Below are positions 1 to 64,000 of a stretch of DNA of 64,000 nt, piece by piece. The notes beneath the pieces are model-generated. The model worked only from the letters and a program-made list of their open reading frames with translations. It searched no databases and was not told the origin of the DNA. A program made the translations under genes and the position numbers. The DNA is from Rhodobacteraceae bacterium Alg238-R152 (GTDB lineage Bacteria; Pseudomonadota; Alphaproteobacteria; Rhodobacterales; Rhodobacteraceae). The number at the start of each line of letters is the position of its first letter. Positions within the stretch are counted from its first letter, which is position 1. Location: positions 62,001 to 126,000 of the forward strand of contig UNRJ01000003.1 of assembly GCA_900537125.1 (NCBI GenBank), written 5' to 3'.

Positions 1-781
1 TACGCCAGAGCCACAGCGGTGTGCGCAGCGCAGCTTTTGGCCAACCGCATGCTTGGAACGCGCTTAAAAACCGACGCCTGCCCGGGCGGTCATCATCGAG
101 AATGTTGAGAATGCCCACACCGGTCAATTCGCGGGCCGCTTTTAAGAGGGTTTCGGCAGCCAAATCCACCCGGCACAGCGGCACTTCGCCACCGCCGTCG
201 ATCACCAGCATGGTGTTGCCAACTGTCGGACCAATATGCGCGTTGAACAGGTGATTTGGCCCCCAGACTGCGCCCAAACGTAGAACAGACAGCGCGTAGC
301 CATACAGCGATGCGCCGTCTTGAAAGAGGGTTTCTTGGGTCTGTTTGGCCTTGGCATAGGCGTCGCGGCCAATGGTGTTCACCGGTGTGGTTTCGGAGAC
401 GTCACCCTGTTTGGATACCGCGCTGACGTCATAAACTGAGAGCGAACCCGCCAGAACAACATGCGGTACCTGTGCGGCAATCAACGCGTCGATCACTGCC
501 ACCGAAGCCGCCAAAGTGTCTCGTTCCTGATCTCCAGACAGCGTGGCAGCGCAATGGATGAGCGTGCGCATGCCTTCCAAGGCATCTGTCAACCCATCGC
601 CTGCGCTGGTCAGGTCCATGGCAATGATGTCTACGGTGGGATCGCCCTGCCACGCGGCGGGCACTTTCGCCATGTCCCGGACAAAGATGCGCAGGGGTAT
701 ACCGTCTGCACGGGCGGCCTCGACACAGTGGCGCCCGATAAACCCGGTGGCTCCGGTTATGGCCAGTGTCGGCGTGCTCAT
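1..781 (-). CDS. NAD-dependent epimerase/dehydratase family protein (3' end outside window)
   Basis: An open frame runs from the ATG at 781 off the left edge, giving at least 260 residues. The N-terminus has the Rossmann motif GATGFIG near residue 9, and a YAKAK stretch fits the YxxxK catalytic pair of extended SDRs. Such enzymes epimerise, dehydrate or reduce nucleotide sugars, often for surface polysaccharide synthesis; the exact substrate cannot be read. Its ATG overlaps the TGA of the upstream oxidoreductase by four bases (ATGA), so the two are probably translated together. The C-terminus is not visible. Confidence 0.88.
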   Translation of the reverse strand, partial: MSTPTLAITGATGFIGRHCVEAARADGIPLRIFVRDMAKVPAAWQGDPTVDIIAMDLTSAGDGLTDALEGMRTLIHCAATLSGDQERDTLAASVAVIDALIAAQVPHVVLAGSLSVYDVSAVSKQGDVSETTPVNTIGRDAYAKAKQTQETLFQDGASLYGYALSVLRLGAVWGPNHLFNAHIGPTVGNTMLVIDGGGEVPLCRVDLAAETLLKAARELTGVGILNILDDDRPGRRRFLSAFQACGWPKAALRTPLWLWR

Positions 782-1911
782 AGAGCCCACGGCATTGGCG
801 CAAGTGGTTCACAGCGTGTGGTCATGTCCTGTGCACAGCCATCAGCACCAGCGTTTTGAATGGCAAGCGTGACCTCGTTGAGGTGCAGGGCAAAATCAGG
901 CGACAGGCGGCAGGGGCGATCCTCGGCCAAGGAATCCAACATTTCGACCGGTCCCAAGGCAAAGTTCATCGCGGCCGCACCCCAACGGGTCACTTTGGGG
1001 TGGGTGTCGCCTTTGATCTTCTGGCGCGTACCAATTGGATGTTCAACAAGGCGACGGCGCAAAGTGAAGCGGCGGTGGAATTTTACGGGCGCGTCATTGT
1101 CCCAAGCCTGTTTCACTTGCAACACCCCTTTGTCGCCAAACAGGCGGATCTTGTGATCGTGGCTGGCGACAATGGAACAGGTCAGGCGCGCGGTGATGCC
1201 GTTTTCAAAAAACAACGTGGCGGTGGAGAAATCTGGCGTGCCTTGTGCCTCTTTGCCGGGCAGGCATTCGGCGGAGGCGGCCACCACCCGGCGCACGGTG
1301 CCAAACATGCCAATCAGCCAGGTGAGATAGTAGCCAGCGTGTTCCAGAGTGCAGCCAACGGCAAATTCATCTTGCGCAGGCCAAGGCGCGCCGCTTTCAC
1401 TTGTCCAATCGGCATAAGGCGCTTGAGGGATAAACCCATCGTCCAGCTCTGCATAAATCAGGCGCACCGGCCCGGCTACGTCGTCACGCACAGCTTTGGC
1501 CAATGTCTGGGCCGCCTCGCCCAATACCGAAGCTGGCGCGGAAGACAGAAGCAGGCCTTTCTGTGCCGCCAATTCGTGCAGGGCGATAGCGTCGGCCATT
1601 TCCATGGCCAGGGGCTTTTCAGAATACACGTGATGCCCGGCCTCAAGGCAGGCACGGGAGATCTCATAATGCGCGTCGGGGTTGGTCAGGTTCAGCACCA
1701 GAGATTCTTGTGGTAGATTGCCCAGAAACCGCTCTAAGCTGTCGGCGGTGTGCACATTCCAATGGTCGGCAAACGCTGCAAGCCGGTTGGGATCATGGTC
1801 AAACACCTGCGTCACAGCGATGTCGGGATGGGCCGCAAAGGACCGCATGTAAAGGTCGGCGACAAAGCCGCATCCAATAATAGAAACACTGCGGGTTTGG
1901 GCAGCAGGCAT
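778..1911 (-). CDS. Gfo/Idh/MocA family NAD(P)-dependent oxidoreductase
   Basis: 377 residues. The N-terminal nucleotide-binding motif is GCGFVADLY, and the family motif EKPLAM contains the catalytic lysine region. The family oxidises or reduces sugars and sugar nucleotides using NAD(P). The C-terminal alpha/beta substrate domain is complete. An AAGGA about ten bases upstream supports the ATG at 1911. It is followed with a 4-bp overlap by an epimerase-like gene, so the pair probably makes or modifies an activated sugar for the polysaccharide locus. The substrate is unknown. Confidence 0.88.
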   Translation of the reverse strand: MPAAQTRSVSIIGCGFVADLYMRSFAAHPDIAVTQVFDHDPNRLAAFADHWNVHTADSLERFLGNLPQESLVLNLTNPDAHYEISRACLEAGHHVYSEKPLAMEMADAIALHELAAQKGLLLSSAPASVLGEAAQTLAKAVRDDVAGPVRLIYAELDDGFIPQAPYADWTSESGAPWPAQDEFAVGCTLEHAGYYLTWLIGMFGTVRRVVAASAECLPGKEAQGTPDFSTATLFFENGITARLTCSIVASHDHKIRLFGDKGVLQVKQAWDNDAPVKFHRRFTLRRRLVEHPIGTRQKIKGDTHPKVTRWGAAAMNFALGPVEMLDSLAEDRPCRLSPDFALHLNEVTLAIQNAGADGCAQDMTTRCEPLAPMPWAL

Positions 1912-2099
1912 GGGCGGGAATCCTTTTGAACCAATACGGCATGACTATAGGTATTTTGGCGTGAAATACCACCAAGGCTGGCTGGGGCAGTAGGGGAATT
2001 GTGGCGCTTTTGAACCACTTGGCGGAAATTGAATCGCCGTTTCTGACGTCGCGTGAGGGAGTTGGTAAGGTATGGCGAGATTAAGCCAAAGGACAGCAA
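1912..2099. promoter_or_regulatory. Divergent intergenic region
   Basis: 188 bases separate the leftward oxidoreductase from the rightward WecG-type gene and must hold promoters for both. I see no clear operator or hairpin. The AAAGGA just before 2100 serves the WecG-type gene. Confidence 0.4.
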
Positions 2100-2849
2100 G
2101 TGCAGTTTTCCACCATCAAGGGACCGGTGACGGTCAATGTTGCGGATCACGCGTCCTTGGAGCGTGTAGTGCGGGCGCGGTTTGCGACCCAGCAGGGCTT
2201 TGCGCTGGCCACCATCAACCTCGATCATCTGGTGAAACTGGCCAAAGACAAAGCTTTTGCTGCGGCTTACCTGGCGCAGGATTTTGTGGTGGCGGATGGC
2301 AATCCGATTGTGTGGTTGTCGCGCAAGGCTGAGAAGCCGGTGGAGTTGTTACCAGGCGCGGATTTGGTGCTGCCTTTGGCGCAGTGGGCCGCAGAGGAAG
2401 ACACCCCCGTGGCGTTGATTGGTAGCACGGAGGAGGCACTGGCCGCGGCAGCGGAGGCGTTGAAGGCGCAAGTGCCGGGGCTGGAAGTGGCAGCTTGTAT
2501 CGCGCCGCCGATGGGGTTTGATCCCGAAAGCGCGGTGGCGGAGGCTGTGTTGAAACAAGCGGCAGAAGCCGGCGCGCGGATGGCGTTTTTGGCACTCGGT
2601 GCACCTAAGCAAGAACGACTGGCGGCACGGGGGCGGCAGGCTGTGCCGCAGATGGGCTTTGCCAGCATCGGCGCCGGGTTAGACTTTCTCGCGGGCACAC
2701 AAAATCGGGCTCCGGAATGGGTCCGCAAGCTGGCGCTGGAGTGGCTCTGGCGCGCATTGAGCAATCCGGCACGGCTGGCGGGGCGCTATCTGCGCTGTAT
2801 CGGGATTTTGCCGCGCCTGATGAAAGAAGCGCGTGCACAGCGGTACTAA
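2100..2849 (+). CDS. WecG/TagA/CpsF family glycosyltransferase
   Basis: 249 residues, starting at a GTG with AAAGGA about seven bases upstream. The family transfers N-acetylmannosamine or its uronic acid (or related sugars) to an undecaprenyl-linked acceptor at the inner membrane. Visible family features are the early INLDHL segment, the ADGNPIVW acidic motif near residue 63, and the later ALGAPKQE segment with the conserved PKQE. Length is normal for the family. Its last four bases overlap the 3' end of the convergent SDR gene. The donor sugar is not determinable from sequence alone. Confidence 0.9.
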   Translation: MQFSTIKGPVTVNVADHASLERVVRARFATQQGFALATINLDHLVKLAKDKAFAAAYLAQDFVVADGNPIVWLSRKAEKPVELLPGADLVLPLAQWAAEEDTPVALIGSTEEALAAAAEALKAQVPGLEVAACIAPPMGFDPESAVAEAVLKQAAEAGARMAFLALGAPKQERLAARGRQAVPQMGFASIGAGLDFLAGTQNRAPEWVRKLALEWLWRALSNPARLAGRYLRCIGILPRLMKEARAQRY

Positions 2850-3598
2850 GTTGGGATGTGTCGCGGCTTGTGGCGTTTCAAGCGCACGGCGTCTTTCAAG
2901 CGACCTTTGAGACCACGGGGCGGCAGGATCTCGCGGTCCATCTCAAACACGGCACCATTCAGAGATGGGTCGTCCCAAAGCGCTAGACTCGCGCCCCATT
3001 TGGCCGCCACTACCGGGTCTAACCCCTCGACCAAACCCATCTTTGTGTTGAGCATACCGGGCATCCAAGTGCTGATCACAATCTTGGGCAAACGGTCGCC
3101 TAGATCTGCCACCAAGGCGCGTGAAAACGTGGTCACCGCGCCCTTAGACACAGAGTAGGCCGCACTGCAGGGCAATGGGTGCATGTCGGCAAAGCTGGAT
3201 ACGCTGAGGATCCGGCCCCGACCGGCGTCGCACATGTCTTTGAGTGCTTCAGAAGTGCAAGCCACCGTGCCGCCCAGGTTGATGGCCACGGTTTGCATGA
3301 AGCTTTCTGGCGTTTCGTCCAACATATCGCAGTGCGGGTAGACACCCGCGTTGTTGATCAGGATCGACACGGGGGCGACGGCGCGTATGTCGTCAAAGGC
3401 TGCGCGCACTTGAATTGGGTCAGAGACATCTGCGACGATGGGTGTGAAGGAGTCTCCGGCCATCGCCGCGGTTTTGTTCAGCGCCTCTTTGCGCCGTCCC
3501 AAGCCTGCCACCAGCAGGCCTCGCGCGCAGAGCTCTACCGCCAAAGCTTGTCCCAGACCGGAGCCTGCACCGGTGATGACTGCCATCTGTTTAGCCAT
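2846..3598 (-). CDS. SDR family NAD(P)-dependent oxidoreductase
   Basis: 250 residues, a classical short-chain dehydrogenase. It has the TGAGSGLG cofactor loop near residue 10, NNAG near residue 86 and the catalytic YSVSK. The ATG lies eight bases inside the end of the GMC oxidoreductase gene, with AGGAG seven bases upstream inside that gene, so the two are translationally linked. The pairing of a flavin oxidase with an SDR is compatible with oxidation followed by reduction of the same sugar carbon; that is inference. The Arg/Lys-rich tail (last 25 residues) is longer than usual. Confidence 0.9.
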   Translation of the reverse strand: MAKQMAVITGAGSGLGQALAVELCARGLLVAGLGRRKEALNKTAAMAGDSFTPIVADVSDPIQVRAAFDDIRAVAPVSILINNAGVYPHCDMLDETPESFMQTVAINLGGTVACTSEALKDMCDAGRGRILSVSSFADMHPLPCSAAYSVSKGAVTTFSRALVADLGDRLPKIVISTWMPGMLNTKMGLVEGLDPVVAAKWGASLALWDDPSLNGAVFEMDREILPPRGLKGRLKDAVRLKRHKPRHIPT

Positions 3599-5162
3599 TG
3601 GGCGTCTCCTGTGCGTTTAGCTTTGCCACCACAACTTCGCCCACCCGCAAGGCATTGGCGGCAATGGTCAGCGACGGATTTACCCCCATGGATGTTGGCA
3701 TAAAACTTGCGTCCGCCACCCAGAGATTGGCCACGTCGTGAAGCTTGCAATTGCGATCCAAGACCGAGGTCTTGGGGTCGTCGCCAAACCGCAGGGTGCC
3801 GCACGGGTGGCCAAAGTTGAGCTCCGGCCCGGCACCAATGAAAGCCATCCGCACTCCTTTGAGGCCCGACTTAAGCATTTTGCGAAAGACCTTGCGGCGG
3901 GCGAGTAACTCCGGTGCCATATCGTAAGTCACAGCCAGTTTTTGCGGATCATCAGGATCAAACAGCACCCGGTTCTCGGCGTATGGCAGATCTTCGAGGA
4001 TGCCGACAAAGATCTTCGCACTGCCAAACAGTTTTACCGCCACGGCGGCAGGCACGCGTGTGAACTGGCGCAGCCAGCGCAGATTTCTGAGCGGAGAGCG
4101 GTCAAACGCCATGTTGAGATAGTGCACAATCTCGCCATACCGTGCCTCAACCCCCAAAGCTTGCACCATGCCAAAACGGCTGCCAGCTTGGTGATAAAGG
4201 TCTCGAAAGGCGAGGGCTTTGCTAGGGCCGCTGCTGGGGGTGCCACGTTTGGGCCAGAGGGCAAACATCTCGTTCAGATGAAACATGAGGTTGCGCCCAA
4301 CAAGATCGTTTTTATTGCCCACCCCCTGAGAGGCCGAAAGCAAGCGCGGAGAGTGCAAAGCGCCAGCAGCCAGTACATATGCGCGGGCTGTGAGCGTGAC
4401 GTCAGTGCCCTTGCGGTGCGCCTTTAGTTCGGAAACCCTACCGCTGTTGGTGGTAATTTCCTGTACTTCGGTTAAATCCAGAAGCGCGGCGTTGCCTGTC
4501 TCCAAGGCAGGTTCCACACCAGCAGACCGTCCGTCCATCTTGCAATTTGTCGGGCATTTTCGGCCCAGGTATTTCTCAAACCCCTCCTGATCTCGAACGG
4601 CCATATGTCCTTGGTAAGGATGTAGGCCCGCGTCTTGCATCGCTTCAAACAGGGCTTTATCGGCGGCCAACATTTTGGTGGGTGCAAGCAGGTTGCCCTC
4701 GGGGGCCAACGGATCAGGCGTGCCGCGCACGTGGAATATTTCTTCGGCGCGACTCAAATAGGGCGCCATTTCAGCGTAAGACACCGGCCAACCGCCTGTT
4801 GGATGGGGTGTCTCGGGGCTGTCATCCAAATCGTGTGGTGCCGGGCGTTCCAACGTGGCCGCATAAAACACCGAACTGCCGCCAACCCCGGCCCCCAAAG
4901 GCGCGTTGAAGGTGGTGGTCACGCCGTTCACCGTGGCATGCATGGGGTCCGGCCAATAGCCGCGCACTAGGCGGGCTTCACGATCCCAGATGTTGGGGTT
5001 GAGCTCTTGCTCTTCGGCGCGCACGCCCACGGGGCCACGTTCGACAAACAGCACCGACAGGTCTTGCTCCGCCAAATACCGCCCGATGGTGCCACCGCCC
5101 ATGCCTGTGCCGATGACAATCACATCCCAGGTTTTACTGGCAGCCTGCGCAAGGGTCATCAT
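3591..5162 (-). CDS. GMC family FAD-dependent oxidoreductase
   Basis: 523 residues. The N-terminal FAD-binding motif is VIGTGMGGG (about residue 15), followed by the VERG segment. The C-terminal GMC signature contains HPCGTLRFGD and, later, GVNPSLTIAANALR, supplying the His/Asn active-site region. GMC enzymes oxidise alcohols or sugar hydroxyls to carbonyls with FAD. The start overlaps the stop of the upstream acyltransferase by four bases (ATGA) and the end overlaps the SDR start, so acyltransferase-GMC-SDR form one leftward operon. The substrate is probably a locus sugar or lipid-linked sugar, by context only. Confidence 0.9.
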   Translation of the reverse strand: MMTLAQAASKTWDVIVIGTGMGGGTIGRYLAEQDLSVLFVERGPVGVRAEEQELNPNIWDREARLVRGYWPDPMHATVNGVTTTFNAPLGAGVGGSSVFYAATLERPAPHDLDDSPETPHPTGGWPVSYAEMAPYLSRAEEIFHVRGTPDPLAPEGNLLAPTKMLAADKALFEAMQDAGLHPYQGHMAVRDQEGFEKYLGRKCPTNCKMDGRSAGVEPALETGNAALLDLTEVQEITTNSGRVSELKAHRKGTDVTLTARAYVLAAGALHSPRLLSASQGVGNKNDLVGRNLMFHLNEMFALWPKRGTPSSGPSKALAFRDLYHQAGSRFGMVQALGVEARYGEIVHYLNMAFDRSPLRNLRWLRQFTRVPAAVAVKLFGSAKIFVGILEDLPYAENRVLFDPDDPQKLAVTYDMAPELLARRKVFRKMLKSGLKGVRMAFIGAGPELNFGHPCGTLRFGDDPKTSVLDRNCKLHDVANLWVADASFMPTSMGVNPSLTIAANALRVGEVVVAKLNAQETPNG

Positions 5163-7240
5163 TGTGCCGACCGAGCCATCACCGGGTAGAACACTGACCG
5201 CATCCTCTGCGCGGCAGCGTTGGTCACGTGATTGTTGTCAAAATACTGTCCCACACCACCTTGTGCTGCGTCGCATAAAAACGGGTCACAGAACCAGCTC
5301 CACGTGTCCAAAATGGTGGCACCGCTTTTTGCCAGCGCCGCCGCCGCGCCGCGCTCACGTGTTTTGGCATCGGTGACGGTGATCTGCCCGATGCGCCGCG
5401 CCAGTTGTTCTGACAATCGGCCATGCACCAGTGCACGCGCCACTTTGGGGGCGCTGTAATTTTGAATTTCAGGCGGTTGGCGTAAGATATAGACCTGCCG
5501 GTCCAAATTGCCGATATCCGCCACGGTTGCTGCCAAAGCCTGACCCAAAAGGGCGTCCTGGGTCATGGGGCCAAATAGATCACTGTGCAGGCGGATGGTG
5601 TTATGTGCATCATTTCCGCTGCCCTTGCCCGATGCGTAGTAGGTCCATCGCCCAACCAACACGACTTTCTGTAGATCGCGCATATCACGCAGGGCTGTTT
5701 GGATTTGCGCATTGGCCGCAGAACATGCGGCGTCTTGTGCCGGTGTGGCGGCGCTTTCGCGTTTCTCCAGATCAAACGCCGGGGCACAGCCCGCGCGCCA
5801 AATCACCAAGGCGCTGCGATCTGCTTCGCGCGCGGCCTGTTTGAGGCCTTCGTAATAGGCCCGCACATGGCTGTCGCCCCAAATGATCAGGCTGGGTTCG
5901 TCGTTCTCTGGTCCAATTGGGCAGATCTCGATGTCCGCAAACGGGCCATCGGACGGTACGTAGCAGTCGGAGAAATCCTGCAAAAAATCACCGGTCGCGG
6001 CGATGTGCATTTGTGCTTGCTCGCCAAAGCGTTTGGGCATGCCATCCGCTTTGAAAACCATAAAGGACAGTCCAAGTAAGCTGACTGAGGCGAAGGCGGC
6101 GGTGAACAACAGGCTCCAAGCGGGCAACTTTTTGGCCTGCCGCACCGGCTGTTCGATCAGCCGCCAAGAGAGCCCGGCGAGCACAAAGGAAATTGCGATC
6201 CACAGCGCCACTTCGCCGGGGCCACGATACTGGCCTTGCAGGTATTTGGTGAAGACAAACACCGGCCAATGCCAGAGGTAAAGTGAGTAGGAGATCAGCC
6301 CAATCAGCACAGGTATCCGCATTGAAAGGCCCCGGTTGACCCAATTGTCATCCTGCCCATTTCCGATCAACAACACGGTGCCCAAAACCGGGAAAATCAC
6401 CTGCCAACCGGGGAACCCTTCGCCGGGCACAACCAGCGCAACGGAGGCCAGCACAAGCGCAAGGCCGACCCAACTCAGCGCTTGATGGCGCCGCCACAGT
6501 TCGGGGCGCTCGCAGTTTAGGACCGCGAGGCCAACGCCTGCCAACAGTTCCCACGCGCGGAACGGAAAAAGGAAAAACGCGGCGGGATGGGACAGGGGCG
6601 TGACTATCAGGCTGCTTATGAGGGAAAGCCCAAATATCGCACCCAAAGCCCAGACCATCACGGTTTTGTTGCGGGCAAACAGCAGGAACAGAAACGGTAG
6701 GAAGATGTAGAATTGCTCTTCCACCGACAGGGACCACGTGTGCAACATGACTTTGTCTTCGGCAGCGCCATCAAAATAGCCGGATTGGCGGAAGAACAGC
6801 ACGTTGGAGAGATAGACCGTGGCGGCAATCACGCCTTTGGCAGTCTCGCGGAAGTCATTGGGCAGCAGGATCAGCGCACCAACAATCAGCACCACAAAAG
6901 CCATGACAAAATAGGCAGGTGCCAGCCGTTTGATCCGGCGCAGATAGAACCGCCCCAAAGCCAGTTTTCCGGTGTCCTGATGTTCGCGCCACAAAATGCC
7001 GCCAATCAGGAAGCCAGAGATCACAAAAAAGATGTCGACGCCAACAAACCCGCCGCCAAATCCCGGCACGCCAAAGTGATAAAACACCACCGCCAGCACC
7101 GCGATTGCGCGCAGACCGTCGATCTCCGACCGGTGACCTTTGGCGGCCTGCCGATCGGCGGCAAGTTTGGGCGCGGAGGTTTCTACCTCAGGCGACTCTG
7201 GGGTGCTCATGCGCGGGCGCATCCTTGGGTTGCTTTGCAT
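5159..7240 (-). CDS. OafA/YrhL-type acyltransferase with C-terminal SGNH domain
   Basis: 693 residues from the ATG at 7240, which has GGAG three bases before it; the ATG at 7210 with AAGGA further off is an alternative. The membrane acyltransferase-3 domain begins with HRSEIDGLRAIAVLAVV and spans roughly residues 35-390 with about ten hydrophobic helices, including the FFVISGFLI segment. The C-terminal half is a soluble SGNH hydrolase-like domain with IWGDSH (block I) and a late DNNHVTN (block V). Such two-domain proteins O-acetylate surface glycans, the membrane part passing acyl groups to the periplasmic SGNH part. It heads the GMC-SDR operon and likely decorates the locus polysaccharide. 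Confidence 0.93.
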   Translation of the reverse strand: MQSNPRMRPRMSTPESPEVETSAPKLAADRQAAKGHRSEIDGLRAIAVLAVVFYHFGVPGFGGGFVGVDIFFVISGFLIGGILWREHQDTGKLALGRFYLRRIKRLAPAYFVMAFVVLIVGALILLPNDFRETAKGVIAATVYLSNVLFFRQSGYFDGAAEDKVMLHTWSLSVEEQFYIFLPFLFLLFARNKTVMVWALGAIFGLSLISSLIVTPLSHPAAFFLFPFRAWELLAGVGLAVLNCERPELWRRHQALSWVGLALVLASVALVVPGEGFPGWQVIFPVLGTVLLIGNGQDDNWVNRGLSMRIPVLIGLISYSLYLWHWPVFVFTKYLQGQYRGPGEVALWIAISFVLAGLSWRLIEQPVRQAKKLPAWSLLFTAAFASVSLLGLSFMVFKADGMPKRFGEQAQMHIAATGDFLQDFSDCYVPSDGPFADIEICPIGPENDEPSLIIWGDSHVRAYYEGLKQAAREADRSALVIWRAGCAPAFDLEKRESAATPAQDAACSAANAQIQTALRDMRDLQKVVLVGRWTYYASGKGSGNDAHNTIRLHSDLFGPMTQDALLGQALAATVADIGNLDRQVYILRQPPEIQNYSAPKVARALVHGRLSEQLARRIGQITVTDAKTRERGAAAALAKSGATILDTWSWFCDPFLCDAAQGGVGQYFDNNHVTNAAAQRMRSVFYPVMARSAQ

Positions 7241-7377
7241 TTGCTCCAAAAAACATGACTTTCCCGGCCCCCGCAAGCGCCTCTGGGACGCAGAGTTAAG
7301 TTGCTTTAACACCGAGGTTTTGCGACAACGCTTTGAAACCGCCCGATTTTGCGGGTTTTGTCGCGGAGGCAAACGCT

Positions 7378-7890
7378 GTGCAGATTGACCAAAATGTGTC
7401 CGCCACAGAGCCGGATTGGTCGCGAGAGCTGCCAAAAGGCTTTTGGGATCCCGGACCAAAGCTGTTGCGTGCACTACGCCGGTATCAAAGTGCCCAAGCC
7501 AGAGGCGGGCTGTTTGCGATACTGATGTCCAAGCGCTGGGTGCTTTCCCATCGGTTTTGGTCGCTGATGACTCAATCCGAGGTGCATCTGAATATGCAGA
7601 TTGCCGGGGGGCTTCGTTTGCCACATCCCACCGGGATTATTGTGCACCCGAATGCCAAGATTGGTCCAAATTGCCAGCTGATGCATCAGGTGACCTTGTC
7701 TGGGGATGTGGTGCTTGAGGGCCATGTGGATGTGGGGGCTGGCGCCAAAGTGATTGGGCCACTGACCATTGGGGTGGATGCCGAAGTGGGCGCCAATGCC
7801 GTGGTCACCAACGATGTGCCTGCTGGTGCGGTTGTGGGTGGCGTGCCGGCGCGGGTTCTGAAGATGAAGCCAGGCTACGAGGTATCGTAA
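7378..7890 (+). CDS. Serine acetyltransferase-like hexapeptide acyltransferase
   Basis: 170 residues from a GTG that has a strong GGAGG eight bases upstream (7365-7369); an upstream TTG at 7333 lacks such a site. The second half is a left-handed beta-helix of hexapeptide repeats (IIVHPNAKIG, VDVGAGAKVIG, AEVGANAVV) ending in VVGGVPARVLK, typical of CysE/LacA-type enzymes. It lacks the long N-terminal helical domain of housekeeping CysE, so within this locus it more likely acetylates a sugar than serine. It lies divergent from the acyltransferase and converges on the polymerase gene. Confidence 0.88.
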   Translation: MQIDQNVSATEPDWSRELPKGFWDPGPKLLRALRRYQSAQARGGLFAILMSKRWVLSHRFWSLMTQSEVHLNMQIAGGLRLPHPTGIIVHPNAKIGPNCQLMHQVTLSGDVVLEGHVDVGAGAKVIGPLTIGVDAEVGANAVVTNDVPAGAVVGGVPARVLKMKPGYEVS

Positions 7891-7891
7891 G

Positions 7892-9439
7892 TCACAACAC
7901 AGTGCGCGGGCGTTTTGGCGGCTGTGGTTGCTCTTGTGTGTCTTCCTGAGCCTCTTCTGTTTCACTCTCCTGCCCCATACTCATCGGGCTGCGCCGTAAG
8001 GCTGATGTGGTATCGCGTCGCAATTGCGCCAACCGTTCGGCATGGCCAAACAACGTCCCTGCAATCAGCCAGGTGGTTGGGGTGAGGGTTGCATTGGGCA
8101 GCATGTCGATCATGTTGAACCCCAGCATCAGCGCCAGCGGTCCGACATAAGGTGACAGCCCATGATTGCGCGGGGTTCCAGTCTGTTTCTGATCCAAAAG
8201 GGCGAAGGAAGTCTCCTGCTTAAAACTGTCTCGGTCGGCCACTTTAATTCGCCCAAGCTCACGGTTGATGAGGAATATGGGTAAGGCCATCAAGCCAAAC
8301 TCTGCGATATAGCCGACCCAGCCCCAGACGCCGAGAACGATGATCCAGTAACCATCTGTGACCGAGGTGATCAGGCCCGTTGTGGGGTCATGGATATGAT
8401 TGCGTCCCCAGATACCCCAGCCAAACAGCGGTTTGCGCATGGCGTGATCGAGTAAGATGTCCTCGTTTTCAATTCGGAAGCTGAGGGAATGCGCCCGCTC
8501 TGCACTTACTTTTTCGGCCTGAGCGATGATCGCATCACTGGGGACCAGTCCGGTGGTTTTGAGTACCGGGTAAGCAAGCATCATCACTGCTAACACCGAG
8601 GCTATTTTGACTTGAGCGCGGGTGTTGAGGGCGACAATCAACAGGCCGGCAGCCCCAGCATAGATCAGCGTGGCAAGCGTTTTGCAGAGCACTAGAACTG
8701 CCGCCAGGTAAAACACAGCAATCAGGTATTTGGCCCGGGTTCGGCTGGTGTCTGCTTTCCAGAGTGTGAGCGTGGCCAAAAGGGCAGTGAGCACAAAATA
8801 TGCCAGCCAGATACCGTGGTAGAGGAACACCATCGGGCGGTAACCCCCGCCGCGAATGGTTTGGCTGAACAGGTGTTGATAATAGCCGTAAACCCAGTTG
8901 TTGAGCTGCGGACTGAGCCGCACTTCCATCAGGATTGGCAGGGAATAGGCTAGGCCTGCAATTGCCAATGCAAATAGGAGGTCACGCTGATCTTCACGTG
9001 TGCGCAGCAGCGCGCGGGCCATCAGAAAGCCGATGATTGTGATGAACTGGTTGATCGGCTGGGCTATGGCGTCCTGGAGATATAAGCCACGCACAAATCC
9101 TTCGGTGAAAATCAACGGCTCGCCATTGGTGAACACTGTGAGCACGGGGCTGAGGATCAGCAGGCCTAAGAGCCAGCGGGCAACAATGTTGTCCGGCAGC
9201 AGCTTGGGGCGTTGTGGCAACACAAAGAACACCACAATCAGAATTGCCAAATTGGGCAGGCTGCCTTTGTCCAGCGCGGGCATTAGTGGGAAATCAAATT
9301 CCGCAGGGGGAGGCGGCAGTAGCAGATACGCGCCCAGCAACGACCAGATCAACGCACGCCCGGGCGGTAAGCTGACAAACAACCGCCAAATGACCACAGG
9401 CCAAAGCATAAGCATCAACGTGGCAAGCAGGTTGGGCAT
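7892..9439 (-). CDS. O-antigen ligase/polymerase-like membrane protein (Wzy-type)
   Basis: 515 residues from the ATG at 9439; a GTG at 9481 has no ribosome site. It is a polytopic membrane protein with about ten to twelve hydrophobic helices. A large loop near residues 300-350 carries the RIENEDILLDHAMRKPLFGWG segment, resembling the periplasmic loop of O-antigen ligase/polymerase proteins (the LFGWG motif is typical). The C-terminus is an acidic, Gln/Pro-rich cytoplasmic tail. The likely role is polymerising lipid-linked repeat units in the periplasm. It lies between the acetyltransferase and the priming transferase. Confidence 0.82.
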   Translation of the reverse strand: MPNLLATLMLMLWPVVIWRLFVSLPPGRALIWSLLGAYLLLPPPPAEFDFPLMPALDKGSLPNLAILIVVFFVLPQRPKLLPDNIVARWLLGLLILSPVLTVFTNGEPLIFTEGFVRGLYLQDAIAQPINQFITIIGFLMARALLRTREDQRDLLFALAIAGLAYSLPILMEVRLSPQLNNWVYGYYQHLFSQTIRGGGYRPMVFLYHGIWLAYFVLTALLATLTLWKADTSRTRAKYLIAVFYLAAVLVLCKTLATLIYAGAAGLLIVALNTRAQVKIASVLAVMMLAYPVLKTTGLVPSDAIIAQAEKVSAERAHSLSFRIENEDILLDHAMRKPLFGWGIWGRNHIHDPTTGLITSVTDGYWIIVLGVWGWVGYIAEFGLMALPIFLINRELGRIKVADRDSFKQETSFALLDQKQTGTPRNHGLSPYVGPLALMLGFNMIDMLPNATLTPTTWLIAGTLFGHAERLAQLRRDTTSALRRSPMSMGQESETEEAQEDTQEQPQPPKRPRTVL

Positions 9440-9543
9440 TGGCGTCAGGTCTTCCTTTGTGAGCGGTGTGGTCGGGCCCACACAAACGCAAAACGCGCGC
9501 CATGACTATAGCGCGCGTGTCTCAAACTGTCAGGGTGTGGCGT

Positions 9544-10209
9544 TCACACGCCGGTGCCGGCCATGACCACAGCAACTGTGCGCCAGACAACAGAGACGTC
9601 GGTGCGCAGGCTCAAGGCGCGGTCATAGTGGCTGTCATGAATGGCGCGCTCAGCAAAAGAGCATTCGTTGCGCTCGGAAATCTGCCAGAAACCAGTGATG
9701 CCCGGACGCATGCGGTAATAGGCCGTACCTGGATATAGGGCGGTTTGCTCAGGCATCATTGGGCGCGGGCCAACCACGGACATGTCGCCAAACAGGACGT
9801 TCAGGAACTGGGGCAGCTCGTCCAGTGAGGTCTTGCGGATGAGGCGACCAATAGGCGTGATACGTGGATCATGCGCCAGTTTCTGTTTTTCGTTCCACTC
9901 CAGACGCGCAGCTGGATTGGCACGCAAGTAGGCCTCCAACTTGCGGTCTGCATTGGGCACCATGGAGCGCAGTTTTAACATCGAAAACCGTTTGCCGTTT
10001 TTGCCGACGCGTTCTTGGCGATAGAATGGTGACGCCCCATCCAGAGAGATGAGTAAAGCGAGCAATGCCACAACCAGTGTCACGGGCAACGCAATTGTCA
10101 GCACAAACAGGATATCAAACGCACGCTTGAAGACGCTGCGGTATGCACTTGGGCGTGCCGAAGAAACTTCAAAGGCTTGTTCAAAATCTTCACGCGAAAA
10201 AATCGCCAT
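9544..10209 (-). CDS. ExoY-type undecaprenyl-phosphate sugar phosphotransferase
   Basis: 221 residues from the ATG at 10209, with GGGGA eight bases upstream; an ATG at 10218 is possible. One N-terminal membrane helix (LFVLTIALPVTLVVALLAL) is followed by the bacterial sugar transferase domain: PFYRQERVGKNGK, KLRSM, ITPIGRLIRKTSLDELPQ and GDMSVVGPRPMMPEQ. It starts polysaccharide synthesis by loading a sugar-1-phosphate onto undecaprenyl phosphate at the inner face of the membrane. It is the short ExoY form without the long N-terminal membrane region of WbaP/WcaJ. Confidence 0.93.
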   Translation of the reverse strand: MAIFSREDFEQAFEVSSARPSAYRSVFKRAFDILFVLTIALPVTLVVALLALLISLDGASPFYRQERVGKNGKRFSMLKLRSMVPNADRKLEAYLRANPAARLEWNEKQKLAHDPRITPIGRLIRKTSLDELPQFLNVLFGDMSVVGPRPMMPEQTALYPGTAYYRMRPGITGFWQISERNECSFAERAIHDSHYDRALSLRTDVSVVWRTVAVVMAGTGV

Positions 10210-10693
10210 CGGTGTCATCCCCGTAACCCAACCAGAAGGGCATCAAATTGAAACGCAACATCCATTCGCCGGACCAGACATGGTCCGAACGTGTGTCTCA
10301 CGTACCTTCTTTGCTTAAGCACCCCGGCAGCAGGGGCTGATCACATAGGTCCTTGCGACGTCGCTCTTTTTGATGCTCCTTCATAAGAAGCGCCCACCCA
10401 GGACTTACATTAGTCACAAATTTACAGAAATCCACCTTAACTTTCGGATAGTTTCGTCTAAGTGTTTGATAATAAATAAAATGACGCATTCTGTTTTCGA
10501 TATTTTTTGCAAACTTGGTTAAAATTTGTGGCAAGCTTGCCATTTTGCGGTTCGTGTTTGGAAACGGTGATGTAGGTCTCTTTTTGATTGTTTCGTAGGG
10601 TGAAAAACTGACTTGGCGTCACCCAACCAAAACTTGGCAGCGATTCGCCGAAAACCAGCGCAAAGGGGGTGAAATGTGGCGCAATTGTGGCCG
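10210..10693. promoter_or_regulatory. AT-rich regulatory interval upstream of the priming transferase
   Basis: About 480 bases without a convincing gene separate the chain-length gene from the priming transferase; both read leftward. Its centre (10420-10550) is clearly AT-richer than the surroundings and contains the perfect 14-bp palindrome listed separately. A short open frame at 10298-10543 has no ribosome site or recognisable product and is not called. The region probably holds the promoter and operator of the priming transferase and perhaps a long leader. Confidence 0.5.
10529..10542. repeat. Perfect 14-bp palindrome TGGCAAGCTTGCCA
   Basis: The two halves are exact inverted repeats with no spacer. 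It lies about 320 bases upstream of the priming transferase start in AT-rich sequence, a position suited to a dimeric regulator. The regulator is unknown. Confidence 0.55.
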
Positions 10694-11965
10694 CTATTTG
10701 CCCAATTTCAGGATCATTGCCGCCAATCCACCGGACACGGCCAGCAGACCAAACACCTTAGTGAGGCGTCCCAGCTTGCGCCGCCGGCGCTGACGTGGGG
10801 TTTCCAGCACCGGAATGGCTGCCACTGCGCGCAGGCGCAATTGACGCTCGAGCTGACCACGGGTCCAAATCACCGGGCTGCGCATATCCAGCACAAACAC
10901 CAGGCTCAGTGCGACCATGACAGACAGCACCCCGCCCATCGCCAGAATGCGTTTGCGCGAGGGCGCAATCGGCCAATCCGGGGGCAGGGCTTTTTCCAAT
11001 ACGGTGAAACTGTCGGTTTGCTGACTTGCCTCTAACATCTGCTGCATCTCCGCTTCGGCCTTGCCGGCGGTGATCGCTTGATACTGTTCTTCGAGCTTGG
11101 TCAGCTGCCGCTCCAAGCGGTTGTATTGCTGTTCAATGCGCGGGGTGTCTTTGAGCGCGGCCTCAATCTCGGCGATCTCAATCTGATAGAGCTCACCTTC
11201 TTCTTGCAGGCGACGCAGGCGCTGGGCGCGCACCGAATTGCCACTGCTGGAGATGCCGACATTTTCCAAAAGTTGGCGCTGCACTTCCAGTTCGATCTGT
11301 TGCAAGTCCGTGAGCCGTGTGCGCAGCGCTTCGACACCACCAGGCAACAACACCGCGTTTTCCTGCTTATAATCGGCAATCTGCTGTTCCAGATTGGTGA
11401 TCGCAGCGCCAATCCGGCGCTCTTCGCTGTCAAAGAATGACAGGGTTTCGCTGACCTGCGCTGTGCGACGTTGGTCTTCTTGGTCCAAAACGTTGTTCAC
11501 CAGCTCATTGGCAACATTGGCGGCCAAAACCGGATCGGTCATGCGCACCGACACCAGTAGAGCAGAGGGGCTGATGTCCTGACGCCAACGGAAATCCGGG
11601 TTGGTGATATGGGCCACTCGTGCGGCGCGGCGCAAGAGCTCGACCTTCTGCAACTCGCTCAAGGGCGCGTCGCTGTAGAGCCCAAATTTCTCGATGATGG
11701 TCAGCAGATTGTCCCGTGCCATCACGCGTTGTTCCACAATCTGCAGCTTTTGCAGCATGTCTGCGTTTAGCGCACCCGGCGAAGTCGCGCCGGTCTGGAT
11801 CGAGGGCTGCTCGATCTGTATTGTGGCATGGGTCTCATATTCGCGCGGCAGGCCGAGCACGTAGGCCAGCGAGATCAAGCCGCCGATGACAATAACGCTG
11901 GCCCACAGGAAAAACCTCCTGCGCAACATGCTCAGCACTTCGCCAAATGATTGGAACTTGTCCAT
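10694..11965 (-). CDS. Wzz/GumC-type polysaccharide chain-length determinant protein
   Basis: 423 residues from the ATG at 11965, with GAGG six bases upstream. One membrane helix lies at residues 20-40 (FFLWASVIVIGGLISLAYV) and another near residue 325-345, with a third hydrophobic stretch at the C-terminus. Between them is a long coiled-coil region rich in Glu, Gln and Leu (about 160-300). This is the layout of the Wzz/PCP family, which controls polymer length and export. No Walker motifs of a fused BY-kinase are present, so it is a PCP without kinase. Seventy-three bases separate it from the upstream phosphopantetheinyl transferase. Confidence 0.9.
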   Translation of the reverse strand: MDKFQSFGEVLSMLRRRFFLWASVIVIGGLISLAYVLGLPREYETHATIQIEQPSIQTGATSPGALNADMLQKLQIVEQRVMARDNLLTIIEKFGLYSDAPLSELQKVELLRRAARVAHITNPDFRWRQDISPSALLVSVRMTDPVLAANVANELVNNVLDQEDQRRTAQVSETLSFFDSEERRIGAAITNLEQQIADYKQENAVLLPGGVEALRTRLTDLQQIELEVQRQLLENVGISSSGNSVRAQRLRRLQEEGELYQIEIAEIEAALKDTPRIEQQYNRLERQLTKLEEQYQAITAGKAEAEMQQMLEASQQTDSFTVLEKALPPDWPIAPSRKRILAMGGVLSVMVALSLVFVLDMRSPVIWTRGQLERQLRLRAVAAIPVLETPRQRRRRKLGRLTKVFGLLAVSGGLAAMILKLGK

Positions 11966-12024
11966 GCCCGTCCTCAAATTCGTTCTGGCGCGACTCAGAT
12001 TCGCGCTCTTGAGGACAATTTATG

Positions 12025-12036
12025 ACAATCGATTGT
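12025..12036. repeat. Perfect 12-bp palindrome ACAATCGATTGT
   Basis: It is an exact palindrome in the 73-base gap between the phosphopantetheinyl transferase stop and the chain-length gene start. No U-run follows, so it looks more like an operator than a terminator. It could separate regulation of the PKS/NRPS operon from that of the downstream polysaccharide gene. Confidence 0.45.
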
Positions 12037-12038
12037 GG

Positions 12039-12773
12039 TTATCCCGTGGCGCAAACCGGAAAGTTTGCGTTTTCCATTCCGGCCTGCGCGCCCAGAGTGA
12101 CCAATGCCAACACATGGCCGCCGCCTGTGGCACATTGGCCGGATAACACCGTGCCTTCCGGCACCTCACCAACAGTTTGCATGAAGCGCGCGGTGAACCC
12201 TGTGCTGTGGAGATTGAGGGTGATCTCAATCGCGTCAAAGCCAAAGAGCATGCCGGTCAGTGGATACTGTGCTTTGTAGACCGCCTCTTTGGCGCAAAAC
12301 AGCCGCCGTGCCATCAACGCCCGCTGGGCTGCGGGAGTGTTTGTCAGCCAGTCGCGTTCCTGTGGCAGGCAGATTGCGGCCGTCAGATCGTCATGCAACG
12401 GAGCGTCCGGTTCCACGTCCACGCCAAGTGCACGGAATCGGGTGTTTGCGCCTACAAGTGCAACACAGCTTGTTGCGTCGTGGCTGATCGAGCCGGTTAG
12501 CCCCTTGGGCCAGTGTGGTGCGCGGTCTGGCCGTTTTGGCACCGCCTGTTCCGGGTGCCCCAAATCCAGCATCGCCATGCGCGCCGCTTGCCGACCGGCG
12601 GCAAACTCGCGCCGCCGTTTGGGAATGGCGTGGGCAATCGCCGGGGCTTCTTGTGGCCAAACAACCGCCACGCCACGGGTTGGGTCGGTCACCGCCACAG
12701 CGGCTTCTGGCGGCGCCATACCCTGCGCCAGAGATTTCAGAGCCACGAGGTGCTGGTTGGAGGACAGAGTCAC
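12039..12773 (-). CDS. 4'-phosphopantetheinyl transferase (EntD/Sfp superfamily)
   Basis: 244 residues. It shows the family series [22 protein letters not shown] (Mg-binding Asp/Glu) and [10 protein letters not shown]. It attaches the phosphopantetheine arm from CoA to the conserved serines of carrier domains, here presumably Ser1470 of the NRPS and Ser1796 of the PKS. Its ATG overlaps the stop of the NRPS gene by four bases, tying its expression to its targets. The motif layout is closer to EntD than to Bacillus Sfp. Confidence 0.94.
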
Positions 12774-15700
12774 GTGCGAGTCCTCCGGCGTGCCCGCATA
12801 GCGCGGCGTTTGCTCATGGTCTCAGAGCGGCTTGCTGCCTGTTCCGCCACTTCTTCGCTATCTTTGGTCTCCGGTGCACCGGTTGGTTTTGGCAGGCCGG
12901 TCAATTCCTGTACGCGACCGGACAAAGCATTGAGCGTTGGGAAGCGGAACACATCGGTGATCGACAGCTTGGCCGCGCCGGATCGTGCCCGGATTTCCCG
13001 GTGCGCCTGCACCGCCAGCAAGCTGTGCCCGCCAAGATCAAAGAAGTTATCCGTGGCCACAACCTCCCGCACGCCCAGAACCTCCGCCCAGACATCTGCC
13101 ACCATTTTTGCGATATCCCCACCGGCTTCGGCCGGCGCAGCAGGGGCCATAGCCTCCACTTTTGGTGTGGTGATTTTGCGAGTCTCTTCGGGGCGCGGCA
13201 AGGCTTTGCGATCGACTTTTTTGTTGGGTGTCAGCGGGAAGTCTGCCAGCGTCACATAGTGTTGGGGGCGCATAAAGGCTGGCAGGCTTTCCCGCAGTTG
13301 CGCGCGCACCTCGGCCTCTGCGGGACCATCGCCACGCAGGTACGCCACCAGCCGCACATCGCTCGGCGTGTCTTCGCGCGCCACAACAACCGCCTGCGTC
13401 ACGCCAGGCACCTCTTCCAGCCGGGTTTCGATTTCGCCAAGTTCAATACGATAGCCGCGCAGTTTGACCTGATGATCAACACGCCCAAGGAAGTCGAGCT
13501 TGCCATCGGCGCGCCAGCGCACAAGGTCACCGGTGCGATAAAGGCGCCCGTCGCCAAACGGATTTGCGATAAAACGCTCCGCCGTCAGCTCTTCGCGTCG
13601 CCAATAGCCCCGTGTCACCCCCGCGCCGCCAATCAGCAGTTCGCCAGCCACGCCCACGGGCACCGGTGCGCCGGAATCGTCCACCACATAGACTTGGGTG
13701 TTGGCAATTGGATCGCCAATATTGGCCACACCTTCAGAGGCATCTGCCATCGCGGTTGTGGACCAGATTGTGGCCTCTGTTGGCCCATACATGTTTTGAA
13801 TTTTGGCACCGCTTGCCGCGTTCAGATCCGCGACCAGACCGCCGGATAGCGCCTCGCCGCCGACCATCATTTGCTGCACACCAGAGAGCGCAAACCGCGC
13901 CTCTTCGTTGTCGGTTAACAGACGCGCCATCGACGGTGTACATTGCACATGGCTCACCTCATGGCGCAGCATCTGTGCCGCAATCGACACATCTTCGGGG
14001 TCCAACTCGCCACCTTCATTGGCGCGTTTCAACACTTCCGCGATGGGTTTCAGACCGTCCATGACGGTGGCACTGTCGATGCCATAGTCAATCAGGCAAG
14101 CAATCTCGGTCACGCCGATGCGCTTGACCTGTTCCACCCGATCCAACGCATCTTCCACGGTGCCAAACAGCCCGCTGGTCTCAAAATAGCGCAGGAAGGC
14201 AGCTTCAAGGATCTCTTCAAGCTCCTCTTCGTTCAGGATGCCAAGGTCCAACTCAAACGCGTTGTTTACCCCTTCGGGTTTCTTGAACGCCGGGAAGGCC
14301 CAGGCAAATTGCTTGATCAGGCCTGCCGCTGAGCGCAGGTAGTTTTTCATCGGCTCACGCGCGATATCGCGTGCCACTTCACGGTCCTCAGCCAGATAGC
14401 TGTGCAACATCAGAGTGATGGTGAAATCATCCGGGTCATGGCCGTTTTCACGCAGCGCATCGTGGTAGAGTTTGATCTTGCTCTCCACCTCATCGATGCT
14501 TTGGCCCAACAAGTGCGTTAGCACGTTACAGCCATGTCGCCCGGCCTCAACCCAAGTGTCCGGATTGCCTGCTATGGTCACCCAGATCGGCAGCTCCTTG
14601 GATACCGGACGCGGCTGTGTCACCACCCCGTGCATCGTGCCGTCCACTTTGGCGAATTCAACCTCTTCGCCACGCCACAGTTTGCGCAGATCGCCAATCT
14701 GATCCAGCATGACAGACTTGTTGTTGGGCGGCGAATTCTCCGGACGCAGCACAAAGTCGTTGGGTTGCCAGCCAGCGGCCACAGCAATTCCGGCGCGCCC
14801 ATCGGTCAGGTTGTCGATGATGGACCAGTCTTCGGCAATCCGCGCGGTATGATGAAGCGGTGTCACGCACGAGCCTGCCCGCACGCCAAGGTTTTTGGTC
14901 ACAGCAGCCACCGCCGCGCCGGTCACTGCCGGATTGGGGTAAGGGCCACCAAAAGCGTGGAAGTGACGCTCGGGCGTCCAAAGTGCCGTGAACCCGTTGG
15001 CATCGGCAAACTTCGCGCCTTCCAGCAGCATCTCGTATTTCTTGGAGCCTTGGCCGTCGTCGTTGCCCCAGAAATAGAGCGAGAAGGCCATGCCGCCTGC
15101 AGAGGTTGGCAGGCGCCCGTTGGAAATTTGGGTGGTTGTTTCGTCGCCGGACAGCACCAGCTTGAAGCCCCGTGACAGCGTCCAGAACAGCTCCAACACA
15201 GAGATATCAAACGACAGCGAAGTCACCGCCATCCACGTGTCACCTGCCCGATACGGCACGCGGGCATCCATCCCGGCAAAGAAGTTGGCCACGTTGCCAT
15301 GGTCAACCATCACGCCTTTGGGCGTACCCGTGGAGCCGGAGGTGTAGATCAGATAGGCGAGGTCATCGCCGGAGACGATGGCCTCGGGGTTGTCAGCGGA
15401 CGCCGCAGACAACCGCGCGTCGATGTCCATCTCCAATACCTGCGCACTGTGCTCTGGGAGATCGCGGGTCAACGCGGCCTGTGTCACAATCACACTTGCG
15501 CCGCTGTCGCTGATGTAATGCGCCAAACGGTCCGCTGGGTAGGCCGGGTCCATCGGCACATAGGCGCCGCCGGCTTTCAGGATTGCGAGCGCGGCCACCA
15601 CCATATCCGGCGAGCGGCGCAGACACAGGCCCACCAAGGCGCCCCGGGTCACCCCCATGTCACGCAAAACATGTGCGGCCCGGTTGGCGCGGGCATTCAG

Positions 15701-17431
15701 CTCGGCGTAACTCAGTTCCTCATGTTCAAACACCAAAGCGGGCGCATCCGGGGTCTTTACCGCTTGTGCTTCAAATTGCGCGGCCATGGTGAAGTTGGCA
15801 TCAAACGAAGCGTCGGTGGCGTTCCAGCCGCTGAGCACTTCGGCGCGCTCGGCTTCTGGCAAGACGTCCAGATCGGCCACAGTGGCTGTGCTGCCAATCT
15901 GCGCGCAGATCAGCTCCAGCCGCGCGGCCAAACGGGCCGCGTGATCTGGGGAGACACGCGCGGCATCAAAATGCAGCGCCGTGCTGGTTGCGCCAATGGC
16001 AACCGTCATGGCCGCGCCGTCAATTGGTCCGGCCAATCCACCGGTGGTCACGGCCACATCAGGCATGGTTGGCACAGACAAGGCAGGATCGCGGGCAATC
16101 AGGTCGCGGGCAAAGCTGCCGTTGAGGTCGGCTTGCGCCGCGCGCTCTGCCATCGCGGTGTCTGCTTCAGATACGGTGTTATGCAGCAGTTCCGCGCCCA
16201 CACGCAGCGGCACCCATGGCGAAATCAATCCCGCCGCCTGCGGATGGTCCGCGCCGCGATAGGCGATATCGCAGACCTCCGGAAGGCCTGACCGCAGCGC
16301 CCAAATGGCGACTGCGGTCAGAATACTCTTGGAGGGAGTCTCGGAAAGTGAAAGCGGCAGCTGCCGCATGTCGGCCAGGTCTCCACCGCCACGGATCAGT
16401 GGCAGGGTGGCAGGCACAAACTCTGCCAAACGCGCACGCCAGAACGGCTCGGTTTTGGCAAGAGGGGTCATCGTGGTTGTCAGCGCGTCGCTTGCAGGTT
16501 TGTCGAGAAGCGGCAGCCGTTCGCCAGATCGGATCACATGATTGGCGGTTTCTTCATTGCCAGACACGTCAGTTATTGTGCTCAGCACCGCAGCGCCGCG
16601 TCCACAGGCCACAGTCACGCTGTCGTCACTCACAGCCAGCACAGCACCGGGTTCGCCACGACCCGCACTTTCCGCCACTTCGGCAGATGTCACCAATAAG
16701 ACGCGCCCAGCCGCCACCATCTTAGGCGCGGAGAGCGGGTTGAAATAGTCGCCGTGATCCAAGGCGCGCACCAACGCCACCACATCCTGCGCGTCGCGGC
16801 GGAAATCAATCCGCCCTGCGGCTTCAGGTCTTTTGGCGCGGCCAAAGTAGCTACGCAGGCTTAAGTCCTGTGGGCGTGCGTTGACCAAATCTTCGCCCAA
16901 TGCGCGCATCACGTCCGGGAAGCTCTCGATGGCGGCGGCGTAACATTTGGTGTTGAGTGTCAGCGCGGTGTCGGTTTGGCCAATGTCAAACATGCGCTGC
17001 GCAACAATCTCACCGGTGTCCGCACCAATTTCCATTTTGTGCCAGGTGATGCCGTGGCGTGGTTCCTGTGCCATGCGTGCCCAGACCGGCGCATTCAGGC
17101 CTGCATAGCGTGGCAAAGGCCCATCGTGGAAGTTCACCGCGCCTTTGGTTGGGAGTTTCAGCAGCGTGTCTGACAGCATGTCGAGATTGGCAACACTCAG
17201 AAGCCACTCAAACCGGTCCCCCAACAATTCCCCCGCGATGTCGCTATCGGAGGAAACCACGCGCAGCCCTTCCGCTTCGGCCCAAGATCGGATTTCCGGT
17301 GCGCGTGTGACCACCGCGGTCAGGGTGTTGCCAGTGTCTCGCCAAAGCGTGGCGCATTGGATCAGCAGACTTTCGTTGCCAATCATTACGGCAGACATAG
17401 GCGCGGCGTTGGTAAAGCTATCAAGGCTCAT
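12770..17431 (-). CDS. One-module NRPS: formyltransferase-like, truncated C, A split by luciferase-like monooxygenase, carrier domain
   Basis: 1553 residues. Residues 1-300 resemble methionyl-tRNA/ArnA-type formyltransferases and keep the catalytic set Asn100, His102 and Asp138 ([20 protein letters not shown]). Residues 320-540 look like only the C-terminal half of a condensation domain; no HHxxxDG is present. The adenylation domain starts near 550 ([13 protein letters not shown] type motif at 694-706, FDISVLE at 741). It is interrupted at about 776-1137 by an FMN luciferase-like monooxygenase of the TIGR04020/MupA-Atu3671 type, and resumes to about 1415 ([18 protein letters not shown]). The carrier motif is [12 protein letters not shown] with Ser1470. 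My reading of the ten specificity positions is D-I-L-Q-M-G-M-I-W-K, close to glycine codes. There is no thioesterase, so the chain must pass onward, presumably to the PKS ketosynthase. Both ends overlap neighbours by four bases. Confidence 0.93.
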
Positions 17432-18438
17432 GAAGAGGCCTCCTTGCGAACAGACAGGGTGGGGGTTTTGGACGGTTCGCGCTGCGCCCTACGGAAGAGT
17501 GATTTTAGGGAGTGGGTGATTAGGTCACGCAAGAAATGGTCCGGGTCGCGCTTGGGTTTGCCCCCAATCACGCGCCGCAGCTTCCATAGGCAGGTGCCCA
17601 TAACATGCGCCAGAGTGGCGGTGACGGCGTAAAGATTACCGTGGTTTTTGCGGAAATAATGCAGGCGGCTGTCAAACCAGTATTGCGGCATACGCTGCCA
17701 GGTTTTCATGCCGGTGGAGACCGACCCGATATGGGTCACAGAGCTTGAGCGCACATAATCCGTGTGCCACCCCGCGCGCTGGGCGCGCAGGCAGAGGTCG
17801 GTTTCCTCAAAGTAGAGAAAGAAGGTCTCGTCAAAGAGGCCAATCTGTTCCAGCACCTCGCGTCGCATCAGCATCGACGCGCCTGCCAGCCAATCCACCC
17901 GTGTGGTTTCTGCGGGGATTGGCAGGGGCACAATATGTTTGTGTAAAGCCCGGCTGAGCAACCCAACGCGCGCTGCGCCTTCGATTTCGCCACCGATTGA
18001 TGGGAAGCGAAACGCGGTCAGATGAGGTTCACCGTCTTCGCCGTGGATGTACGATCCAGCAAAACCACAGGTTGGCATCTGCGTCATATGATCGAGCAAG
18101 GCAGTGATGCTGCCTGCATCGGGGAAAGCGTCAGAGTTCAGGATGTAAACAAAGTCAAAGTTGCGTTGGGCCAACCCATGGCGGATGCCAAAGTTGTTGC
18201 CCGCGCCAAAGCCGCCATTGCGGCCCGATTGCACAACCTCAACACGGCCCTCAGCCCATCCCGCCTGGGCTATACCCTCGCATATGGCCTCAAACGAGCC
18301 ATCGCCACTGTCGTTGTCGACAATCACAATCAGCCCGTCGATCCCACCCATCTCACGCGCCGCCGCTTGCGCCGCCTTTAGCGTCATGTCCGGCGTGCGC
18401 CAGTTCAGGATCACGGTCAAAAGAGATGGCGTGCTCAT
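17428..18438 (-). CDS. Family 2 glycosyltransferase (WbbL/rhamnosyltransferase-like)
   Basis: 336 residues. The GT2 fold is shown by [11 protein letters not shown] at the N-terminus, [24 protein letters not shown] (a hallmark of the rhamnosyltransferase-like subgroup), LNSDAFPD as the metal-binding acidic motif, and [15 protein letters not shown]. It transfers a sugar from a nucleotide or lipid donor; the donor is unknown. It sits between the PKS and NRPS genes with 4-bp overlaps on both sides, so it is made together with the assembly line. This argues that the PKS/NRPS product or its carrier is glycosylated, or that its glycan is the acceptor. Confidence 0.92.
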
Positions 18439-21400
18439 TCCGCAGCCCTCCGTGCAGTCCGCTTGGGCAGGTCTTTCTCTGCCGCCGCGATCACTTTTTT
18501 CATGCGGGTGGCCAGCACACGTACGTTGGGTTCCAGCACCATGCTGTCGTGGTCTCCGGGCACCTCAAATACCTTTACGCTTGGCACCCACTGACCCCAG
18601 TCGTTGTCATGGAACACATAGGCCCGATCCCCATCGACCAGACGGCCGTCTCCCATGTCCCATTTGCCCACCAGCGGCGGACGGAACAGCACAAGATTGC
18701 CTTCCCAAGCCTGCATAGGGTATTGCGCCACAGCCTGCAGGAAGGCGGATTCAATTTCAGCATCGTGAAATTGCTGCCCTTGCGCCTCACCTTCGGTTTC
18801 CTCACTTGGACGACGTTTCTCGATCTCCCAAGCAATCCGGTTTTTGGCCCAAATCAATGGGTAGGCCACACCTTTGGCCTTCAATTCCTGCATCTGGATA
18901 CGCATGCGGTCCTGACGGCTGAGCGCCCGGCGCACTGGCAATGGTGTGTCGAGCATCGCGACCAGTGCAACTTTGTCGCCCTGCGCTTCCAACTGGCGGG
19001 CGATCTCATAGGCAGTGATGCCACCACCAGAGAAACCGCCAAGCAGATACGGCCCCTCCGGCTGCACCTGTTTCATCTCAGCAATGTAGTCGGTTGCAGC
19101 TTCCACAAGATTGTCATGTGGCGCAGCGTCGCCAAACAGGCCCCGCGCTTGCAGGCCATAAAACGGCCGATCCGCCCCAATTAGATGTGCCAGGTGGCGC
19201 AGGTTCAGCACATTGCCAAACATACCTGCCACCAAGAAGAACGGCGTGCGGTGCCCGCCTTCGCCCTGATGCATGGGTACCAGATGGGTGAAGCGGCTTT
19301 GCGGGCGGGCCTCGGCCTCCGCAGTGGCGTCTCCCGACGCGCCGTCGCTCAAAACCGTGTCGCCCACCCGCTCTGCAATCATCGCGGCACAGGTTTCAAT
19401 TGTCGGCGCTTCAAACAGCACCGAAATCGGGAACTCAATGGCCCAGGCCTTTTTCACCATTGCAAATAGGCGCACCGCAATCAGGCTGTGCCCGCCAAGA
19501 TCAAAGAAGCTGTCGCGGATGCCAACTTGGTCAACACCCAATAAATCTTGCCAGAAACCCGCCAACGTGCGCTGGATATCGGTCTCAGGTGCAACGTAAT
19601 CGGTTTCCAGCTCTGGTCGCTCAAAACTTTGGCTTGGTCCGCTGTGCTCATCGGCCCCGGCCTCTGCCTGCGTGATCAGCGCCGCCAAATCGAGCGAAGA
19701 AATCACCACTAGCGCGTGACTGCCGCGCAGCGCCGCTTCAAACATATCCGCACCCTGCTCTGGTCGAATGCCTTGGGACAGATTATGCGCCAGTCGTTCC
19801 TCAGCCGCAGACATCGGAGCCTGTGCTTGTACGTCCGCGTCAAAGCTGACCTCTGCTTTGCTCAGCGGCTGCGCCTTGGCAAAACCAGCGGCGGTCTGCA
19901 CCTGGCGCAGCATCAGGCCTTTGACCTCTATGCAAATCGCACCGGTGCCATCGGTCAAAACAACGTCAAATCGTGCGGAGCCTGTATCGCTGTCGCCGTC
20001 CATAAGCGTCACATGGCTCATCACCTCATCTGGCAACGGCGCATGGCGGGACAAGCGGTCGTAGCCCACAGGCACCCAGAGATGTCCTTGCGCATAGCCG
20101 GGGATCAAGTCCATGGCCCAACCGGTTGCGATGTCCAGCAAGCCGGGATGCATTTGCAGACCGTCGCCGTCAAACTGCGCATCCAGGCTCAGACGCGCGA
20201 GGCCTTGTCTGGCCCCCAACGCGGTTTCGCGCAGCACTTTCCAGCGCGGGCCAAAGCGCATATGCGCCTCTTGTGGGGCACTCAATGCAGCGCCAAATCC
20301 GTTTTGCTGTACGGGGCAATCTGCTTTTATTGCTTCAAGATCCAGCGCAGTTGGGGCAGCAACACGCACCGGTGCAAGCCGCGCCTCAGCATGGGTTTGC
20401 CACCCTTGCTGGCCTTCAAAACTCACGGCGGTTTGCACCTCAAAGTTATAACCTTCCTCTGAGCGGATCAGGCGCAATCGCATGTCTGTGCCGCCGGACT
20501 CGGCCACCCGCATGGGGCGCAAAAATAACAGATCATGAAGCGCAAATGGGGCGGTCTCGCCCTGGGCTGTCAGGGTTTCATAGGCCAACGAAATATAACC
20601 GGTGCCGGGCATAACCGCGTCGCCGTCCAGCGTGCGGTGCTCGTCCAAAACCCAGTCTTTGGCACTCAGCGTTGTGGTGAAAATCCGGTTGCCCTGTGCA
20701 TCAAAGCCAGCACCTTGCAGAAGTGGATTGTCGATCGCCTCAGTTGGCGTATCTACAATATGGCCCTGCCGCGCGGCGACAGCTTCGGCGGCCATGCCCA
20801 CGTCAGACCAAAGGCCCCAGTTGATGGCGCGCACGCGGGTTTTGTCACCATGTCTCGATTGCGCGTAGGCGTTTAGGTAGGCGTTCGCAGCCACATAATC
20901 GATTTGTCCAGCAGGGGCCGTCGCGGTTGAGGAGGAGGCAAACAGCACCAGCCAATCTAGGCCACCATCGGGGAAAATCTGCTCCAGAACCTGCGTGCCG
21001 TGCAGTTTGGGGGCAAGCACATCGTCAATGCCTGCGGAGGTTTTGGCCAACAGGGGCCCATCGTCGATCACACCGGCGGCATGGATCACGCCGTTGATTG
21101 TGCCAAACGCATCGCGCGCAACCTTCACCGCCTCTGACATCTCATCCACGTTGCACACATCCGCTGCCAAAGGCAGCACGTTGCCGCCGAGGCTTTCCAG
21201 ACGTTCCACCGCGCGAATGCGCTGTGCCACCCGATCATGCGGGGCGTGGCCGTGCAAATAATTTGCCCATGTGTCGCGCGCGGGTAGCCCGTCCCGCGCC
21301 AGCAGCGCCACATTGGCATTTGCCTCTTTGATCATGCGTTCGGCCAAGGTGAGGCCAATACCGCCAAACCCGCCCGTGATCAGATAGGTGCCGCCTTCTT

Positions 21401-24400
21401 TGAAGACCGGCATTTCTTCGGTCTCTATGGCCACTTTGCGATAGCTACGCTCAAACCGTTTTTCGCCGCGCCACGCCGCGATCTGTCCGTGCGGCGGAGC
21501 CATCAAGTCTTCCAAGATTTTGTCAGTCAGCCCATCGCGGGCCTTCTTGGCTGGCGGTACGACATCGAGCAAGGCGCAGGTCACGCCGGGCAATTCGCGC
21601 CCGATCACCTGCACCGCGCCCAGTATGGTAGATTTCTCTGGATAGGGCAGCGCTTCTTTGCGCACCTGCACCGCGCCGGAGCTCAATGCCGTGATGTGCA
21701 AAGGTGTGGGCAGGTTTACATCGCTCACCGCTTGGGCGAGGAAAAACAGGCTCATCAGCCCCTGTTCCTGATTGCGATGGAAAAAGCTCGATCCCGGACG
21801 GTGGTTTTCATCCTCAGTCAGAAGCCACATGTGCACAACGCGATCGGGCACGCGGCCTTTGTTCATCAGGCTTTGGAGCAGAGCGTCATAGCCATCGCGC
21901 CCGCGTTCCGGCGCAAGCGCGTAGCTGTCTGGCCCGGTTTCGGCAAAGGCATCGCCGGTGGTGACAGTCACCACGTCCTGTCCCGCGTCACGCAGGCGTT
22001 TGGCCAGTGCCGCACCTGTCCCGCCCTGATCCACAAAGATCAGCCAGCTGTGTTTCTCCGCCGACGCCAATTCGCTCTCAACGTCAATTTCACAGGCCGC
22101 CAATTGGGGAGTCCAAACCGGCGCGTAGCTCCAATCGGCAGCGTCTTCCAACCGCATGAGCAGGTCGTCTTTGGCCTCGAACTGCCCTTGGCCCGGCTCG
22201 ATGAAATAGCGACTGCGCTGGAAGGCATAAGACGGCAGCACCACTTTTTGACGTGGCGTGTCGCCCCAATATTGATCAAAGTTCACATTCACGCCGCAGG
22301 CCCAAAGCTGGCCCAGAACGGTGAGGAAATTGGCGTCATCTGCGATGTCATCATCTGGATGGCGTAGGGAAGACAATACTTTGTCCGCTTTCACCTGCCC
22401 GTGCATTTTCACCAAAGAGGACAGGGCTTTGCCGGGGCCTACTTCGAGATACACCCGTCCATTTTGCTGCGCGAGCGTGGTGATGCCATCTGCAAAGAAA
22501 ACGGTGTTGCGCAGGTGACCAACCCAATAGTTGGGATCGGTGGCTTCGCTGTCCAACAACGTTGCACCACTGCGATTTGAGATGATCGGCAGGCTTGGCG
22601 CGTGAAGCTGAATGGTGCGGAGATAATCCTCAAACCGGCTCAAAATCGGCTCTAACATGCGCGAATGCGCGGCGATGTTGATTGGTACCCGCTGGGTCTC
22701 GATCTCCTGATCCGCAAGTTTGACCGCCAAGGCAATCAAGGACGCATCTGATCCGGACACCACGGTCAGCGCAGGTGCATTCACCGAGGCAATATCGATG
22801 TCTTCATTCAGATGTGGTTCCACCTCCGCCAATGGCAGCGGTATGGACAACATCCCGCCCGCAGGCACTGTGTCAAACAACTGCCCGCGCAGCTGCACCA
22901 GACCCAGACAATCTTCAAACGACATCACGCCCGCCAGACAGGCTGCCGTGTTTTCGCCCATCGAGTGGCCAACCAAGGCAGCAGGCTTCACGCCCCAGCT
23001 CATCCAAAGTTGCGCCAGCGCATATTCCACCATCATGATCAGCGGCAGTTGCAGACTGGGTTTCTTCAACGTCTCTTCTGCGTCGGCGGCAGCGTCACCT
23101 TCAGCCAACCAAAGCGCGCGCAGCTCATCGCCACCTTTGCCTGCGAGATGGGCAAAGCCACGCTCCATCCACTCCTCAAACATTGGCTCCGTTTCAAAGA
23201 GATCACGGCCCATGCCCACATACTGCGCACCGCCGCCGGGAAACATAAACACCACCTCAGGTGCCTCAGCTTCGGCGGCATGGGTAAACACCCGCCGCAG
23301 GTTGCCACTTTCGAGATAGTCCGCGGCCTGCTCATGGCTTTCCGCCACAAGTACGCGCCGCTTCTCAAACGCGCGCCGCCCGTTCATGAGGGTGTGCGCC
23401 ACATCGGCCAAGGGCTGGTCCGGATGCGCTCGGAGATGCGCTGCGAGATTGGTCGCATTGGCGTCCAGCGCTTTGGTGGATCGGCCTGACACGGCGATCA
23501 ATTGAAACGGCCAATCACTCTCCGCACTTTCGGCCCGTAGGGGGGCTTCCTCAATCACCACATGCGCGTTGGTGCCGCCAACCCCAAGGCTGTTCACGCC
23601 CGCGCGGCGTGGCCCTTTGTGGCTCTCCCAGCTCTGCAAACGTGCATTCACCGCAAAGGGGCTGGTTTCAAAATCAATCGCCGGATTGGGTTTCTCAAAG
23701 CCAAGGCTTGGGGGCATTTCTTTGTGATGCAATGCCAGCGACGCCTTGATCAAGCTGGCCGCTCCTGCGGCTGTGTCCAGATGGCCGATGTTGGTTTTTA
23801 CGGAACCGATCCGGCAAAAACCGGTGTCCTCAGTGGTTTCGCGAAAGGCTTCGGTCAGCGCGGCAACTTCAATGGGGTCACCCAGATAAGTGCCGGTGCC
23901 GTGGCACTCGACGTAATCCACAGTGTCCGCAGGCACATCGGCTATGGCCAAAGCATCCGCCACGGCTGCGGCCTGACCACCCACCGAAGGGGCGAGATAG
24001 CCTGCCTTGTCACTGCCATCATTGTTGACCGCTGATCCTTTGATCACCGCCCAAATGTGATCGCCATCCGCGATGGCATCTTGCAAACGTCGCAACACAA
24101 CCACACCCGCGCCGGAGCCAAACACGGTCCCCTGTGCGCGGTGGTCGAACGCGTGGCATTCGCCGTCTGGGGATAGGATTTCGCCATCCTCAAACACATA
24201 GCCGCGCCCATGCGGTAACTCGATGGTCACCCCCCCCGCCAGCGCCATATCACACTCGCCGTTCAGGATCGACTGAGCCGCATAGTGCACCGCCACCAGC
24301 GAGGTAGAACAGGCGGTTTGCAGACCTAAGCTTGGGCCGTTCAGGTCCAAGATATGGCTCAATCGGGTGGTCAAAAAATCCTTGTCATTGCCAGTGTGGC

Positions 24401-24872
24401 GTAGAAGGAACATGCCAGTGCTGTCGACCAAATCGCGGTTTGAGCAAATGTTGAAATAGAAATAGCTGCCCATGCCGCAGCCACCATATACCCCAATGGG
24501 ACCATCAAAGGTCTCCGGCATATGGCCTGCATTTTCCAATGCCTCCCAGCTTACTTCGAGGAACTGGCGATGTTGCGGGTCCATGATTGCGGCTTCTTTG
24601 GGGGATAGCCCAAAGAACTCCGCATCAAAATTGGCAAATCCATCGAGCATCGCGGCGGCGGGCACATAGTTGCGATGCGCCATCTTGGCCCGGCTTTCGC
24701 CATTGTCGAGCAGAGTTGCCTCATCGAGTATCTTGATAGACCGGATGCCGTTGCGCAGGTTGTGCCAATACTGATCAATGCCCGACGCGCCGGGCAGGTG
24801 GGCGGCCATGCCCACAATTGCAATATCCGTCTCTGCGACCGGTTGGTCTGTCGGGCTTGTCACCACATCCAC
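18435..24872 (-). CDS. Type I PKS module: KS-AT-KR-DH-T-TE
   Basis: 2145 residues from a GTG (further GTGs two and three codons on are alternatives). The KS at 15-440 has Cys188 in TACST, His324 in ECHGTGT and His364 in TNIGHLD, so it looks active. The AT at 540-830 has Ser637 in GHSMGE; its selectivity motif reads IAAHS instead of HAFH or YASH, so the extender is uncertain. The KR (1160-1360) has TGGFGGIG and Tyr1326. DH-like domain at 1405-1660 has His1412 with PGTGY and Asp1580 in LLDIATGW. The carrier serine is Ser1796 and the thioesterase (1875-2145) has GGFSGGG with Ser1948. There is no loading AT and no ER. The order KR before DH is unusual. The stop overlaps the glycosyltransferase start. 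Confidence 0.94.
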   Translation of the reverse strand: MDVVTSPTDQPVAETDIAIVGMAAHLPGASGIDQYWHNLRNGIRSIKILDEATLLDNGESRAKMAHRNYVPAAAMLDGFANFDAEFFGLSPKEAAIMDPQHRQFLEVSWEALENAGHMPETFDGPIGVYGGCGMGSYFYFNICSNRDLVDSTGMFLLRHTGNDKDFLTTRLSHILDLNGPSLGLQTACSTSLVAVHYAAQSILNGECDMALAGGVTIELPHGRGYVFEDGEILSPDGECHAFDHRAQGTVFGSGAGVVVLRRLQDAIADGDHIWAVIKGSAVNNDGSDKAGYLAPSVGGQAAAVADALAIADVPADTVDYVECHGTGTYLGDPIEVAALTEAFRETTEDTGFCRIGSVKTNIGHLDTAAGAASLIKASLALHHKEMPPSLGFEKPNPAIDFETSPFAVNARLQSWESHKGPRRAGVNSLGVGGTNAHVVIEEAPLRAESAESDWPFQLIAVSGRSTKALDANATNLAAHLRAHPDQPLADVAHTLMNGRRAFEKRRVLVAESHEQAADYLESGNLRRVFTHAAEAEAPEVVFMFPGGGAQYVGMGRDLFETEPMFEEWMERGFAHLAGKGGDELRALWLAEGDAAADAEETLKKPSLQLPLIMMVEYALAQLWMSWGVKPAALVGHSMGENTAACLAGVMSFEDCLGLVQLRGQLFDTVPAGGMLSIPLPLAEVEPHLNEDIDIASVNAPALTVVSGSDASLIALAVKLADQEIETQRVPINIAAHSRMLEPILSRFEDYLRTIQLHAPSLPIISNRSGATLLDSEATDPNYWVGHLRNTVFFADGITTLAQQNGRVYLEVGPGKALSSLVKMHGQVKADKVLSSLRHPDDDIADDANFLTVLGQLWACGVNVNFDQYWGDTPRQKVVLPSYAFQRSRYFIEPGQGQFEAKDDLLMRLEDAADWSYAPVWTPQLAACEIDVESELASAEKHSWLIFVDQGGTGAALAKRLRDAGQDVVTVTTGDAFAETGPDSYALAPERGRDGYDALLQSLMNKGRVPDRVVHMWLLTEDENHRPGSSFFHRNQEQGLMSLFFLAQAVSDVNLPTPLHITALSSGAVQVRKEALPYPEKSTILGAVQVIGRELPGVTCALLDVVPPAKKARDGLTDKILEDLMAPPHGQIAAWRGEKRFERSYRKVAIETEEMPVFKEGGTYLITGGFGGIGLTLAERMIKEANANVALLARDGLPARDTWANYLHGHAPHDRVAQRIRAVERLESLGGNVLPLAADVCNVDEMSEAVKVARDAFGTINGVIHAAGVIDDGPLLAKTSAGIDDVLAPKLHGTQVLEQIFPDGGLDWLVLFASSSTATAPAGQIDYVAANAYLNAYAQSRHGDKTRVRAINWGLWSDVGMAAEAVAARQGHIVDTPTEAIDNPLLQGAGFDAQGNRIFTTTLSAKDWVLDEHRTLDGDAVMPGTGYISLAYETLTAQGETAPFALHDLLFLRPMRVAESGGTDMRLRLIRSEEGYNFEVQTAVSFEGQQGWQTHAEARLAPVRVAAPTALDLEAIKADCPVQQNGFGAALSAPQEAHMRFGPRWKVLRETALGARQGLARLSLDAQFDGDGLQMHPGLLDIATGWAMDLIPGYAQGHLWVPVGYDRLSRHAPLPDEVMSHVTLMDGDSDTGSARFDVVLTDGTGAICIEVKGLMLRQVQTAAGFAKAQPLSKAEVSFDADVQAQAPMSAAEERLAHNLSQGIRPEQGADMFEAALRGSHALVVISSLDLAALITQAEAGADEHSGPSQSFERPELETDYVAPETDIQRTLAGFWQDLLGVDQVGIRDSFFDLGGHSLIAVRLFAMVKKAWAIEFPISVLFEAPTIETCAAMIAERVGDTVLSDGASGDATAEAEARPQSRFTHLVPMHQGEGGHRTPFFLVAGMFGNVLNLRHLAHLIGADRPFYGLQARGLFGDAAPHDNLVEAATDYIAEMKQVQPEGPYLLGGFSGGGITAYEIARQLEAQGDKVALVAMLDTPLPVRRALSRQDRMRIQMQELKAKGVAYPLIWAKNRIAWEIEKRRPSEETEGEAQGQQFHDAEIESAFLQAVAQYPMQAWEGNLVLFRPPLVGKWDMGDGRLVDGDRAYVFHDNDWGQWVPSVKVFEVPGDHDSMVLEPNVRVLATRMKKVIAAAEKDLPKRTARRAAE

Positions 24873-24897
24873 CTGCTGTTCAATTACGCCGTCAGCG

Positions 24898-24919
24898 GTC
24901 CCCTTTTTGAAGCGGGGAC
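24898..24919. repeat. Short inverted repeat in the PKS leader
   Basis: GTCCCC and GGGGAC pair perfectly around a 10-base loop, 26 bases before the PKS start codon. No U-run follows on either strand. It may fold in the leader RNA of the PKS operon; function is unknown. Confidence 0.3.
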
Positions 24920-24971
24920 TCTTACACTTGCCTTAAAGATAGAATCCCATCCGCCCAGTAGGAAGGTGAAA

Positions 24972-26339
24972 TCAGGGCAAATTGAGGGCAGAAAGATTAA
25001 CGATCGCGCTGTTGTGTAGCCAAAAGGCGAGGCCACCTAGGCCAATGCCCAGAGTCCAGAATACCGCATCATGCTGTGCATCCCAAGCGCCATGCCGTCG
25101 GGCCAGAACAACCACCGCCGGATAGGAAAACACCATCGCCAAACCTTGCCCAACCAAGGCACCCACGAGGCCATGTTGGCTGGCCCCACCCATCAGGCCC
25201 ACCATCATCAATGCAGCCCGTGTTGCGGCCAACATGAAAAACCCACGGCTGTCCCCTGCTGCCAAAGCCGCTTGGTCATAAGTCAGCGCAATCACCTGCG
25301 GAATTTGCATCACCGCCAAAAGCACCACCACGCCACCTGCAAGCCCATAACGCGGGTCATAAAGCAGGGTGATCAACCCCACGCCAGCTAAGGCAAATAG
25401 GGCCAAAAGTCCCATCAGTCCTGCGCTCAACATCATCCGCATCTTGTGCAATTTGGCACGGTTTTCTGTGCTCTCGCTGGGAGGCTTTTCGCGGTAGATT
25501 GGGATCATGATCCGCCGCATCAACATGCCGCCAAGCAAGAGCGGGAAGGAGGCAAGGAAATAACCGATGTTGTAGACCCCAAGCGCGCCAAGGCTCAGGT
25601 GTTTGCCCAGCACAATCTTGTCACCTTGAGACAGCAGAAACCCGGCAGCAGTAGACAGAAAAATCCACTTGCCAAAATGGATGAGCTCGCCGGCGGAGGG
25701 CTTGTCCCAGCGAGGTTTGTTGAGCTCGCCGGGCAGGAAAATATAGTAGAAAACCAACTGCATAACGGTTGTGGTCACGGCATTGGCAACAAGCGCCCAA
25801 ACCGAGCCTGTTGTCCAGGCGATGACAACCCCAACCACCAACCCAATCACTTGTGCTGACAGGTCAATTGCGGTGATCCGTCCCAAGGAAAGATGGCGGT
25901 TGGCACTGTCTTTTTTGGTGGGGAACAGGCCCATGATCAGCAGCGTCAACCCGACCACTGGCAGGATGTCTGCGAGCTCTGGAGCGTCATAAAATACCGC
26001 AGCAGGTGCGGCCAATGCCCAGGTCAGCGCAAGTAGGAAAACGCCGCGCATCACCTGTATGGTCCAGGCCGTATCGAGGAAGGCACGATCTTCGCCGCGT
26101 TTGCTTTGCAAAATGGACTGGCTCACGCCCATGTCACTAAGGTTGGCCATGCCTTGCAGGAACACCCAAACAAGGCTCATCAGGCCAAAGGCTTCGGGGA
26201 ACAGCAGACGTGTGAGGATCAGGTTGGAGGCCAGCCGCAACGCTTGTGAGCCACCGTATCCAAGGATGGTCCAGCCCCCACTGCGAATGGCGCGCGCGGC
26301 GAGGGAATTGCCCTGTGTAACGCTCTTCAATCGGTTCAT
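24972..26339 (-). CDS. Oligosaccharide flippase family protein (Wzx/WzxC-type)
   Basis: 455 residues from the ATG at 26339. It is a polytopic protein with about twelve to fourteen hydrophobic helices and the typical N-terminus of the polysaccharide-exporter clan (SGGWTILGYGGSQALRL, then LFPEAFGLMSLV). Members flip undecaprenyl-linked oligosaccharides across the inner membrane. The start overlaps the stop of the upstream glycosyltransferase (ATGA), and the PKS gene begins 99 bases downstream. The flippase is therefore placed between sugar-handling genes and the PKS/NRPS line. Confidence 0.92.
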   Translation of the reverse strand: MNRLKSVTQGNSLAARAIRSGGWTILGYGGSQALRLASNLILTRLLFPEAFGLMSLVWVFLQGMANLSDMGVSQSILQSKRGEDRAFLDTAWTIQVMRGVFLLALTWALAAPAAVFYDAPELADILPVVGLTLLIMGLFPTKKDSANRHLSLGRITAIDLSAQVIGLVVGVVIAWTTGSVWALVANAVTTTVMQLVFYYIFLPGELNKPRWDKPSAGELIHFGKWIFLSTAAGFLLSQGDKIVLGKHLSLGALGVYNIGYFLASFPLLLGGMLMRRIMIPIYREKPPSESTENRAKLHKMRMMLSAGLMGLLALFALAGVGLITLLYDPRYGLAGGVVVLLAVMQIPQVIALTYDQAALAAGDSRGFFMLAATRAALMMVGLMGGASQHGLVGALVGQGLAMVFSYPAVVVLARRHGAWDAQHDAVFWTLGIGLGGLAFWLHNSAIVNLSALNLP

Positions 26340-27160
26340 CGTCCCCGGTTCCAAGTGGCGGTTCTTTGCGGGGTGAATTTCACGACAATGGACACAGCCG
26401 CATAGACCGCAAAGCCAATTGGATCACGCAGCGCCATGCTCAGTTTCTGCGCTGTGCTCAGGGAAAACTTGTCATCGTTTTTGAGCAGCTCCGGAAATTT
26501 TGCCTTAATTTCGTCAACACCTGCGTTCTGGCGGCGGCGTACTTTGACCAAAGCCGCAACGCCTTCGACCAATGGCCAATCGTAGCCTGCCTGAGTGCTG
26601 AGTCGTTCTTTTGGTGTGAAGTTTAGGCGCACAAAGGTGTCGTCGGAAATGATGCCGGGGAAGTCATGCCAACGTGCGCGACCCGCGCCGTTTACCGCAA
26701 ACAGCCCCGCGCCGGGAACCCCATGGGTGACAAAGGGCACCTGGGCATAGGTGCGTGCATAGGCCCGTGTCGCCCATGTCTCGGCCTGTGCAAGCCGCAG
26801 CGTGCCACTGGCATAGCGAGGCGCATCGGTGTCGAGCGTTTTGGCGATTTGCCCCATCAGGGCTGTGTCCACAATCACGTCTGCATCCAGATAGGCGCGC
26901 ATATCAAATGTCGCGGCTTCATCAGCGGCATTTAACGCGCCCATCTTGCCCAAGGCAGGCAGGTCCAACACTGTGAGGTGCCAGCCTTTGTCCTTGACGG
27001 CTGTGCGGAAGCTCTCGGCAATCCGAACGGTGTCATCGTCACAGCCGTTGCCTGCGACCACTAACTGTGCAGTCTCCGGTCCATCGGACGCCAGCACAGC
27101 CTGAAGGCAGGCCCCAATATGGGTGGCCTCATTGTTGGCTGGAATGAGAATGCTCAGCAC
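26336..27160 (-). CDS. Family 2 glycosyltransferase
   Basis: 274 residues from a GTG with only a weak ribosome site. The N-terminus SILIPANNEATHIGACL and the acidic motif YLDADVIVD define GT2, and a later SDDTFVRLNF fits the catalytic-base region. A hydrophobic segment near the C-terminus (IGFAVYAAVSIVV) may anchor it to the membrane. The stop overlaps the flippase start by four bases. It probably extends the lipid-linked oligosaccharide handled by that flippase; the donor sugar is unknown. Confidence 0.88.
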   Translation of the reverse strand: MLSILIPANNEATHIGACLQAVLASDGPETAQLVVAGNGCDDDTVRIAESFRTAVKDKGWHLTVLDLPALGKMGALNAADEAATFDMRAYLDADVIVDTALMGQIAKTLDTDAPRYASGTLRLAQAETWATRAYARTYAQVPFVTHGVPGAGLFAVNGAGRARWHDFPGIISDDTFVRLNFTPKERLSTQAGYDWPLVEGVAALVKVRRRQNAGVDEIKAKFPELLKNDDKFSLSTAQKLSMALRDPIGFAVYAAVSIVVKFTPQRTATWNRGR

Positions 27161-27222
27161 GTTTGGGACTCGCCTCTGACGTCACGTTTGGCGCAACCTA
27201 TCAGATCACCGCAATTCGGGGC

Positions 27223-27237
27223 AGGGGGATTCCCCCT
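27223..27237. repeat. Inverted repeat between secreted hydrolase and glycosyltransferase genes
   Basis: AGGGGG and CCCCCT are separated by three bases, just after the end of the secreted hydrolase gene (leftward reading). It is followed by only a G-rich stretch on that strand, so it is at best a weak terminator. Confidence 0.3.
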
Positions 27238-27254
27238 TTCACATCAAGCCTGTG

Positions 27255-30212
27255 TCACAAAAGCCCGCTCAACGGCAGCACCAGAGCTGGCGCCTCTTCA
27301 AAGGCCACAGCCTCCATCTCGGTCAGCAGATAGTTGCGCCCCGGTGCCAATGCACGTACCCGCGCGCCTTCTCTGGAAAATTCATAGTCGCCCCGTGCGC
27401 CCGGCAGCACAGCCCGGTCCGTTCCCACTCCGCCGTGTAACAAATCCCCCGCACCTCGCGCCACCAGCACGTCATTACCCCCCATGCCAAGTAGAACGTC
27501 ACGTTTGCCTGTGCCTTCCAGCCGGTCGGAGGTGTCACCGCCAAGGTAAATCCCCCCGTGCAGGAAGACATCTTCCGGCCGCTCTGCATGCCAATGTGGG
27601 CCGGTCAGGTTGTAGTTCATCAACACATCATGGCGTGGGGTTTTGTCTCCCAAATACCGCAGATGTCCCCAACTGCCCCATTTGCTTGGTTTGCCCACAT
27701 CGGTAAACGCATTAAAGCTGCGCCCCCCCAGCCCGCGCCAGGTGGCCAGCAGCTCTTCATATATGTCTGCAACTTCGGTACCGGTGCTGAAATCGGTGAA
27801 AAACGCGGTCAGCGCCGCATCATTGGCCTCAACCCCGACTCCGACCGCATGGTTGCCGCCCTCATACATCACCAGCGCCAAATCGTTTTCCCGTGCCACT
27901 TTTTGATGATAGGGCAGCAGCTTGCTTTGTAGCTCTTTGAGCTCGTTTTTGCGCAGCCAAGCCGCCGCCTGTGCTCCAACACCATCATGCGCGTGTTCAT
28001 CCACGTAGGCCGCCAAAGCCACACGTTTCAGGCCCTCCGCGACACCTGCGGTTTGTGCTCTCTTTCGCGCCGCTTCCAACCAACTGCGCAGTTCTTTGGC
28101 GCCGTCCTCAAGCCCCAACGTCACACCAAAATATCCGGTCACGCCATAGGCCTCAAACAGTTCCACAGGCGCGGGATTCCCTTCTGCCTGCCACAGGGGC
28201 GCCTGCAACAGCGCTTTTTCAAACCCCGGCCAGCCGGTGTGTGTTGAGATCACCCGTGTCAGCCGACCCTCAGCGGTATCACCAAACACATCGCCCCAAA
28301 TGCGCGCCATTTCCGCGGCGCGCATCCCGGCAAATTGCATCTGCACATCCTGACCTTTGCCCCAACGCGCCTCGCCTTCACGCAAGGCCCACTGGGCCTG
28401 CTCAAACCCCCAGTTCCACAGCTCGTTGGAAAATTCGACATGGGCGTTTAACCCCCTGTCCAAATGATCGCGCACATAGCTGGCAAAAGCCGTCAAATAG
28501 GCCTCGTCAGCCAAATGCGGCATGGTAAACCACGGATCCGCGCCAATCTCATTGGCCAACCGCACCATCACCTCCATCGGCACCCCGCGCCAGCCAAAGG
28601 TGAAGTCGCTCTGCAAGGGCCGTCCGTCCCAGCTGGACTGGGTCGAGCCGTTGGTTTTCATCCAATCCATGAACCGCACCATGCGCAGATCATCCACCAC
28701 GTTGAGCCAAGCGGGATTGAACATCGCACCCGCCTCCGCCAGCACGATATAAGGTTGTGCAATCACTTGAATGTCATGCACATAATCGCCCGCCATCTCC
28801 GGGTCCGGTTCGCGAATTTTGATCCCCACCGGGCCTTCGCCTGGTGTGAAATCAAACCAGATTTCACCAGGCGCTTTGGAGGTCACGCGCGCGCGCCCGG
28901 TGAGTTCTATCTCGCCGCCACCCTGCCAAGTCACCCGATACCGGCCTGAAAAATTAGTGGCAGCCTCCGGCAGATCGGTCAGGAGCAGCGCCTCAACCGA
29001 CTCGATGTCTTTAGGTAACCCCCAGACCCAGCCGTCTTCATCCAGAAGCCCGCGTTCATCCAGCTCCTCAAAACTCACGCCGCCCCATTGGTCAGGCAGA
29101 TGCCCCACCCAAGGCCGCGCGGTTTTCATGACGTTGATAAACGGCTGCTGCGTGGACCAATCGCTGATCCCACTGAGCCCCATGGTCAACGCCGGATCGG
29201 CCAGTCCAAGCCCGGCTAACTGGGGCGCGTCTCCTTCGGGCGTGCGAAAGGGCGTTCCAGACGGCACCTCCGGAGCCGCCGCTTGTTGCATTGGTTTGAG
29301 CACCAGCCGATGAATTTCGTCCCGTACCGCATCCCAATAAGTGCGCACATCAGTGTGAATGCTCTCCGGGATATCCAAGACCAAAGGCAATTCCGCCTTA
29401 TACAGGCTCACATATGTGATTGCAGCGGCGAGGAAATAGGTGGTTGGCGTGCCATGTGGCGCGTCGTCGGTATAAAACACCTCGGTATCCAGACCATCCA
29501 ACACGCCGCCCTCAATCAGCTCGGCCAAGGTGCTGGCCACAGGGATCAGGTCAATCTCCGCATCCGGTCGCGCCGCGCGCAAAGCGCCGACATAGGCCTC
29601 AAACCAGTCGTGGTAGTCGCCGCTGTTGAACCGCTGATACTTGCGCATCTGCCGCGTGCTGGGCGGGAACTTTTTGACCTGACTGCCCATGTCAGACCAC
29701 CCCTCATAAACCGCGATCCGTACGGGCCCAACGGCGGCCTCCATAGCGTCGATCACAGTCAAAGTGGCCGATAGGGGGGAGGCATTATCCGGATTGTCCC
29801 CATGGAAAGCTTGGTCTGCGTCTTGGTATTGGATGAAATTCGCCGGGGTGATCACAATGGTGTCCCAGTTCACATCAGCAAAGTTGCGAAACTCTCGTGT
29901 CCACCCCCTCGCCACGTCTTTAAACCGCCATCCGGCGCTCGGCGTCTCGCTCTTGGCAAAGTCGCGCAGAAAGCCCCATTGCCCGTCAAGCTTCAGCTCA
30001 GTGTCCGCTGCCCGCGCGATCTGTGATAGCCAATGGGGCACCGCAGTCTCGTCACTTTCCGTTAGGTGATGCACCAGGCTGTTGCCAAACACATAAACCG
30101 TCTGGGGCGTGGGAGGCTCTGTGGTCTGTGCTATGGCAGAGTGTGCCATGGCAGTCAGGGTTATTGCAGTCAAAACTGCGCCCAGTTTCTGTTTAAAGGT
30201 CTTTGTGAACAC
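27255..30212 (-). CDS. Secreted SGNH-like / glycosidase-like protein with RTX repeats
   Basis: 985 residues from a GTG at 30212, preceded by AGGAGG nine bases upstream. An N-terminal signal-like segment (LGAVLTAITLTAMAHSAIAQ) is followed by an SGNH-like domain with VFGNSLVHHL (Ser45) and DDAPHGT (Asp250/His253). A central linker and beta-rich region (roughly 310-500) leads to a glycosidase-like domain with EFSNELWN (Glu597) and MYEGGNH (Glu784), reminiscent of the acid/base and nucleophile of clan GH-A enzymes. The C-terminal 100 residues carry glycine/aspartate nonapeptides (GMGGNDVLV, LHGGVGTD), as in calcium-binding RTX proteins exported by type I systems. Likely role: deacylating and cutting the locus polysaccharide outside the cell. 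That function is inference. Confidence 0.82.
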   Translation of the reverse strand: MFTKTFKQKLGAVLTAITLTAMAHSAIAQTTEPPTPQTVYVFGNSLVHHLTESDETAVPHWLSQIARAADTELKLDGQWGFLRDFAKSETPSAGWRFKDVARGWTREFRNFADVNWDTIVITPANFIQYQDADQAFHGDNPDNASPLSATLTVIDAMEAAVGPVRIAVYEGWSDMGSQVKKFPPSTRQMRKYQRFNSGDYHDWFEAYVGALRAARPDAEIDLIPVASTLAELIEGGVLDGLDTEVFYTDDAPHGTPTTYFLAAAITYVSLYKAELPLVLDIPESIHTDVRTYWDAVRDEIHRLVLKPMQQAAAPEVPSGTPFRTPEGDAPQLAGLGLADPALTMGLSGISDWSTQQPFINVMKTARPWVGHLPDQWGGVSFEELDERGLLDEDGWVWGLPKDIESVEALLLTDLPEAATNFSGRYRVTWQGGGEIELTGRARVTSKAPGEIWFDFTPGEGPVGIKIREPDPEMAGDYVHDIQVIAQPYIVLAEAGAMFNPAWLNVVDDLRMVRFMDWMKTNGSTQSSWDGRPLQSDFTFGWRGVPMEVMVRLANEIGADPWFTMPHLADEAYLTAFASYVRDHLDRGLNAHVEFSNELWNWGFEQAQWALREGEARWGKGQDVQMQFAGMRAAEMARIWGDVFGDTAEGRLTRVISTHTGWPGFEKALLQAPLWQAEGNPAPVELFEAYGVTGYFGVTLGLEDGAKELRSWLEAARKRAQTAGVAEGLKRVALAAYVDEHAHDGVGAQAAAWLRKNELKELQSKLLPYHQKVARENDLALVMYEGGNHAVGVGVEANDAALTAFFTDFSTGTEVADIYEELLATWRGLGGRSFNAFTDVGKPSKWGSWGHLRYLGDKTPRHDVLMNYNLTGPHWHAERPEDVFLHGGIYLGGDTSDRLEGTGKRDVLLGMGGNDVLVARGAGDLLHGGVGTDRAVLPGARGDYEFSREGARVRALAPGRNYLLTEMEAVAFEEAPALVLPLSGLL

Positions 30213-30289
30213 GCCTTGCGTCCTCCTCACCTGTTCTGAACCTCACTATGGGTGATTTCGTGAGGTGTTCAAAGGGCATAGGTTGCGCA

Positions 30290-30328
30290 CCACCGTCGGT
30301 GGAATTGGTTTGCAAAAAACTACGTAGT
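30290..30328. promoter_or_regulatory. Two palindromes in a divergent promoter region
   Basis: The 187-base gap between the secreted hydrolase and the serine hydrolase genes contains CCACCG-T-CGGTGG at 30290-30302 and the perfect 10-mer ACTACGTAGT at 30319-30328. Both are placed to act as operators for one or both divergent genes. The regulator is unknown. Confidence 0.4.
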
Positions 30329-30399
30329 CTTACCACCTTGTCCGGCACTGCGCCAAAAAGGCAGTCTAGGGTGCAGATTGGGCAGTTTGGGAGGCCTCC

Positions 30400-31647
30400 A
30401 TGATCGGTACAGCACACCCGCAGGATCGGGGGTTTGACAGCACCCGTTTGGCGCAGCTGTCTGGCTGGATGGACCACCTTGTGAGGGATCGCAAATACGC
30501 TGGCTGCGGCGCGTTGATTGCGCGGGATGGCGATGTGGTGTTTGATCACGCCACAGGGTTGCGCAGCATCGTCTCCGGTGCTCTGTTTGAGCGCGATACC
30601 GTAGCGCGGATCTATTCCATGACCAAACCAGTGACCACTGTGGCGTTGATGATGCTGGTGGAACGTGGGGTGGTGCATTTGGATGCGCCCGTGTCGGATT
30701 TTATCCCGGATTTTGCGGACTGTCAGGCTCTGGTGCCCGGCGCGACCTCACTGGACCAAGTGGCACCTTGCGCCTCGCCAACGCTGCACCAGTTGGCCAC
30801 GCACACCAGCGGATTGAGCTATCCATTTAATCCCGGCCTTTTGGCCAAGGAAATGGACGCGCAGGATTTGATGTTTAAAGCCGATCAGGGATCTCTGGCT
30901 GCCATGGCGAACAAAGTGGCCGCGCTGCCGCTGGCGTTTCGGCCCGGTACGCGGTGGGAGTATTCGGTCAGCATCGACATTCTTGGCCGTGTGATAGAGG
31001 TCATCACAGGTCAAAGCCTTTCTGATTTCCTCGAAACTGAAATTCTCGGCCCATTGGCTATGTCTGAAACCGGCTTCTCTGTCATCCCGGGGACGGAGTC
31101 TCGCTTTGCCGATCTCTATACGCCGCTTGAAGGCGACGCGATGGCGCTCAACCAAGCTAAGATTGGTGCCGATACCCTGCGCATGGTCGACACCACCGAA
31201 GGCTCGCCGTTTCTGAACGCGACCATGTATTCCGGCGGCGGTGGGCTTGTGGGCACCATGGATGATTACCTGCGCTTTGCCGAGATGCTGCGCCGGGGTG
31301 GCGCGCTGGGCGATGTGCGCTTGCTGTCGCCGCGCACCGTGCGCTTTATGACCTCCAATCACCTGCCCGGTGATATCTCCTCAATGGGGCCGATGAGTTT
31401 TGCCGAGCAGCCGATGGACGGCATGGGCTTTGGCCTTGGTGGTGCGGTTGTGCTGGACCCGGCCCGTGCGCGGTGTCCCGGGACAGCGGGGGACTTCAGC
31501 TGGGGTGGCATGGCCTCCACCTTCTTCTGGATTGACCCGGTGGAGCGGCTATCGGTGGTGTTCTTCACGCAGCTGTCGCCGTCGAGTTCTTATCCAACCC
31601 GGCCACAGCTCAAAGCTTTGGTGCATGCCGCGCTCACCGGATCATAA
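30400..31647 (+). CDS. Serine hydrolase of the beta-lactamase class C / esterase EstB family
   Basis: 415 residues, with GGGAGG five bases before the ATG. The catalytic SxxK is SMTK (about residue 73), the YxN-equivalent is the YSV segment near residue 188, and a late GGAVVLDP/DFSWGGMASTFFW region fits the third motif area. No signal peptide is apparent, so it is likely a cytoplasmic esterase or amidase rather than a true beta-lactamase. It is divergent from the secreted hydrolase. The substrate is unknown. Confidence 0.9.
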   Translation: MIGTAHPQDRGFDSTRLAQLSGWMDHLVRDRKYAGCGALIARDGDVVFDHATGLRSIVSGALFERDTVARIYSMTKPVTTVALMMLVERGVVHLDAPVSDFIPDFADCQALVPGATSLDQVAPCASPTLHQLATHTSGLSYPFNPGLLAKEMDAQDLMFKADQGSLAAMANKVAALPLAFRPGTRWEYSVSIDILGRVIEVITGQSLSDFLETEILGPLAMSETGFSVIPGTESRFADLYTPLEGDAMALNQAKIGADTLRMVDTTEGSPFLNATMYSGGGGLVGTMDDYLRFAEMLRRGGALGDVRLLSPRTVRFMTSNHLPGDISSMGPMSFAEQPMDGMGFGLGGAVVLDPARARCPGTAGDFSWGGMASTFFWIDPVERLSVVFFTQLSPSSSYPTRPQLKALVHAALTGS

Positions 31648-31733
31648 GTGTTAATGGCGCTGGATGGGTAAAATCGCCCACCTCCGCAAAACAGACATGA
31701 TACAGACGTAATACCGACGTGGATTTGGAGGGA

Positions 31734-32534
31734 TTAACGCGAGCCCTTCAGGACAACGCGTGCCACCAAATTGAGCATTGTGAACAGTACCGCCGCCGCG
31801 CAAACAATCGACGGCCCTGCAGGGGTATCCAGTTGATAGGACATGGCCAAGCCACCTATGGCAGCGAGGACACCAATGCCTGCCGCACCAAATGCCATAG
31901 CTTCCGGTGAGCGCGCCACCGCGCGCGCCGCCGCCGCCGGAATGATCAGCATCGCCACAATCAGCAACGCCCCAACAACCTTGATCGCCACCGCGACAAC
32001 TATGGCAAGGCCGAGTGTCATAAGCTGTTGTTCACGCTTGGGATTTATCCCGCTCGCGTAGGCTAGGTCGCGGTTCACCGTGGCTGTCAAAAGCGCCTGC
32101 CAGCGCCAGGCCATCAAGCCAATGACCAACGCAGCTCCTGCCCAGATCACCAGCAGATCAGTCTTGCTGACTGCCAGAATGTCACCAAACAGATAGGCGT
32201 TCAGATCCAGCCGCACCCCCTGCAAAAACGATACCGCTACGAGGCCAAACGCCAGCGCGGAATGCGCCAACACCCCGAGAACTGTATCAACCCCATAGCC
32301 CCGCTCAGACAGGTTCGAAACGGTCAACGCCATCGCCAAAGCCACCCCCATCGCGCCTAGGAAAATCGACACCCCAAACCCCAATGACAACGCCACCCCA
32401 AGGATCGCGGCATGGGCTGTGGCGTCGCCAAAATAGGCCATGCGCCGCCACACAACGAAGCAGCCCAAAGGCGCAGCAGCCAAGGCAACGCCGATCCCGG
32501 CGAACAACGCGCGGATCAGAAAATCGTCAAACAT
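31734..32534 (-). CDS. znuB: Zinc ABC transporter permease ZnuB
   Basis: 266 residues, a membrane protein with about eight hydrophobic helices and the ABC-3 permease pattern (YFGDATAHAAILG, GVLAHSALAFGL). The start follows the znuC stop by one base (TGATATG). With ZnuC and the divergent ZnuA it forms the high-affinity zinc importer of the inner membrane. It is last in the zur-znuC-znuB operon. Confidence 0.93.
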   Translation of the reverse strand: MFDDFLIRALFAGIGVALAAAPLGCFVVWRRMAYFGDATAHAAILGVALSLGFGVSIFLGAMGVALAMALTVSNLSERGYGVDTVLGVLAHSALAFGLVAVSFLQGVRLDLNAYLFGDILAVSKTDLLVIWAGAALVIGLMAWRWQALLTATVNRDLAYASGINPKREQQLMTLGLAIVVAVAIKVVGALLIVAMLIIPAAAARAVARSPEAMAFGAAGIGVLAAIGGLAMSYQLDTPAGPSIVCAAAVLFTMLNLVARVVLKGSR

Positions 32535-32535
32535 A

Positions 32536-33291
32536 TCAATGAGGTCCGTGATCGTGCCCACAATCATCCGTGTCGACGTGATCGTGGTGATGGTGGTCAT
32601 GTTCGTGCCGGTAAAGCGCCAGAGCACCATGGGTGCCGGTGCCAAACAACGCGCGATATTCCGGAGCAGATGCCACGATTTCCGGGGCGCCGTGGCAACA
32701 CACATGCCCGTTCAAGCACACAACCCGATCAGAGGCGCTCATCACAACGTGCAGCTCGTGGCTGACCATCAGTACGGCGGCGCCGGTGTCTTGGCGAACG
32801 TGTTCGATTTGCGTGTAGAGGTCTGCGGAACCAGGTTGGTCCAATCCTGTCGTGGGCTCATCCAGAATGAGCAGGTCCGGTGTGTCCATCAACGCCCTTG
32901 CCAACAGCACGCGCTGAAATTGCCCGCCGGACAATCCCGCCAACGGGCGATCTTCCAATCCCTCTGCGCCCACTTGCCTCAGGGCCTCTTTGATTTGTAT
33001 GGTGTTGCGCCGTTTGGGCAATGACAAAAACCGCGCAGCCGTAAGCGGCATGGTGGCATCAATTGCCAGCTTTTGTGGCACATAGCCGATCCGCATGCCC
33101 GCGGCTTTCAGGATTGTGCCGCTGTCGGGTTTTTGCGCGCCAATGATGCAGCGCAATAAAGTGGATTTGCCGCTGCCGTTGGGGCCAACAATGGTGACAA
33201 TTTCACCCTTGTCGATGGTCAGTGCCACATCGGCCAAAGCTTGATGGCTGCCATGTTTCACCGATAAGCCGTTGATTGTGACCAGCCTCAT
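32536..33291 (-). CDS. znuC: Zinc ABC transporter ATP-binding protein ZnuC
   Basis: 251 residues from the ATG at 33291, which overlaps the zur stop by four bases. It has Walker A GPNGSGKST, the signature LSGGQFQRV and Walker B LLILDEPTTGLD, then the H-loop VSHELH. The C-terminus is histidine-rich (HEHDHHHHDHVD), a feature often seen in zinc transport proteins. It powers zinc uptake with ZnuB and ZnuA. Confidence 0.95.
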   Translation of the reverse strand: MRLVTINGLSVKHGSHQALADVALTIDKGEIVTIVGPNGSGKSTLLRCIIGAQKPDSGTILKAAGMRIGYVPQKLAIDATMPLTAARFLSLPKRRNTIQIKEALRQVGAEGLEDRPLAGLSGGQFQRVLLARALMDTPDLLILDEPTTGLDQPGSADLYTQIEHVRQDTGAAVLMVSHELHVVMSASDRVVCLNGHVCCHGAPEIVASAPEYRALFGTGTHGALALYRHEHDHHHHDHVDTDDCGHDHGPH

Positions 33292-33770
33292 GCTGGGCTC
33301 TCCGCCGCGCGGCAGGTAGGGCACATGCCTTCAGCTTCTACAATTGTGGTCTCGATCTTGAATCCAATTTTGTCAGCAACCTCTCCCAATGTGCTTTTCA
33401 GAGACGCAGCGGTTTCCGCCACCGTCTTGCAGCTCCGGCATATGAGGAAAACTGGCGTGTGAGAATCGCCAGGATGGGCGCAGGCGATATAGGCGTTCAA
33501 TTTCTGGATCTTGTGGGCAAAACCGTTAGCAACAAGAAAATCCAGCGCGCGATACACAACAGGTGGCTGAGAGGCGAAGCCTTCGTCCGACAACAGGCCC
33601 AAAATATCATACGCACCCATCGCGCGATGCTCTTGAAGCAGGATCTCGAGCACACGTCGTCGCCCCTTGGTCAGGCGCAGTCCTTGCGCGGTACAGGCGT
33701 CTTCGGCGGCTTTCATGCCCCCGCCCATACAGGCCGAATGATCGTGCTGCCCAAAGCCAACTGTTTGCAT
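33288..33770 (-). CDS. zur: Zinc uptake regulator Zur (Fur family)
   Basis: 160 residues from the ATG at 33770. The winged-helix half has LTKGRRRVLEILL and PPVVYRALDFLV. The C-terminal half carries two CxxC motifs (CRSCKT and CPTC) that hold the structural zinc of Fur-family proteins, and the HTPVFLIC region. It heads the operon with znuC and znuB and is divergent from znuA, so it most likely represses both directions when zinc is plentiful. Confidence 0.93.
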   Translation of the reverse strand: MQTVGFGQHDHSACMGGGMKAAEDACTAQGLRLTKGRRRVLEILLQEHRAMGAYDILGLLSDEGFASQPPVVYRALDFLVANGFAHKIQKLNAYIACAHPGDSHTPVFLICRSCKTVAETAASLKSTLGEVADKIGFKIETTIVEAEGMCPTCRAAESPA

Positions 33771-33793
33771 GTCGCCTCTCCATTCCAAAAGGA

Positions 33794-33818
33794 TGACTTG
33801 ATATAGTATAACATTTCC
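33794..33818. promoter_or_regulatory. Candidate Zur box
   Basis: The 89-base gap between zur and znuA has an imperfect palindrome of two 12-mers around one base, centred on ATATAGTATAAC; 8 of 12 positions are symmetric. The right half, TATAACATTTCC, agrees with the AT-rich palindromes described for alphaproteobacterial Zur. One site could serve both divergent promoters. Confidence 0.7.
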
Positions 33819-33859
33819 AATAGAGCCAGCGCAAATATTCAAACACAGAGGCATCCCTC

Positions 33860-34912
33860 ATGCGAATCATCAGCACGGCCATCGCGGCCTCTCTTGTAGC
33901 ACTTTCTGCACAGGCCGACGTGCCAAAGGTCGTGACAGATATCGCGCCGATTCAAGCGCTTGTGAGCAAAGTTATGGAGGGTGTGGGCACATCAAAGCAG
34001 CTCCTACCTGCCAATGTCTCCCCCCATGACTATGCGATGCGCCCGTCAGAGGCCCGCGCCTTGCAAAATGCGGATTTGGTGATTTGGATCGGTGCAGAAT
34101 TGACCCCGATGCTTGAGGACTCGCTTGCCTCGCTTGCTGGCAAAAGCGAGACGCTGGAACTGCTGCATTTGAATGGCACAAATGAGCTGGAATTTCGTGA
34201 AAACGAGTCCTTTTTGGAACTGTCTTTGGGGGGCAAAGAACATCATGACGACCACGACAGTCATGAGGATCATGACGATGAGAAACATGATGATCACGGC
34301 GACCATGCGCATGAGGAGCATGAGGCGGAAGAACACACGGATCACGAAAATGGGCATGACGATCACGACGACCATAGTTCTCATGACGGGCATAGCCACG
34401 AGGGCGTCGACCCGCACGCGTGGCTGGACCCAGAAAATGCACGGTTTTGGACCAATGCCATTGCGCTAAAGCTGTCTGAAATGGATCCTGAAAATGGGCC
34501 AACGTACCGCGCAAATGCGGCTGATTTGGACGCAGTGCTCGCTGCGCTGCAAGTGTCGATCTCCGAGCAATTGGCACCGTTGAGTGATCAGCGGTTTGTC
34601 GTATTCCACGATGCCTACCAATACTTTGAAACACGCTTTGACCTGTCCGCTTCAGGCGCCTTACTTAATGGCGACGGCGCGTCTCCAAGCGCGGCACGTC
34701 TCAAATCCATTCGGGATGTACTGATCGAGCACAACATCTCTTGTATTTTCACGGAACCACAGTTCAACGCGGATCTCGTCACCGCAATCGGCGATGGCCT
34801 GGACTTGCATACGGAGGAACTCGACCCAACTGGGGCCAAGCAGGACACGCCTGACTACGCCAACTTGATCCAGACTTTGGCCAACCAGTTTGAGGCTTGT
34901 CTGACCCAATAA
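33860..34912 (+). CDS. znuA: Zinc ABC transporter substrate-binding protein ZnuA
   Basis: 350 residues with a Sec signal peptide (ISTAIAASLVALSAQA). Zinc ligands are suggested by SPHDYAMRPS, the GVDPHAWLDP histidine and the HDAYQYFE histidine. Between them, residues about 129-190 form a loop made almost entirely of His, Asp and Glu, the metal-gathering loop typical of ZnuA, and unusually long here. It captures zinc in the periplasm for ZnuBC. GAGG lies eight bases before the ATG. Confidence 0.95.
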   Translation: MRIISTAIAASLVALSAQADVPKVVTDIAPIQALVSKVMEGVGTSKQLLPANVSPHDYAMRPSEARALQNADLVIWIGAELTPMLEDSLASLAGKSETLELLHLNGTNELEFRENESFLELSLGGKEHHDDHDSHEDHDDEKHDDHGDHAHEEHEAEEHTDHENGHDDHDDHSSHDGHSHEGVDPHAWLDPENARFWTNAIALKLSEMDPENGPTYRANAADLDAVLAALQVSISEQLAPLSDQRFVVFHDAYQYFETRFDLSASGALLNGDGASPSAARLKSIRDVLIEHNISCIFTEPQFNADLVTAIGDGLDLHTEELDPTGAKQDTPDYANLIQTLANQFEACLTQ

Positions 34913-34916
34913 AGGA

Positions 34917-36578
34917 TCAGGTCCAATGCAACGCGGCGGGGCGAATTTCGAAAGAAATATGATGCGCCCCGCCTGCCAGTCCATCCACGGTATGATTGGC
35001 CAGCGCGCGCCAATAGGGTTGGATGGTAACAGCATCATCTTGCAGAATTTTCTCGCCTCGTGCGACCAACGTGCGACGTTTTTCGATGTCTAACGTGCCA
35101 AGCGCTTCGTCCAAAATGGCGTCAAATTCCGGATTGGCATAGCCAAATTCATTCCATGCTTCCCCGCTGCGATACGCCAGTGCCCAGATTTGCACGCCAA
35201 GTGGCCTGTGGTTCCAATCGGTGGCACTCAATGGGAATGTGTTCCAGTTCTCCCAATAAGTGGTGCCTGGCACAATTCGGGTGTTGGCCTTAAATCCCGC
35301 ATCCCGCAACTGCGCCACCACCGCGTCTGTGGTGTTCTTGCGCCAGGCATCGTCGATGGTGTGCACTTGCATCTCGAAATTTTCTGCGCCCACTTCTTTG
35401 AGGAGCTCTAATGCGCCGGACCGATCATTTTCGGGCATTCCGATGTCAGTGTATTCTGGATGGGCCGGTCCTATGTGGTGGTTTTGCGCCACCTCGCCAC
35501 GTCCATCATTGCCCAATTCCAGCAATATGGCGTTGTCCACAGCTTTCATAATGGCTTGGCGCAGTCGGATGTCGGCATATGGCTTTATGCCGCCCACTTC
35601 GGCTTGTTGATTTGGCCGCACAACAACTGTGGCCATTGAGACAACGTCGTGTTTGGTCCAGTTGTCAAAGTTTGCAATCAGGTCAGCGTATTCTCCGTCG
35701 ACGGAGTAGGTCATGTCGATCTGCCCATCCTGCGCTGCTCGTGCCCAGGTCGCTGGATCGGTGCCAAAATCGAGGAATTCAATCCGATCCATCCAGGCAC
35801 CTTTACCAGCGTTCCACCAGCGGTGTGCTGAATTGAGAACCAAAACGCCTTTCTGGCCTGGCTCCAAAAGCTCAGGTAAATACGGCCCGGTACCCACAGG
35901 ATTTTCCAACATTGTGGCCGCGTCAAATCCCTTCGGCACTATTGCCGCCGGATAATCTGCCATACCGGGGATCAGGGAGATGTCAGGTTTTGGCAAGTTG
36001 AGGCGCACGGTGTGTGGATCGATCACTTCAATCGCGCCCACCAATGCCTGATTGGTGTCTGGGTCGACCAACGTGGCAAAGCGGCCTGCCATGGAGTTGC
36101 CTTTCATGTCGCGATCACACCACCGTGCGATGTTGTGCGCCACGTCTTCTGCGGTAAATTGTGCACCGGTGTTCCAGGTCACTCCTTGGCGTACATGTAG
36201 CGTATAGGTCTTCGCGTCCTCAGAAATGTCCCAGCTTTCCAACAAGCCCGGCTGGAACGTGCCATCATTTTCATAGGTGACAAGGGTTTCAAGCCACCCA
36301 CGCGCAAAATTCGCAATCTGCGGCCAGTCAAACAAACGCGGGTCTTTGAGTGCGCGCACCTCCTGTTGAATGCGCACGGTGCCGCCTTGATTGGGGAGGG
36401 GTTGCGCGGTCGCTGGCGAGGGCAATCCCAACATGCCATAGGCCGTCGCGGAGGTCGCGCCAAACGCGCTGACCAATGCCAAAAACTCCCGCCGGTCTAC
36501 GCCGTCCCGTCGCACCTGTGCTGCCTGGTCGCACAAACTATTTGGCAGTGGTTGTCCGTTGCGTTTGGTAAAGGTCAT
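34917..36578 (-). CDS. Peptide-type ABC transporter substrate-binding protein (SBP family 5)
   Basis: 553 residues. The N-terminus has a twin-arginine style signal (VDRREFLALVSAFGATSA). The mature part shows the family pattern, including LLESWDISEDAKTYTLHVR and GVTWNTGAQFTAEDV. It would bind peptides or related small molecules in the periplasm. No permease or ATPase genes flank it, so its transporter lies elsewhere or it is an orphan. It converges on znuA with four bases between the stops. Confidence 0.92.
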   Translation of the reverse strand: MTFTKRNGQPLPNSLCDQAAQVRRDGVDRREFLALVSAFGATSATAYGMLGLPSPATAQPLPNQGGTVRIQQEVRALKDPRLFDWPQIANFARGWLETLVTYENDGTFQPGLLESWDISEDAKTYTLHVRQGVTWNTGAQFTAEDVAHNIARWCDRDMKGNSMAGRFATLVDPDTNQALVGAIEVIDPHTVRLNLPKPDISLIPGMADYPAAIVPKGFDAATMLENPVGTGPYLPELLEPGQKGVLVLNSAHRWWNAGKGAWMDRIEFLDFGTDPATWARAAQDGQIDMTYSVDGEYADLIANFDNWTKHDVVSMATVVVRPNQQAEVGGIKPYADIRLRQAIMKAVDNAILLELGNDGRGEVAQNHHIGPAHPEYTDIGMPENDRSGALELLKEVGAENFEMQVHTIDDAWRKNTTDAVVAQLRDAGFKANTRIVPGTTYWENWNTFPLSATDWNHRPLGVQIWALAYRSGEAWNEFGYANPEFDAILDEALGTLDIEKRRTLVARGEKILQDDAVTIQPYWRALANHTVDGLAGGAHHISFEIRPAALHWT

Positions 36579-36776
36579 GGCGTCCTCACTGGCAGCTTTA
36601 GAGCGGAAGGGGCGTACCGGTATTCTTCACCGTGAAGACCACAGGGGCAAGACATAAGCCTGTGATCTAAAAGTGTTTCCGGTAGGACTCAGCTTAAGAT
36701 GTTTTTCTCAAGAGCGGTTTAGTGGCTCCGGTGGCTTGTGGTATGCACAGTTCAAACAAACCTTGAGGCCAGTTCA

Positions 36777-37829
36777 TTGCGCATTCTCAGCGTCACAACC
36801 GTGCGAAACGAAGCGCCTTATCTGTTGGAGTGGATTGCGCATCACCGCGGGGCCGGGGTGACGGATTTCTTGATTTATTCCAATGACTGTGACGACGGAA
36901 CCGATCGGATGTTGTCCCTGCTGGCGGACGCAGGTGAGGTGGTGCATGTGCCACATGTGCCTAATCCGGACAAAAGCATTCAATGGCAAGCGCTGCGCCA
37001 AGCGTGGAAGCATCCACTGCGCAAAGAGGCGGATTGGATCATGGTCACAGATGTGGACGAGTTTGTGAACATCCACATCCCCGGCCAACAGCTCTCTACC
37101 TTAATTGCCAGAGTAGGGCTGGAAACGGATGCAATTCTGTTGCCTTGGCGGCTCTTTGGCAGCAACGATCATACGGCCATTCAGGATATGCCGGTGACTG
37201 CGCAGTTCACAAAATGCATCTCGGCAGAGGCGCAATACCCGGTTGCCGCCAGTCTGTTCAAAACGTTGTTCCGCACAAACGGACCATTTAACCAATTGGG
37301 CGTGCACCGCCCCAAACAGAAAGATCCAGAAAAGGCTCGGCTGCCAAAGTTTGCAGATGGCTCTGGCAACGCGGTTCATCCGTTTTTGGCGCAAAACCCG
37401 CAGCGGTTGTCTCTTTATGATTTGGGCGTGGCGCGGGATCTGGTGGAGTTGAACCATTATGCCGTCCGATCTGCGGCGGCTTTTGTCGTGAAGAGGGATC
37501 GGGGATTGCCAAACCGTGCCACCAAAAAGGTGGACCTCGCCTATTGGGTGGAACGCAATTTCAACACCGAAGAAAACACTTCTATTTCGACAATGCGGGT
37601 GGGAACAGAGGCGGTTCTTCTGCGGTTACTGGCGTTGGACGGGGTGGCTGAGGCACATGAGATGGCGGTGCGCTGGCATCGCGATCGGTTTGATCAACTG
37701 ATCAAACAGCCAGAGGTGCAGGAGCTGATGTCCCAAATCCTATGTGCAGGTGGCAGCCAAGTCCCCTCTCGGGATTTGCAGCGCCAACTGGTAAAGTGGT
37801 ATCAACAGGCCAACAATAAAAATTCCTGA
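36777..37829 (+). CDS. Glycosyltransferase family 2-like protein (Glyco_tranf_2_4 type)
   Basis: 350 residues if started at the TTG at 36777, which has GAGG eight bases upstream; a GTG at 36738 would add 13 residues. Motifs are SVTTVRNEAPYLLEWIAHHR, NDCDDGTD, the acidic TDVDEFVN, PWRLFGSND, GVHRPK and NHYAVRS. It is clearly related to the C-terminal half of the next gene. Such proteins are common in marine alphaproteobacteria, and the acceptor is unknown. It probably acts on a surface glycan in the cytoplasm. Confidence 0.87.
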   Translation: MRILSVTTVRNEAPYLLEWIAHHRGAGVTDFLIYSNDCDDGTDRMLSLLADAGEVVHVPHVPNPDKSIQWQALRQAWKHPLRKEADWIMVTDVDEFVNIHIPGQQLSTLIARVGLETDAILLPWRLFGSNDHTAIQDMPVTAQFTKCISAEAQYPVAASLFKTLFRTNGPFNQLGVHRPKQKDPEKARLPKFADGSGNAVHPFLAQNPQRLSLYDLGVARDLVELNHYAVRSAAAFVVKRDRGLPNRATKKVDLAYWVERNFNTEENTSISTMRVGTEAVLLRLLALDGVAEAHEMAVRWHRDRFDQLIKQPEVQELMSQILCAGGSQVPSRDLQRQLVKWYQQANNKNS

Positions 37830-37870
37830 CACAAATGTGCAGGTGGGCAGAGTAACAAAAGGGCCAGAGC

Positions 37871-40135
37871 ATGGGCAAAGCGGCGTTTCACTATCGTGAA
37901 CTGACATCAACAGATGTGCCGGGCGGTAAGGTGCTGTCATGTGTGGCGCTGGAGAAAGCCAACGCACCAGAGTGCCTTGCATTTTTCAAGACGGGCCTAG
38001 CCAAAGACGATGTGAAAGCAGGCGCGGGTACCAAAATCCGCGATCGCCGTAGCGTTGGCAACGGGCTGATTTTGAAGCTGTCTCATGCCGAAAATACGCC
38101 AGCTATCGTGGTTGGTGAGGCGGAGCAGATACTTGTACCACAGCCCCAAGAGCTGGATGTGTTTGCCACACTCAACGTGATACTGGCCGTGCGCAACAGT
38201 GAGACCGCGCACTCTACGCTTCAGTGGTTACGGTATCATGCCCAATTCCACAATTTGCAAGGTGCTGTGATTTTGGACCGCGCACAGCCGGGATCGGATG
38301 AAAGCTATTTGTCGGATGTACAAGCGGGGCTTTCATCAATTAAGGGCCTGAAGCAGTTACTGATTTTGCGCGCAGATGTGCCATTGGGTGTCCCCGATCT
38401 GCCGCCTGAAGCACACCCCTACAATGCTCCTGATGCGCCTGGCAAAGATCGGATGGACATTCCTGCATCGTCGCCATGGAATTCACCTTGGGCCGAACTG
38501 CAACTGATTGAGATGATCCGCTATCGCTGGCTCAACACTGCTCGGGCCGTGGCTTTGTTGGATGTTTCCGACCTGGTGACACAGGACAAAGGTAAAGCAA
38601 CAAAAGGCCGTACCATTTTTGACATGGCAGTGAAATCTGCGTCTGGCGTCGTGCAGCTTGTCGGGCAGCATTGTTATCCGTGGCGGGTGCGCAATGATGA
38701 TGAGGTCAGCTATGGCGACCACATTTGTGTGCAATTTGATGCCTCCAAGATGCGCCGTCGCTGGGTTGTTGCGCCACAGAAAACCGGCCCAGATGTGGTC
38801 TGGCGTTTGATCCGGGTGGTGGCTGCGCGCCCGGAGCCCGACGAATGGGTGAAGTTCTACCGGTGTATGGGTCTGCGACACCCCACTGACTCGGTTGGGC
38901 ACATTGTCCCCAAAACATCGCTCATCGAGGCCCCTGAGCTGCTTAAGCTTGCGAAGAACAAATTTGATCACAAACCTATTCGCATGCCAGAAATCGAGGC
39001 GCCCAAGGTCAATCTGGCGGACAATGATGTGGCCATCATCACCTGTATGAAAAACGAAGGCCCCTTCATTCTTGAGTGGCTGGCCTATCATCGGGCCATT
39101 GGGGTCAAAGACGTGCTGGTCTACACCAACGATTGTGTCGATGGCACAGATACATTTTTGGATTTGTTGCAGGAGAAAGGCTTTGTTCAGCACCGTGACA
39201 ACCCGTTCAAAGGCACCAATCTAAAGCCGCAGCATGCCGCGCTCCAGGCCGGTGAGAAAGAAGAGATCATCAAAAAGGCCGACTGGGTGATTTCGATGGA
39301 TGTGGATGAATTTATCAACGTAAAAGTGGGTGACGGCACCTTGCCCGCCCTGTTTGAGGCCGTCGGCGACGCCAATTTGATTTCCTGCACTTGGCGCCTG
39401 TTTGGCAATTCTGATGTGCATGAATACGCGGACGAACCTCTCATGGCACAGTTCACCCGCTGTGCCCGCGAAATGACCCGCAAGCCGCATCAGGCATGGG
39501 GGTTTAAAACCCTTTATCGCAACATTGGCTTGTTTAAAAAGCTTGGTGTGCACCGACCCAAAGGGCTGAACCCGCAGCTGTGGTCAAATATCAACTGGGT
39601 CAACGGTTCGGGGCAGCCGCTTCCCAAAGATATGTATCGCAATGCGTGGCGTTCCACGAACAATACAATTGGCTATGATCTTGTGCAGCTCAACCATTAT
39701 GCGGTGCGCTCGGCTGAGAGTTTTCTTGTGAAGCGCGACCGGGGTCGGGTGAACCACGTCGACCGGGACCAAGGCATGGCTTATTGGTTTCGCATGAACA
39801 ACAATACCGAAGAGGAAACGTCGATTCAGCGCATGATCCCAGCCATGCAGGCCGAGATGGACAGGTTGCTTTCAGATCCGGAAATCGCCGAAGCCCATAC
39901 CTTTTCGGTGAATCGCCATCGGGACAAAATCGACGCGCTCAAAGAAACCCCAAACTATGCTCAATTCTATGAAGACCTCACAAGTGCGCGACAACAGCGG
40001 CTTGCCCGCCTGCATCCCCATTTTGGCGCGAACGTGTTCCTGGCCGGGCCAGAAGTCATTCCAGAATGGGTGGTAGAACGGGATTTGCCCGAAGATTTCT
40101 TCTTCACCGTAGAGAAGCAGGACACGGCACACTAA
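37871..40135 (+). CDS. Two-domain glycosyltransferase; C-terminal half paralogous to the preceding gene
   Basis: 754 residues. The C-terminal half (about 375-720) repeats the motifs of the preceding protein: ITCMKNEGPFILEWLAYHR, NDCVDGTD, MDVDEFIN, TWRLFGNSD, GVHRPKG and NHYAVRSAE. The N-terminal half (about 95-330) has the same layout but eroded motifs: ILAVRNSE with LQWLRYHA, then LLDVSDLV where the acidic motif should be. This suggests an internal duplication whose first copy has lost catalysis. A gap of 41 bases separates the two genes, which likely form one operon. Confidence 0.87.
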   Translation: MGKAAFHYRELTSTDVPGGKVLSCVALEKANAPECLAFFKTGLAKDDVKAGAGTKIRDRRSVGNGLILKLSHAENTPAIVVGEAEQILVPQPQELDVFATLNVILAVRNSETAHSTLQWLRYHAQFHNLQGAVILDRAQPGSDESYLSDVQAGLSSIKGLKQLLILRADVPLGVPDLPPEAHPYNAPDAPGKDRMDIPASSPWNSPWAELQLIEMIRYRWLNTARAVALLDVSDLVTQDKGKATKGRTIFDMAVKSASGVVQLVGQHCYPWRVRNDDEVSYGDHICVQFDASKMRRRWVVAPQKTGPDVVWRLIRVVAARPEPDEWVKFYRCMGLRHPTDSVGHIVPKTSLIEAPELLKLAKNKFDHKPIRMPEIEAPKVNLADNDVAIITCMKNEGPFILEWLAYHRAIGVKDVLVYTNDCVDGTDTFLDLLQEKGFVQHRDNPFKGTNLKPQHAALQAGEKEEIIKKADWVISMDVDEFINVKVGDGTLPALFEAVGDANLISCTWRLFGNSDVHEYADEPLMAQFTRCAREMTRKPHQAWGFKTLYRNIGLFKKLGVHRPKGLNPQLWSNINWVNGSGQPLPKDMYRNAWRSTNNTIGYDLVQLNHYAVRSAESFLVKRDRGRVNHVDRDQGMAYWFRMNNNTEEETSIQRMIPAMQAEMDRLLSDPEIAEAHTFSVNRHRDKIDALKETPNYAQFYEDLTSARQQRLARLHPHFGANVFLAGPEVIPEWVVERDLPEDFFFTVEKQDTAH

Positions 40136-40335
40136 CCAAATTGTCGTGGAGTTTTCAAAGACAGCACAGGTGTTTCGCCGTGAGCGGTTTTCATACTACG
40201 AGCAAAATTTGAGGTAATACGGCCAAACTTCCCGAAATTGCGTCCTTGTGGATTGGGGGCAACTGTACTGGATGGAACAGCAGAGTCAGAAAGGTCCAGC
40301 GTGCCGCGCGCGCAAAAATGGGGGGCTAGGTCCGC
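40136..40335. other. Convergent intergenic gap
   Basis: 200 bases lie between the glycosyltransferase stop and the regulator stop. No gene, strong hairpin or repeat is seen. Confidence 0.4.
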
Positions 40336-41352
40336 TTAGGTGTCGCGCAACGTATCGCCAAAGCTGATGGTTGGTGCGAGCGTGATCAACCCGTCCTTTT
40401 CAACGTCATTCACCCGCGCCGCAATGATTTCAGCAGCCTTGGTGCCAATTTCGCGGCGGCATGCATCCATCGTGGCCAACTGACGTGGCAGACCTTGCAG
40501 CAGTTCGACACCGTTAAACCCAGCCAGACCAATCTGCCCTGGCACATCGATACCTTTCTCCAGCAAGTAGAGCAGGCCGCCTGCGCCAATCATATCGTTG
40601 CTGTAATAGATGAAATCCACATCCGGGCTGCGTTCTAGCACGGCTTCGGTCATCTCGCGGCCTTTGGCCAATGCAGACCCACCGGAATAGAATTCGCGAT
40701 CCACAACTTCGACACCAGATTTTGCCAACACTTCGGTGAAGCCTTCAAAACGTTTGCGGGCACGGTGATCGAGCGGCATCTTGGTGCCAAGGAAGGCAAT
40801 TTTTCTATACCCGGCCTTTAGGATTGCCGCTGCCATTTCACGGCCAGCACGGCGGTGCGAAATGCCCACCATGGCGTCTACAGGGTCCCCATCGGCATCC
40901 ATGATCTCAACCACTGGAATGCCACTGGCGTGCAACATCGCGCGAGCTGCCTCAGTGTGTTCAAGTCCTGCAATGATCACACCAGAAGGCCGCCAAGACA
41001 GCATTTCGTAGAGTACTTTCTCTTCTTTTTCAGGGAGGTAGTCAGTCACACCAACAACTGGCTGTAGCTCGGTGTCTTCCAATACCTGACTGATCCCGCT
41101 CAAAACCTCAGGGAACACCATGTTAGAGAGGGACGGGATAATCACAGCAACCAGATTGACGCGCTGACTGGCCAAGGCGCCGGCAATCTTGTTGGGCACA
41201 TACCCCAACTCTTTGGCCGCTGTCAGAACCTTGTCACGCGTGGCGGCGGACACGTCCCCACGGTTGCGCAACACGCGGCTGACCGTCATCTCGGACACCC
41301 CCGAAGCTTCTGAAACGTCACGAAGGGTCAAGGAACGGTTTTTCTGAGTCAC
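40336..41352 (-). CDS. LacI family transcriptional regulator
   Basis: 338 residues from a GTG with GGGAAG seven bases upstream. The N-terminal helix-turn-helix reads LRDVSEASGVSEMTVSRVLR, followed by the hinge region (LGYVPNKIAGALAS) and a periplasmic-binding-protein-like ligand domain. The type resembles GntR-like gluconate regulators of the family. It stands alone with no adjoining sugar operon, so its targets are unknown. Confidence 0.92.
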   Translation of the reverse strand: MTQKNRSLTLRDVSEASGVSEMTVSRVLRNRGDVSAATRDKVLTAAKELGYVPNKIAGALASQRVNLVAVIIPSLSNMVFPEVLSGISQVLEDTELQPVVGVTDYLPEKEEKVLYEMLSWRPSGVIIAGLEHTEAARAMLHASGIPVVEIMDADGDPVDAMVGISHRRAGREMAAAILKAGYRKIAFLGTKMPLDHRARKRFEGFTEVLAKSGVEVVDREFYSGGSALAKGREMTEAVLERSPDVDFIYYSNDMIGAGGLLYLLEKGIDVPGQIGLAGFNGVELLQGLPRQLATMDACRREIGTKAAEIIAARVNDVEKDGLITLAPTISFGDTLRDT

Positions 41353-41452
41353 TGATATTCTTCCCGATAAGACTATTGGAATGTTACCGCGATCAGTTGC
41401 GCGGGTTCAAGCATTCGCTGCTTACGTAAGTGCGTACAGTTAACGGATCCGT

Positions 41453-43006
41453 CTACATGTTTGCTGAAATTGCAAAGCTCTCCACTGGCTCCTTCACGTT
41501 GTGCAAGGAGACCGGCCCCAGAGGCTTGCTGTCCGGCGCATGTTGGGCCACACGACCAGAGGCTACAATGCGGTGTCCCACGGTTTTGCCATAGTCCCCC
41601 AAACGCGCAGCGATATTGGCGGGGCGGCCAATTACCGTGAAGTCCAGCCGTTCTTGGGAACCAACATTGCCATAGGTGACTTGCCCATAGCAGATACCAA
41701 TTGAGCATTCGCAACAGTGGGTGGGATCGTCCTCACGCAACAGGGCGAGCTTTGCAACGATCTCACGTGCCGCTTGGAGTGCTTCAGCACCCGCATCTGT
41801 TCCGTCTTCGGTGTCCGGAAACACAGCCAAAACAGCGTCGCCAATGAATTTCAACACTTCCCCACCATGCGCATGCACAATCGAGGAGGCCGTATCAAAA
41901 AAGGCGTTGAGCAGATCAATGTAGGCTTTGCGGCCAAGTTCCTCTTCCAAACGAGTGGAGCCTCGCAGATCGCAGAACATGATTGCCGCGTCGATGTCAT
42001 CTCCGTCACCGCGCCGAATTTCACCGCCCAAAACCCGTGCGCCTGTGCGCCGTCCCACATAGGTTTCCAATAGGGATTGAGCGTTTTCTTTTTGCGTAAA
42101 CACTTCGAAGAAGCGGCTGATCACGCTGGAGACTTCAAAGATCAGTCCCAAATTGGCGGTGGTGAACCCATCGGGATGGTCACTGGTCAAGGTAAACACG
42201 TTGATTTGACCATCAGAGAAAAACAAAGGCATGGCGACATAGTCTGTCGCGCCTTCCTCTTTTAGTTCCTGCATAAACGGGAACTGCATGTCTTTGCTCT
42301 CACATTCCAGCTTCTGACGTACACCACCAAGACCTTTAGACACGTAACTCAACGGACTGTTTTGGAACGCCGGGTGATCATACAGCTCGTAGGAGGGCGC
42401 AAAGGTTGTGATTTCATCTTCATCCCGTTTCCAGATGTAGTTCTTGCCAGCAATCAGTGGATGCAAAGACCAGATCATCGCGCTGACGCGGGACACGGCG
42501 ATACCATGCTCAAGCATCTTTTTGCCAAGCGCGCCAAGGAAATCTTCGGGTGTTTTTTCAAATGCCGCCCCACGCATCAACCAATCCACCAAGGGGCCAG
42601 TGATATTGCCATCCGCCACCGGGTCCAGCTCAACACCACCTAGGTCATAGTTGACCCCTGCCGCAGGCATAAAAGCGATGTGGCCGTTAATGCCCCGGCT
42701 TTCGGGCATGGCGTCGTCATAAGACCAAACGCCATTTGATATGGTGTCGTCGTCCAGTAAGAGATCGCAATAGCGGGCGGTGCCTTTGAAAGGACAAAAC
42801 GTCTTTAGATCTGTTTGCTCGGACAGCGGTGCCGTTACGTCTTCTTTGGGAATGTAGATTTGCGGTGTCAGGCGGGTTTCATACATGACTTTGGCATTGG
42901 TGCTTTGCGCCAAAATCTGTCCATTGCGCAGCACACGCACCGTGGACTTGATAGGTTTGATCTCGATCCCATAGCCCGCATTGGTGCCAAAACGTGAACC
43001 TTCCAT
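41453..43006 (-). CDS. DUF427 - class III nucleotidyl cyclase fusion
   Basis: 517 residues. Residues about 20-115 match DUF427 (YIPKEDV, FCPFKGTARYCDL, NGVWSYDDAMPE, NGHIAFMP). Residues about 155-300 form a GAF-like region. The C-terminal cyclase domain has MFCDLRGSTRLEEE, FIGDAVLAVF and TVIGRPANIAARL, which hold the metal-binding aspartates and the Asn/Arg of class III adenylate cyclases. It probably makes cAMP in response to an unknown ligand. AAGGA lies eight bases before the ATG. Confidence 0.88.
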   Translation of the reverse strand: MEGSRFGTNAGYGIEIKPIKSTVRVLRNGQILAQSTNAKVMYETRLTPQIYIPKEDVTAPLSEQTDLKTFCPFKGTARYCDLLLDDDTISNGVWSYDDAMPESRGINGHIAFMPAAGVNYDLGGVELDPVADGNITGPLVDWLMRGAAFEKTPEDFLGALGKKMLEHGIAVSRVSAMIWSLHPLIAGKNYIWKRDEDEITTFAPSYELYDHPAFQNSPLSYVSKGLGGVRQKLECESKDMQFPFMQELKEEGATDYVAMPLFFSDGQINVFTLTSDHPDGFTTANLGLIFEVSSVISRFFEVFTQKENAQSLLETYVGRRTGARVLGGEIRRGDGDDIDAAIMFCDLRGSTRLEEELGRKAYIDLLNAFFDTASSIVHAHGGEVLKFIGDAVLAVFPDTEDGTDAGAEALQAAREIVAKLALLREDDPTHCCECSIGICYGQVTYGNVGSQERLDFTVIGRPANIAARLGDYGKTVGHRIVASGRVAQHAPDSKPLGPVSLHNVKEPVESFAISANM

Positions 43007-43107
43007 GCCCAGATCCTTCCCTGATCGTCACCTTCTCACGCAGTCTCCCCTATGTGGGGAGTGAACAAAAGGCAAACAAGAGGCAGCAGGTCACATCAAG
43101 CAAACGT

Positions 43108-43127
43108 GTGCTCTGCTATCAGAGCAC
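43108..43127 (-). terminator. Perfect hairpin at the end of the membrane winged-helix gene
   Basis: GTGCTCTG and CAGAGCAC pair perfectly around a 4-base loop that contains part of the TGA stop codon of the leftward gene. The following U-run is weak, so this is a likely 3' stem or weak terminator before the cyclase gene. Confidence 0.5.
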
Positions 43128-43823
43128 TTCTATCACATCTTTGTCGATGGAGAGCACATAGCCTTTGCGGGCGATGTTTTTGACCAGAAGTTGGCTGACC
43201 ATCTGGTTGCCCAATGAGTCGCGTAGCCGTTTGATGCGTGTCGCCCCAGCGGCTTCATCGCAATCCGTGGCGGGCCTTCCGGAGATCACGCTTTCCAGTT
43301 CCACGCCGGACAAAACGTCGTCATCCATGCGCGCTTCCGCCAAAACGGAGAGTGTTTCCATCGCGGCGTCAGTCAACTTGAAGCCCATCTCATTGAGGTA
43401 GGCGGTTTTCTCTTCGCGGCTGACAATCAAAGAAGTCACTTGAATACCTGAACGCTCAATTTGCGCCATACGGCGGTTCATCGAGATCAGACCCACAAGG
43501 AACACCAAGGCGGCAATCATCATGCCGGTGGCAAACACCAACAACACCAAGATGACCGTGCGGTAGCTTGCTAATGTGTCAGCGAAGGCTGTGCCAGATT
43601 GTGCGAGGATTTCCAGCAGCTTAATCTCTGCTTGTCCTGTCAGCGTGTCATTGGTCAGGAACAGTTGTTCCACACGTGTGTTAAATGCATTGGCGTCCGG
43701 GAGCGTCAAAAGAAGCCATGCGGCACAGGCCAAAAGGATCAGGACAATTGCCCCAATCCCCAATGCCACGATCCGCCCACCGCTGCGCCGCGTTTCAATA
43801 ACGGAGGTAGAATTGTCCTGCAC
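43119..43823 (-). CDS. Two-helix membrane protein with C-terminal winged-helix-like domain
   Basis: 234 residues from a GTG at 43823, with AAGGA five bases upstream; a TTG at 43856 is an alternative. Two membrane helices (about 20-40 and 88-112 from this start) enclose a loop of about 50 residues that should be periplasmic. The remaining C-terminal part is cytoplasmic and ends with TRIKRLRDSLG...NIARKGYVLS, which resembles the DNA-contacting end of OmpR/PhoB winged-helix domains. It may be a membrane-tethered regulator of reversed topology compared with ToxR. No named family is recognised with certainty. Confidence 0.72.
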   Translation of the reverse strand: MQDNSTSVIETRRSGGRIVALGIGAIVLILLACAAWLLLTLPDANAFNTRVEQLFLTNDTLTGQAEIKLLEILAQSGTAFADTLASYRTVILVLLVFATGMMIAALVFLVGLISMNRRMAQIERSGIQVTSLIVSREEKTAYLNEMGFKLTDAAMETLSVLAEARMDDDVLSGVELESVISGRPATDCDEAAGATRIKRLRDSLGNQMVSQLLVKNIARKGYVLSIDKDVIEVL

Positions 43824-44097
43824 TGTCTTCCTTTCCGGAGAGTTTTGAGGCGTCAAACACCGAGAGCACGTTTAACAAGGTCCATCCGTCTTTCCCAATG
43901 CGGGCGGCAACTTCTTGCTTTGCGGATCCGGCATCACAGCCGTTTTTGAGGTCAATCACACCGTAATGCAGACGCAACGGGGTGTCCTTTTTGGCTTTGT
44001 AATCGGCGTAACACTCGGCGGCGAGCGCCGTATTGGGGGCTGCGAGAGCGGCAACCAGTGCACCGATACAGAGGCTGTATGTCATGAGCTGTTTCAT
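43795..44097 (-). CDS. Small secreted protein of unknown function
   Basis: 100 residues with a clear signal peptide (YSLCIGALVAALAAPNTALAA, cleaved before ECYADYK). The mature part is about 73 residues with two cysteines (in ECYADY and NGCDAG). Its 3' end overlaps the start of the membrane winged-helix gene by 29 bases, so the pair is likely co-transcribed and may work together, for example as a periplasmic ligand. No family is recognised. The ribosome site is weak. Confidence 0.72.
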   Translation of the reverse strand: MKQLMTYSLCIGALVAALAAPNTALAAECYADYKAKKDTPLRLHYGVIDLKNGCDAGSAKQEVAARIGKDGWTLLNVLSVFDASKLSGKEDSAGQFYLRY

Positions 44098-44265
44098 GAG
44101 ACGATCTTGACGCAAATCGCGCCTGTTATTCAATAACCAAGTTGGTTTGTGTCCCTGATATCTCATAACAAGGTGCTGATATTGTGAGATTTTTGGGAAA
44201 TCGGCGAAAACGAATGAGCAAACCGGCGCACAGCCCGGGCAACATTCCAAAAACAGGATATCGCC
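44098..44265. promoter_or_regulatory. Divergent intergenic region
   Basis: 168 bases between the small secreted protein gene and the rightward Lys/Pro-rich protein gene. AGGA seven bases before 44266 serves the latter. No operator is obvious. Confidence 0.35.
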
Positions 44266-44724
44266 ATGACTTCCAAATCGTTTATCGCCTCCGTACTGAG
44301 CATCGCCATCATACTGACCGGCGCGACAGCACCGCGCGCCAACGCCATGGATGAAGATGCCATCGCTGCTCTGCTGTTTGGCGTGACCGCGCTGGCCGTG
44401 ATCGGAGCCGCCGTGGCAGACCATAAGAAATCCGACCCGGCACCGGTGGTATCCAAGCCGGTACCAAAGCCCAAACCCAAAAAGAGCCACAAGCCCAAGA
44501 AGAAGCACAAAGCCTGGCTGCCAAGCCATTGCGCCAAACGGTTTGAAACCCCAAAAGGCCGCATCATCCAGGGCTACAGCCAGCGCTGCCTGTTCCGCGC
44601 GCAATACCCGGCCTACCGTCTGCCGGAGAAATGCTACTTCAAGCGCAAAGGTGCCAATGGCCGGATCGCTGGCTACAGAAGCCAATGCCTGAGTAAGAAC
44701 GGCTACAAAGTGGTTTGGCGCTGA
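44266..44724 (+). CDS. Exported lysine/proline-rich small protein of unknown function
   Basis: 152 residues. A signal peptide (IASVLSIAIILTGATAPRANA) is followed by a short hydrophobic segment (LLFGVTALAVIGAAVA) that may hold it in the membrane. A Lys/Pro linker (KPVPKPKPKKSHKPKKKHK) leads to a C-terminal domain with four cysteines (SHCAKR, QRCLFR, EKCYFK, SQCLSK), which could form two disulfides. A basic linker suggests contact with peptidoglycan or anionic polymer; this is inference. Confidence 0.78.
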   Translation: MTSKSFIASVLSIAIILTGATAPRANAMDEDAIAALLFGVTALAVIGAAVADHKKSDPAPVVSKPVPKPKPKKSHKPKKKHKAWLPSHCAKRFETPKGRIIQGYSQRCLFRAQYPAYRLPEKCYFKRKGANGRIAGYRSQCLSKNGYKVVWR

Positions 44725-44776
44725 CCTGATCCCCACCATCGAGCGGAGTGCAAGCCGACAGTAAGATCGGCAACTG

Positions 44777-44809
44777 GCCGGGCAGACGAGGGGCTGCCCG
44801 GCTTTTTTC
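44777..44809 (+). terminator. Rho-independent terminator
   Basis: GCCGGGCAG and CTGCCCGGC form a 9-bp stem around an 8-base loop, followed by TTTTTTCTT. It ends the transcript of the small exported protein, before rnhB. Confidence 0.9.
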
Positions 44810-44845
44810 TTGCGCATAGGTCTCTGAGGTGGTTCTCAAGGTGGC

Positions 44846-45481
44846 ATGACAAAAGAGAAAACTGCCCCCGATTTTTCGCTAGAAGAAACTGCCTTTGCCC
44901 GTGGCTTTACACGTGTAGCCGGTGTTGACGAAGTGGGGCGTGGTCCCTTGGCTGGGCCGGTGACCGCGGCGGCGGTGGTGCTGGATCCCAACAACATCCC
45001 TGACGGCCTCAACGACTCCAAAAAGCTGACCGCAAAACGGCGCGAGGCACTGACCAAGGAGATCCTAAAGGTCGCGGATGTCTGCATTGCGCATTGCACA
45101 GTCGAAGAGATCGACGAGCACAACATCCTTCGCGCCAGCCACATCGCCATGGAGCGGGCGGTGGCGGGGCTGACTTCGGCCCCGGATCACCTGCTGATTG
45201 ACGGCAACTTGATCCCCCTTGGGTTGCGCGGGAATTCCGAAGCCATCGTAAAAGGGGATGCGCGCTCACTCTCGATTTCCGCCGCATCTATCGTTGCCAA
45301 AACCGCGCGTGACAGCATCATGATGGATTTGGCGCAACAGTTCCCTGGTTACGGATGGGAAACAAACGCCGGATACCCGTCCAAAAGGCACAGAGAGGCC
45401 TTGGTCGAACTGGGCGTGACCCCACATCATAGGCGTTCGTTTAAGCCTGTGCACAATATCTTGTATCAAGCGAAAAACTAA
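44846..45481 (+). CDS. rnhB: Ribonuclease HII
   Basis: 211 residues. The RNase HII signature GVDEVGRGPLAGPV contains the catalytic Asp-Glu pair; further acidic residues lie in LIDGN and the KGDARSLSISAASIVAK segment. It removes RNA from RNA/DNA hybrids and single ribonucleotides from DNA. It sits directly upstream of the methyltransferase gene, an arrangement seen in other Rhodobacteraceae. Confidence 0.95.
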   Translation: MTKEKTAPDFSLEETAFARGFTRVAGVDEVGRGPLAGPVTAAAVVLDPNNIPDGLNDSKKLTAKRREALTKEILKVADVCIAHCTVEEIDEHNILRASHIAMERAVAGLTSAPDHLLIDGNLIPLGLRGNSEAIVKGDARSLSISAASIVAKTARDSIMMDLAQQFPGYGWETNAGYPSKRHREALVELGVTPHHRRSFKPVHNILYQAKN

Positions 45482-45487
45482 CTCTCT

Positions 45488-45526
45488 GATTCAAAAAAGA
45501 AATTGACGCCGAATCGTGTTTGACTC
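45488..45526 (+). promoter_or_regulatory. Cluster of three GANTC sites upstream of ccrM
   Basis: GATTC (45488-45492), GAATC (45511-45515) and GACTC (45522-45526) lie in 39 bases within the 100-base gap between rnhB and ccrM. GANTC is the site methylated by CcrM. A TTGACG hexamer at 45503-45508 could be a -35 element, with GAATC inside the promoter spacer. Methylation-dependent control of the gene is therefore likely. Confidence 0.65.
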
Positions 45527-45554
45527 AAACTTATCCACATAACGAGCGCACTAA

Positions 45555-46697
<1,143 letters not shown>

Positions 46698-46699
46698 GT

Positions 46700-46902
46700 C
46701 ACTTTGCGGTATCCCAAGACCCGGGTCGCTTGTCGCTATTGTCCAAAAGACAGAACCGCGCACAGGCGATCCGGACCAACCGCAAAGTGCCTAGGGGCAC
46801 GTCAACGACCATACCACAGATAACTATACCGCCGGATGCCTGTAGCCGAACTGACTACGCAGGTATCCAGACTTCCCCGCCGCAACCCGGCGGGGTTTTT
46901 TT
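46700..46902 (+). ncRNA. Candidate structured RNA: long hairpin, second hairpin and terminator
   Basis: Directly after the ccrM stop, 46700-46710 pairs perfectly with 46779-46789 (11 bp). Inside it, 46721-46733 pairs with 46762-46774 (13 bp, two G-U), then 46734-46736 with 46758-46760, and 46739-46743 with 46749-46753 around a CAAAA loop, about 32 pairs in 90 bases. A second hairpin pairs 46834-46842 with 46860-46868, and 46843-46845 with 46855-46857. The region ends in a terminator. It may be an independent small RNA, a structured 3' UTR or the leader of the cyclase gene. It lacks the GGAA loop of SRP RNA and is too short for 6S RNA. Confidence 0.55.
46875..46902 (+). terminator. Rho-independent terminator
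   Basis: CCCCGCCG and CGGCGGGG form an 8-bp stem around a 5-base loop followed by seven T. It ends the ccrM transcript or the candidate structured RNA. Confidence 0.92.
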
Positions 46903-46968
46903 GTCGCGGCAGGGGTGTAAGCTTGCGCACAACACCTATCTCATCCCGAGAGAACGGAGAGCCAGTTT

Positions 46969-48363
46969 ATGGTCGAGCAGACGCAAACCAAATCGACCGC
47001 CTATCTGGACCGGTTTGAAGAGGGCGAAGAGCGCAGCGACAGCTACACGGAAGCTGTGTTGGAGCGGCACAAGCGCGAAGGCTTGGATCTGGCTGTCAGG
47101 GCCCGCTGGGTCGCCATGTCAATCATCGGCGTGTTTCTTCTGTTCACCGTGCATTGGCCGGAAGTGTTCTATTATGAACTCATTCTGTTTTTACTCTGCG
47201 TCAATGGCTGGCTCATTCGCCGCGCGGGTCGCGTCGGTCGCTCCAAAATGGAGCTGTTTCTGATATTTGTGGATCTATTGTTGATGGTGGTCGGGATCAT
47301 TGGTCCCAACCCCATTGGCCTGGATGATTGGCCCCAAGCGATGCAATACCGCTTTGGCAATTTCCAGTATCTGTTCCTGATCCTCGCCATGGGTACTTTG
47401 GCCTACTCCTGGCGCACTGTGATCGCCATTGGAACCTGGACAGCCACGATGTGGATGGTTGCGCTGGGCCTGTCAATTTGGCTGACAGATCCCCTGCCTG
47501 ACATGAGTGAGGCGATCCGTGTGGCGCTGCCAGGATGGCCTGACCTCGCGTTTCTAATCGACCCAAACAGTTTCAACATCCGCCTGCGCATTCAGGAAGT
47601 TGTTGTCTTTCTTTTGGTGGCGATCACATTGGGTCTCTCGATGCGGCGGTTTAACGGCCTGTTGCGTTCTAACGCGGCCTTGGAGCGGGAACGGACAAAC
47701 CTGTCTCGGTATTTTTCGCCCAACGTCGTCGAAGAGCTGAGCCAGAACGATGAGCCACTCAAGCAAATTCGTTCTCACGATATTGCGGTTCTGTTTGTGG
47801 ATATCGTCGGTTTCACCGAGTTTGCCGCAGCCCGCAAACCGGAAGAGGTGATTGAGACTCTACGCGACTTCCACGGGCTCATGGAGCGGGCTGTGTTTGC
47901 CCACGAAGGCACGTTGGATAAATATCTGGGGGATGGCCTTATGGCGACGTTTGGCACGCCCAACCCGTCTGATCACGACGCGCAAAACGCGCTGCGCTGT
48001 GTGCGCCAGATGATGGCGGACGTCGACGTGTGGAACGATGCCCGCATCGCCAGCGGCCAGCCACCACTCCGCGTTGGCTTTGGTGCGCACTACGGCCCGG
48101 CTGTTTTGGCCGACATCGGGGCAAATCGCTTGGAATTTGCGGTTGTGGGCAACACCGTGAATGTTGCCTCACGTCTGGAAAGCATGACCCGCGGCTTAAA
48201 TGCGCGCTTGGTGATCAGCGATGGCATGCGGGCTGAGGTGCTCAAAGAAGGCGGCGATGCCTGTCTTGATGGGCTGCAAAAGTTCACCGATCAAGATATT
48301 CGCGGCGTGGCTGAGAAATTGACCGTTTGGGCATATGAGCGTCCCAAAGACCACAATGTTTAG
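46969..48363 (+). CDS. Membrane adenylate/guanylate cyclase (class III)
   Basis: 464 residues. The first 245 residues hold about five to six membrane helices (starting at ARWVAMSIIGVFLLFTVHW). A short helical linker (RSNAALERERTNLSRYFS) connects to a class III cyclase domain with LFVDIVGFTEFA, KYLGDGLMATFG and VVGNTVNVASRLE, carrying the metal-binding aspartates and the Asn/Arg pair. It probably makes cAMP from ATP. GGAG lies nine bases before the ATG. It converges on the alkB-type gene with three bases between the stops. Confidence 0.92.
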   Translation: MVEQTQTKSTAYLDRFEEGEERSDSYTEAVLERHKREGLDLAVRARWVAMSIIGVFLLFTVHWPEVFYYELILFLLCVNGWLIRRAGRVGRSKMELFLIFVDLLLMVVGIIGPNPIGLDDWPQAMQYRFGNFQYLFLILAMGTLAYSWRTVIAIGTWTATMWMVALGLSIWLTDPLPDMSEAIRVALPGWPDLAFLIDPNSFNIRLRIQEVVVFLLVAITLGLSMRRFNGLLRSNAALERERTNLSRYFSPNVVEELSQNDEPLKQIRSHDIAVLFVDIVGFTEFAAARKPEEVIETLRDFHGLMERAVFAHEGTLDKYLGDGLMATFGTPNPSDHDAQNALRCVRQMMADVDVWNDARIASGQPPLRVGFGAHYGPAVLADIGANRLEFAVVGNTVNVASRLESMTRGLNARLVISDGMRAEVLKEGGDACLDGLQKFTDQDIRGVAEKLTVWAYERPKDHNV

Positions 48364-48366
48364 GCG

Positions 48367-49500
48367 CTATTTGGGCTGCGGGTTCTTGGCTTTGTTGTAA
48401 GACTGCCAATTGGTGATCTCAGGATAATACATGTCCCGCCATTTTCGCACGCGCGGGTTCATCACCTGTTTCCAGACCGGCGGGATCATCGCGGCAATTG
48501 TCATGATAGGATAACCAAAGGGCAGTTGCGGCGCCTCTTCATCGGTGTAGTTCTGCAACAGAGGGAAGCGGCGATCCGGCTTGTAATGGTGGTCTGAGTG
48601 GCGCTGTAAGTTGATCAGCAGCCAGTTGGAGGCCTTATGGGCTGCGTTCCAGCTGTGATGTGGTTTCACATGTTCATATTTGCCTTTGCCCAAGTGTTTG
48701 CGCGTCAGCCCGTAGTGCTCGACGTAGTTCACCAGCTCCAGTTGCCAGATGGCGATCCAGGCCTGCCAGATGAACAGCGCAACACCCAGCCAACCGCCAA
48801 TGAGCAAAGCCAAAAGCAACATGCCGCCTTGCAGAGCCCAATAGCGGAAAAACGGGTTGGACAGGTCCGTCCACGGCAAGTCTTTGCGGGCCAGCATGTC
48901 TTTTTCGGCTTTGAAAGAAGACTTCAGCGAGCCGATCAGAACACGCGGGAAAAACCGATGGAAACCTTCGTTATACCGCGCCGTCACAGGGTCGCGTGGC
49001 GTGCCAACGTGGCGGTGATGCACCAAGAGGTGTTCGCTGCGGAAATGTGAATACAGAACCATCGACAGTAAAATATCCCCCAACCAGCGTTCTGCTTTGG
49101 GTTTCTGGTGCATCAGCTCATGGCTGTAGTTGATGCCAATGGTGCCGCTGATCACACCGACACCAAAGAACACGCCAATCAGGGCGCCGGTGCTCAGGTG
49201 ATCTGCCCGTGTGGCGAAGAAAATCAGCCCAAAGATGGTGACAAATTGCAGGGCTGGCCAGATGAGCGTGACCAGCCGGTACCATTTTAGTTGCTCATCC
49301 GTGGTGTCCAGATCAGCGTTCTCAAGGTTTAATCCAGTGACCGCGTCCAAAGCTGCAAACAGATACCACGTGGTGAACGGCACCAGCAGCACCCACCAGC
49401 TGCCCAACCCGGCGGTGATCCAGACCAATGGGATCAGAAGCAGGGAACACCAAAACGGCACCGCGTTGGCAAACTTGGCAACCTGAGAAGAGGCAATCAT
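48367..49500 (-). CDS. alkB: Alkane 1-monooxygenase (AlkB family)
   Basis: 377 residues from the ATG at 49500, with AAGGA about nine bases upstream. It has about six membrane helices and the diiron histidine boxes HELMH, HLLVHHRHVGT and LQRHSDHHYKPDRR. AlkB enzymes hydroxylate medium-chain alkanes at the terminal carbon using rubredoxin electrons; no rubredoxin gene is adjacent. Some family members act on other alkyl substrates, so the alkane substrate is inferred. Confidence 0.92.
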   Translation of the reverse strand: MIASSQVAKFANAVPFWCSLLLIPLVWITAGLGSWWVLLVPFTTWYLFAALDAVTGLNLENADLDTTDEQLKWYRLVTLIWPALQFVTIFGLIFFATRADHLSTGALIGVFFGVGVISGTIGINYSHELMHQKPKAERWLGDILLSMVLYSHFRSEHLLVHHRHVGTPRDPVTARYNEGFHRFFPRVLIGSLKSSFKAEKDMLARKDLPWTDLSNPFFRYWALQGGMLLLALLIGGWLGVALFIWQAWIAIWQLELVNYVEHYGLTRKHLGKGKYEHVKPHHSWNAAHKASNWLLINLQRHSDHHYKPDRRFPLLQNYTDEEAPQLPFGYPIMTIAAMIPPVWKQVMNPRVRKWRDMYYPEITNWQSYNKAKNPQPK

Positions 49501-49563
49501 AACCACAGTCCTTTGAACTTGTTGCGCAAACTATGCGGCGAACTGTGGATCAGTGCAATGAGA

Positions 49564-50616
49564 TCAAGTGCCGCGATATAAGTCGAACGCTTTGCGCATG
49601 GCAGTTGGGAGATTGCCCGACTCATAATCTTCATCAAGAACAAACGTGCCAACAGAGGGCTTGCGATCCATCGGCACCAATGCTGTTTTTACGGTAAGAC
49701 GCAGATGAAAATGCGTGAATGTATGTTTTGCTTCCGTATTCAGTGTTTTCCACTCGGCCTTGATCGGGGCATCATGTTTGGGTGCTTGCCCTTCTGCCCA
49801 ATCCGAACCGGGCCACCCTAACATGCCGCCCAGCAACCCGCTGTCTGGGCGGGTTTCCAGCAGATAGGCGCCATCCACACGTTTTGCGATGTACACCACG
49901 CCATGGCGGATGGGCTTGGGTTTCTTTGGGGTTTTCTTTGGCAGCTCGGCAGCTGTGCCCGCTGCCTGCGCCTTGCAGTCAGAGCGCCATGGGCACAGCC
50001 CACAGGCCGGATTTCGGGGCGTGCAAATGGTAGCGCCAAGATCCATCACGGCTTGCGCGTAATCCCCCGGACGCTCTTGCGGGGTCAGCGCCGCCGCTTT
50101 TTCCGTCAATTCCGGCTTGGCCGCAGGCAGAGGCTTATGAATGTCAAACACCCGCGCCATAACCCGCTCCACATTGCCGTCCACCACTGTTGCGGGCTGG
50201 TCAAACGCAATCGATGCAACCGCACCTGCGGTATATGGGCCGACCCCGGGCAACGTCAGAAGCATTTCAACCGTGTCAGGAAACATGCCATCATGCTCCG
50301 CAACCACATACCGCGCGCATTTCAGCAAGTTGCGGGCGCGGGCATAATACCCAAGCCCGGCCCACTCCGCCATAACATCCGCATCATCCGCTGCGGCTAG
50401 GTCGCCTACAGTTGGCCAACGGGCTGTGAACCGCTCAAAGTAGTCTTTGACAGCGGCCACTGTGGTCTGTTGCAGCATGATCTCTGACATCCACACCCGA
50501 TACGGGTCTGGTCGCACGCCTTGCGCACGCTCCTTTGGCCCCACACGCCACGGCATTTTGCGGGCATTGTGATCATAGAAGGTCAGCAGGTCGGCACTGT
50601 CTGGCCTATCACGCAA
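49564..50616 (-). CDS. mutY: A/G-specific adenine glycosylase MutY
   Basis: 350 residues from a TTG with GAGGA six bases upstream. The helix-hairpin-helix motif is LPGVGPYTAGAVASIAF, with the catalytic Asp in VVDGNVERV. The [4Fe-4S] ligands are the four cysteines in CTPRNPACGLCPWRSDC. A C-terminal NUDIX-like domain recognises 8-oxoG. It removes adenine mispaired with 8-oxoguanine. Confidence 0.95.
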   Translation of the reverse strand: MRDRPDSADLLTFYDHNARKMPWRVGPKERAQGVRPDPYRVWMSEIMLQQTTVAAVKDYFERFTARWPTVGDLAAADDADVMAEWAGLGYYARARNLLKCARYVVAEHDGMFPDTVEMLLTLPGVGPYTAGAVASIAFDQPATVVDGNVERVMARVFDIHKPLPAAKPELTEKAAALTPQERPGDYAQAVMDLGATICTPRNPACGLCPWRSDCKAQAAGTAAELPKKTPKKPKPIRHGVVYIAKRVDGAYLLETRPDSGLLGGMLGWPGSDWAEGQAPKHDAPIKAEWKTLNTEAKHTFTHFHLRLTVKTALVPMDRKPSVGTFVLDEDYESGNLPTAMRKAFDLYRGT

Positions 50617-50701
50617 GTTTTATCCTCACTGGGTTGGGTTTCGCTGGCGCCCTCGCGCCGAGCCACTAAAATAGCGCCGGACCAAAGGATGCAAGACCAA
50701 C

Positions 50702-51217
50702 ATGCGCCGCGCGACCACCAAAGGGTTCTCCCGCACCGCCTCGCTCCTGCGAGAGCGCATACGCAAAGCCAGCGAAAGCCGGGGTTTTGCGGAGACACGC
50801 GTGTTGACTCATTGGGCCGAGATTGTGGGGGCTGACATGGCGGCGATCTGCCAGCCGGTGGATGTGAAATACAGTCGGCAAGGATTTGGCGCCACACTGA
50901 CGGTTTTGACCACCGGCGCACAGGCCCCAATGCTAGAGATGCAGAAAGAAACGTTGCGCACCCGCATCAATGCAGCCTACGGCTACAACGCCATCACCCA
51001 CTTACGCCTCACGCAAACCGCGCCTACTGGCTTTGCTGAAGGCCAAGCGCTGTTTGGTCAGGCGCCCAAGGCGTCCAAACCCAAACCCGATGCTGCCACT
51101 TGTGAAGAGGCGGCTCAGGTTGCCGCACCTGTGGCTGACAGTGATTTGCGGCAAGCTCTTGAACAGCTTGCGCAAAATGTGATCTCAAAGAACAAAAATG
51201 CCAAGAAAGGTGTCTGA
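50702..51217 (+). CDS. DUF721 (DciA-like) family protein
   Basis: 171 residues. The N-terminal 110 residues match the DUF721 pattern, with VLTHWAEIVGADMAAICQPV and a later NAAYGYNAI. The C-terminus is low complexity. Some DUF721 proteins (DciA) load the replicative helicase, but that role is not proven for this branch. It is divergent from mutY and ends directly at the start of the DsbA-like gene. Confidence 0.85.
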   Translation: MRRATTKGFSRTASLLRERIRKASESRGFAETRVLTHWAEIVGADMAAICQPVDVKYSRQGFGATLTVLTTGAQAPMLEMQKETLRTRINAAYGYNAITHLRLTQTAPTGFAEGQALFGQAPKASKPKPDAATCEEAAQVAAPVADSDLRQALEQLAQNVISKNKNAKKGV

Positions 51218-51901
51218 ATGAACCGTTTTATCCCTGCGATTGCCGCTGTGGCCGTTGCCGCTGCGGGTGGTGCGTATTGGCTGTCCAACGCACAGTCCAC
51301 CACAACCACGGCCTTTGACCTGCCGGAAGTCAGCAACATTCAGACGGTGTCGTCTGAAGGCGCGGCAAACGAGCATGGCATCGTGGAGATGGTCATGGGC
51401 GCCGAAGATGCCCCAATCACCATTGTGGAGTACGCGTCTTTCACCTGCCCACACTGTGCCAGTTTTCATGTCAACGTGCTGGAGCCACTGAAGGCGGACT
51501 ATGTCGACACCGGCAAAGTGAAATTTGTCTTCCGTGACGTGTATTTTGACCGCTACGGCCTTTGGGCGTCTATGGTGGCGCGTTGTGGCGGTCAGGAAAA
51601 ATTCTTCGGCATGACCGACATTCTGATGAAGACTCAGAAAGACTGGACCCGCGCTGGTGATCCCGTGGCAATTTCCGACAGCCTGCGCAAAACCGGCCGT
51701 CTCGCAGGTCTGGAAGATGACCAGTTGCAAGCCTGTCTGCAGGACGAAGACAAAGCCAAAGCGCTGGTGGCCTGGTTCCAAGAAAACGCCGCAGCAGACG
51801 ACGTGAACTCTACACCAACGTTGCTCATTGACGGTGAGAAGCACTCCAACATGAGCTACAATGATCTGAAAGAGATCCTCGACGGTAAGCTCGGCGGTTA
51901 A
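51218..51901 (+). CDS. DsbA family thioredoxin-fold protein
   Basis: 227 residues. A signal or anchor segment (FIPAIAAVAVAAAGGAYWL) is followed by a thioredoxin fold with the redox motif CPHC in YASFTCPHCASFH and the cis-Pro region NSTPTLLIDG. It probably forms or isomerises disulfides in periplasmic proteins. The start follows the DUF721 stop directly with AAGG seven bases upstream, so the two are co-transcribed. Confidence 0.92.
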   Translation: MNRFIPAIAAVAVAAAGGAYWLSNAQSTTTTAFDLPEVSNIQTVSSEGAANEHGIVEMVMGAEDAPITIVEYASFTCPHCASFHVNVLEPLKADYVDTGKVKFVFRDVYFDRYGLWASMVARCGGQEKFFGMTDILMKTQKDWTRAGDPVAISDSLRKTGRLAGLEDDQLQACLQDEDKAKALVAWFQENAAADDVNSTPTLLIDGEKHSNMSYNDLKEILDGKLGG

Positions 51902-51913
51902 GCCAAACAATTT

Positions 51914-51940
51914 GACCGGGCGGCTTAGTCCTGCCCGGTC
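51914..51940. terminator. Hairpin between convergent genes
   Basis: GACCGGGC and GCCCGGTC form an 8-bp stem around an 11-base loop that contains the TAA stop of lpxK. The U-run is weak on both strands. It likely acts as a bidirectional terminator. Confidence 0.5.
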
Positions 51941-52929
51941 ACCTCGATGCGCGCCAGGAGCGCATCAAATGGTCCCCAATCCTGCAATTCCAAACGCACC
52001 GGTAGGGTCAGCACCTGCGGGCGCGCTTCCAGTGGCAGGCGCACAGCGTCTTTCTCGGTAGTGACCAACTGCGCGCCCATTTTTTGCGATTCAGCATAGA
52101 GGCGTGCCAACATGGCTGGCGGCAAGGCTTGATGATCCGCTAGGGCTTCGGTGTGTACCAAGGTGGCGCCGAGGTTGCGCAGGGTATCAAAAAATTTTTC
52201 AGGATGCCCAATGCCGGCAAAGGCAAAAAACGGCGTTTCCGTCCAATCCATGCCGGTTGGAAGGGGAGCCAACATGCCTTTGGCATGTGGCAGAGAAACG
52301 TGGTCACCCCAAATACCATCAAAGCGTGCCTGGGCGTTGTCATCGCCAATTGACAGCACCACATCACCCCGTGCCATGCCCGCGCTCACCGGTTCCCGCA
52401 AAGGCCCTGCTGGAATACAGCGCCCATTGCCAAAGCCGCGATGCGCGTCCACTACAATCACGCTTGCGTCTTTGTGCACAGATGGGTTTTGGAACCCGTC
52501 ATCCAGCAAGATCACGTCAGCGCCGGCAGTTTCGGCGGATCGCACACCTTCGGCACGATTTTTGGCCACCCAGGTGGGGGCAAACGCCGCAAGCAGCAGC
52601 GGCTCATCCCCGGTTTCCTCCGCCTTATGGGTGCGTTCATTGACCTGCACCGGCCCATCCAAACTGCCGCCATAGCCACGTGAGACCACATGTGGGGTTC
52701 TACCCATGCCAATCAACCGTTGAGCCAGCGCAATGGTGGTCGGGGTTTTGCCTGTGCCACCGGCGTTAATGTTACCGATACAAATCACCGGCACAGAGGC
52801 TTTGTAGCCGTCGTCCTTGCTAAGACGAGACTTTGTCGCTCGCGCATAAATGGCCCCCAAAGGGGCCAGCAGCCGTGCTTGCCAACTGGGCTGTAGGGGC
52901 GACTTTGACCAGAACAGAGGTTCCTTCAT
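51925..52929 (-). CDS. lpxK: Tetraacyldisaccharide 4'-kinase LpxK
   Basis: 334 residues. The Walker A motif is [12 protein letters not shown] near residue 55, and VSRGYGG and LLDDGFQN fit the kinase family. It phosphorylates the lipid A disaccharide at position 4'. The ATG overlaps the stop of waaA by four bases, so lipid A phosphorylation and Kdo transfer are co-expressed. Confidence 0.95.
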
Positions 52930-54146
52930 ATCAGTTCTTCCTGCGCATCCATCAGCATCTGGGCGTGCTCAATCACCATGTCCGATACAGCGGCGCTGTC
53001 TGACACAACCTGCCAGCCCGCATGCGCCATCGCCGCGACCTGATCTGGCGCAGCCAAGAACATCAGCGCGGCGGTCAAGCTGTCGGCGTCTTTCACAATC
53101 CGTGCCGCGCCCACATTGGCCAGACGTGTATAACTCCCCAGGTAACGACGCACCGAAGGGCCATAGAGAATCGCACTGCCCAAGGCAGCTGGTTCCAGTG
53201 GGTCACGGCCACCTGCGCCGGAAATCAACGAACTTCCGACAAAGCTAATCGGCGCAATGCGGTACCACAAACCCAGTTCTTCGGGCGTTTCGGAAAACAA
53301 CACTTGTGTGTTCTCTTGCGGGAAGTCGCCGTTGTCCCAATCCGCAACCCGCCATCCATCTTCGTTGATGGCTTTCCGCATGGCCTGCGCATCCGAAGCG
53401 TTATCCGGCACCACCACCAACAGCATCCGAAACGATAGGCGCAAAACTGCGCGATAGGCGCTGAGCACCGTGTCCAGTTCTTTGGGTTGCAATCGGGCCG
53501 CCAGCCACACCGGCCGTCCTGCGAGGCACCGACGTAGCTCATCAAGGTCACTTTCAATCACCGGTAGGGCTGGGGCTTCTTCCATCAAAGTGCCGCTGAC
53601 TTTGACATCTGCGCGGTCCCCCAATATCTTGCGCAGCCGCACCGCCGTTGCCTTGTCCTGGGCAAAGATTGTGTTGAACCGTGAAAGCGTCCCGCGAATG
53701 GGTTCAGGCCCCCAGCGGCGGCGCTTCTGGTCCAGCTTGGGGCGATGCACTTCCAGCATTATTGATGGAACGCCGCGTGTGCGCACGGCATCAATCAGGC
53801 CAGGACGAATGGTGGAGCCAAGCCAGATCATGATTTCCGGCCGCCAATGCGCCAGAAACACGGCAATGTCTGCGGGACTCTCTGAGGGGCAAGGCTGCCA
53901 AATCACGCCCGTGGGCACGGTTTGCGTAAATGGCACATCGTTGGGTGTGGTCAACAGCACATGGGCGTTTCCACGCAGGCCGGCCAGTCGCGAACCCAAT
54001 TTGGCCAAGGTTCGTGCGCGCGTTGGGTCGGTGCTGTGTACCCAAATCACCACGCCTTTGGGGCGCGGGCAGTCAATTTCGGTCAGCCGTGGAGGCTGGC
54101 GGCGCGCAACCGCAAGATATGCCGCAAGGCCAAGCGAGCGCGCCAT
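52926..54146 (-). CDS. waaA: Kdo transferase WaaA (KdtA) family protein
   Basis: 406 residues, with AAGG eight bases before the ATG. The C-terminal half has the GT-B pattern of the family ([20 protein letters not shown], then [18 protein letters not shown]). The N-terminal region reads [14 protein letters not shown] where the usual family sequence has a VGE segment carrying the catalytic glutamate; here no glutamate is at that place. It would add Kdo to lipid A precursor, directly upstream of lpxK. The family call is firm, catalysis less so. Confidence 0.85.
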
Positions 54147-54155
54147 CCGAATGCC

Positions 54156-54398
54156 TTATCCGAGTTCTTCAGTAGACGAGGCAGCCGCCTGCTCGTCGCG
54201 CAGACGGTGCAGGTGCGCGATGAAGTAGCGCATGTGGGCGTTGTCCACGGTTTTCTGCGCTTCGGCTTTCCATGCGTTATAAGCGCTGTCGTAATCCGGG
54301 AAGATACCAACAACATGGATGTCGTCCACGTCTTTGAAAGCTGTTTTGGTTGGATCGATCAGTTCGCCACCAAAGACGAGGTGCAGTCGTTGTGCCAT
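54156..54398 (-). CDS. DUF4170 family protein
   Basis: 80 residues from the ATG at 54398, with AGGAG eight bases upstream. The sequence (QRLHLVFGGELIDP, FPDYDSAYNAWKAEAQKTVDNA, YFIAHLHRL) fits DUF4170, a short family found next to the Kdo transferase gene in alphaproteobacteria. No enzymatic role is known. Nine bases separate it from waaA. Confidence 0.85.
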   Translation of the reverse strand: MAQRLHLVFGGELIDPTKTAFKDVDDIHVVGIFPDYDSAYNAWKAEAQKTVDNAHMRYFIAHLHRLRDEQAAASSTEELG

Positions 54399-54670
54399 TT
54401 GGGCCACTCCTGTGAGGTGCTGAGTTGGCCGCAACCTACGGCGCTTGGGCGCGAGCCTCAAGGGGAGGATCACGCCCCACGACGCAAGTTTGACCGGATT
54501 TGCGTCAACTTCGGTGTGTCACATGGCCATGTAGGGCAGTTTTTGCTGAAGCGCATTGTATGTGTTGGCAATAGCCCAACGAAAAAGTCCGCTAGAGGTC
54601 GGGATAGAGGCTCAGGTAAAGTTGCTGACGTCTCTGCGCCACCTGAGATTGTTGCCAATTTTGTGGCCCG
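54399..54670. promoter_or_regulatory. Intergenic region before DUF4170-waaA-lpxK
   Basis: 272 bases without a gene. CTCAGGT at 54611-54617 and ACCTGAG at 54641-54647 are an exact 7-base inverted repeat with a 23-base loop; otherwise nothing clear is seen. A promoter for the leftward lipid A operon is expected here. Confidence 0.35.
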
Positions 54671-55462
54671 TTATCGCGCCGCGTGAACTGGTGCCAGGGC
54701 GGCACAAATCTGATCTTTGAGCGCCTTTGGCGCCGCAATCACTCCGGCCAGACGAGGGTCAGGGTTGTTGAACCGCAGCGGCGCGCCATGGCGGTCTGCC
54801 GTTGCGGCCCCTGCTTCGCGAATGATCAGATCGCCAGCCGCCACATCCCATTCCCATGTCGGGTGCAATGTGACCATGGCGTCAAACCGCCCTTCGGCCA
54901 CCAGCGCCGTGCGATAGGCCAGAGAGGGGCGATAACCACGCTCAAACTCTGGCGGTGCACCTTGCCAGTGGGAGGCGTCCATCACTGGACGTGCCACGAG
55001 CACCTTGGCCCCGGCCATGTCCGCACGGACGCCAGACGCGATTGACGCGCCATTCAAAAACGCGCCCTGTCCCTGTGCCGCACTATACAGCTTGTCCCGC
55101 CGTGGCAGGAACACCACGGCTGCCGTGACCACGCCGCGCTCGGCAATGGCCAGCGCATGCGCCCAGGTGTCGGAGCCTTCGATAAAACTGCGGGTGCCAT
55201 CGATCGGGTCAATGATGAAGGTTTTTTCCGCATGGATTCGGTCGCCCTCGTCGAGCGACTCCTCACTGAGCCAGCCATAATCCGGCCGCGCCATGCGCAG
55301 CGTATCCTCAAGCATCTCGTTGACCGCAATATCTGCCTCTGTGACCGGGCCCGCCCCTTCCGGCTTGTGCCAAGCTTTGGCGTCCGGCCCATTGTAACGG
55401 GTGGCAATGTCTCCGGCTCGGCGCGCCGCTGCTATCAGCAGCTCAAGATCAGTTTCCGGCAA
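54671..55462 (-). CDS. Inositol monophosphatase / CysQ-type phosphatase
   Basis: 263 residues. The metal-binding motifs of the lithium-sensitive phosphatase family are present: GPVTEADIAVNEML, LSEESLDEGD, IDPIDGTRSFIEG and WEWDVAAGDLIIREAG. It removes a phosphate from inositol phosphate, 3'-phosphoadenosine 5'-phosphate or a similar substrate; sequence does not settle which. Its start overlaps the pmbA end by 14 bases. Confidence 0.92.
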   Translation of the reverse strand: MPETDLELLIAAARRAGDIATRYNGPDAKAWHKPEGAGPVTEADIAVNEMLEDTLRMARPDYGWLSEESLDEGDRIHAEKTFIIDPIDGTRSFIEGSDTWAHALAIAERGVVTAAVVFLPRRDKLYSAAQGQGAFLNGASIASGVRADMAGAKVLVARPVMDASHWQGAPPEFERGYRPSLAYRTALVAEGRFDAMVTLHPTWEWDVAAGDLIIREAGAATADRHGAPLRFNNPDPRLAGVIAAPKALKDQICAALAPVHAAR

Positions 55463-56795
55463 GGGTCATCCCCGGGATCAGCAGCGACGGAACAACGCGG
55501 GACAGATAGGTCCGCGCATCATTGGCGGGAACAATCGACATCATCATGTCATGCAGGTTGCCTGCGATGGTGCATTCGTTCACCGGATAGGCAATCTCGC
55601 CGTTCTCGACCCAAAAACCAGCCGCCCCACGGGAGTAGTCGCCGGTGGTTGGGCTGATTGTGGAGCCAATCATCGATGTGACCAACAGTCCGGTTCCCAT
55701 GTCTTTGAGAAGGTCTGCACGGCTCTTATCTCCTTGGGTCAAAGACACGTTCCAGCTGCTTGGCGACGGCGGTGAGGAAATCCCCCGCGCCGCATTGCCT
55801 GTGGAAGTCATGCCCAGTTTGCGGGCTGTTGCCAAATCCAAGGTCCATCCGGTCAACACGCCGTTGTCGATCACTGCGCGTCGCGAAGTGGGCAACCCCT
55901 CGGCGTCAAACGGGCGGGAGCCAGATACGCGCACCCGCTTAGGATCTTCGATCAACGATAGCCCGTCTGGCAGCACTTGCTGGCCAAGTTTGTCGCGCAG
56001 CCACGAGGACCCCCGCGCCACCATGCCGCCGTTTGCGGCTGCCAGCACATGACCAATCAGCGATGAGGAAATCCGCTCGTCAAACAGCACTGGAAAGCTG
56101 CCGGTCTCCGGCTTGCGTGCGTTCAGCCGCTCCACCGCGCGTTGTCCTGCGGAGGTGCCAATTTCTGCGGCATCGCGCAGGTCGTTCTGAAAAATTCGGG
56201 AATCACCATCATAGTCACGTTCCATCGCGTCACCTTCGCCCGCAATGGCAGTCGCGTAGATGCCGCGGCTGCTGCGCGCATATCCGGCGGCAAAGCCATT
56301 GCTGGCCGCCAAAAACACTTCGCTGCTGCTGTATCCACCGGTGGCCGATTGCACTTGGCTCACACCGTCGACAGCTTTGGCAGCTGCTTCGGCGATCATC
56401 GCATCTTCTTGCAAGCTGGCGGCGGCAGGCTCATCGGTCGGATCGTAAAGTTCCAACCCTGCGATATCCAAGTCCCGCGCCAATTGGTCACTGTCTGCCA
56501 GCCCGACATAGGGATCTTCCGGCGCTTCTTTGGCCATCGCCACAGCGCGTTCCGCCATCACCGCGATGCTTTGGGTGCGGGTATCTGAGATCGATACATT
56601 GGCCTGCCGTTGCCCAATCAGAACCCGCAGCCCAAGGTCGACACCCTCAGATCGTTCCGCTTGTTCCAGCTTGCCTTCACGCACATCAATCGAAATCGAT
56701 GTACCGCGCATCACCATCGCGTCTGCGGTCTCGGCCCCAGCCGCTTTGGCTGCGTCCAACATGATCTCTGCAAGCTGCTCAAGCGTCTGCGCCAT
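55449..56795 (-). CDS. pmbA: TldD/PmbA family metalloprotease component
   Basis: 448 residues from the ATG at 56795, with GAGG six bases upstream. The sequence shows the PmbA (TldE) pattern: GVDLGLRVLIG, VLFDERISSSLIGH, TSTGNAARG and TGDYSRGAAGFWVENGEIAYPV. PmbA forms a complex with TldD that degrades unfolded peptides and matures modified peptides. No tldD is present in the window. Confidence 0.94.
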   Translation of the reverse strand: MAQTLEQLAEIMLDAAKAAGAETADAMVMRGTSISIDVREGKLEQAERSEGVDLGLRVLIGQRQANVSISDTRTQSIAVMAERAVAMAKEAPEDPYVGLADSDQLARDLDIAGLELYDPTDEPAAASLQEDAMIAEAAAKAVDGVSQVQSATGGYSSSEVFLAASNGFAAGYARSSRGIYATAIAGEGDAMERDYDGDSRIFQNDLRDAAEIGTSAGQRAVERLNARKPETGSFPVLFDERISSSLIGHVLAAANGGMVARGSSWLRDKLGQQVLPDGLSLIEDPKRVRVSGSRPFDAEGLPTSRRAVIDNGVLTGWTLDLATARKLGMTSTGNAARGISSPPSPSSWNVSLTQGDKSRADLLKDMGTGLLVTSMIGSTISPTTGDYSRGAAGFWVENGEIAYPVNECTIAGNLHDMMMSIVPANDARTYLSRVVPSLLIPGMTLAGN

Positions 56796-56863
56796 AAAAT
56801 GCCTCATATGTGGTTTTGTGACAGGTAGTCGGCCCACGCCCAAGGCGCAAGCCTGCGGTCAGG

Positions 56864-57625
56864 TTAGCGTCGCTGCAATACCTGGAATGCGGCGGAGGCC
56901 ATCCAGCCTGCAGCTATGGCAATAGCCAATGACATCAGCCCGTACATCAGCGGCTGATTGCGTGACATATCAAACAGCCAGCGTTCCAACCCCACCTTGT
57001 TCACGTTGATCACGGTCTCATAGTTGGACACCACTTTGCCGCCCCGCGTCAGGAAAATCCGCGTGGGATAGTCGCCCTCGGTCAGGTTGGCGGGCATCTT
57101 TATCGAGGTGCGGAATAGGGTTTGCTCGTCCACCGACACCGAATTTTCCAGCACTTGATAGGCGCCCTCACTGGTGCGAATACGGATCACAGCCTCGCTA
57201 AAACTCTGCGCATCTTCAATGCCCATCGGCGCTCCAACCGAGCGGATAGCACGCGGGATCGACACGCGGTGGCGTTGGTCTTCGACGTTGGACATGGCTT
57301 CGTTGAACGGCGCGGAAGTGGCCACCGCGTAAAAGCTAGGCGCGTGGTCAATTTCCACGGCGTCAGCGTTCACCCAGATGCCAAATTTGCGCTCCTTGCG
57401 GCGCACAGTCAGCGGGCCACTTGGGCCGGACACCGCAATCACCACTTCCAGTGGCGGGTCTTGTAAGATCGGGCTTTCGCGTTTGACGGCGCCAAACAGC
57501 AAGATTTCTGACCCGTCAAAATCGGCTGTGATCGCAACCTGGTCTTGGCTCAAACCCAAAACAACTTCTTCGGCCATCACAGGCGTCGTAACACACAACA
57601 GCAGGGAGAGGAGCAGACGTTTCAT
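56864..57625 (-). CDS. TIGR02186 family transmembrane protein
   Basis: 253 residues from the ATG at 57625. A signal peptide (RLLLSLLLCVTTPVMA) precedes a beta-rich extracytoplasmic domain, and a C-terminal helix (YGLMSLAIAIAAGWMASAAF) anchors it to the membrane with a basic end. This matches TIGR02186, a family of unknown function that neighbours TSUP permeases in alphaproteobacteria. Two bases separate it from the permease stop, so they are co-expressed. Confidence 0.85.
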   Translation of the reverse strand: MKRLLLSLLLCVTTPVMAEEVVLGLSQDQVAITADFDGSEILLFGAVKRESPILQDPPLEVVIAVSGPSGPLTVRRKERKFGIWVNADAVEIDHAPSFYAVATSAPFNEAMSNVEDQRHRVSIPRAIRSVGAPMGIEDAQSFSEAVIRIRTSEGAYQVLENSVSVDEQTLFRTSIKMPANLTEGDYPTRIFLTRGGKVVSNYETVINVNKVGLERWLFDMSRNQPLMYGLMSLAIAIAAGWMASAAFQVLQRR

Positions 57626-57627
57626 GC

Positions 57628-58545
57628 TCAATGCCCCCCCGCTGCGCCAATGGAGAACAGCTCGCTGGGTTCCAGCAACAGGTCCAGCGCCAGTTTTGCA
57701 CAGACCAAAATCACCAAAAGTGCCAGCAAAATACGCAACTGTTCTGCCTTCAAATAGGTGCCAAGCCGAGTACCAATTTGCGCGCCGATCACGCCGCCCA
57801 CCAGCAGAAGCACGGCCAAAGCAATGTCCACAGTGTAGTTGGTGGTCGCATGCAGCAGAGTTGTGAAGCCGGTGACAAAAATAATCTGGAACAGCGATGT
57901 GCCCACAACCACTTTGGTCGGCATGCCTAGCAGATAGATCATCGCTGGCACCATGATAAACCCGCCGCCAACCCCCATGATGGCTGCAAGAATACCCACC
58001 AGAACCCCAACAATCAGGGGGGGGATGACCGAAATATACAGCCCCGAAACACGAAACCGCATTTTCAGCGGCAGACCATGGATCCAGTTGTGCTTTTTGC
58101 GTTTGGGTGGGCCAGCGTTCTTGCGGGACTTGCGGATCGCATTCAGGCTCTCGACGAACATTAGCGAGCCAATCACACCAAGAAAAACCACGTAACACAG
58201 CCGCACAAGCAGATCGACCTGGCCCTGGGATTTCAAATAGTTAAACAACACCACCCCAAACGCCGCGCCAACCAGACCTCCGGATAAAAGGACTGTGCCC
58301 ATCTTGAGATCGACCGTCTTGCGCCTGAAATGCGCTAACACGCCACTGAAAGATGAGGCCACAATCTGATTGGCTTCGGTGGCCACAGCCACGGCAGGTG
58401 GAATGCCAATGAAAAACAACAAAGGCGTCATTAGAAAGCCGCCGCCAACCCCAAACATACCGGACAATATTCCCACCATGCCGCCCAAGCCGAGCAGCAA
58501 AAAGGCATTTACGGAGACTTCAGCAATGGGGAGGTAGATCTGCAT
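57628..58545 (-). CDS. TauE/SafE (TSUP) family sulfite exporter-like permease
   Basis: 305 residues with about eight membrane helices. The two halves each carry the TSUP repeat motif: LSGMFGVGGGFLMTPLL and LAAIMGVGGGFIMVPAM. Members export sulfite or sulfur-containing organic anions. A charged central loop (RKSRKNAGPPKRKKHN) lies between the halves. It heads the operon with the TIGR02186 gene. Confidence 0.92.
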   Translation of the reverse strand: MQIYLPIAEVSVNAFLLLGLGGMVGILSGMFGVGGGFLMTPLLFFIGIPPAVAVATEANQIVASSFSGVLAHFRRKTVDLKMGTVLLSGGLVGAAFGVVLFNYLKSQGQVDLLVRLCYVVFLGVIGSLMFVESLNAIRKSRKNAGPPKRKKHNWIHGLPLKMRFRVSGLYISVIPPLIVGVLVGILAAIMGVGGGFIMVPAMIYLLGMPTKVVVGTSLFQIIFVTGFTTLLHATTNYTVDIALAVLLLVGGVIGAQIGTRLGTYLKAEQLRILLALLVILVCAKLALDLLLEPSELFSIGAAGGH

Positions 58546-58671
58546 ATTTTTTGATAGCGCCAGACGGCACGCAAAAGCAACCTGTCTGGACCGCTAAATC
58601 ACTGACAGGCCAGATCAATGCCCGCAAACTGGACTTATTCAGGCCTGAGTTGTGGAGCAAGAACGGGCATT

Positions 58672-58706
58672 AATAAAATACCCCGCCCACATTGCTGCGA
58701 GCGGGG
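58672..58706 (-). terminator. Rho-independent terminator of the BMP importer operon
   Basis: On the leftward strand CCCCGC and GCGGGG form a 6-bp stem with a 14-base loop, followed by TATTTTATT. It lies 28 bases beyond the stop of the last permease gene. Confidence 0.65.
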
Positions 58707-58733
58707 TTTATACTGTTATGTCACAAGGCCGCC

Positions 58734-59744
58734 TTAACGCTCTTTGATGTAGGGTTCCGCGCTGGCTTTCGGTGGGATCGCCTTGCCAACAAATCCAGCC
58801 AAAATCACCACGGTCAGGATGTAAGGCAGCGCGCCCAGCAACTGGACCTGAACCTTAAGGCCGATCACGTTTTCGATGATGTCGGGACGCAATTCCAGGG
58901 CTTGGAACAGACCAAACAGCAAACAGGCCCAGAGTGCATAGACCGGCCGCCACTTCGCGAAAATCAACGCGGCCAGCGCGATAAACCCACGACCCGCGGT
59001 CATGTCTTTCACGAAGCCTGCCTGCAATGCAGAGGATAGATACGCCCCGGCCACACCGCAGAGCACGCCGCAAAGCAGCACCGCCGCATAGCGCAGCCAA
59101 ACAACTGACACACCGGCCGTGTCCACTGCTGCTGGGTTTTCTCCTACAGCCCGCAGGCGCAAGCCAAAACGGGTGCGGAACAACAGCCACCAGGTAGCCG
59201 GCACTGTCAGCAACGCCAGATACACCAGCGAGGAATGACCAGAGATCAGTTCGGAGTAGAACTGTTGCAATGGTCCTGCCTCGGCAATCAACTGGCTCAG
59301 CGGTCTGTCGGCTGCAGTAGCATCAGATGGGCCAATGGCAAACGGCAACTCAATTGGGTTGAAACGCGCGTCCCCCTCCAGCGGAGGTGTGCGTCCACCC
59401 TGACGGAACCAGCTTTGCGCCACCAACACCGTCATCCCTGCGGCGAGGAAGTTGATCGCCACGCCGGAGATCAACTGGTTGCCACGGAAGGTGACCGACG
59501 CCAAGCCGTGGATGACCGCGAGCGCCACAGAGGCACCCACGCCGGCCAACAGACCGACCCAAGCGTTGCCAGAGTAGAAGGCCACGGCAGCCGAGAAAAA
59601 CGCCGCTGCCAGCATTTTGCCCTCAAGGCCAATGTCGACCACGCCGGAACGTTCAGAATAGAGCCCTGCTAGACAGGCCAGCAGGAGTGGGGTTGCCAGA
59701 CGCACGGATGTGTCCAGCACCTGAAGTAGTGTCAGAAAGTCCAT
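58734..59744 (-). CDS. BMP-type ABC transporter permease, second subunit (NupQ/YufQ-like)
   Basis: 336 residues with about ten hydrophobic helices and the branched-chain type permease pattern (LYSERSGVVDIGLEGKMLAA, LRAVGENPAAVDTAG). It forms the channel of a nucleoside importer with the preceding permease. Its ATG shares one base with the stop of that gene (TGATG). It ends the operon. Confidence 0.93.
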   Translation of the reverse strand: MDFLTLLQVLDTSVRLATPLLLACLAGLYSERSGVVDIGLEGKMLAAAFFSAAVAFYSGNAWVGLLAGVGASVALAVIHGLASVTFRGNQLISGVAINFLAAGMTVLVAQSWFRQGGRTPPLEGDARFNPIELPFAIGPSDATAADRPLSQLIAEAGPLQQFYSELISGHSSLVYLALLTVPATWWLLFRTRFGLRLRAVGENPAAVDTAGVSVVWLRYAAVLLCGVLCGVAGAYLSSALQAGFVKDMTAGRGFIALAALIFAKWRPVYALWACLLFGLFQALELRPDIIENVIGLKVQVQLLGALPYILTVVILAGFVGKAIPPKASAEPYIKER

Positions 59745-60838
59745 CAGGCGTTCCTCCGGCGCATCGCAATGAAGAGCTTTTCAAGTGGCTCGCGCACCAT
59801 ATTGTCGAGCGCCCCAGTGAACAGGATCACCAGCGCTTGAATGACCACAATCAGCTCCCGTGGAATGCTGGTCCACAGCGCCAGTTCGGCACCACCTTGG
59901 TAGAGGAAGCCAAACAGAATGGCGGCCAGCAGCACCCCAAACGGGTGATTGCGCCCCATCAACGCCACGGCGATACCAATAAAACCCGCCCCTTCGGTGC
60001 TGTTCAGGATCAGACGTTCGCTCTCGCCCATGGTGGTGTTGACCGACATCATGCCTGCCAGCGCCCCAGAGATCAGCATGGCTATCACGGTGATCCGCAC
60101 TGGGCTGATACCTGCGTAAAGCGCGCCGGACTCCGAATGCCCAAAGGCGCGAATCTGGTACCCAAGCTTAGTGCGCCACATCAGCAGCCAGACAATGACA
60201 CAGGCCGCCAGTGCGAGGAAAAAGGTCACGTTGGCAGGGGCACCACGGAACAGCTTGCTGCCCTCGGTGGAGAACATGTCTTGGAAGGTTGGCAGGTGTA
60301 CCGCTTCTGGGAATTTGGCAGACGCCGGATCCATCGCGCCCACCGGCCGCAGCAGTTCCACCAGCACATAGTTCAAAATTGCCGCAGCGATGAAGTTGAA
60401 CATGATGGTGGTAATCACGATGTGACTGCCGCGCTTGGCTTGCAGATATGCTGGGATCAACGCCCAAAGTGCGCCAAAACAGGCCGCACCCACAGACGCG
60501 CCAAGGATCGCCAGCGACCAATGTGGCCAGTCGATGTAGAGACAGGCGAGGGCAACGCCCAAGCCGCCCAGCATCGCCTGACCTTCGCCGCCAATGTTGA
60601 ACAGACGCGCGTGGAAGGCGACCGAAACCGCCAGACCAGTGAAGATGAAGTTTGTGGCGTAGTAGAGCGTGTAGCCCCAACCCGCCGACCGCATCAGCGC
60701 GCCGTCGACCATCAGTTTCAGCGCTTCAATTGGGTTCTCGCCAATCGCCAAAATCACAAGCGCAGAGAAAAACGCCGCCAGAAACAGCGAAATCAAGGGG
60801 ATCAGGACGATGTCGGCCCATTTAGGCATCTTATCCAT
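59744..60838 (-). CDS. BMP-type ABC transporter permease, first subunit (NupP/YufP-like)
   Basis: 364 residues from the ATG at 60838. That ATG lies inside the last codons of the ATPase gene (8-bp overlap) and has a strong AGGAGG nine bases upstream within it. It has about nine to ten membrane helices and typical segments FNIGGEGQAMLGGLG and IRAFGHSESGALYAGI. It pairs with the next permease as the membrane channel. Confidence 0.93.
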   Translation of the reverse strand: MDKMPKWADIVLIPLISLFLAAFFSALVILAIGENPIEALKLMVDGALMRSAGWGYTLYYATNFIFTGLAVSVAFHARLFNIGGEGQAMLGGLGVALACLYIDWPHWSLAILGASVGAACFGALWALIPAYLQAKRGSHIVITTIMFNFIAAAILNYVLVELLRPVGAMDPASAKFPEAVHLPTFQDMFSTEGSKLFRGAPANVTFFLALAACVIVWLLMWRTKLGYQIRAFGHSESGALYAGISPVRITVIAMLISGALAGMMSVNTTMGESERLILNSTEGAGFIGIAVALMGRNHPFGVLLAAILFGFLYQGGAELALWTSIPRELIVVIQALVILFTGALDNMVREPLEKLFIAMRRRNA

Positions 60839-62417
60839 CGGCGGGGACCTCCTGTGTGGAGTTTTCATTGCCGCCGTTGCCATTGGCCACAGCGGAGGTG
60901 TCGGTGATCCCGGCCATCAACAGGCCCAGCTCTTTTTCGTTGGTGTGTGCGGCATCGCGTTCGCCGGTGATATGGCCGTCAAACATCACTACTACCCGGT
61001 CAGCCAACGACAGAATTTCTTCCAATTCCACTGACACAAGCAAAATTGCTTTGCCTTGATCGCGCAGGTTCACAACCTGCTGGTGGATGAATTCAATCGC
61101 GCCAATGTCCACGCCACGTGTCGGTTGCCCGATCAGCAACAGGTCCGGGTTGCGTTCGATCTCACGGGCCAACACGATCTTCTGCTGGTTGCCGCCAGAG
61201 AAGTTTTTTGCGGCCAGCTTCGGATCCGGTGGACGTACGTCAAAGCGCTGCATCTTGGCCTCAGCCTCAGTGTAGATGCCTTTGTTGTCCATCAGCAGGC
61301 CGTTCTGAATTTCCGGCGAATGGTGATAGCCAAACACGGTGTTTTCCCAGGCGGCAAATTCCATGATCAGACCTTCACGCTGCCGGTCTTCTGGCACGTG
61401 ACTGATGCCAGCGGCACGGCGGGCTTGCCCGTCAGCCCCATGGCCGCTCAGCGGGAGGGATTCGCCGTTCATGGTGATCGTGCCGGTGCCGTCAGCAAAG
61501 CCGCCGAGCACTTCGAGCAGTTCGGACTGGCCGTTGCCAGCGACGCCTGCGATGCCGACAATCTCGCCCGCGCGCACGGTCAGGTCGATGCCTTTCACCC
61601 GCTCCACGCCAGCCTCATCCACAACCCGCAGACCCTTGATGTCCAGCACAGTGGCACCCGGTTCCGATGGCGTCTTGTCCACCCGCAACAGAACTTTCCG
61701 GCCCACCATCAGCTCTGCGAGATGCTCTGGTGAGGTCTCAGCGGTTTTCACCGTTGCCGTCATCTCGCCGCGCCGCATCACGGATACGGTGTCGGTGTAC
61801 TCCATAATCTCGCGCAGCTTGTGCGTGATCAGGATGATGGTTTTCCCTTCTTCGCGCAGGCGGTCCAGGATGCGGAATAGCTGATCCGCTTCGGCTGGGG
61901 TCAACACGCCAGTGGGTTCGTCCAAAATGAGGATTTCGGCTTTGCGATACAGTGCCTTGAGGATTTCTACCCGTTGCTGGTGGCCCACAGACAGGTTCTC
62001 AATCACCTCATCCGGGTTCACGTTCAGCCCGTATTCCTCGGCCAGATGTTTCAGCTCTTTGCGGGCATTGCCCAGCGAGCTGTTCAGCATCGCGCCGTGC
62101 TCGGCGCCCAGAATGATGTTCTCCAGCACGGTGAAATTTTCCACCAGTTTGAAGTGCTGAAACACCATGCCAATGCCCGCGCGGATCGCGGCTTGGCTGT
62201 CCGGGATCAAGGTCTTCTGCCCCTTGATGAAAATCTCCCCGGCATCAGCTTTGTAAAAGCCATACAAGATCGACATCAGCGTGGATTTGCCCGCGCCGTT
62301 TTCGCCGATAATGCCGTGAATGGTGCCCGGTTGCACCGATATCGAAATGTCCTTGTTTGCCTGGACAGGGCCAAAGGCTTTGGAAATACCTTTGAGTTCA
62401 ATGGCAGGCGCCGTCAT
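60831..62417 (-). CDS. BMP-type ABC transporter ATP-binding protein with two ATPase domains
   Basis: 528 residues with two ATPase halves. The first has GENGAGKSTL and ILDEPTGVLTP; the second has AGNGQSELLE in the Walker A place and FSGGNQQKIVLAREIE with LLIGQPTRGVD, the deviant forms usual for the second half of sugar/nucleoside ATPases. It energises nucleoside uptake. Its ATG overlaps the stop of the NTF2-like gene by four bases. Confidence 0.94.
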   Translation of the reverse strand: MTAPAIELKGISKAFGPVQANKDISISVQPGTIHGIIGENGAGKSTLMSILYGFYKADAGEIFIKGQKTLIPDSQAAIRAGIGMVFQHFKLVENFTVLENIILGAEHGAMLNSSLGNARKELKHLAEEYGLNVNPDEVIENLSVGHQQRVEILKALYRKAEILILDEPTGVLTPAEADQLFRILDRLREEGKTIILITHKLREIMEYTDTVSVMRRGEMTATVKTAETSPEHLAELMVGRKVLLRVDKTPSEPGATVLDIKGLRVVDEAGVERVKGIDLTVRAGEIVGIAGVAGNGQSELLEVLGGFADGTGTITMNGESLPLSGHGADGQARRAAGISHVPEDRQREGLIMEFAAWENTVFGYHHSPEIQNGLLMDNKGIYTEAEAKMQRFDVRPPDPKLAAKNFSGGNQQKIVLAREIERNPDLLLIGQPTRGVDIGAIEFIHQQVVNLRDQGKAILLVSVELEEILSLADRVVVMFDGHITGERDAAHTNEKELGLLMAGITDTSAVANGNGGNENSTQEVPADG

Positions 62418-62770
62418 TCAGGCTCTCCCAATCCTGCGAAGCCAACCAGCCGCTTTACGCGTCCTTCGGCATCTGGTTCTATGAAGTACTGTCCTAGCTG
62501 CTCTTTTCCATCCGCCATGCGGAACGCCACGGAGGCGCGATACACACCTGCCGTTTCACTCAGGTTGACCAAAGCTGCGGTCGCTCCGGGGGCGTATTGA
62601 GTATACATCTCCACATAGCCAACCAGCGCGTCAAAATCTGAGACCGGTGCGTCAGTGCGGGGATCAAGGTAGGAAAAGTCAGGAGAGACAGCCGCACGCA
62701 AAGCATCTTTGCGTGTGTTTGCGTCGGTCTCGCCCCATGCGGCGAAAAAGGATTCGATCGCGTGTGACAT
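62414..62770 (-). CDS. NTF2-like (SnoaL-type) small protein
   Basis: 118 residues with the alpha+beta-cone pattern of the NTF2/SnoaL group (IESFFAAWGETDANTRKDAL at the start; LGQYFIEPDAEGRVKRLVGF at the end). Members bind or transform small hydrophobic or cyclic molecules; here the function is unknown. It is embedded in the importer operon and linked to the ATPase by a 4-bp overlap. Confidence 0.82.
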   Translation of the reverse strand: MSHAIESFFAAWGETDANTRKDALRAAVSPDFSYLDPRTDAPVSDFDALVGYVEMYTQYAPGATAALVNLSETAGVYRASVAFRMADGKEQLGQYFIEPDAEGRVKRLVGFAGLGEPE

Positions 62771-62791
62771 AAGGGACCTCTTTTAAGTGGA

Positions 62792-62818
62792 AGGGCCGCG
62801 CCGGCACGGCACGGCCCT
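62792..62818 (-). repeat. Hairpin between binding-protein gene and the rest of the importer operon
   Basis: AGGGCCG and CGGCCCT pair around a 13-base inner region and are not followed by a U-run. Such hairpins after binding-protein genes protect the upstream message and help produce excess binding protein; that role is inferred from position. Confidence 0.5.
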
Positions 62819-62848
62819 GTCTCTAGCTCCGGGGCGACCCGGGTGTAA

Positions 62849-63838
62849 TTATTCCACTGGGCAGGTGTTGTCGCTCATGTAGTCGTGCACAGCCAGTTCG
62901 CCGGAAGCGATCTTTTCTTTCGCACCATCAACCGACGCCTTCATGTCTGCGGACACGAGGGAGGCGTTGTGCTCGTCCATGGCGTAGTCGATGCCGCCGT
63001 TGGCCACACCCATCACGTTGAAGCCTGTTTCCAGATCAACGCCAGCTGTCATCGCTTCATAAACCGCGTTGTCCACGCGCTTCATCATGGATGTCAGAAC
63101 TTTGCCAGAGTGCAGGTGGTTCTGGTTGCTGTCCACACCTACAGACAGGATGCCTTCGTCCGCTGCGGTCTGCAGAACACCAACGCCAGTGCCGCCAGCC
63201 GCTGCATATACAACGTCCGCGCCCTGTGCGATCTGCGCTTTGGTCAGCTCAGAGCCTTTTACCGGGTCATTCCATGCGGCAGGGGTGGTGCCGGTCATGT
63301 TCTGGATCACGGTGGCGTCTGGGTTCACAGCTTTCACACCCTGAACGTAGCCACAAGCAAACTTACGGATCAGTGGGATGTCCATGCCGCCGATGAAGCC
63401 CACGGTGCCGGATTTGGAGGCCTGTGCCGCCATCATACCAACCAGGTAGGAGCCTTCGTGCTCGTTGAACACAACGGAGCGTACGTTTGGCGCGTCGACA
63501 ACCATGTCGATGATCGCAAACTTGGTGTCAGGGTAATCTGGTGCCACTTCGCTCAGCACGTTGCCGAAGGCAAAGCCGGTCATCACGATTGGGTTGGCGC
63601 CTGCTTCAGCAAAACGACGCAGAGCCTGCTCACGCTGAGCTTCGGACTGCAGTTCGATTTCGCGGAAGGTGTTGCCGGTTTCTTCGGCCCAACGGGTTGC
63701 GCCACCAAAGGCTGCTTCGTTGAAAGATTTGTCAAACTTGCCGCCGAGGTCAAAGATCAGCGCTGGCTCTGCCAGGGCTGCACCTGCGGAAAGAGCTGCT
63801 GCCGCGGCTGCGCCGAGGAATTTGTGCATGAGGCTCAT
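62849..63838 (-). CDS. BMP family nucleoside ABC transporter substrate-binding protein
   Basis: 329 residues. A Sec signal peptide (FLGAAAAAALSAGAALA) is followed by IFDLGGKFDKSFNEAAFGG, which is the BMP family signature; FGNVLSEVAPDYPDTKFAIID and VDSNQNHL also fit. There is no lipobox cysteine, so it is a soluble periplasmic protein. It binds purine or pyrimidine nucleosides in characterised relatives. GGGAG lies seven bases before the ATG. Confidence 0.94.
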   Translation of the reverse strand: MSLMHKFLGAAAAAALSAGAALAEPALIFDLGGKFDKSFNEAAFGGATRWAEETGNTFREIELQSEAQREQALRRFAEAGANPIVMTGFAFGNVLSEVAPDYPDTKFAIIDMVVDAPNVRSVVFNEHEGSYLVGMMAAQASKSGTVGFIGGMDIPLIRKFACGYVQGVKAVNPDATVIQNMTGTTPAAWNDPVKGSELTKAQIAQGADVVYAAAGGTGVGVLQTAADEGILSVGVDSNQNHLHSGKVLTSMMKRVDNAVYEAMTAGVDLETGFNVMGVANGGIDYAMDEHNASLVSADMKASVDGAKEKIASGELAVHDYMSDNTCPVE

Positions 63839-63928
63839 AAATGTCTCCCATATATATTGAGCGGGTCGGTCGTTGTTTTGGCGAGCTGCCGTCCCGTCTA
63901 TTGTTTAGATCCCGCCGGATCATCGTGT

Positions 63929-63958
63929 TACTAAGGCGATTGAGACCGTTAGCGTCAA
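63929..63958 (-). promoter_or_regulatory. Candidate promoter of the BMP importer operon
   Basis: On the leftward strand TTGACG (63953-63958) and TTAGTA (63929-63934) are separated by 18 bases, a fair sigma-70 layout, about 90 bases before the binding-protein start. The -10 hexamer is a weak match. Confidence 0.4.
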
Positions 63959-64000
63959 CGGTTTTTTGACCGTTTGGGCAAAAATGACCGATCTCGAATC

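Follow-up and report, generated by a model that had tools for sequence, protein, structure and literature searches.

The RkpA and WcbR proteins of rhizobial and Burkholderia capsules are thought to make the lipid end of the polysaccharide, and their systems combine a linked AONS (RkpG-like) gene with ABC-type capsule export. Linear gramicidin synthase LgrA begins with an F-A-PCP module. Mono-modular type I PKSs lying inside capsule clusters (Sinorhizobium rkp, Burkholderia wcb) provide a precedent, as the available part of PMC3908369 describes. The accessible sections of PMC12283262 give the code DILQLGMIWK for all four of its glycine (Gly) domains with a monooxygenase (MOX), and describe MOX in Gly modules as cutting through the glycine backbone, so that a terminal amide is left. 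Phaeobacter PKS Inhi_1972 and NRPS Inhi_1974 lie two locus tags apart, as do NRPS Daep_00048 and PKS Daep_00050 (PMC4062626, PMC3910554, available portions). In Paracoccus, the CP157 cluster sits on a 225-kb element, and a copy in Arc7-R13 is named (PMC8273931, available portion). As far as the accessible text of these three papers goes, such roseobacter and Paracoccus PKS/NRPS clusters are discussed as metabolite genes and are not connected to polysaccharide.

We analyzed a PKS-NRPS operon in the window, a 64,000-nucleotide stretch of Rhodobacteraceae bacterium Alg238-R152. We propose, with a probability of about 0.6, that its PKS and NRPS work specifically for a Wzx/Wzy-type exopolysaccharide pathway and supply the polymer with an acyl substituent that is primed with glycine and extended with C2. 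That the operon belongs to a glycan pathway is well supported; we infer what it makes, what accepts the product and how the transfer proceeds.

Compared with described systems, the operon combines familiar parts in a different setting. Like RkpA and WcbR, its PKS is a type I enzyme encoded among polysaccharide synthesis and export genes; unlike them, it is partnered by an FT-A(MOx)-T NRPS, a PPTase and a glycosyltransferase in a Wzx/Wzy-type locus, a comparison made by description only from the available part of PMC3908369. The NRPS shares with LgrA a formyltransferase (FT) ahead of an A-T module, and differs in an A domain that is glycine-type by its code, in a monooxygenase insert and in ~240 unassigned residues between FT and A. 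The insert belongs to the same domain family as MupA/Atu3671-type monooxygenases (TIGR04020; PuwE structure 6ket), and the A-domain code is nearly identical to that of the Gly/MOX domains in the accessible sections of PMC12283262. Those reported domains come from assembly lines for peptide or hybrid metabolites, whereas the present one sits in a polysaccharide locus, with an FT and no recognizable C domain. The lack of a detectable condensation domain also sets the NRPS apart from an ordinary modular PKS-NRPS metabolite cluster. The Phaeobacter and Paracoccus clusters are probably the same genes as the present operon: two of our matches (H10 and H47) lie on an element like the 225-kb one of CP157, and one locus (L053) comes from Arc7-R13.

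Organization of the operon and its flanks

Four minus-strand genes occupy positions 12039-24872, in the order and at the places that the sequence-only reading gave them. They encode the PKS (18435-24872), a GT2-family glycosyltransferase, GTa (PF13641; 17428-18438), the NRPS (12770-17431) and an Sfp-type phosphopantetheinyl transferase (PPTase; PF17837, PF01648; 12039-12773). That reading had described ATGA overlaps at all three junctions; read directly, 18435-18438 and 17428-17431 are ATGA, and the third 4-bp overlap, at 12770-12773, is GTGA because the PPTase start codon is GTG. The arrangement is not due to chance, since it recurs across loci: of 85 loci, at least 77 have a same-strand glycosyltransferase between PKS and NRPS (a lower bound, as L010 and L093 were scored without one yet contain a GTa match). 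By stop-to-stop coordinates, 4-bp overlaps occur at 33 of 77 PKS-GT junctions, 38 of 77 GT-NRPS junctions and 42 of 71 NRPS-PPTase junctions. Promoter-like sites (4 versus 5.2 in shuffles) and terminator-like sites (24 versus 19.0, sd 4.4) yielded nothing usable.

Polysaccharide genes bracket the operon, as first described. On one side lie an oligosaccharide flippase of Wzx type (PF13440; 24972-26354, minus) and a second GT2 glycosyltransferase, GTb (PF00535; 26336-27160, minus; family in 42/61 surveyed loci). On the other lie a Wzz-like chain-length protein (PF02706; 10694-11977, minus), a sugar-phosphate transferase acting as priming enzyme (PF02397; 9544-10218, minus) and a Wzy-like polymerase candidate (7892-9481, minus), which has nine hydrophobic segments by hydropathy and matches PF04932 at 20.4 bits, below the 31.7 cut-off. 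The flippase, chain-length protein and priming transferase are features of a Wzx/Wzy-dependent locus. Farther out are an AT3-SGNH membrane O-acyltransferase (PF01757 and PF19040; 5159-7624, minus), a GMC oxidoreductase (PF00732/PF05199; 3591-5162, minus; 19/61 loci), an SDR oxidoreductase (PF00106; 2846-3598, minus; 26/61), a WecG/TagA/CpsF-type glycosyltransferase assigned by cluster membership (PF03808 on the representative of its cluster, cluster 10; 2100-2849, plus) and a Gfo/Idh/MocA sugar oxidoreductase (PF01408; 778-1911, minus; 28/61).

Domain content of the assembly line

The PKS is a 2145-aa type I enzyme with the order KS-AT-(structural KR)-KR-DH-ACP-TE, assigned by Pfam and by active-site residues across relatives. 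Its domains, all on the minus strand, are KS (PF00109/PF02801; 23553-24830; C-H-H in 82/82 readable alignment rows), AT (PF00698; 22365-23252), KR (PF08659; 20802-21392; glycine motif kept in 78/83 readable rows), DH (PF21089/PF14765; 19890-20726; His in 84/84 readable rows, Asp in 85/85), ACP (PF00550; 19377-19568; Ser in 85/85) and a C-terminal thioesterase (PF00975; 18543-19220; Ser/His in 85/85). Active-site residues of the KS, DH, ACP and TE domains, and of the FT of the NRPS, are thus kept across relatives. The AT motif is IAAHS in 80/85 rows and VAAHS in 2/85 (two are gapped and one misaligned); we tried to read the extender from it and found it not assignable to one. Pairwise identities of PKS and NRPS are correlated (r = 0.93), a value to which shared ancestry contributes in part.

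The KR stands ahead of the DH, an order reminiscent of iterative PKSs. The PKS may work iteratively, and the assembly line might build the lipid end of the polysaccharide, as an anchor or special carrier, rather than a substituent of each repeat, and capsule-cluster PKSs are a known precedent (PMC3908369, available part). We regard this as quite unlikely. A glycine-type, formylating and oxidizing starter NRPS would be odd for a lipid, and the ordinary priming family PF02397, found in 34 of 61 loci, suggests a polyprenol carrier. Pfam scans of the window and ten cluster representatives showed neither an AONS/RkpG-like gene nor ABC-type capsule export.

An acyl substituent would begin on the NRPS. 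This 1553-aa protein reads FT, an unassigned stretch, an A domain interrupted by a monooxygenase, and T (Pfam and TIGR04020). The formyltransferase has N and C parts (PF00551, PF02911; 16502-17404, minus) and keeps its N-H-D residues, the catalytic set of formyltransferases, in 84/84 readable rows; followed by A and T, it makes up the features of LgrA-type initiation. LgrA (PDB 9be3) is the best overall PDB sequence match of the NRPS (E = 2.8e-217). The T (carrier) domain (PF00550; 12914-13102, minus) keeps its serine in 83/83 readable rows. The MupA/Atu3671-type luciferase-like monooxygenase within the A domain (14033-15085, minus) scores 464.6 bits against the TIGR04020 cut-off of 244.45, and is the best-conserved NRPS domain, with 73% mean identity to the window. 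The A-domain code reads DILQ-x-GM-(I/V)-WK in 83/84 readable rows, with positions mapped by eye onto GrsA, and by this code the domain would be of glycine type. Both marks of the Gly/MOX type, a TIGR04020 domain inside A and a near-identical code, are present. If MOX cleaved the backbone as in the accessible sections of PMC12283262, an oxidized formyl-glycyl starter would not simply result. Pfam finds no condensation domain in the NRPS even at E ≤ 10; that the ~240 residues following FT and preceding A are what is left of a C domain is only a guess, since Pfam finds nothing there at the same threshold. The sequence-only reading mentioned neither the formyltransferase, the interrupted glycine-type A domain with its monooxygenase and the lack of a recognizable C domain, nor the thioesterase at the end of the PKS. 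No record in a phage collection spans 80% of the NRPS.

Conservation of the glycan context

An NRPS homolog occurs in 145 of 394 Rhodobacteraceae genomes, at a threshold loose enough to include incomplete matches and more divergent ones, down to 44% identity; the genomes, about one per genus, are not phylogenetically independent. Besides the window, 92 of the 145 have 50 kb or more of contig sequence ahead of the gene. From these we set aside 12, of which seven were full-length and five were partial or ranked lower. Of the 80 that were left we surveyed 60, the other 20 being mostly lower-scoring. Together with the window this gave 61 loci of 40 kb. Families were counted by profile searches. 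Clustering of ORFs was rejected for this purpose for its antisense artefacts, with clusters 23, 25, 26 and 35 overlying the Wzy, NRPS, flippase and GTa genes; rows c21, c32 and c37 were dropped as suspected antisense artefacts, and c22, c24 and c28 only for want of annotation.

Judged from gene content, the glycan link of the operon is strongly supported. The PKS, NRPS and GTa families are found in 61/61 loci, and the PPTase family in 54/61. The sequence-only reading had proposed to survey co-occurrence with flippase and polymerase genes: the flippase stands beside the operon in 51/61 and the Wzy-like family is present in 44/61. It would have been damaging to find the operon routinely apart from glycan genes; instead, all 61 loci have at least two of six polysaccharide assembly/export families and 51 have at least four. 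As a small control, a 24-kb stretch from the opposite end of the window contains none of the six. ParA/CpsD-type kinases occur in 56/61 loci and the WecG family in 55/61. The Wzz-like family, PF02706, is found in 60/61 loci. It has only one to four copies per genome in 60/61 genomes, and the Wzz-like protein is the sole match in the window's genome; from this low copy number we estimate the chance of proximity within 40 kb at ~2%. Among 24 named loci (17 from one search and seven plasmid matches), 22 have at least two assembly/export families; the other two are a 5.7-kb contig and an Aliiroseovarius M344 plasmid. Five further plasmid records and two genomes served only as outgroups or extra relatives.

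No obvious acyltransferase for product-to-sugar transfer is conserved in all 61 loci: the AT3-SGNH family is in 16/61 and an SGNH family, c20, in 20/61. The c20 model is moderate (73.5), with SGNH-type fold matches at E values of 3.5e-4 to 2.6e-2 and unrelated folds (small GTPase) from rank 3.

Tight co-occurrence with glycan genes would also be expected if the polysaccharide genes were turned on by the product, acting as a diffusible signal or a cofactor, and for the Paracoccus cluster an AHL synthase gene is reported within its antiSMASH region (PMC8273931, available portion). This is very improbable in our view. The 21 gene clusters that recur most often in the loci, labeled from window scans and representatives, include no regulator family, and a signal would leave the conserved glycosyltransferase with its 4-bp overlaps without a role.

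A co-occurring SGNH-like/RTX protein

Support for the glycan link extends beyond the locus. Next to GTb, the window encodes a secreted-type protein (27255-30230, minus) which, by sequence and model, has an N-terminal hydrophobic segment, an SGNH-like domain, a weak glycosidase-like region and C-terminal RTX repeats, and which is probably secreted. It is found in 129 of 145 NRPS-positive genomes versus 10 of 249 NRPS-negative ones (odds ratio 193), being absent at threshold from 16 of the 145. A patchy control family, PF00124, showed no association (59/145 versus 106/249, odds ratio 0.93, p = 0.75). Among these 129 genomes, 37 have the gene on a different contig or at a distance of more than 30 kb, and the association of the operon thus takes in a partly unlinked protein. 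The model of the protein is poor (mean pLDDT 47.2), with no PDB fold match at E 0.001 and glycosidase-like matches starting at 1.1e-3; the glycosidase-like fold is therefore only a hint.

Proposed pathway

Domain families suggest how an acyl-decorated polysaccharide could be made. The PPTase would activate the T and ACP domains, and the A domain, going by its code, would load glycine onto T. The FT could then N-formylate the bound glycine, and the embedded monooxygenase could oxidize it, probably at the alpha carbon. The KS of the PKS would accept the glycine-derived starter and add at least one C2 unit, in single or iterative use, with KR and DH reducing and dehydrating the extended chain. 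The thioesterase may transfer the acyl group to a hydroxyl or amino group of a sugar or lipid-linked repeat unit built by the neighboring glycosyltransferases. The released product might be free rather than sugar-bound. The Wzx, Wzz and Wzy proteins of the locus would flip and polymerize the decorated unit, and the SGNH-like/RTX protein may trim, move or remove polymer groups outside.

Many roseobacter-family bacteria appear to use a small assembly line of the kind known from antibiotics, a peptide synthetase with a polyketide synthase, for a coat sugar and not for a free chemical. We extend this tentatively, at somewhat less than even odds, to a widespread class of "assembly-line exopolysaccharides" in Rhodobacterales and some Hyphomicrobiales (perhaps also Methylobacterium and Deinococcus), whose repeat units would bear a hybrid nonribosomal-polyketide acyl group from N-formylated, oxidized glycine, and whose acylated polymer would be the substrate of a secreted SGNH-like enzyme dedicated to it. 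If so, many catalogued cryptic roseobacter PKS/NRPS metabolite clusters would be glycan-decoration genes, and a cluster common in a large marine family would not serve a free metabolite, which would account for its wide spread (145/394 genomes by NRPS). Coat sugars would bear an unusual acyl group, a chemically new polysaccharide substituent, with effects expected on attachment and on phage and enzyme access to the cell. The search for products would shift from culture extracts to the polymer.

Relatives beyond the surveyed loci

More distant relatives bear on whether the product is instead a free metabolite, glycosylated by the glycosyltransferase between PKS and NRPS and exported through the flippase or otherwise, with the polysaccharide genes as mere neighbors. 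The Aliiroseovarius M344 plasmid (order Rhodobacterales) has an NRPS-PKS pair and no glycan assembly genes, and a more distant relative, G731, has such a pair in 20 kb of examined sequence that is free of glycan genes; the enzyme type is therefore not tied to glycans. Aminobacter and Shinella have TolC or type I secretion genes close to the operon, the PKS carries a thioesterase, and the roseobacter and Paracoccus papers, in their accessible text, class these clusters with metabolites. The glycosyltransferase by itself is not decisive between an acyl group on a sugar and a glycosylated product, because in two Shinella loci the best GTa homolog sits elsewhere within the same polysaccharide cluster; a sequence search of the PDB gave no relative for GTa at E ≤ 0.01. 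We consider a free metabolite unlikely, given Wzx/Wzy-type neighbors in 61/61 loci and co-occurrence with a secreted SGNH-like/RTX protein that is partly unlinked.

G144, a 44% match within Rhodobacteraceae, lies outside the gene-context comparison, and the Deinococcus and Nostoc rows form long branches of unsure placement in the tree. In Hyphomicrobiales the glycan link is present too: on Aminobacter and Shinella plasmids, PKS, NRPS and PPTase genes lie within polysaccharide loci.

The PKS–NRPS operon sits within a minus-strand series of polysaccharide-related genes. In the window (G000:C3:62001–126000, on contig C3 of the 4.27 Mb source genome), the transcription order is a secreted RTX protein (27255–30230), a GT2 glycosyltransferase (26336–27160), a flippase (24972–26354), the PKS (18435–24872), a second GT2, GTa (17428–18438), the NRPS (12770–17431) and an Sfp-type phosphopantetheinyl transferase (PPTase; 12039–12773). 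A Wzz-like protein, a PF02397 sugar transferase, a Wzy-like protein, an AT3-SGNH acyltransferase, a GMC oxidoreductase, an SDR and a Gfo/Idh/MocA oxidoreductase follow on the same strand. Three 4-bp overlaps join the four operon genes, as the sequence-only reading had it, but two are ATGA and one is GTGA rather than all three ATGA. The closest named relatives in a scan of named genomes are Shimia, with 88–90% identity across the best NRPS segment.

Polysaccharide genes accompany the operon across relatives. We surveyed 61 loci, made up of the roughly 40 kb flanking the NRPS in 60 of 80 selected genomes plus the window's first 40 kb, defining gene families by all-against-all clustering and recounting them by profile search. 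The PKS, NRPS and GTa families occur in all 61, a Wzz-like protein in 60, a ParA/CpsD-type kinase in 56, WecG in 55 and the PPTase in 54. The sequence-only reading had proposed surveying genomes for the operon together with flippase and polymerase genes; a flippase occurs in 51/61 loci and a Wzy-like protein in 44/61. Also recurrent are a GT2 (51), a GT4 (48), the secreted RTX protein (44), a second GT2 (42) and a sugar transferase (34). At least two of six assembly/export families are present in 61/61 loci and at least four in 51/61; the window's far-end 24 kb, a small control, contains none of the six. Glycan-gene matches thin out away from the NRPS centre, from 226 at 8–12 kb to 146 at 12–16 kb and 66 at 16–20 kb, the last bin being partly lost at locus ends. 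PF02706, found in 60/61 genomes, has only 1–4 copies per genome, so its position beside the operon in 60/61 loci is not due to chance. Two layouts recur: RTX-GT-flippase-PKS-GT-NRPS-PPTase-Wzz and Wzy-PKS-GT-NRPS-PPTase-SGNH-RTX-GT-flippase. Among named loci, 22/24 reach the same minimum of two families; the pair with none are a 5.7-kb contig (L018) and an Aliiroseovarius plasmid (L056). The polysaccharide locus of Paracoccus Arc7-R13 contains an additional NRPS gene (L053:653–4531).

The NRPS is patchily distributed and co-occurs with the secreted RTX protein. Of 394 Rhodobacteraceae-family genomes, sampled at roughly one per genus, 145 matched the NRPS (E≤1e-100; partial matches and identities down to 44% included). 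Sampling the class gave 7/385 genomes at E≤1e-200, five of them, including the window's own, from the same family. The RTX protein was found in 139/394 family genomes (profile search, E≤1e-40): 129/145 NRPS-positive versus 10/249 NRPS-negative, an odds ratio of 193. PF00124, the photosynthetic reaction-centre family, the single control trait and likewise patchy across these genomes, gave 59/145 versus 106/249 (odds ratio 0.93, p 0.75); p-values are indicative only, since genomes are phylogenetically non-independent. In the 129, the RTX gene lies within 30 kb in 92, farther along the same contig in 6 and on a different contig in 31, some contigs being short enough that these 31 include genes possibly near the operon. 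Among plasmid records, 18 have a single stretch matching 80% or more of the NRPS, and 36 have one matching as much of the PKS. In NZ_CP143307.1 (Paracoccus marcusii) the NRPS match is broken over many small annotated frames and the PKS match is unbroken, which looks like a decayed NRPS next to an intact-looking PKS. PKS fragments cover almost all of NZ_CP151765.1 (Yoonia sp. SS1-5), a plasmid-listed 4287-bp record that is perhaps an assembly artefact.

The RTX protein's N-terminus is homologous (hhalign probability 98.9%) to c20, a stand-alone protein some 320 residues long that adjoins the PPTase in the alternative layout. An SGNH-like module thus looks to be part of a fusion in one arrangement and on its own in the other. 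The c20 model (mean pLDDT 73.5) resembles SGNH enzymes at E 3.5e-4 to 2.6e-2, with unrelated folds from rank 3 onward; matches include a DUF4886 protein, which we take to be SGNH, GDSL esterases, PatB, SsfX3 and the periplasmic domain of an LPS acetyltransferase. PatB is a peptidoglycan O-acetyltransferase and SsfX3 a salicylyl acyltransferase. The RTX protein's C-terminus matches RTX proteins; its middle, on a poor model, gives weak matches topped by glycosidases.

Presumed active-site residues are largely conserved in both megasynthases. Pfam orders the PKS as KS-AT-KR-DH-ACP-TE, with KR preceding DH. The NRPS (Pfam, TIGR04020) opens with a formyltransferase (FT; N and C parts); then come some 240 residues, an A domain interrupted by a MupA/Atu3671-type luciferase-like monooxygenase (TIGR04020, 464.6 bits; cut-off 244.45) and a T domain. 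The 240-residue stretch has no Pfam match even at E≤10; our guess is a remnant C domain. Across 85 aligned rows, residues that we assigned as catalytic are conserved in every readable row for FT N-H-D (84/84), KS C-H-H (82/82), DH His (84/84) and Asp (85/85), ACP Ser (85/85), TE Ser/His (85/85) and T-domain Ser (83/83). The KR is more variable, with the glycine motif in 78/83 readable rows and the presumed Ser position occupied by Ser in 54 rows and by Thr in 30. The window's A code, with positions mapped by eye on those of GrsA, is DILQMGMIWK; 83/84 readable rows fit DILQ-x-GM-(I/V)-WK, the remaining one being DILQLGLVWR. The relevant part of PMC12283262 gives DILQLGMIWK as common to four Gly domains with such a monooxygenase.

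Given that the linkage holds in every surveyed locus, that a secreted protein co-occurs although partly unlinked, and that active-site residues are retained, the assembly line is likely to serve the polysaccharide. Judging from domain families, the starter would be a formylated, oxidised glycine, lengthened by at least one C2 unit and transferred to a sugar by the thioesterase on release. The starter would differ if the monooxygenase breaks the backbone of glycine and leaves a terminal amide, as described in part of PMC12283262 for other such modules. The product may instead be a lipid anchor of the polysaccharide; mono-modular PKSs of capsule clusters, RkpA and WcbR, provide precedent in the portions consulted of PMC3908369 and PMC4245539. 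It may also be a free metabolite or a signal. Roseobacter and Paracoccus PKS/NRPS genes, perhaps not in every case those of this operon, are treated as metabolite genes in the consulted portions of PMC4062626, PMC3910554, PMC11225332, PMC8273931 (main text without the word "polysaccharide"), PMC12735020 and PMC8383342. In the accessible portions of mainly open-access literature, we recognised no paper that connects this PKS/NRPS with polysaccharide in Rhodobacteraceae, and those of PMC4359443, PMC5064897 and PMC6374434 contained nothing to the contrary.

The association recurs in several more distant relatives, with exceptions. Aminobacter and Shinella plasmids carry PKS (divergent), NRPS and PPTase in polysaccharide loci that also contain flippase and polysaccharide-export genes, and WecG- and sugar-transferase-type genes adjoin the PKS in Hyphomicrobium. 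In a quick tree of 39 rows that we selected, five Hyphomicrobiales rows (one Rhizobium) fall together with 28 Rhodobacteraceae rows on the same side of a branch (SH-aLRT 100). The Methylobacterium bullatum pair has DegT, GT4 and an epimerase nearby, and a Wzz-kinase-like gene at 25.0 bits, slightly under the 25.5 cut-off. The Aliiroseovarius M344 plasmid and the distant relative G731 speak against a strict rule of glycan linkage. The former lacks glycan assembly genes at its locus, where the pair adjoins nos genes and the exosortase gene xrtD lies farther away (L056:33407–34356); G731 has no glycan match in the 20 kb examined, its two scanned neighbours being a TPP enzyme and a GST. The Ruegeria conchae operon, likewise at a plasmid locus, has xrtD in its vicinity too (L050:5149–6801). 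Outside Pseudomonadota, in a different phylum, a Deinococcus actinosclerus plasmid (L184) encodes an FT/A(MOx)/T NRPS and a PKS among the polysaccharide/capsule genes CapK, PF02719 and UDP-glucose dehydrogenase; its formyltransferase part is apparently upstream in its own frame.

Elsewhere in the window lie zinc uptake genes (31734–34912: ABC-3 permease, ATPase, Fur-family regulator, ZnuA) and, separate from the operon, two neighbouring GT92-type-domain proteins (36738–40135, plus strand). A single minus-strand frame (41453–43006) joins DUF427 (PF04248) to a class III nucleotide cyclase domain (PF00211), and a plus-strand gene (45570–46697) encodes a DNA methylase with a RAMA domain, presumably CcrM-like.
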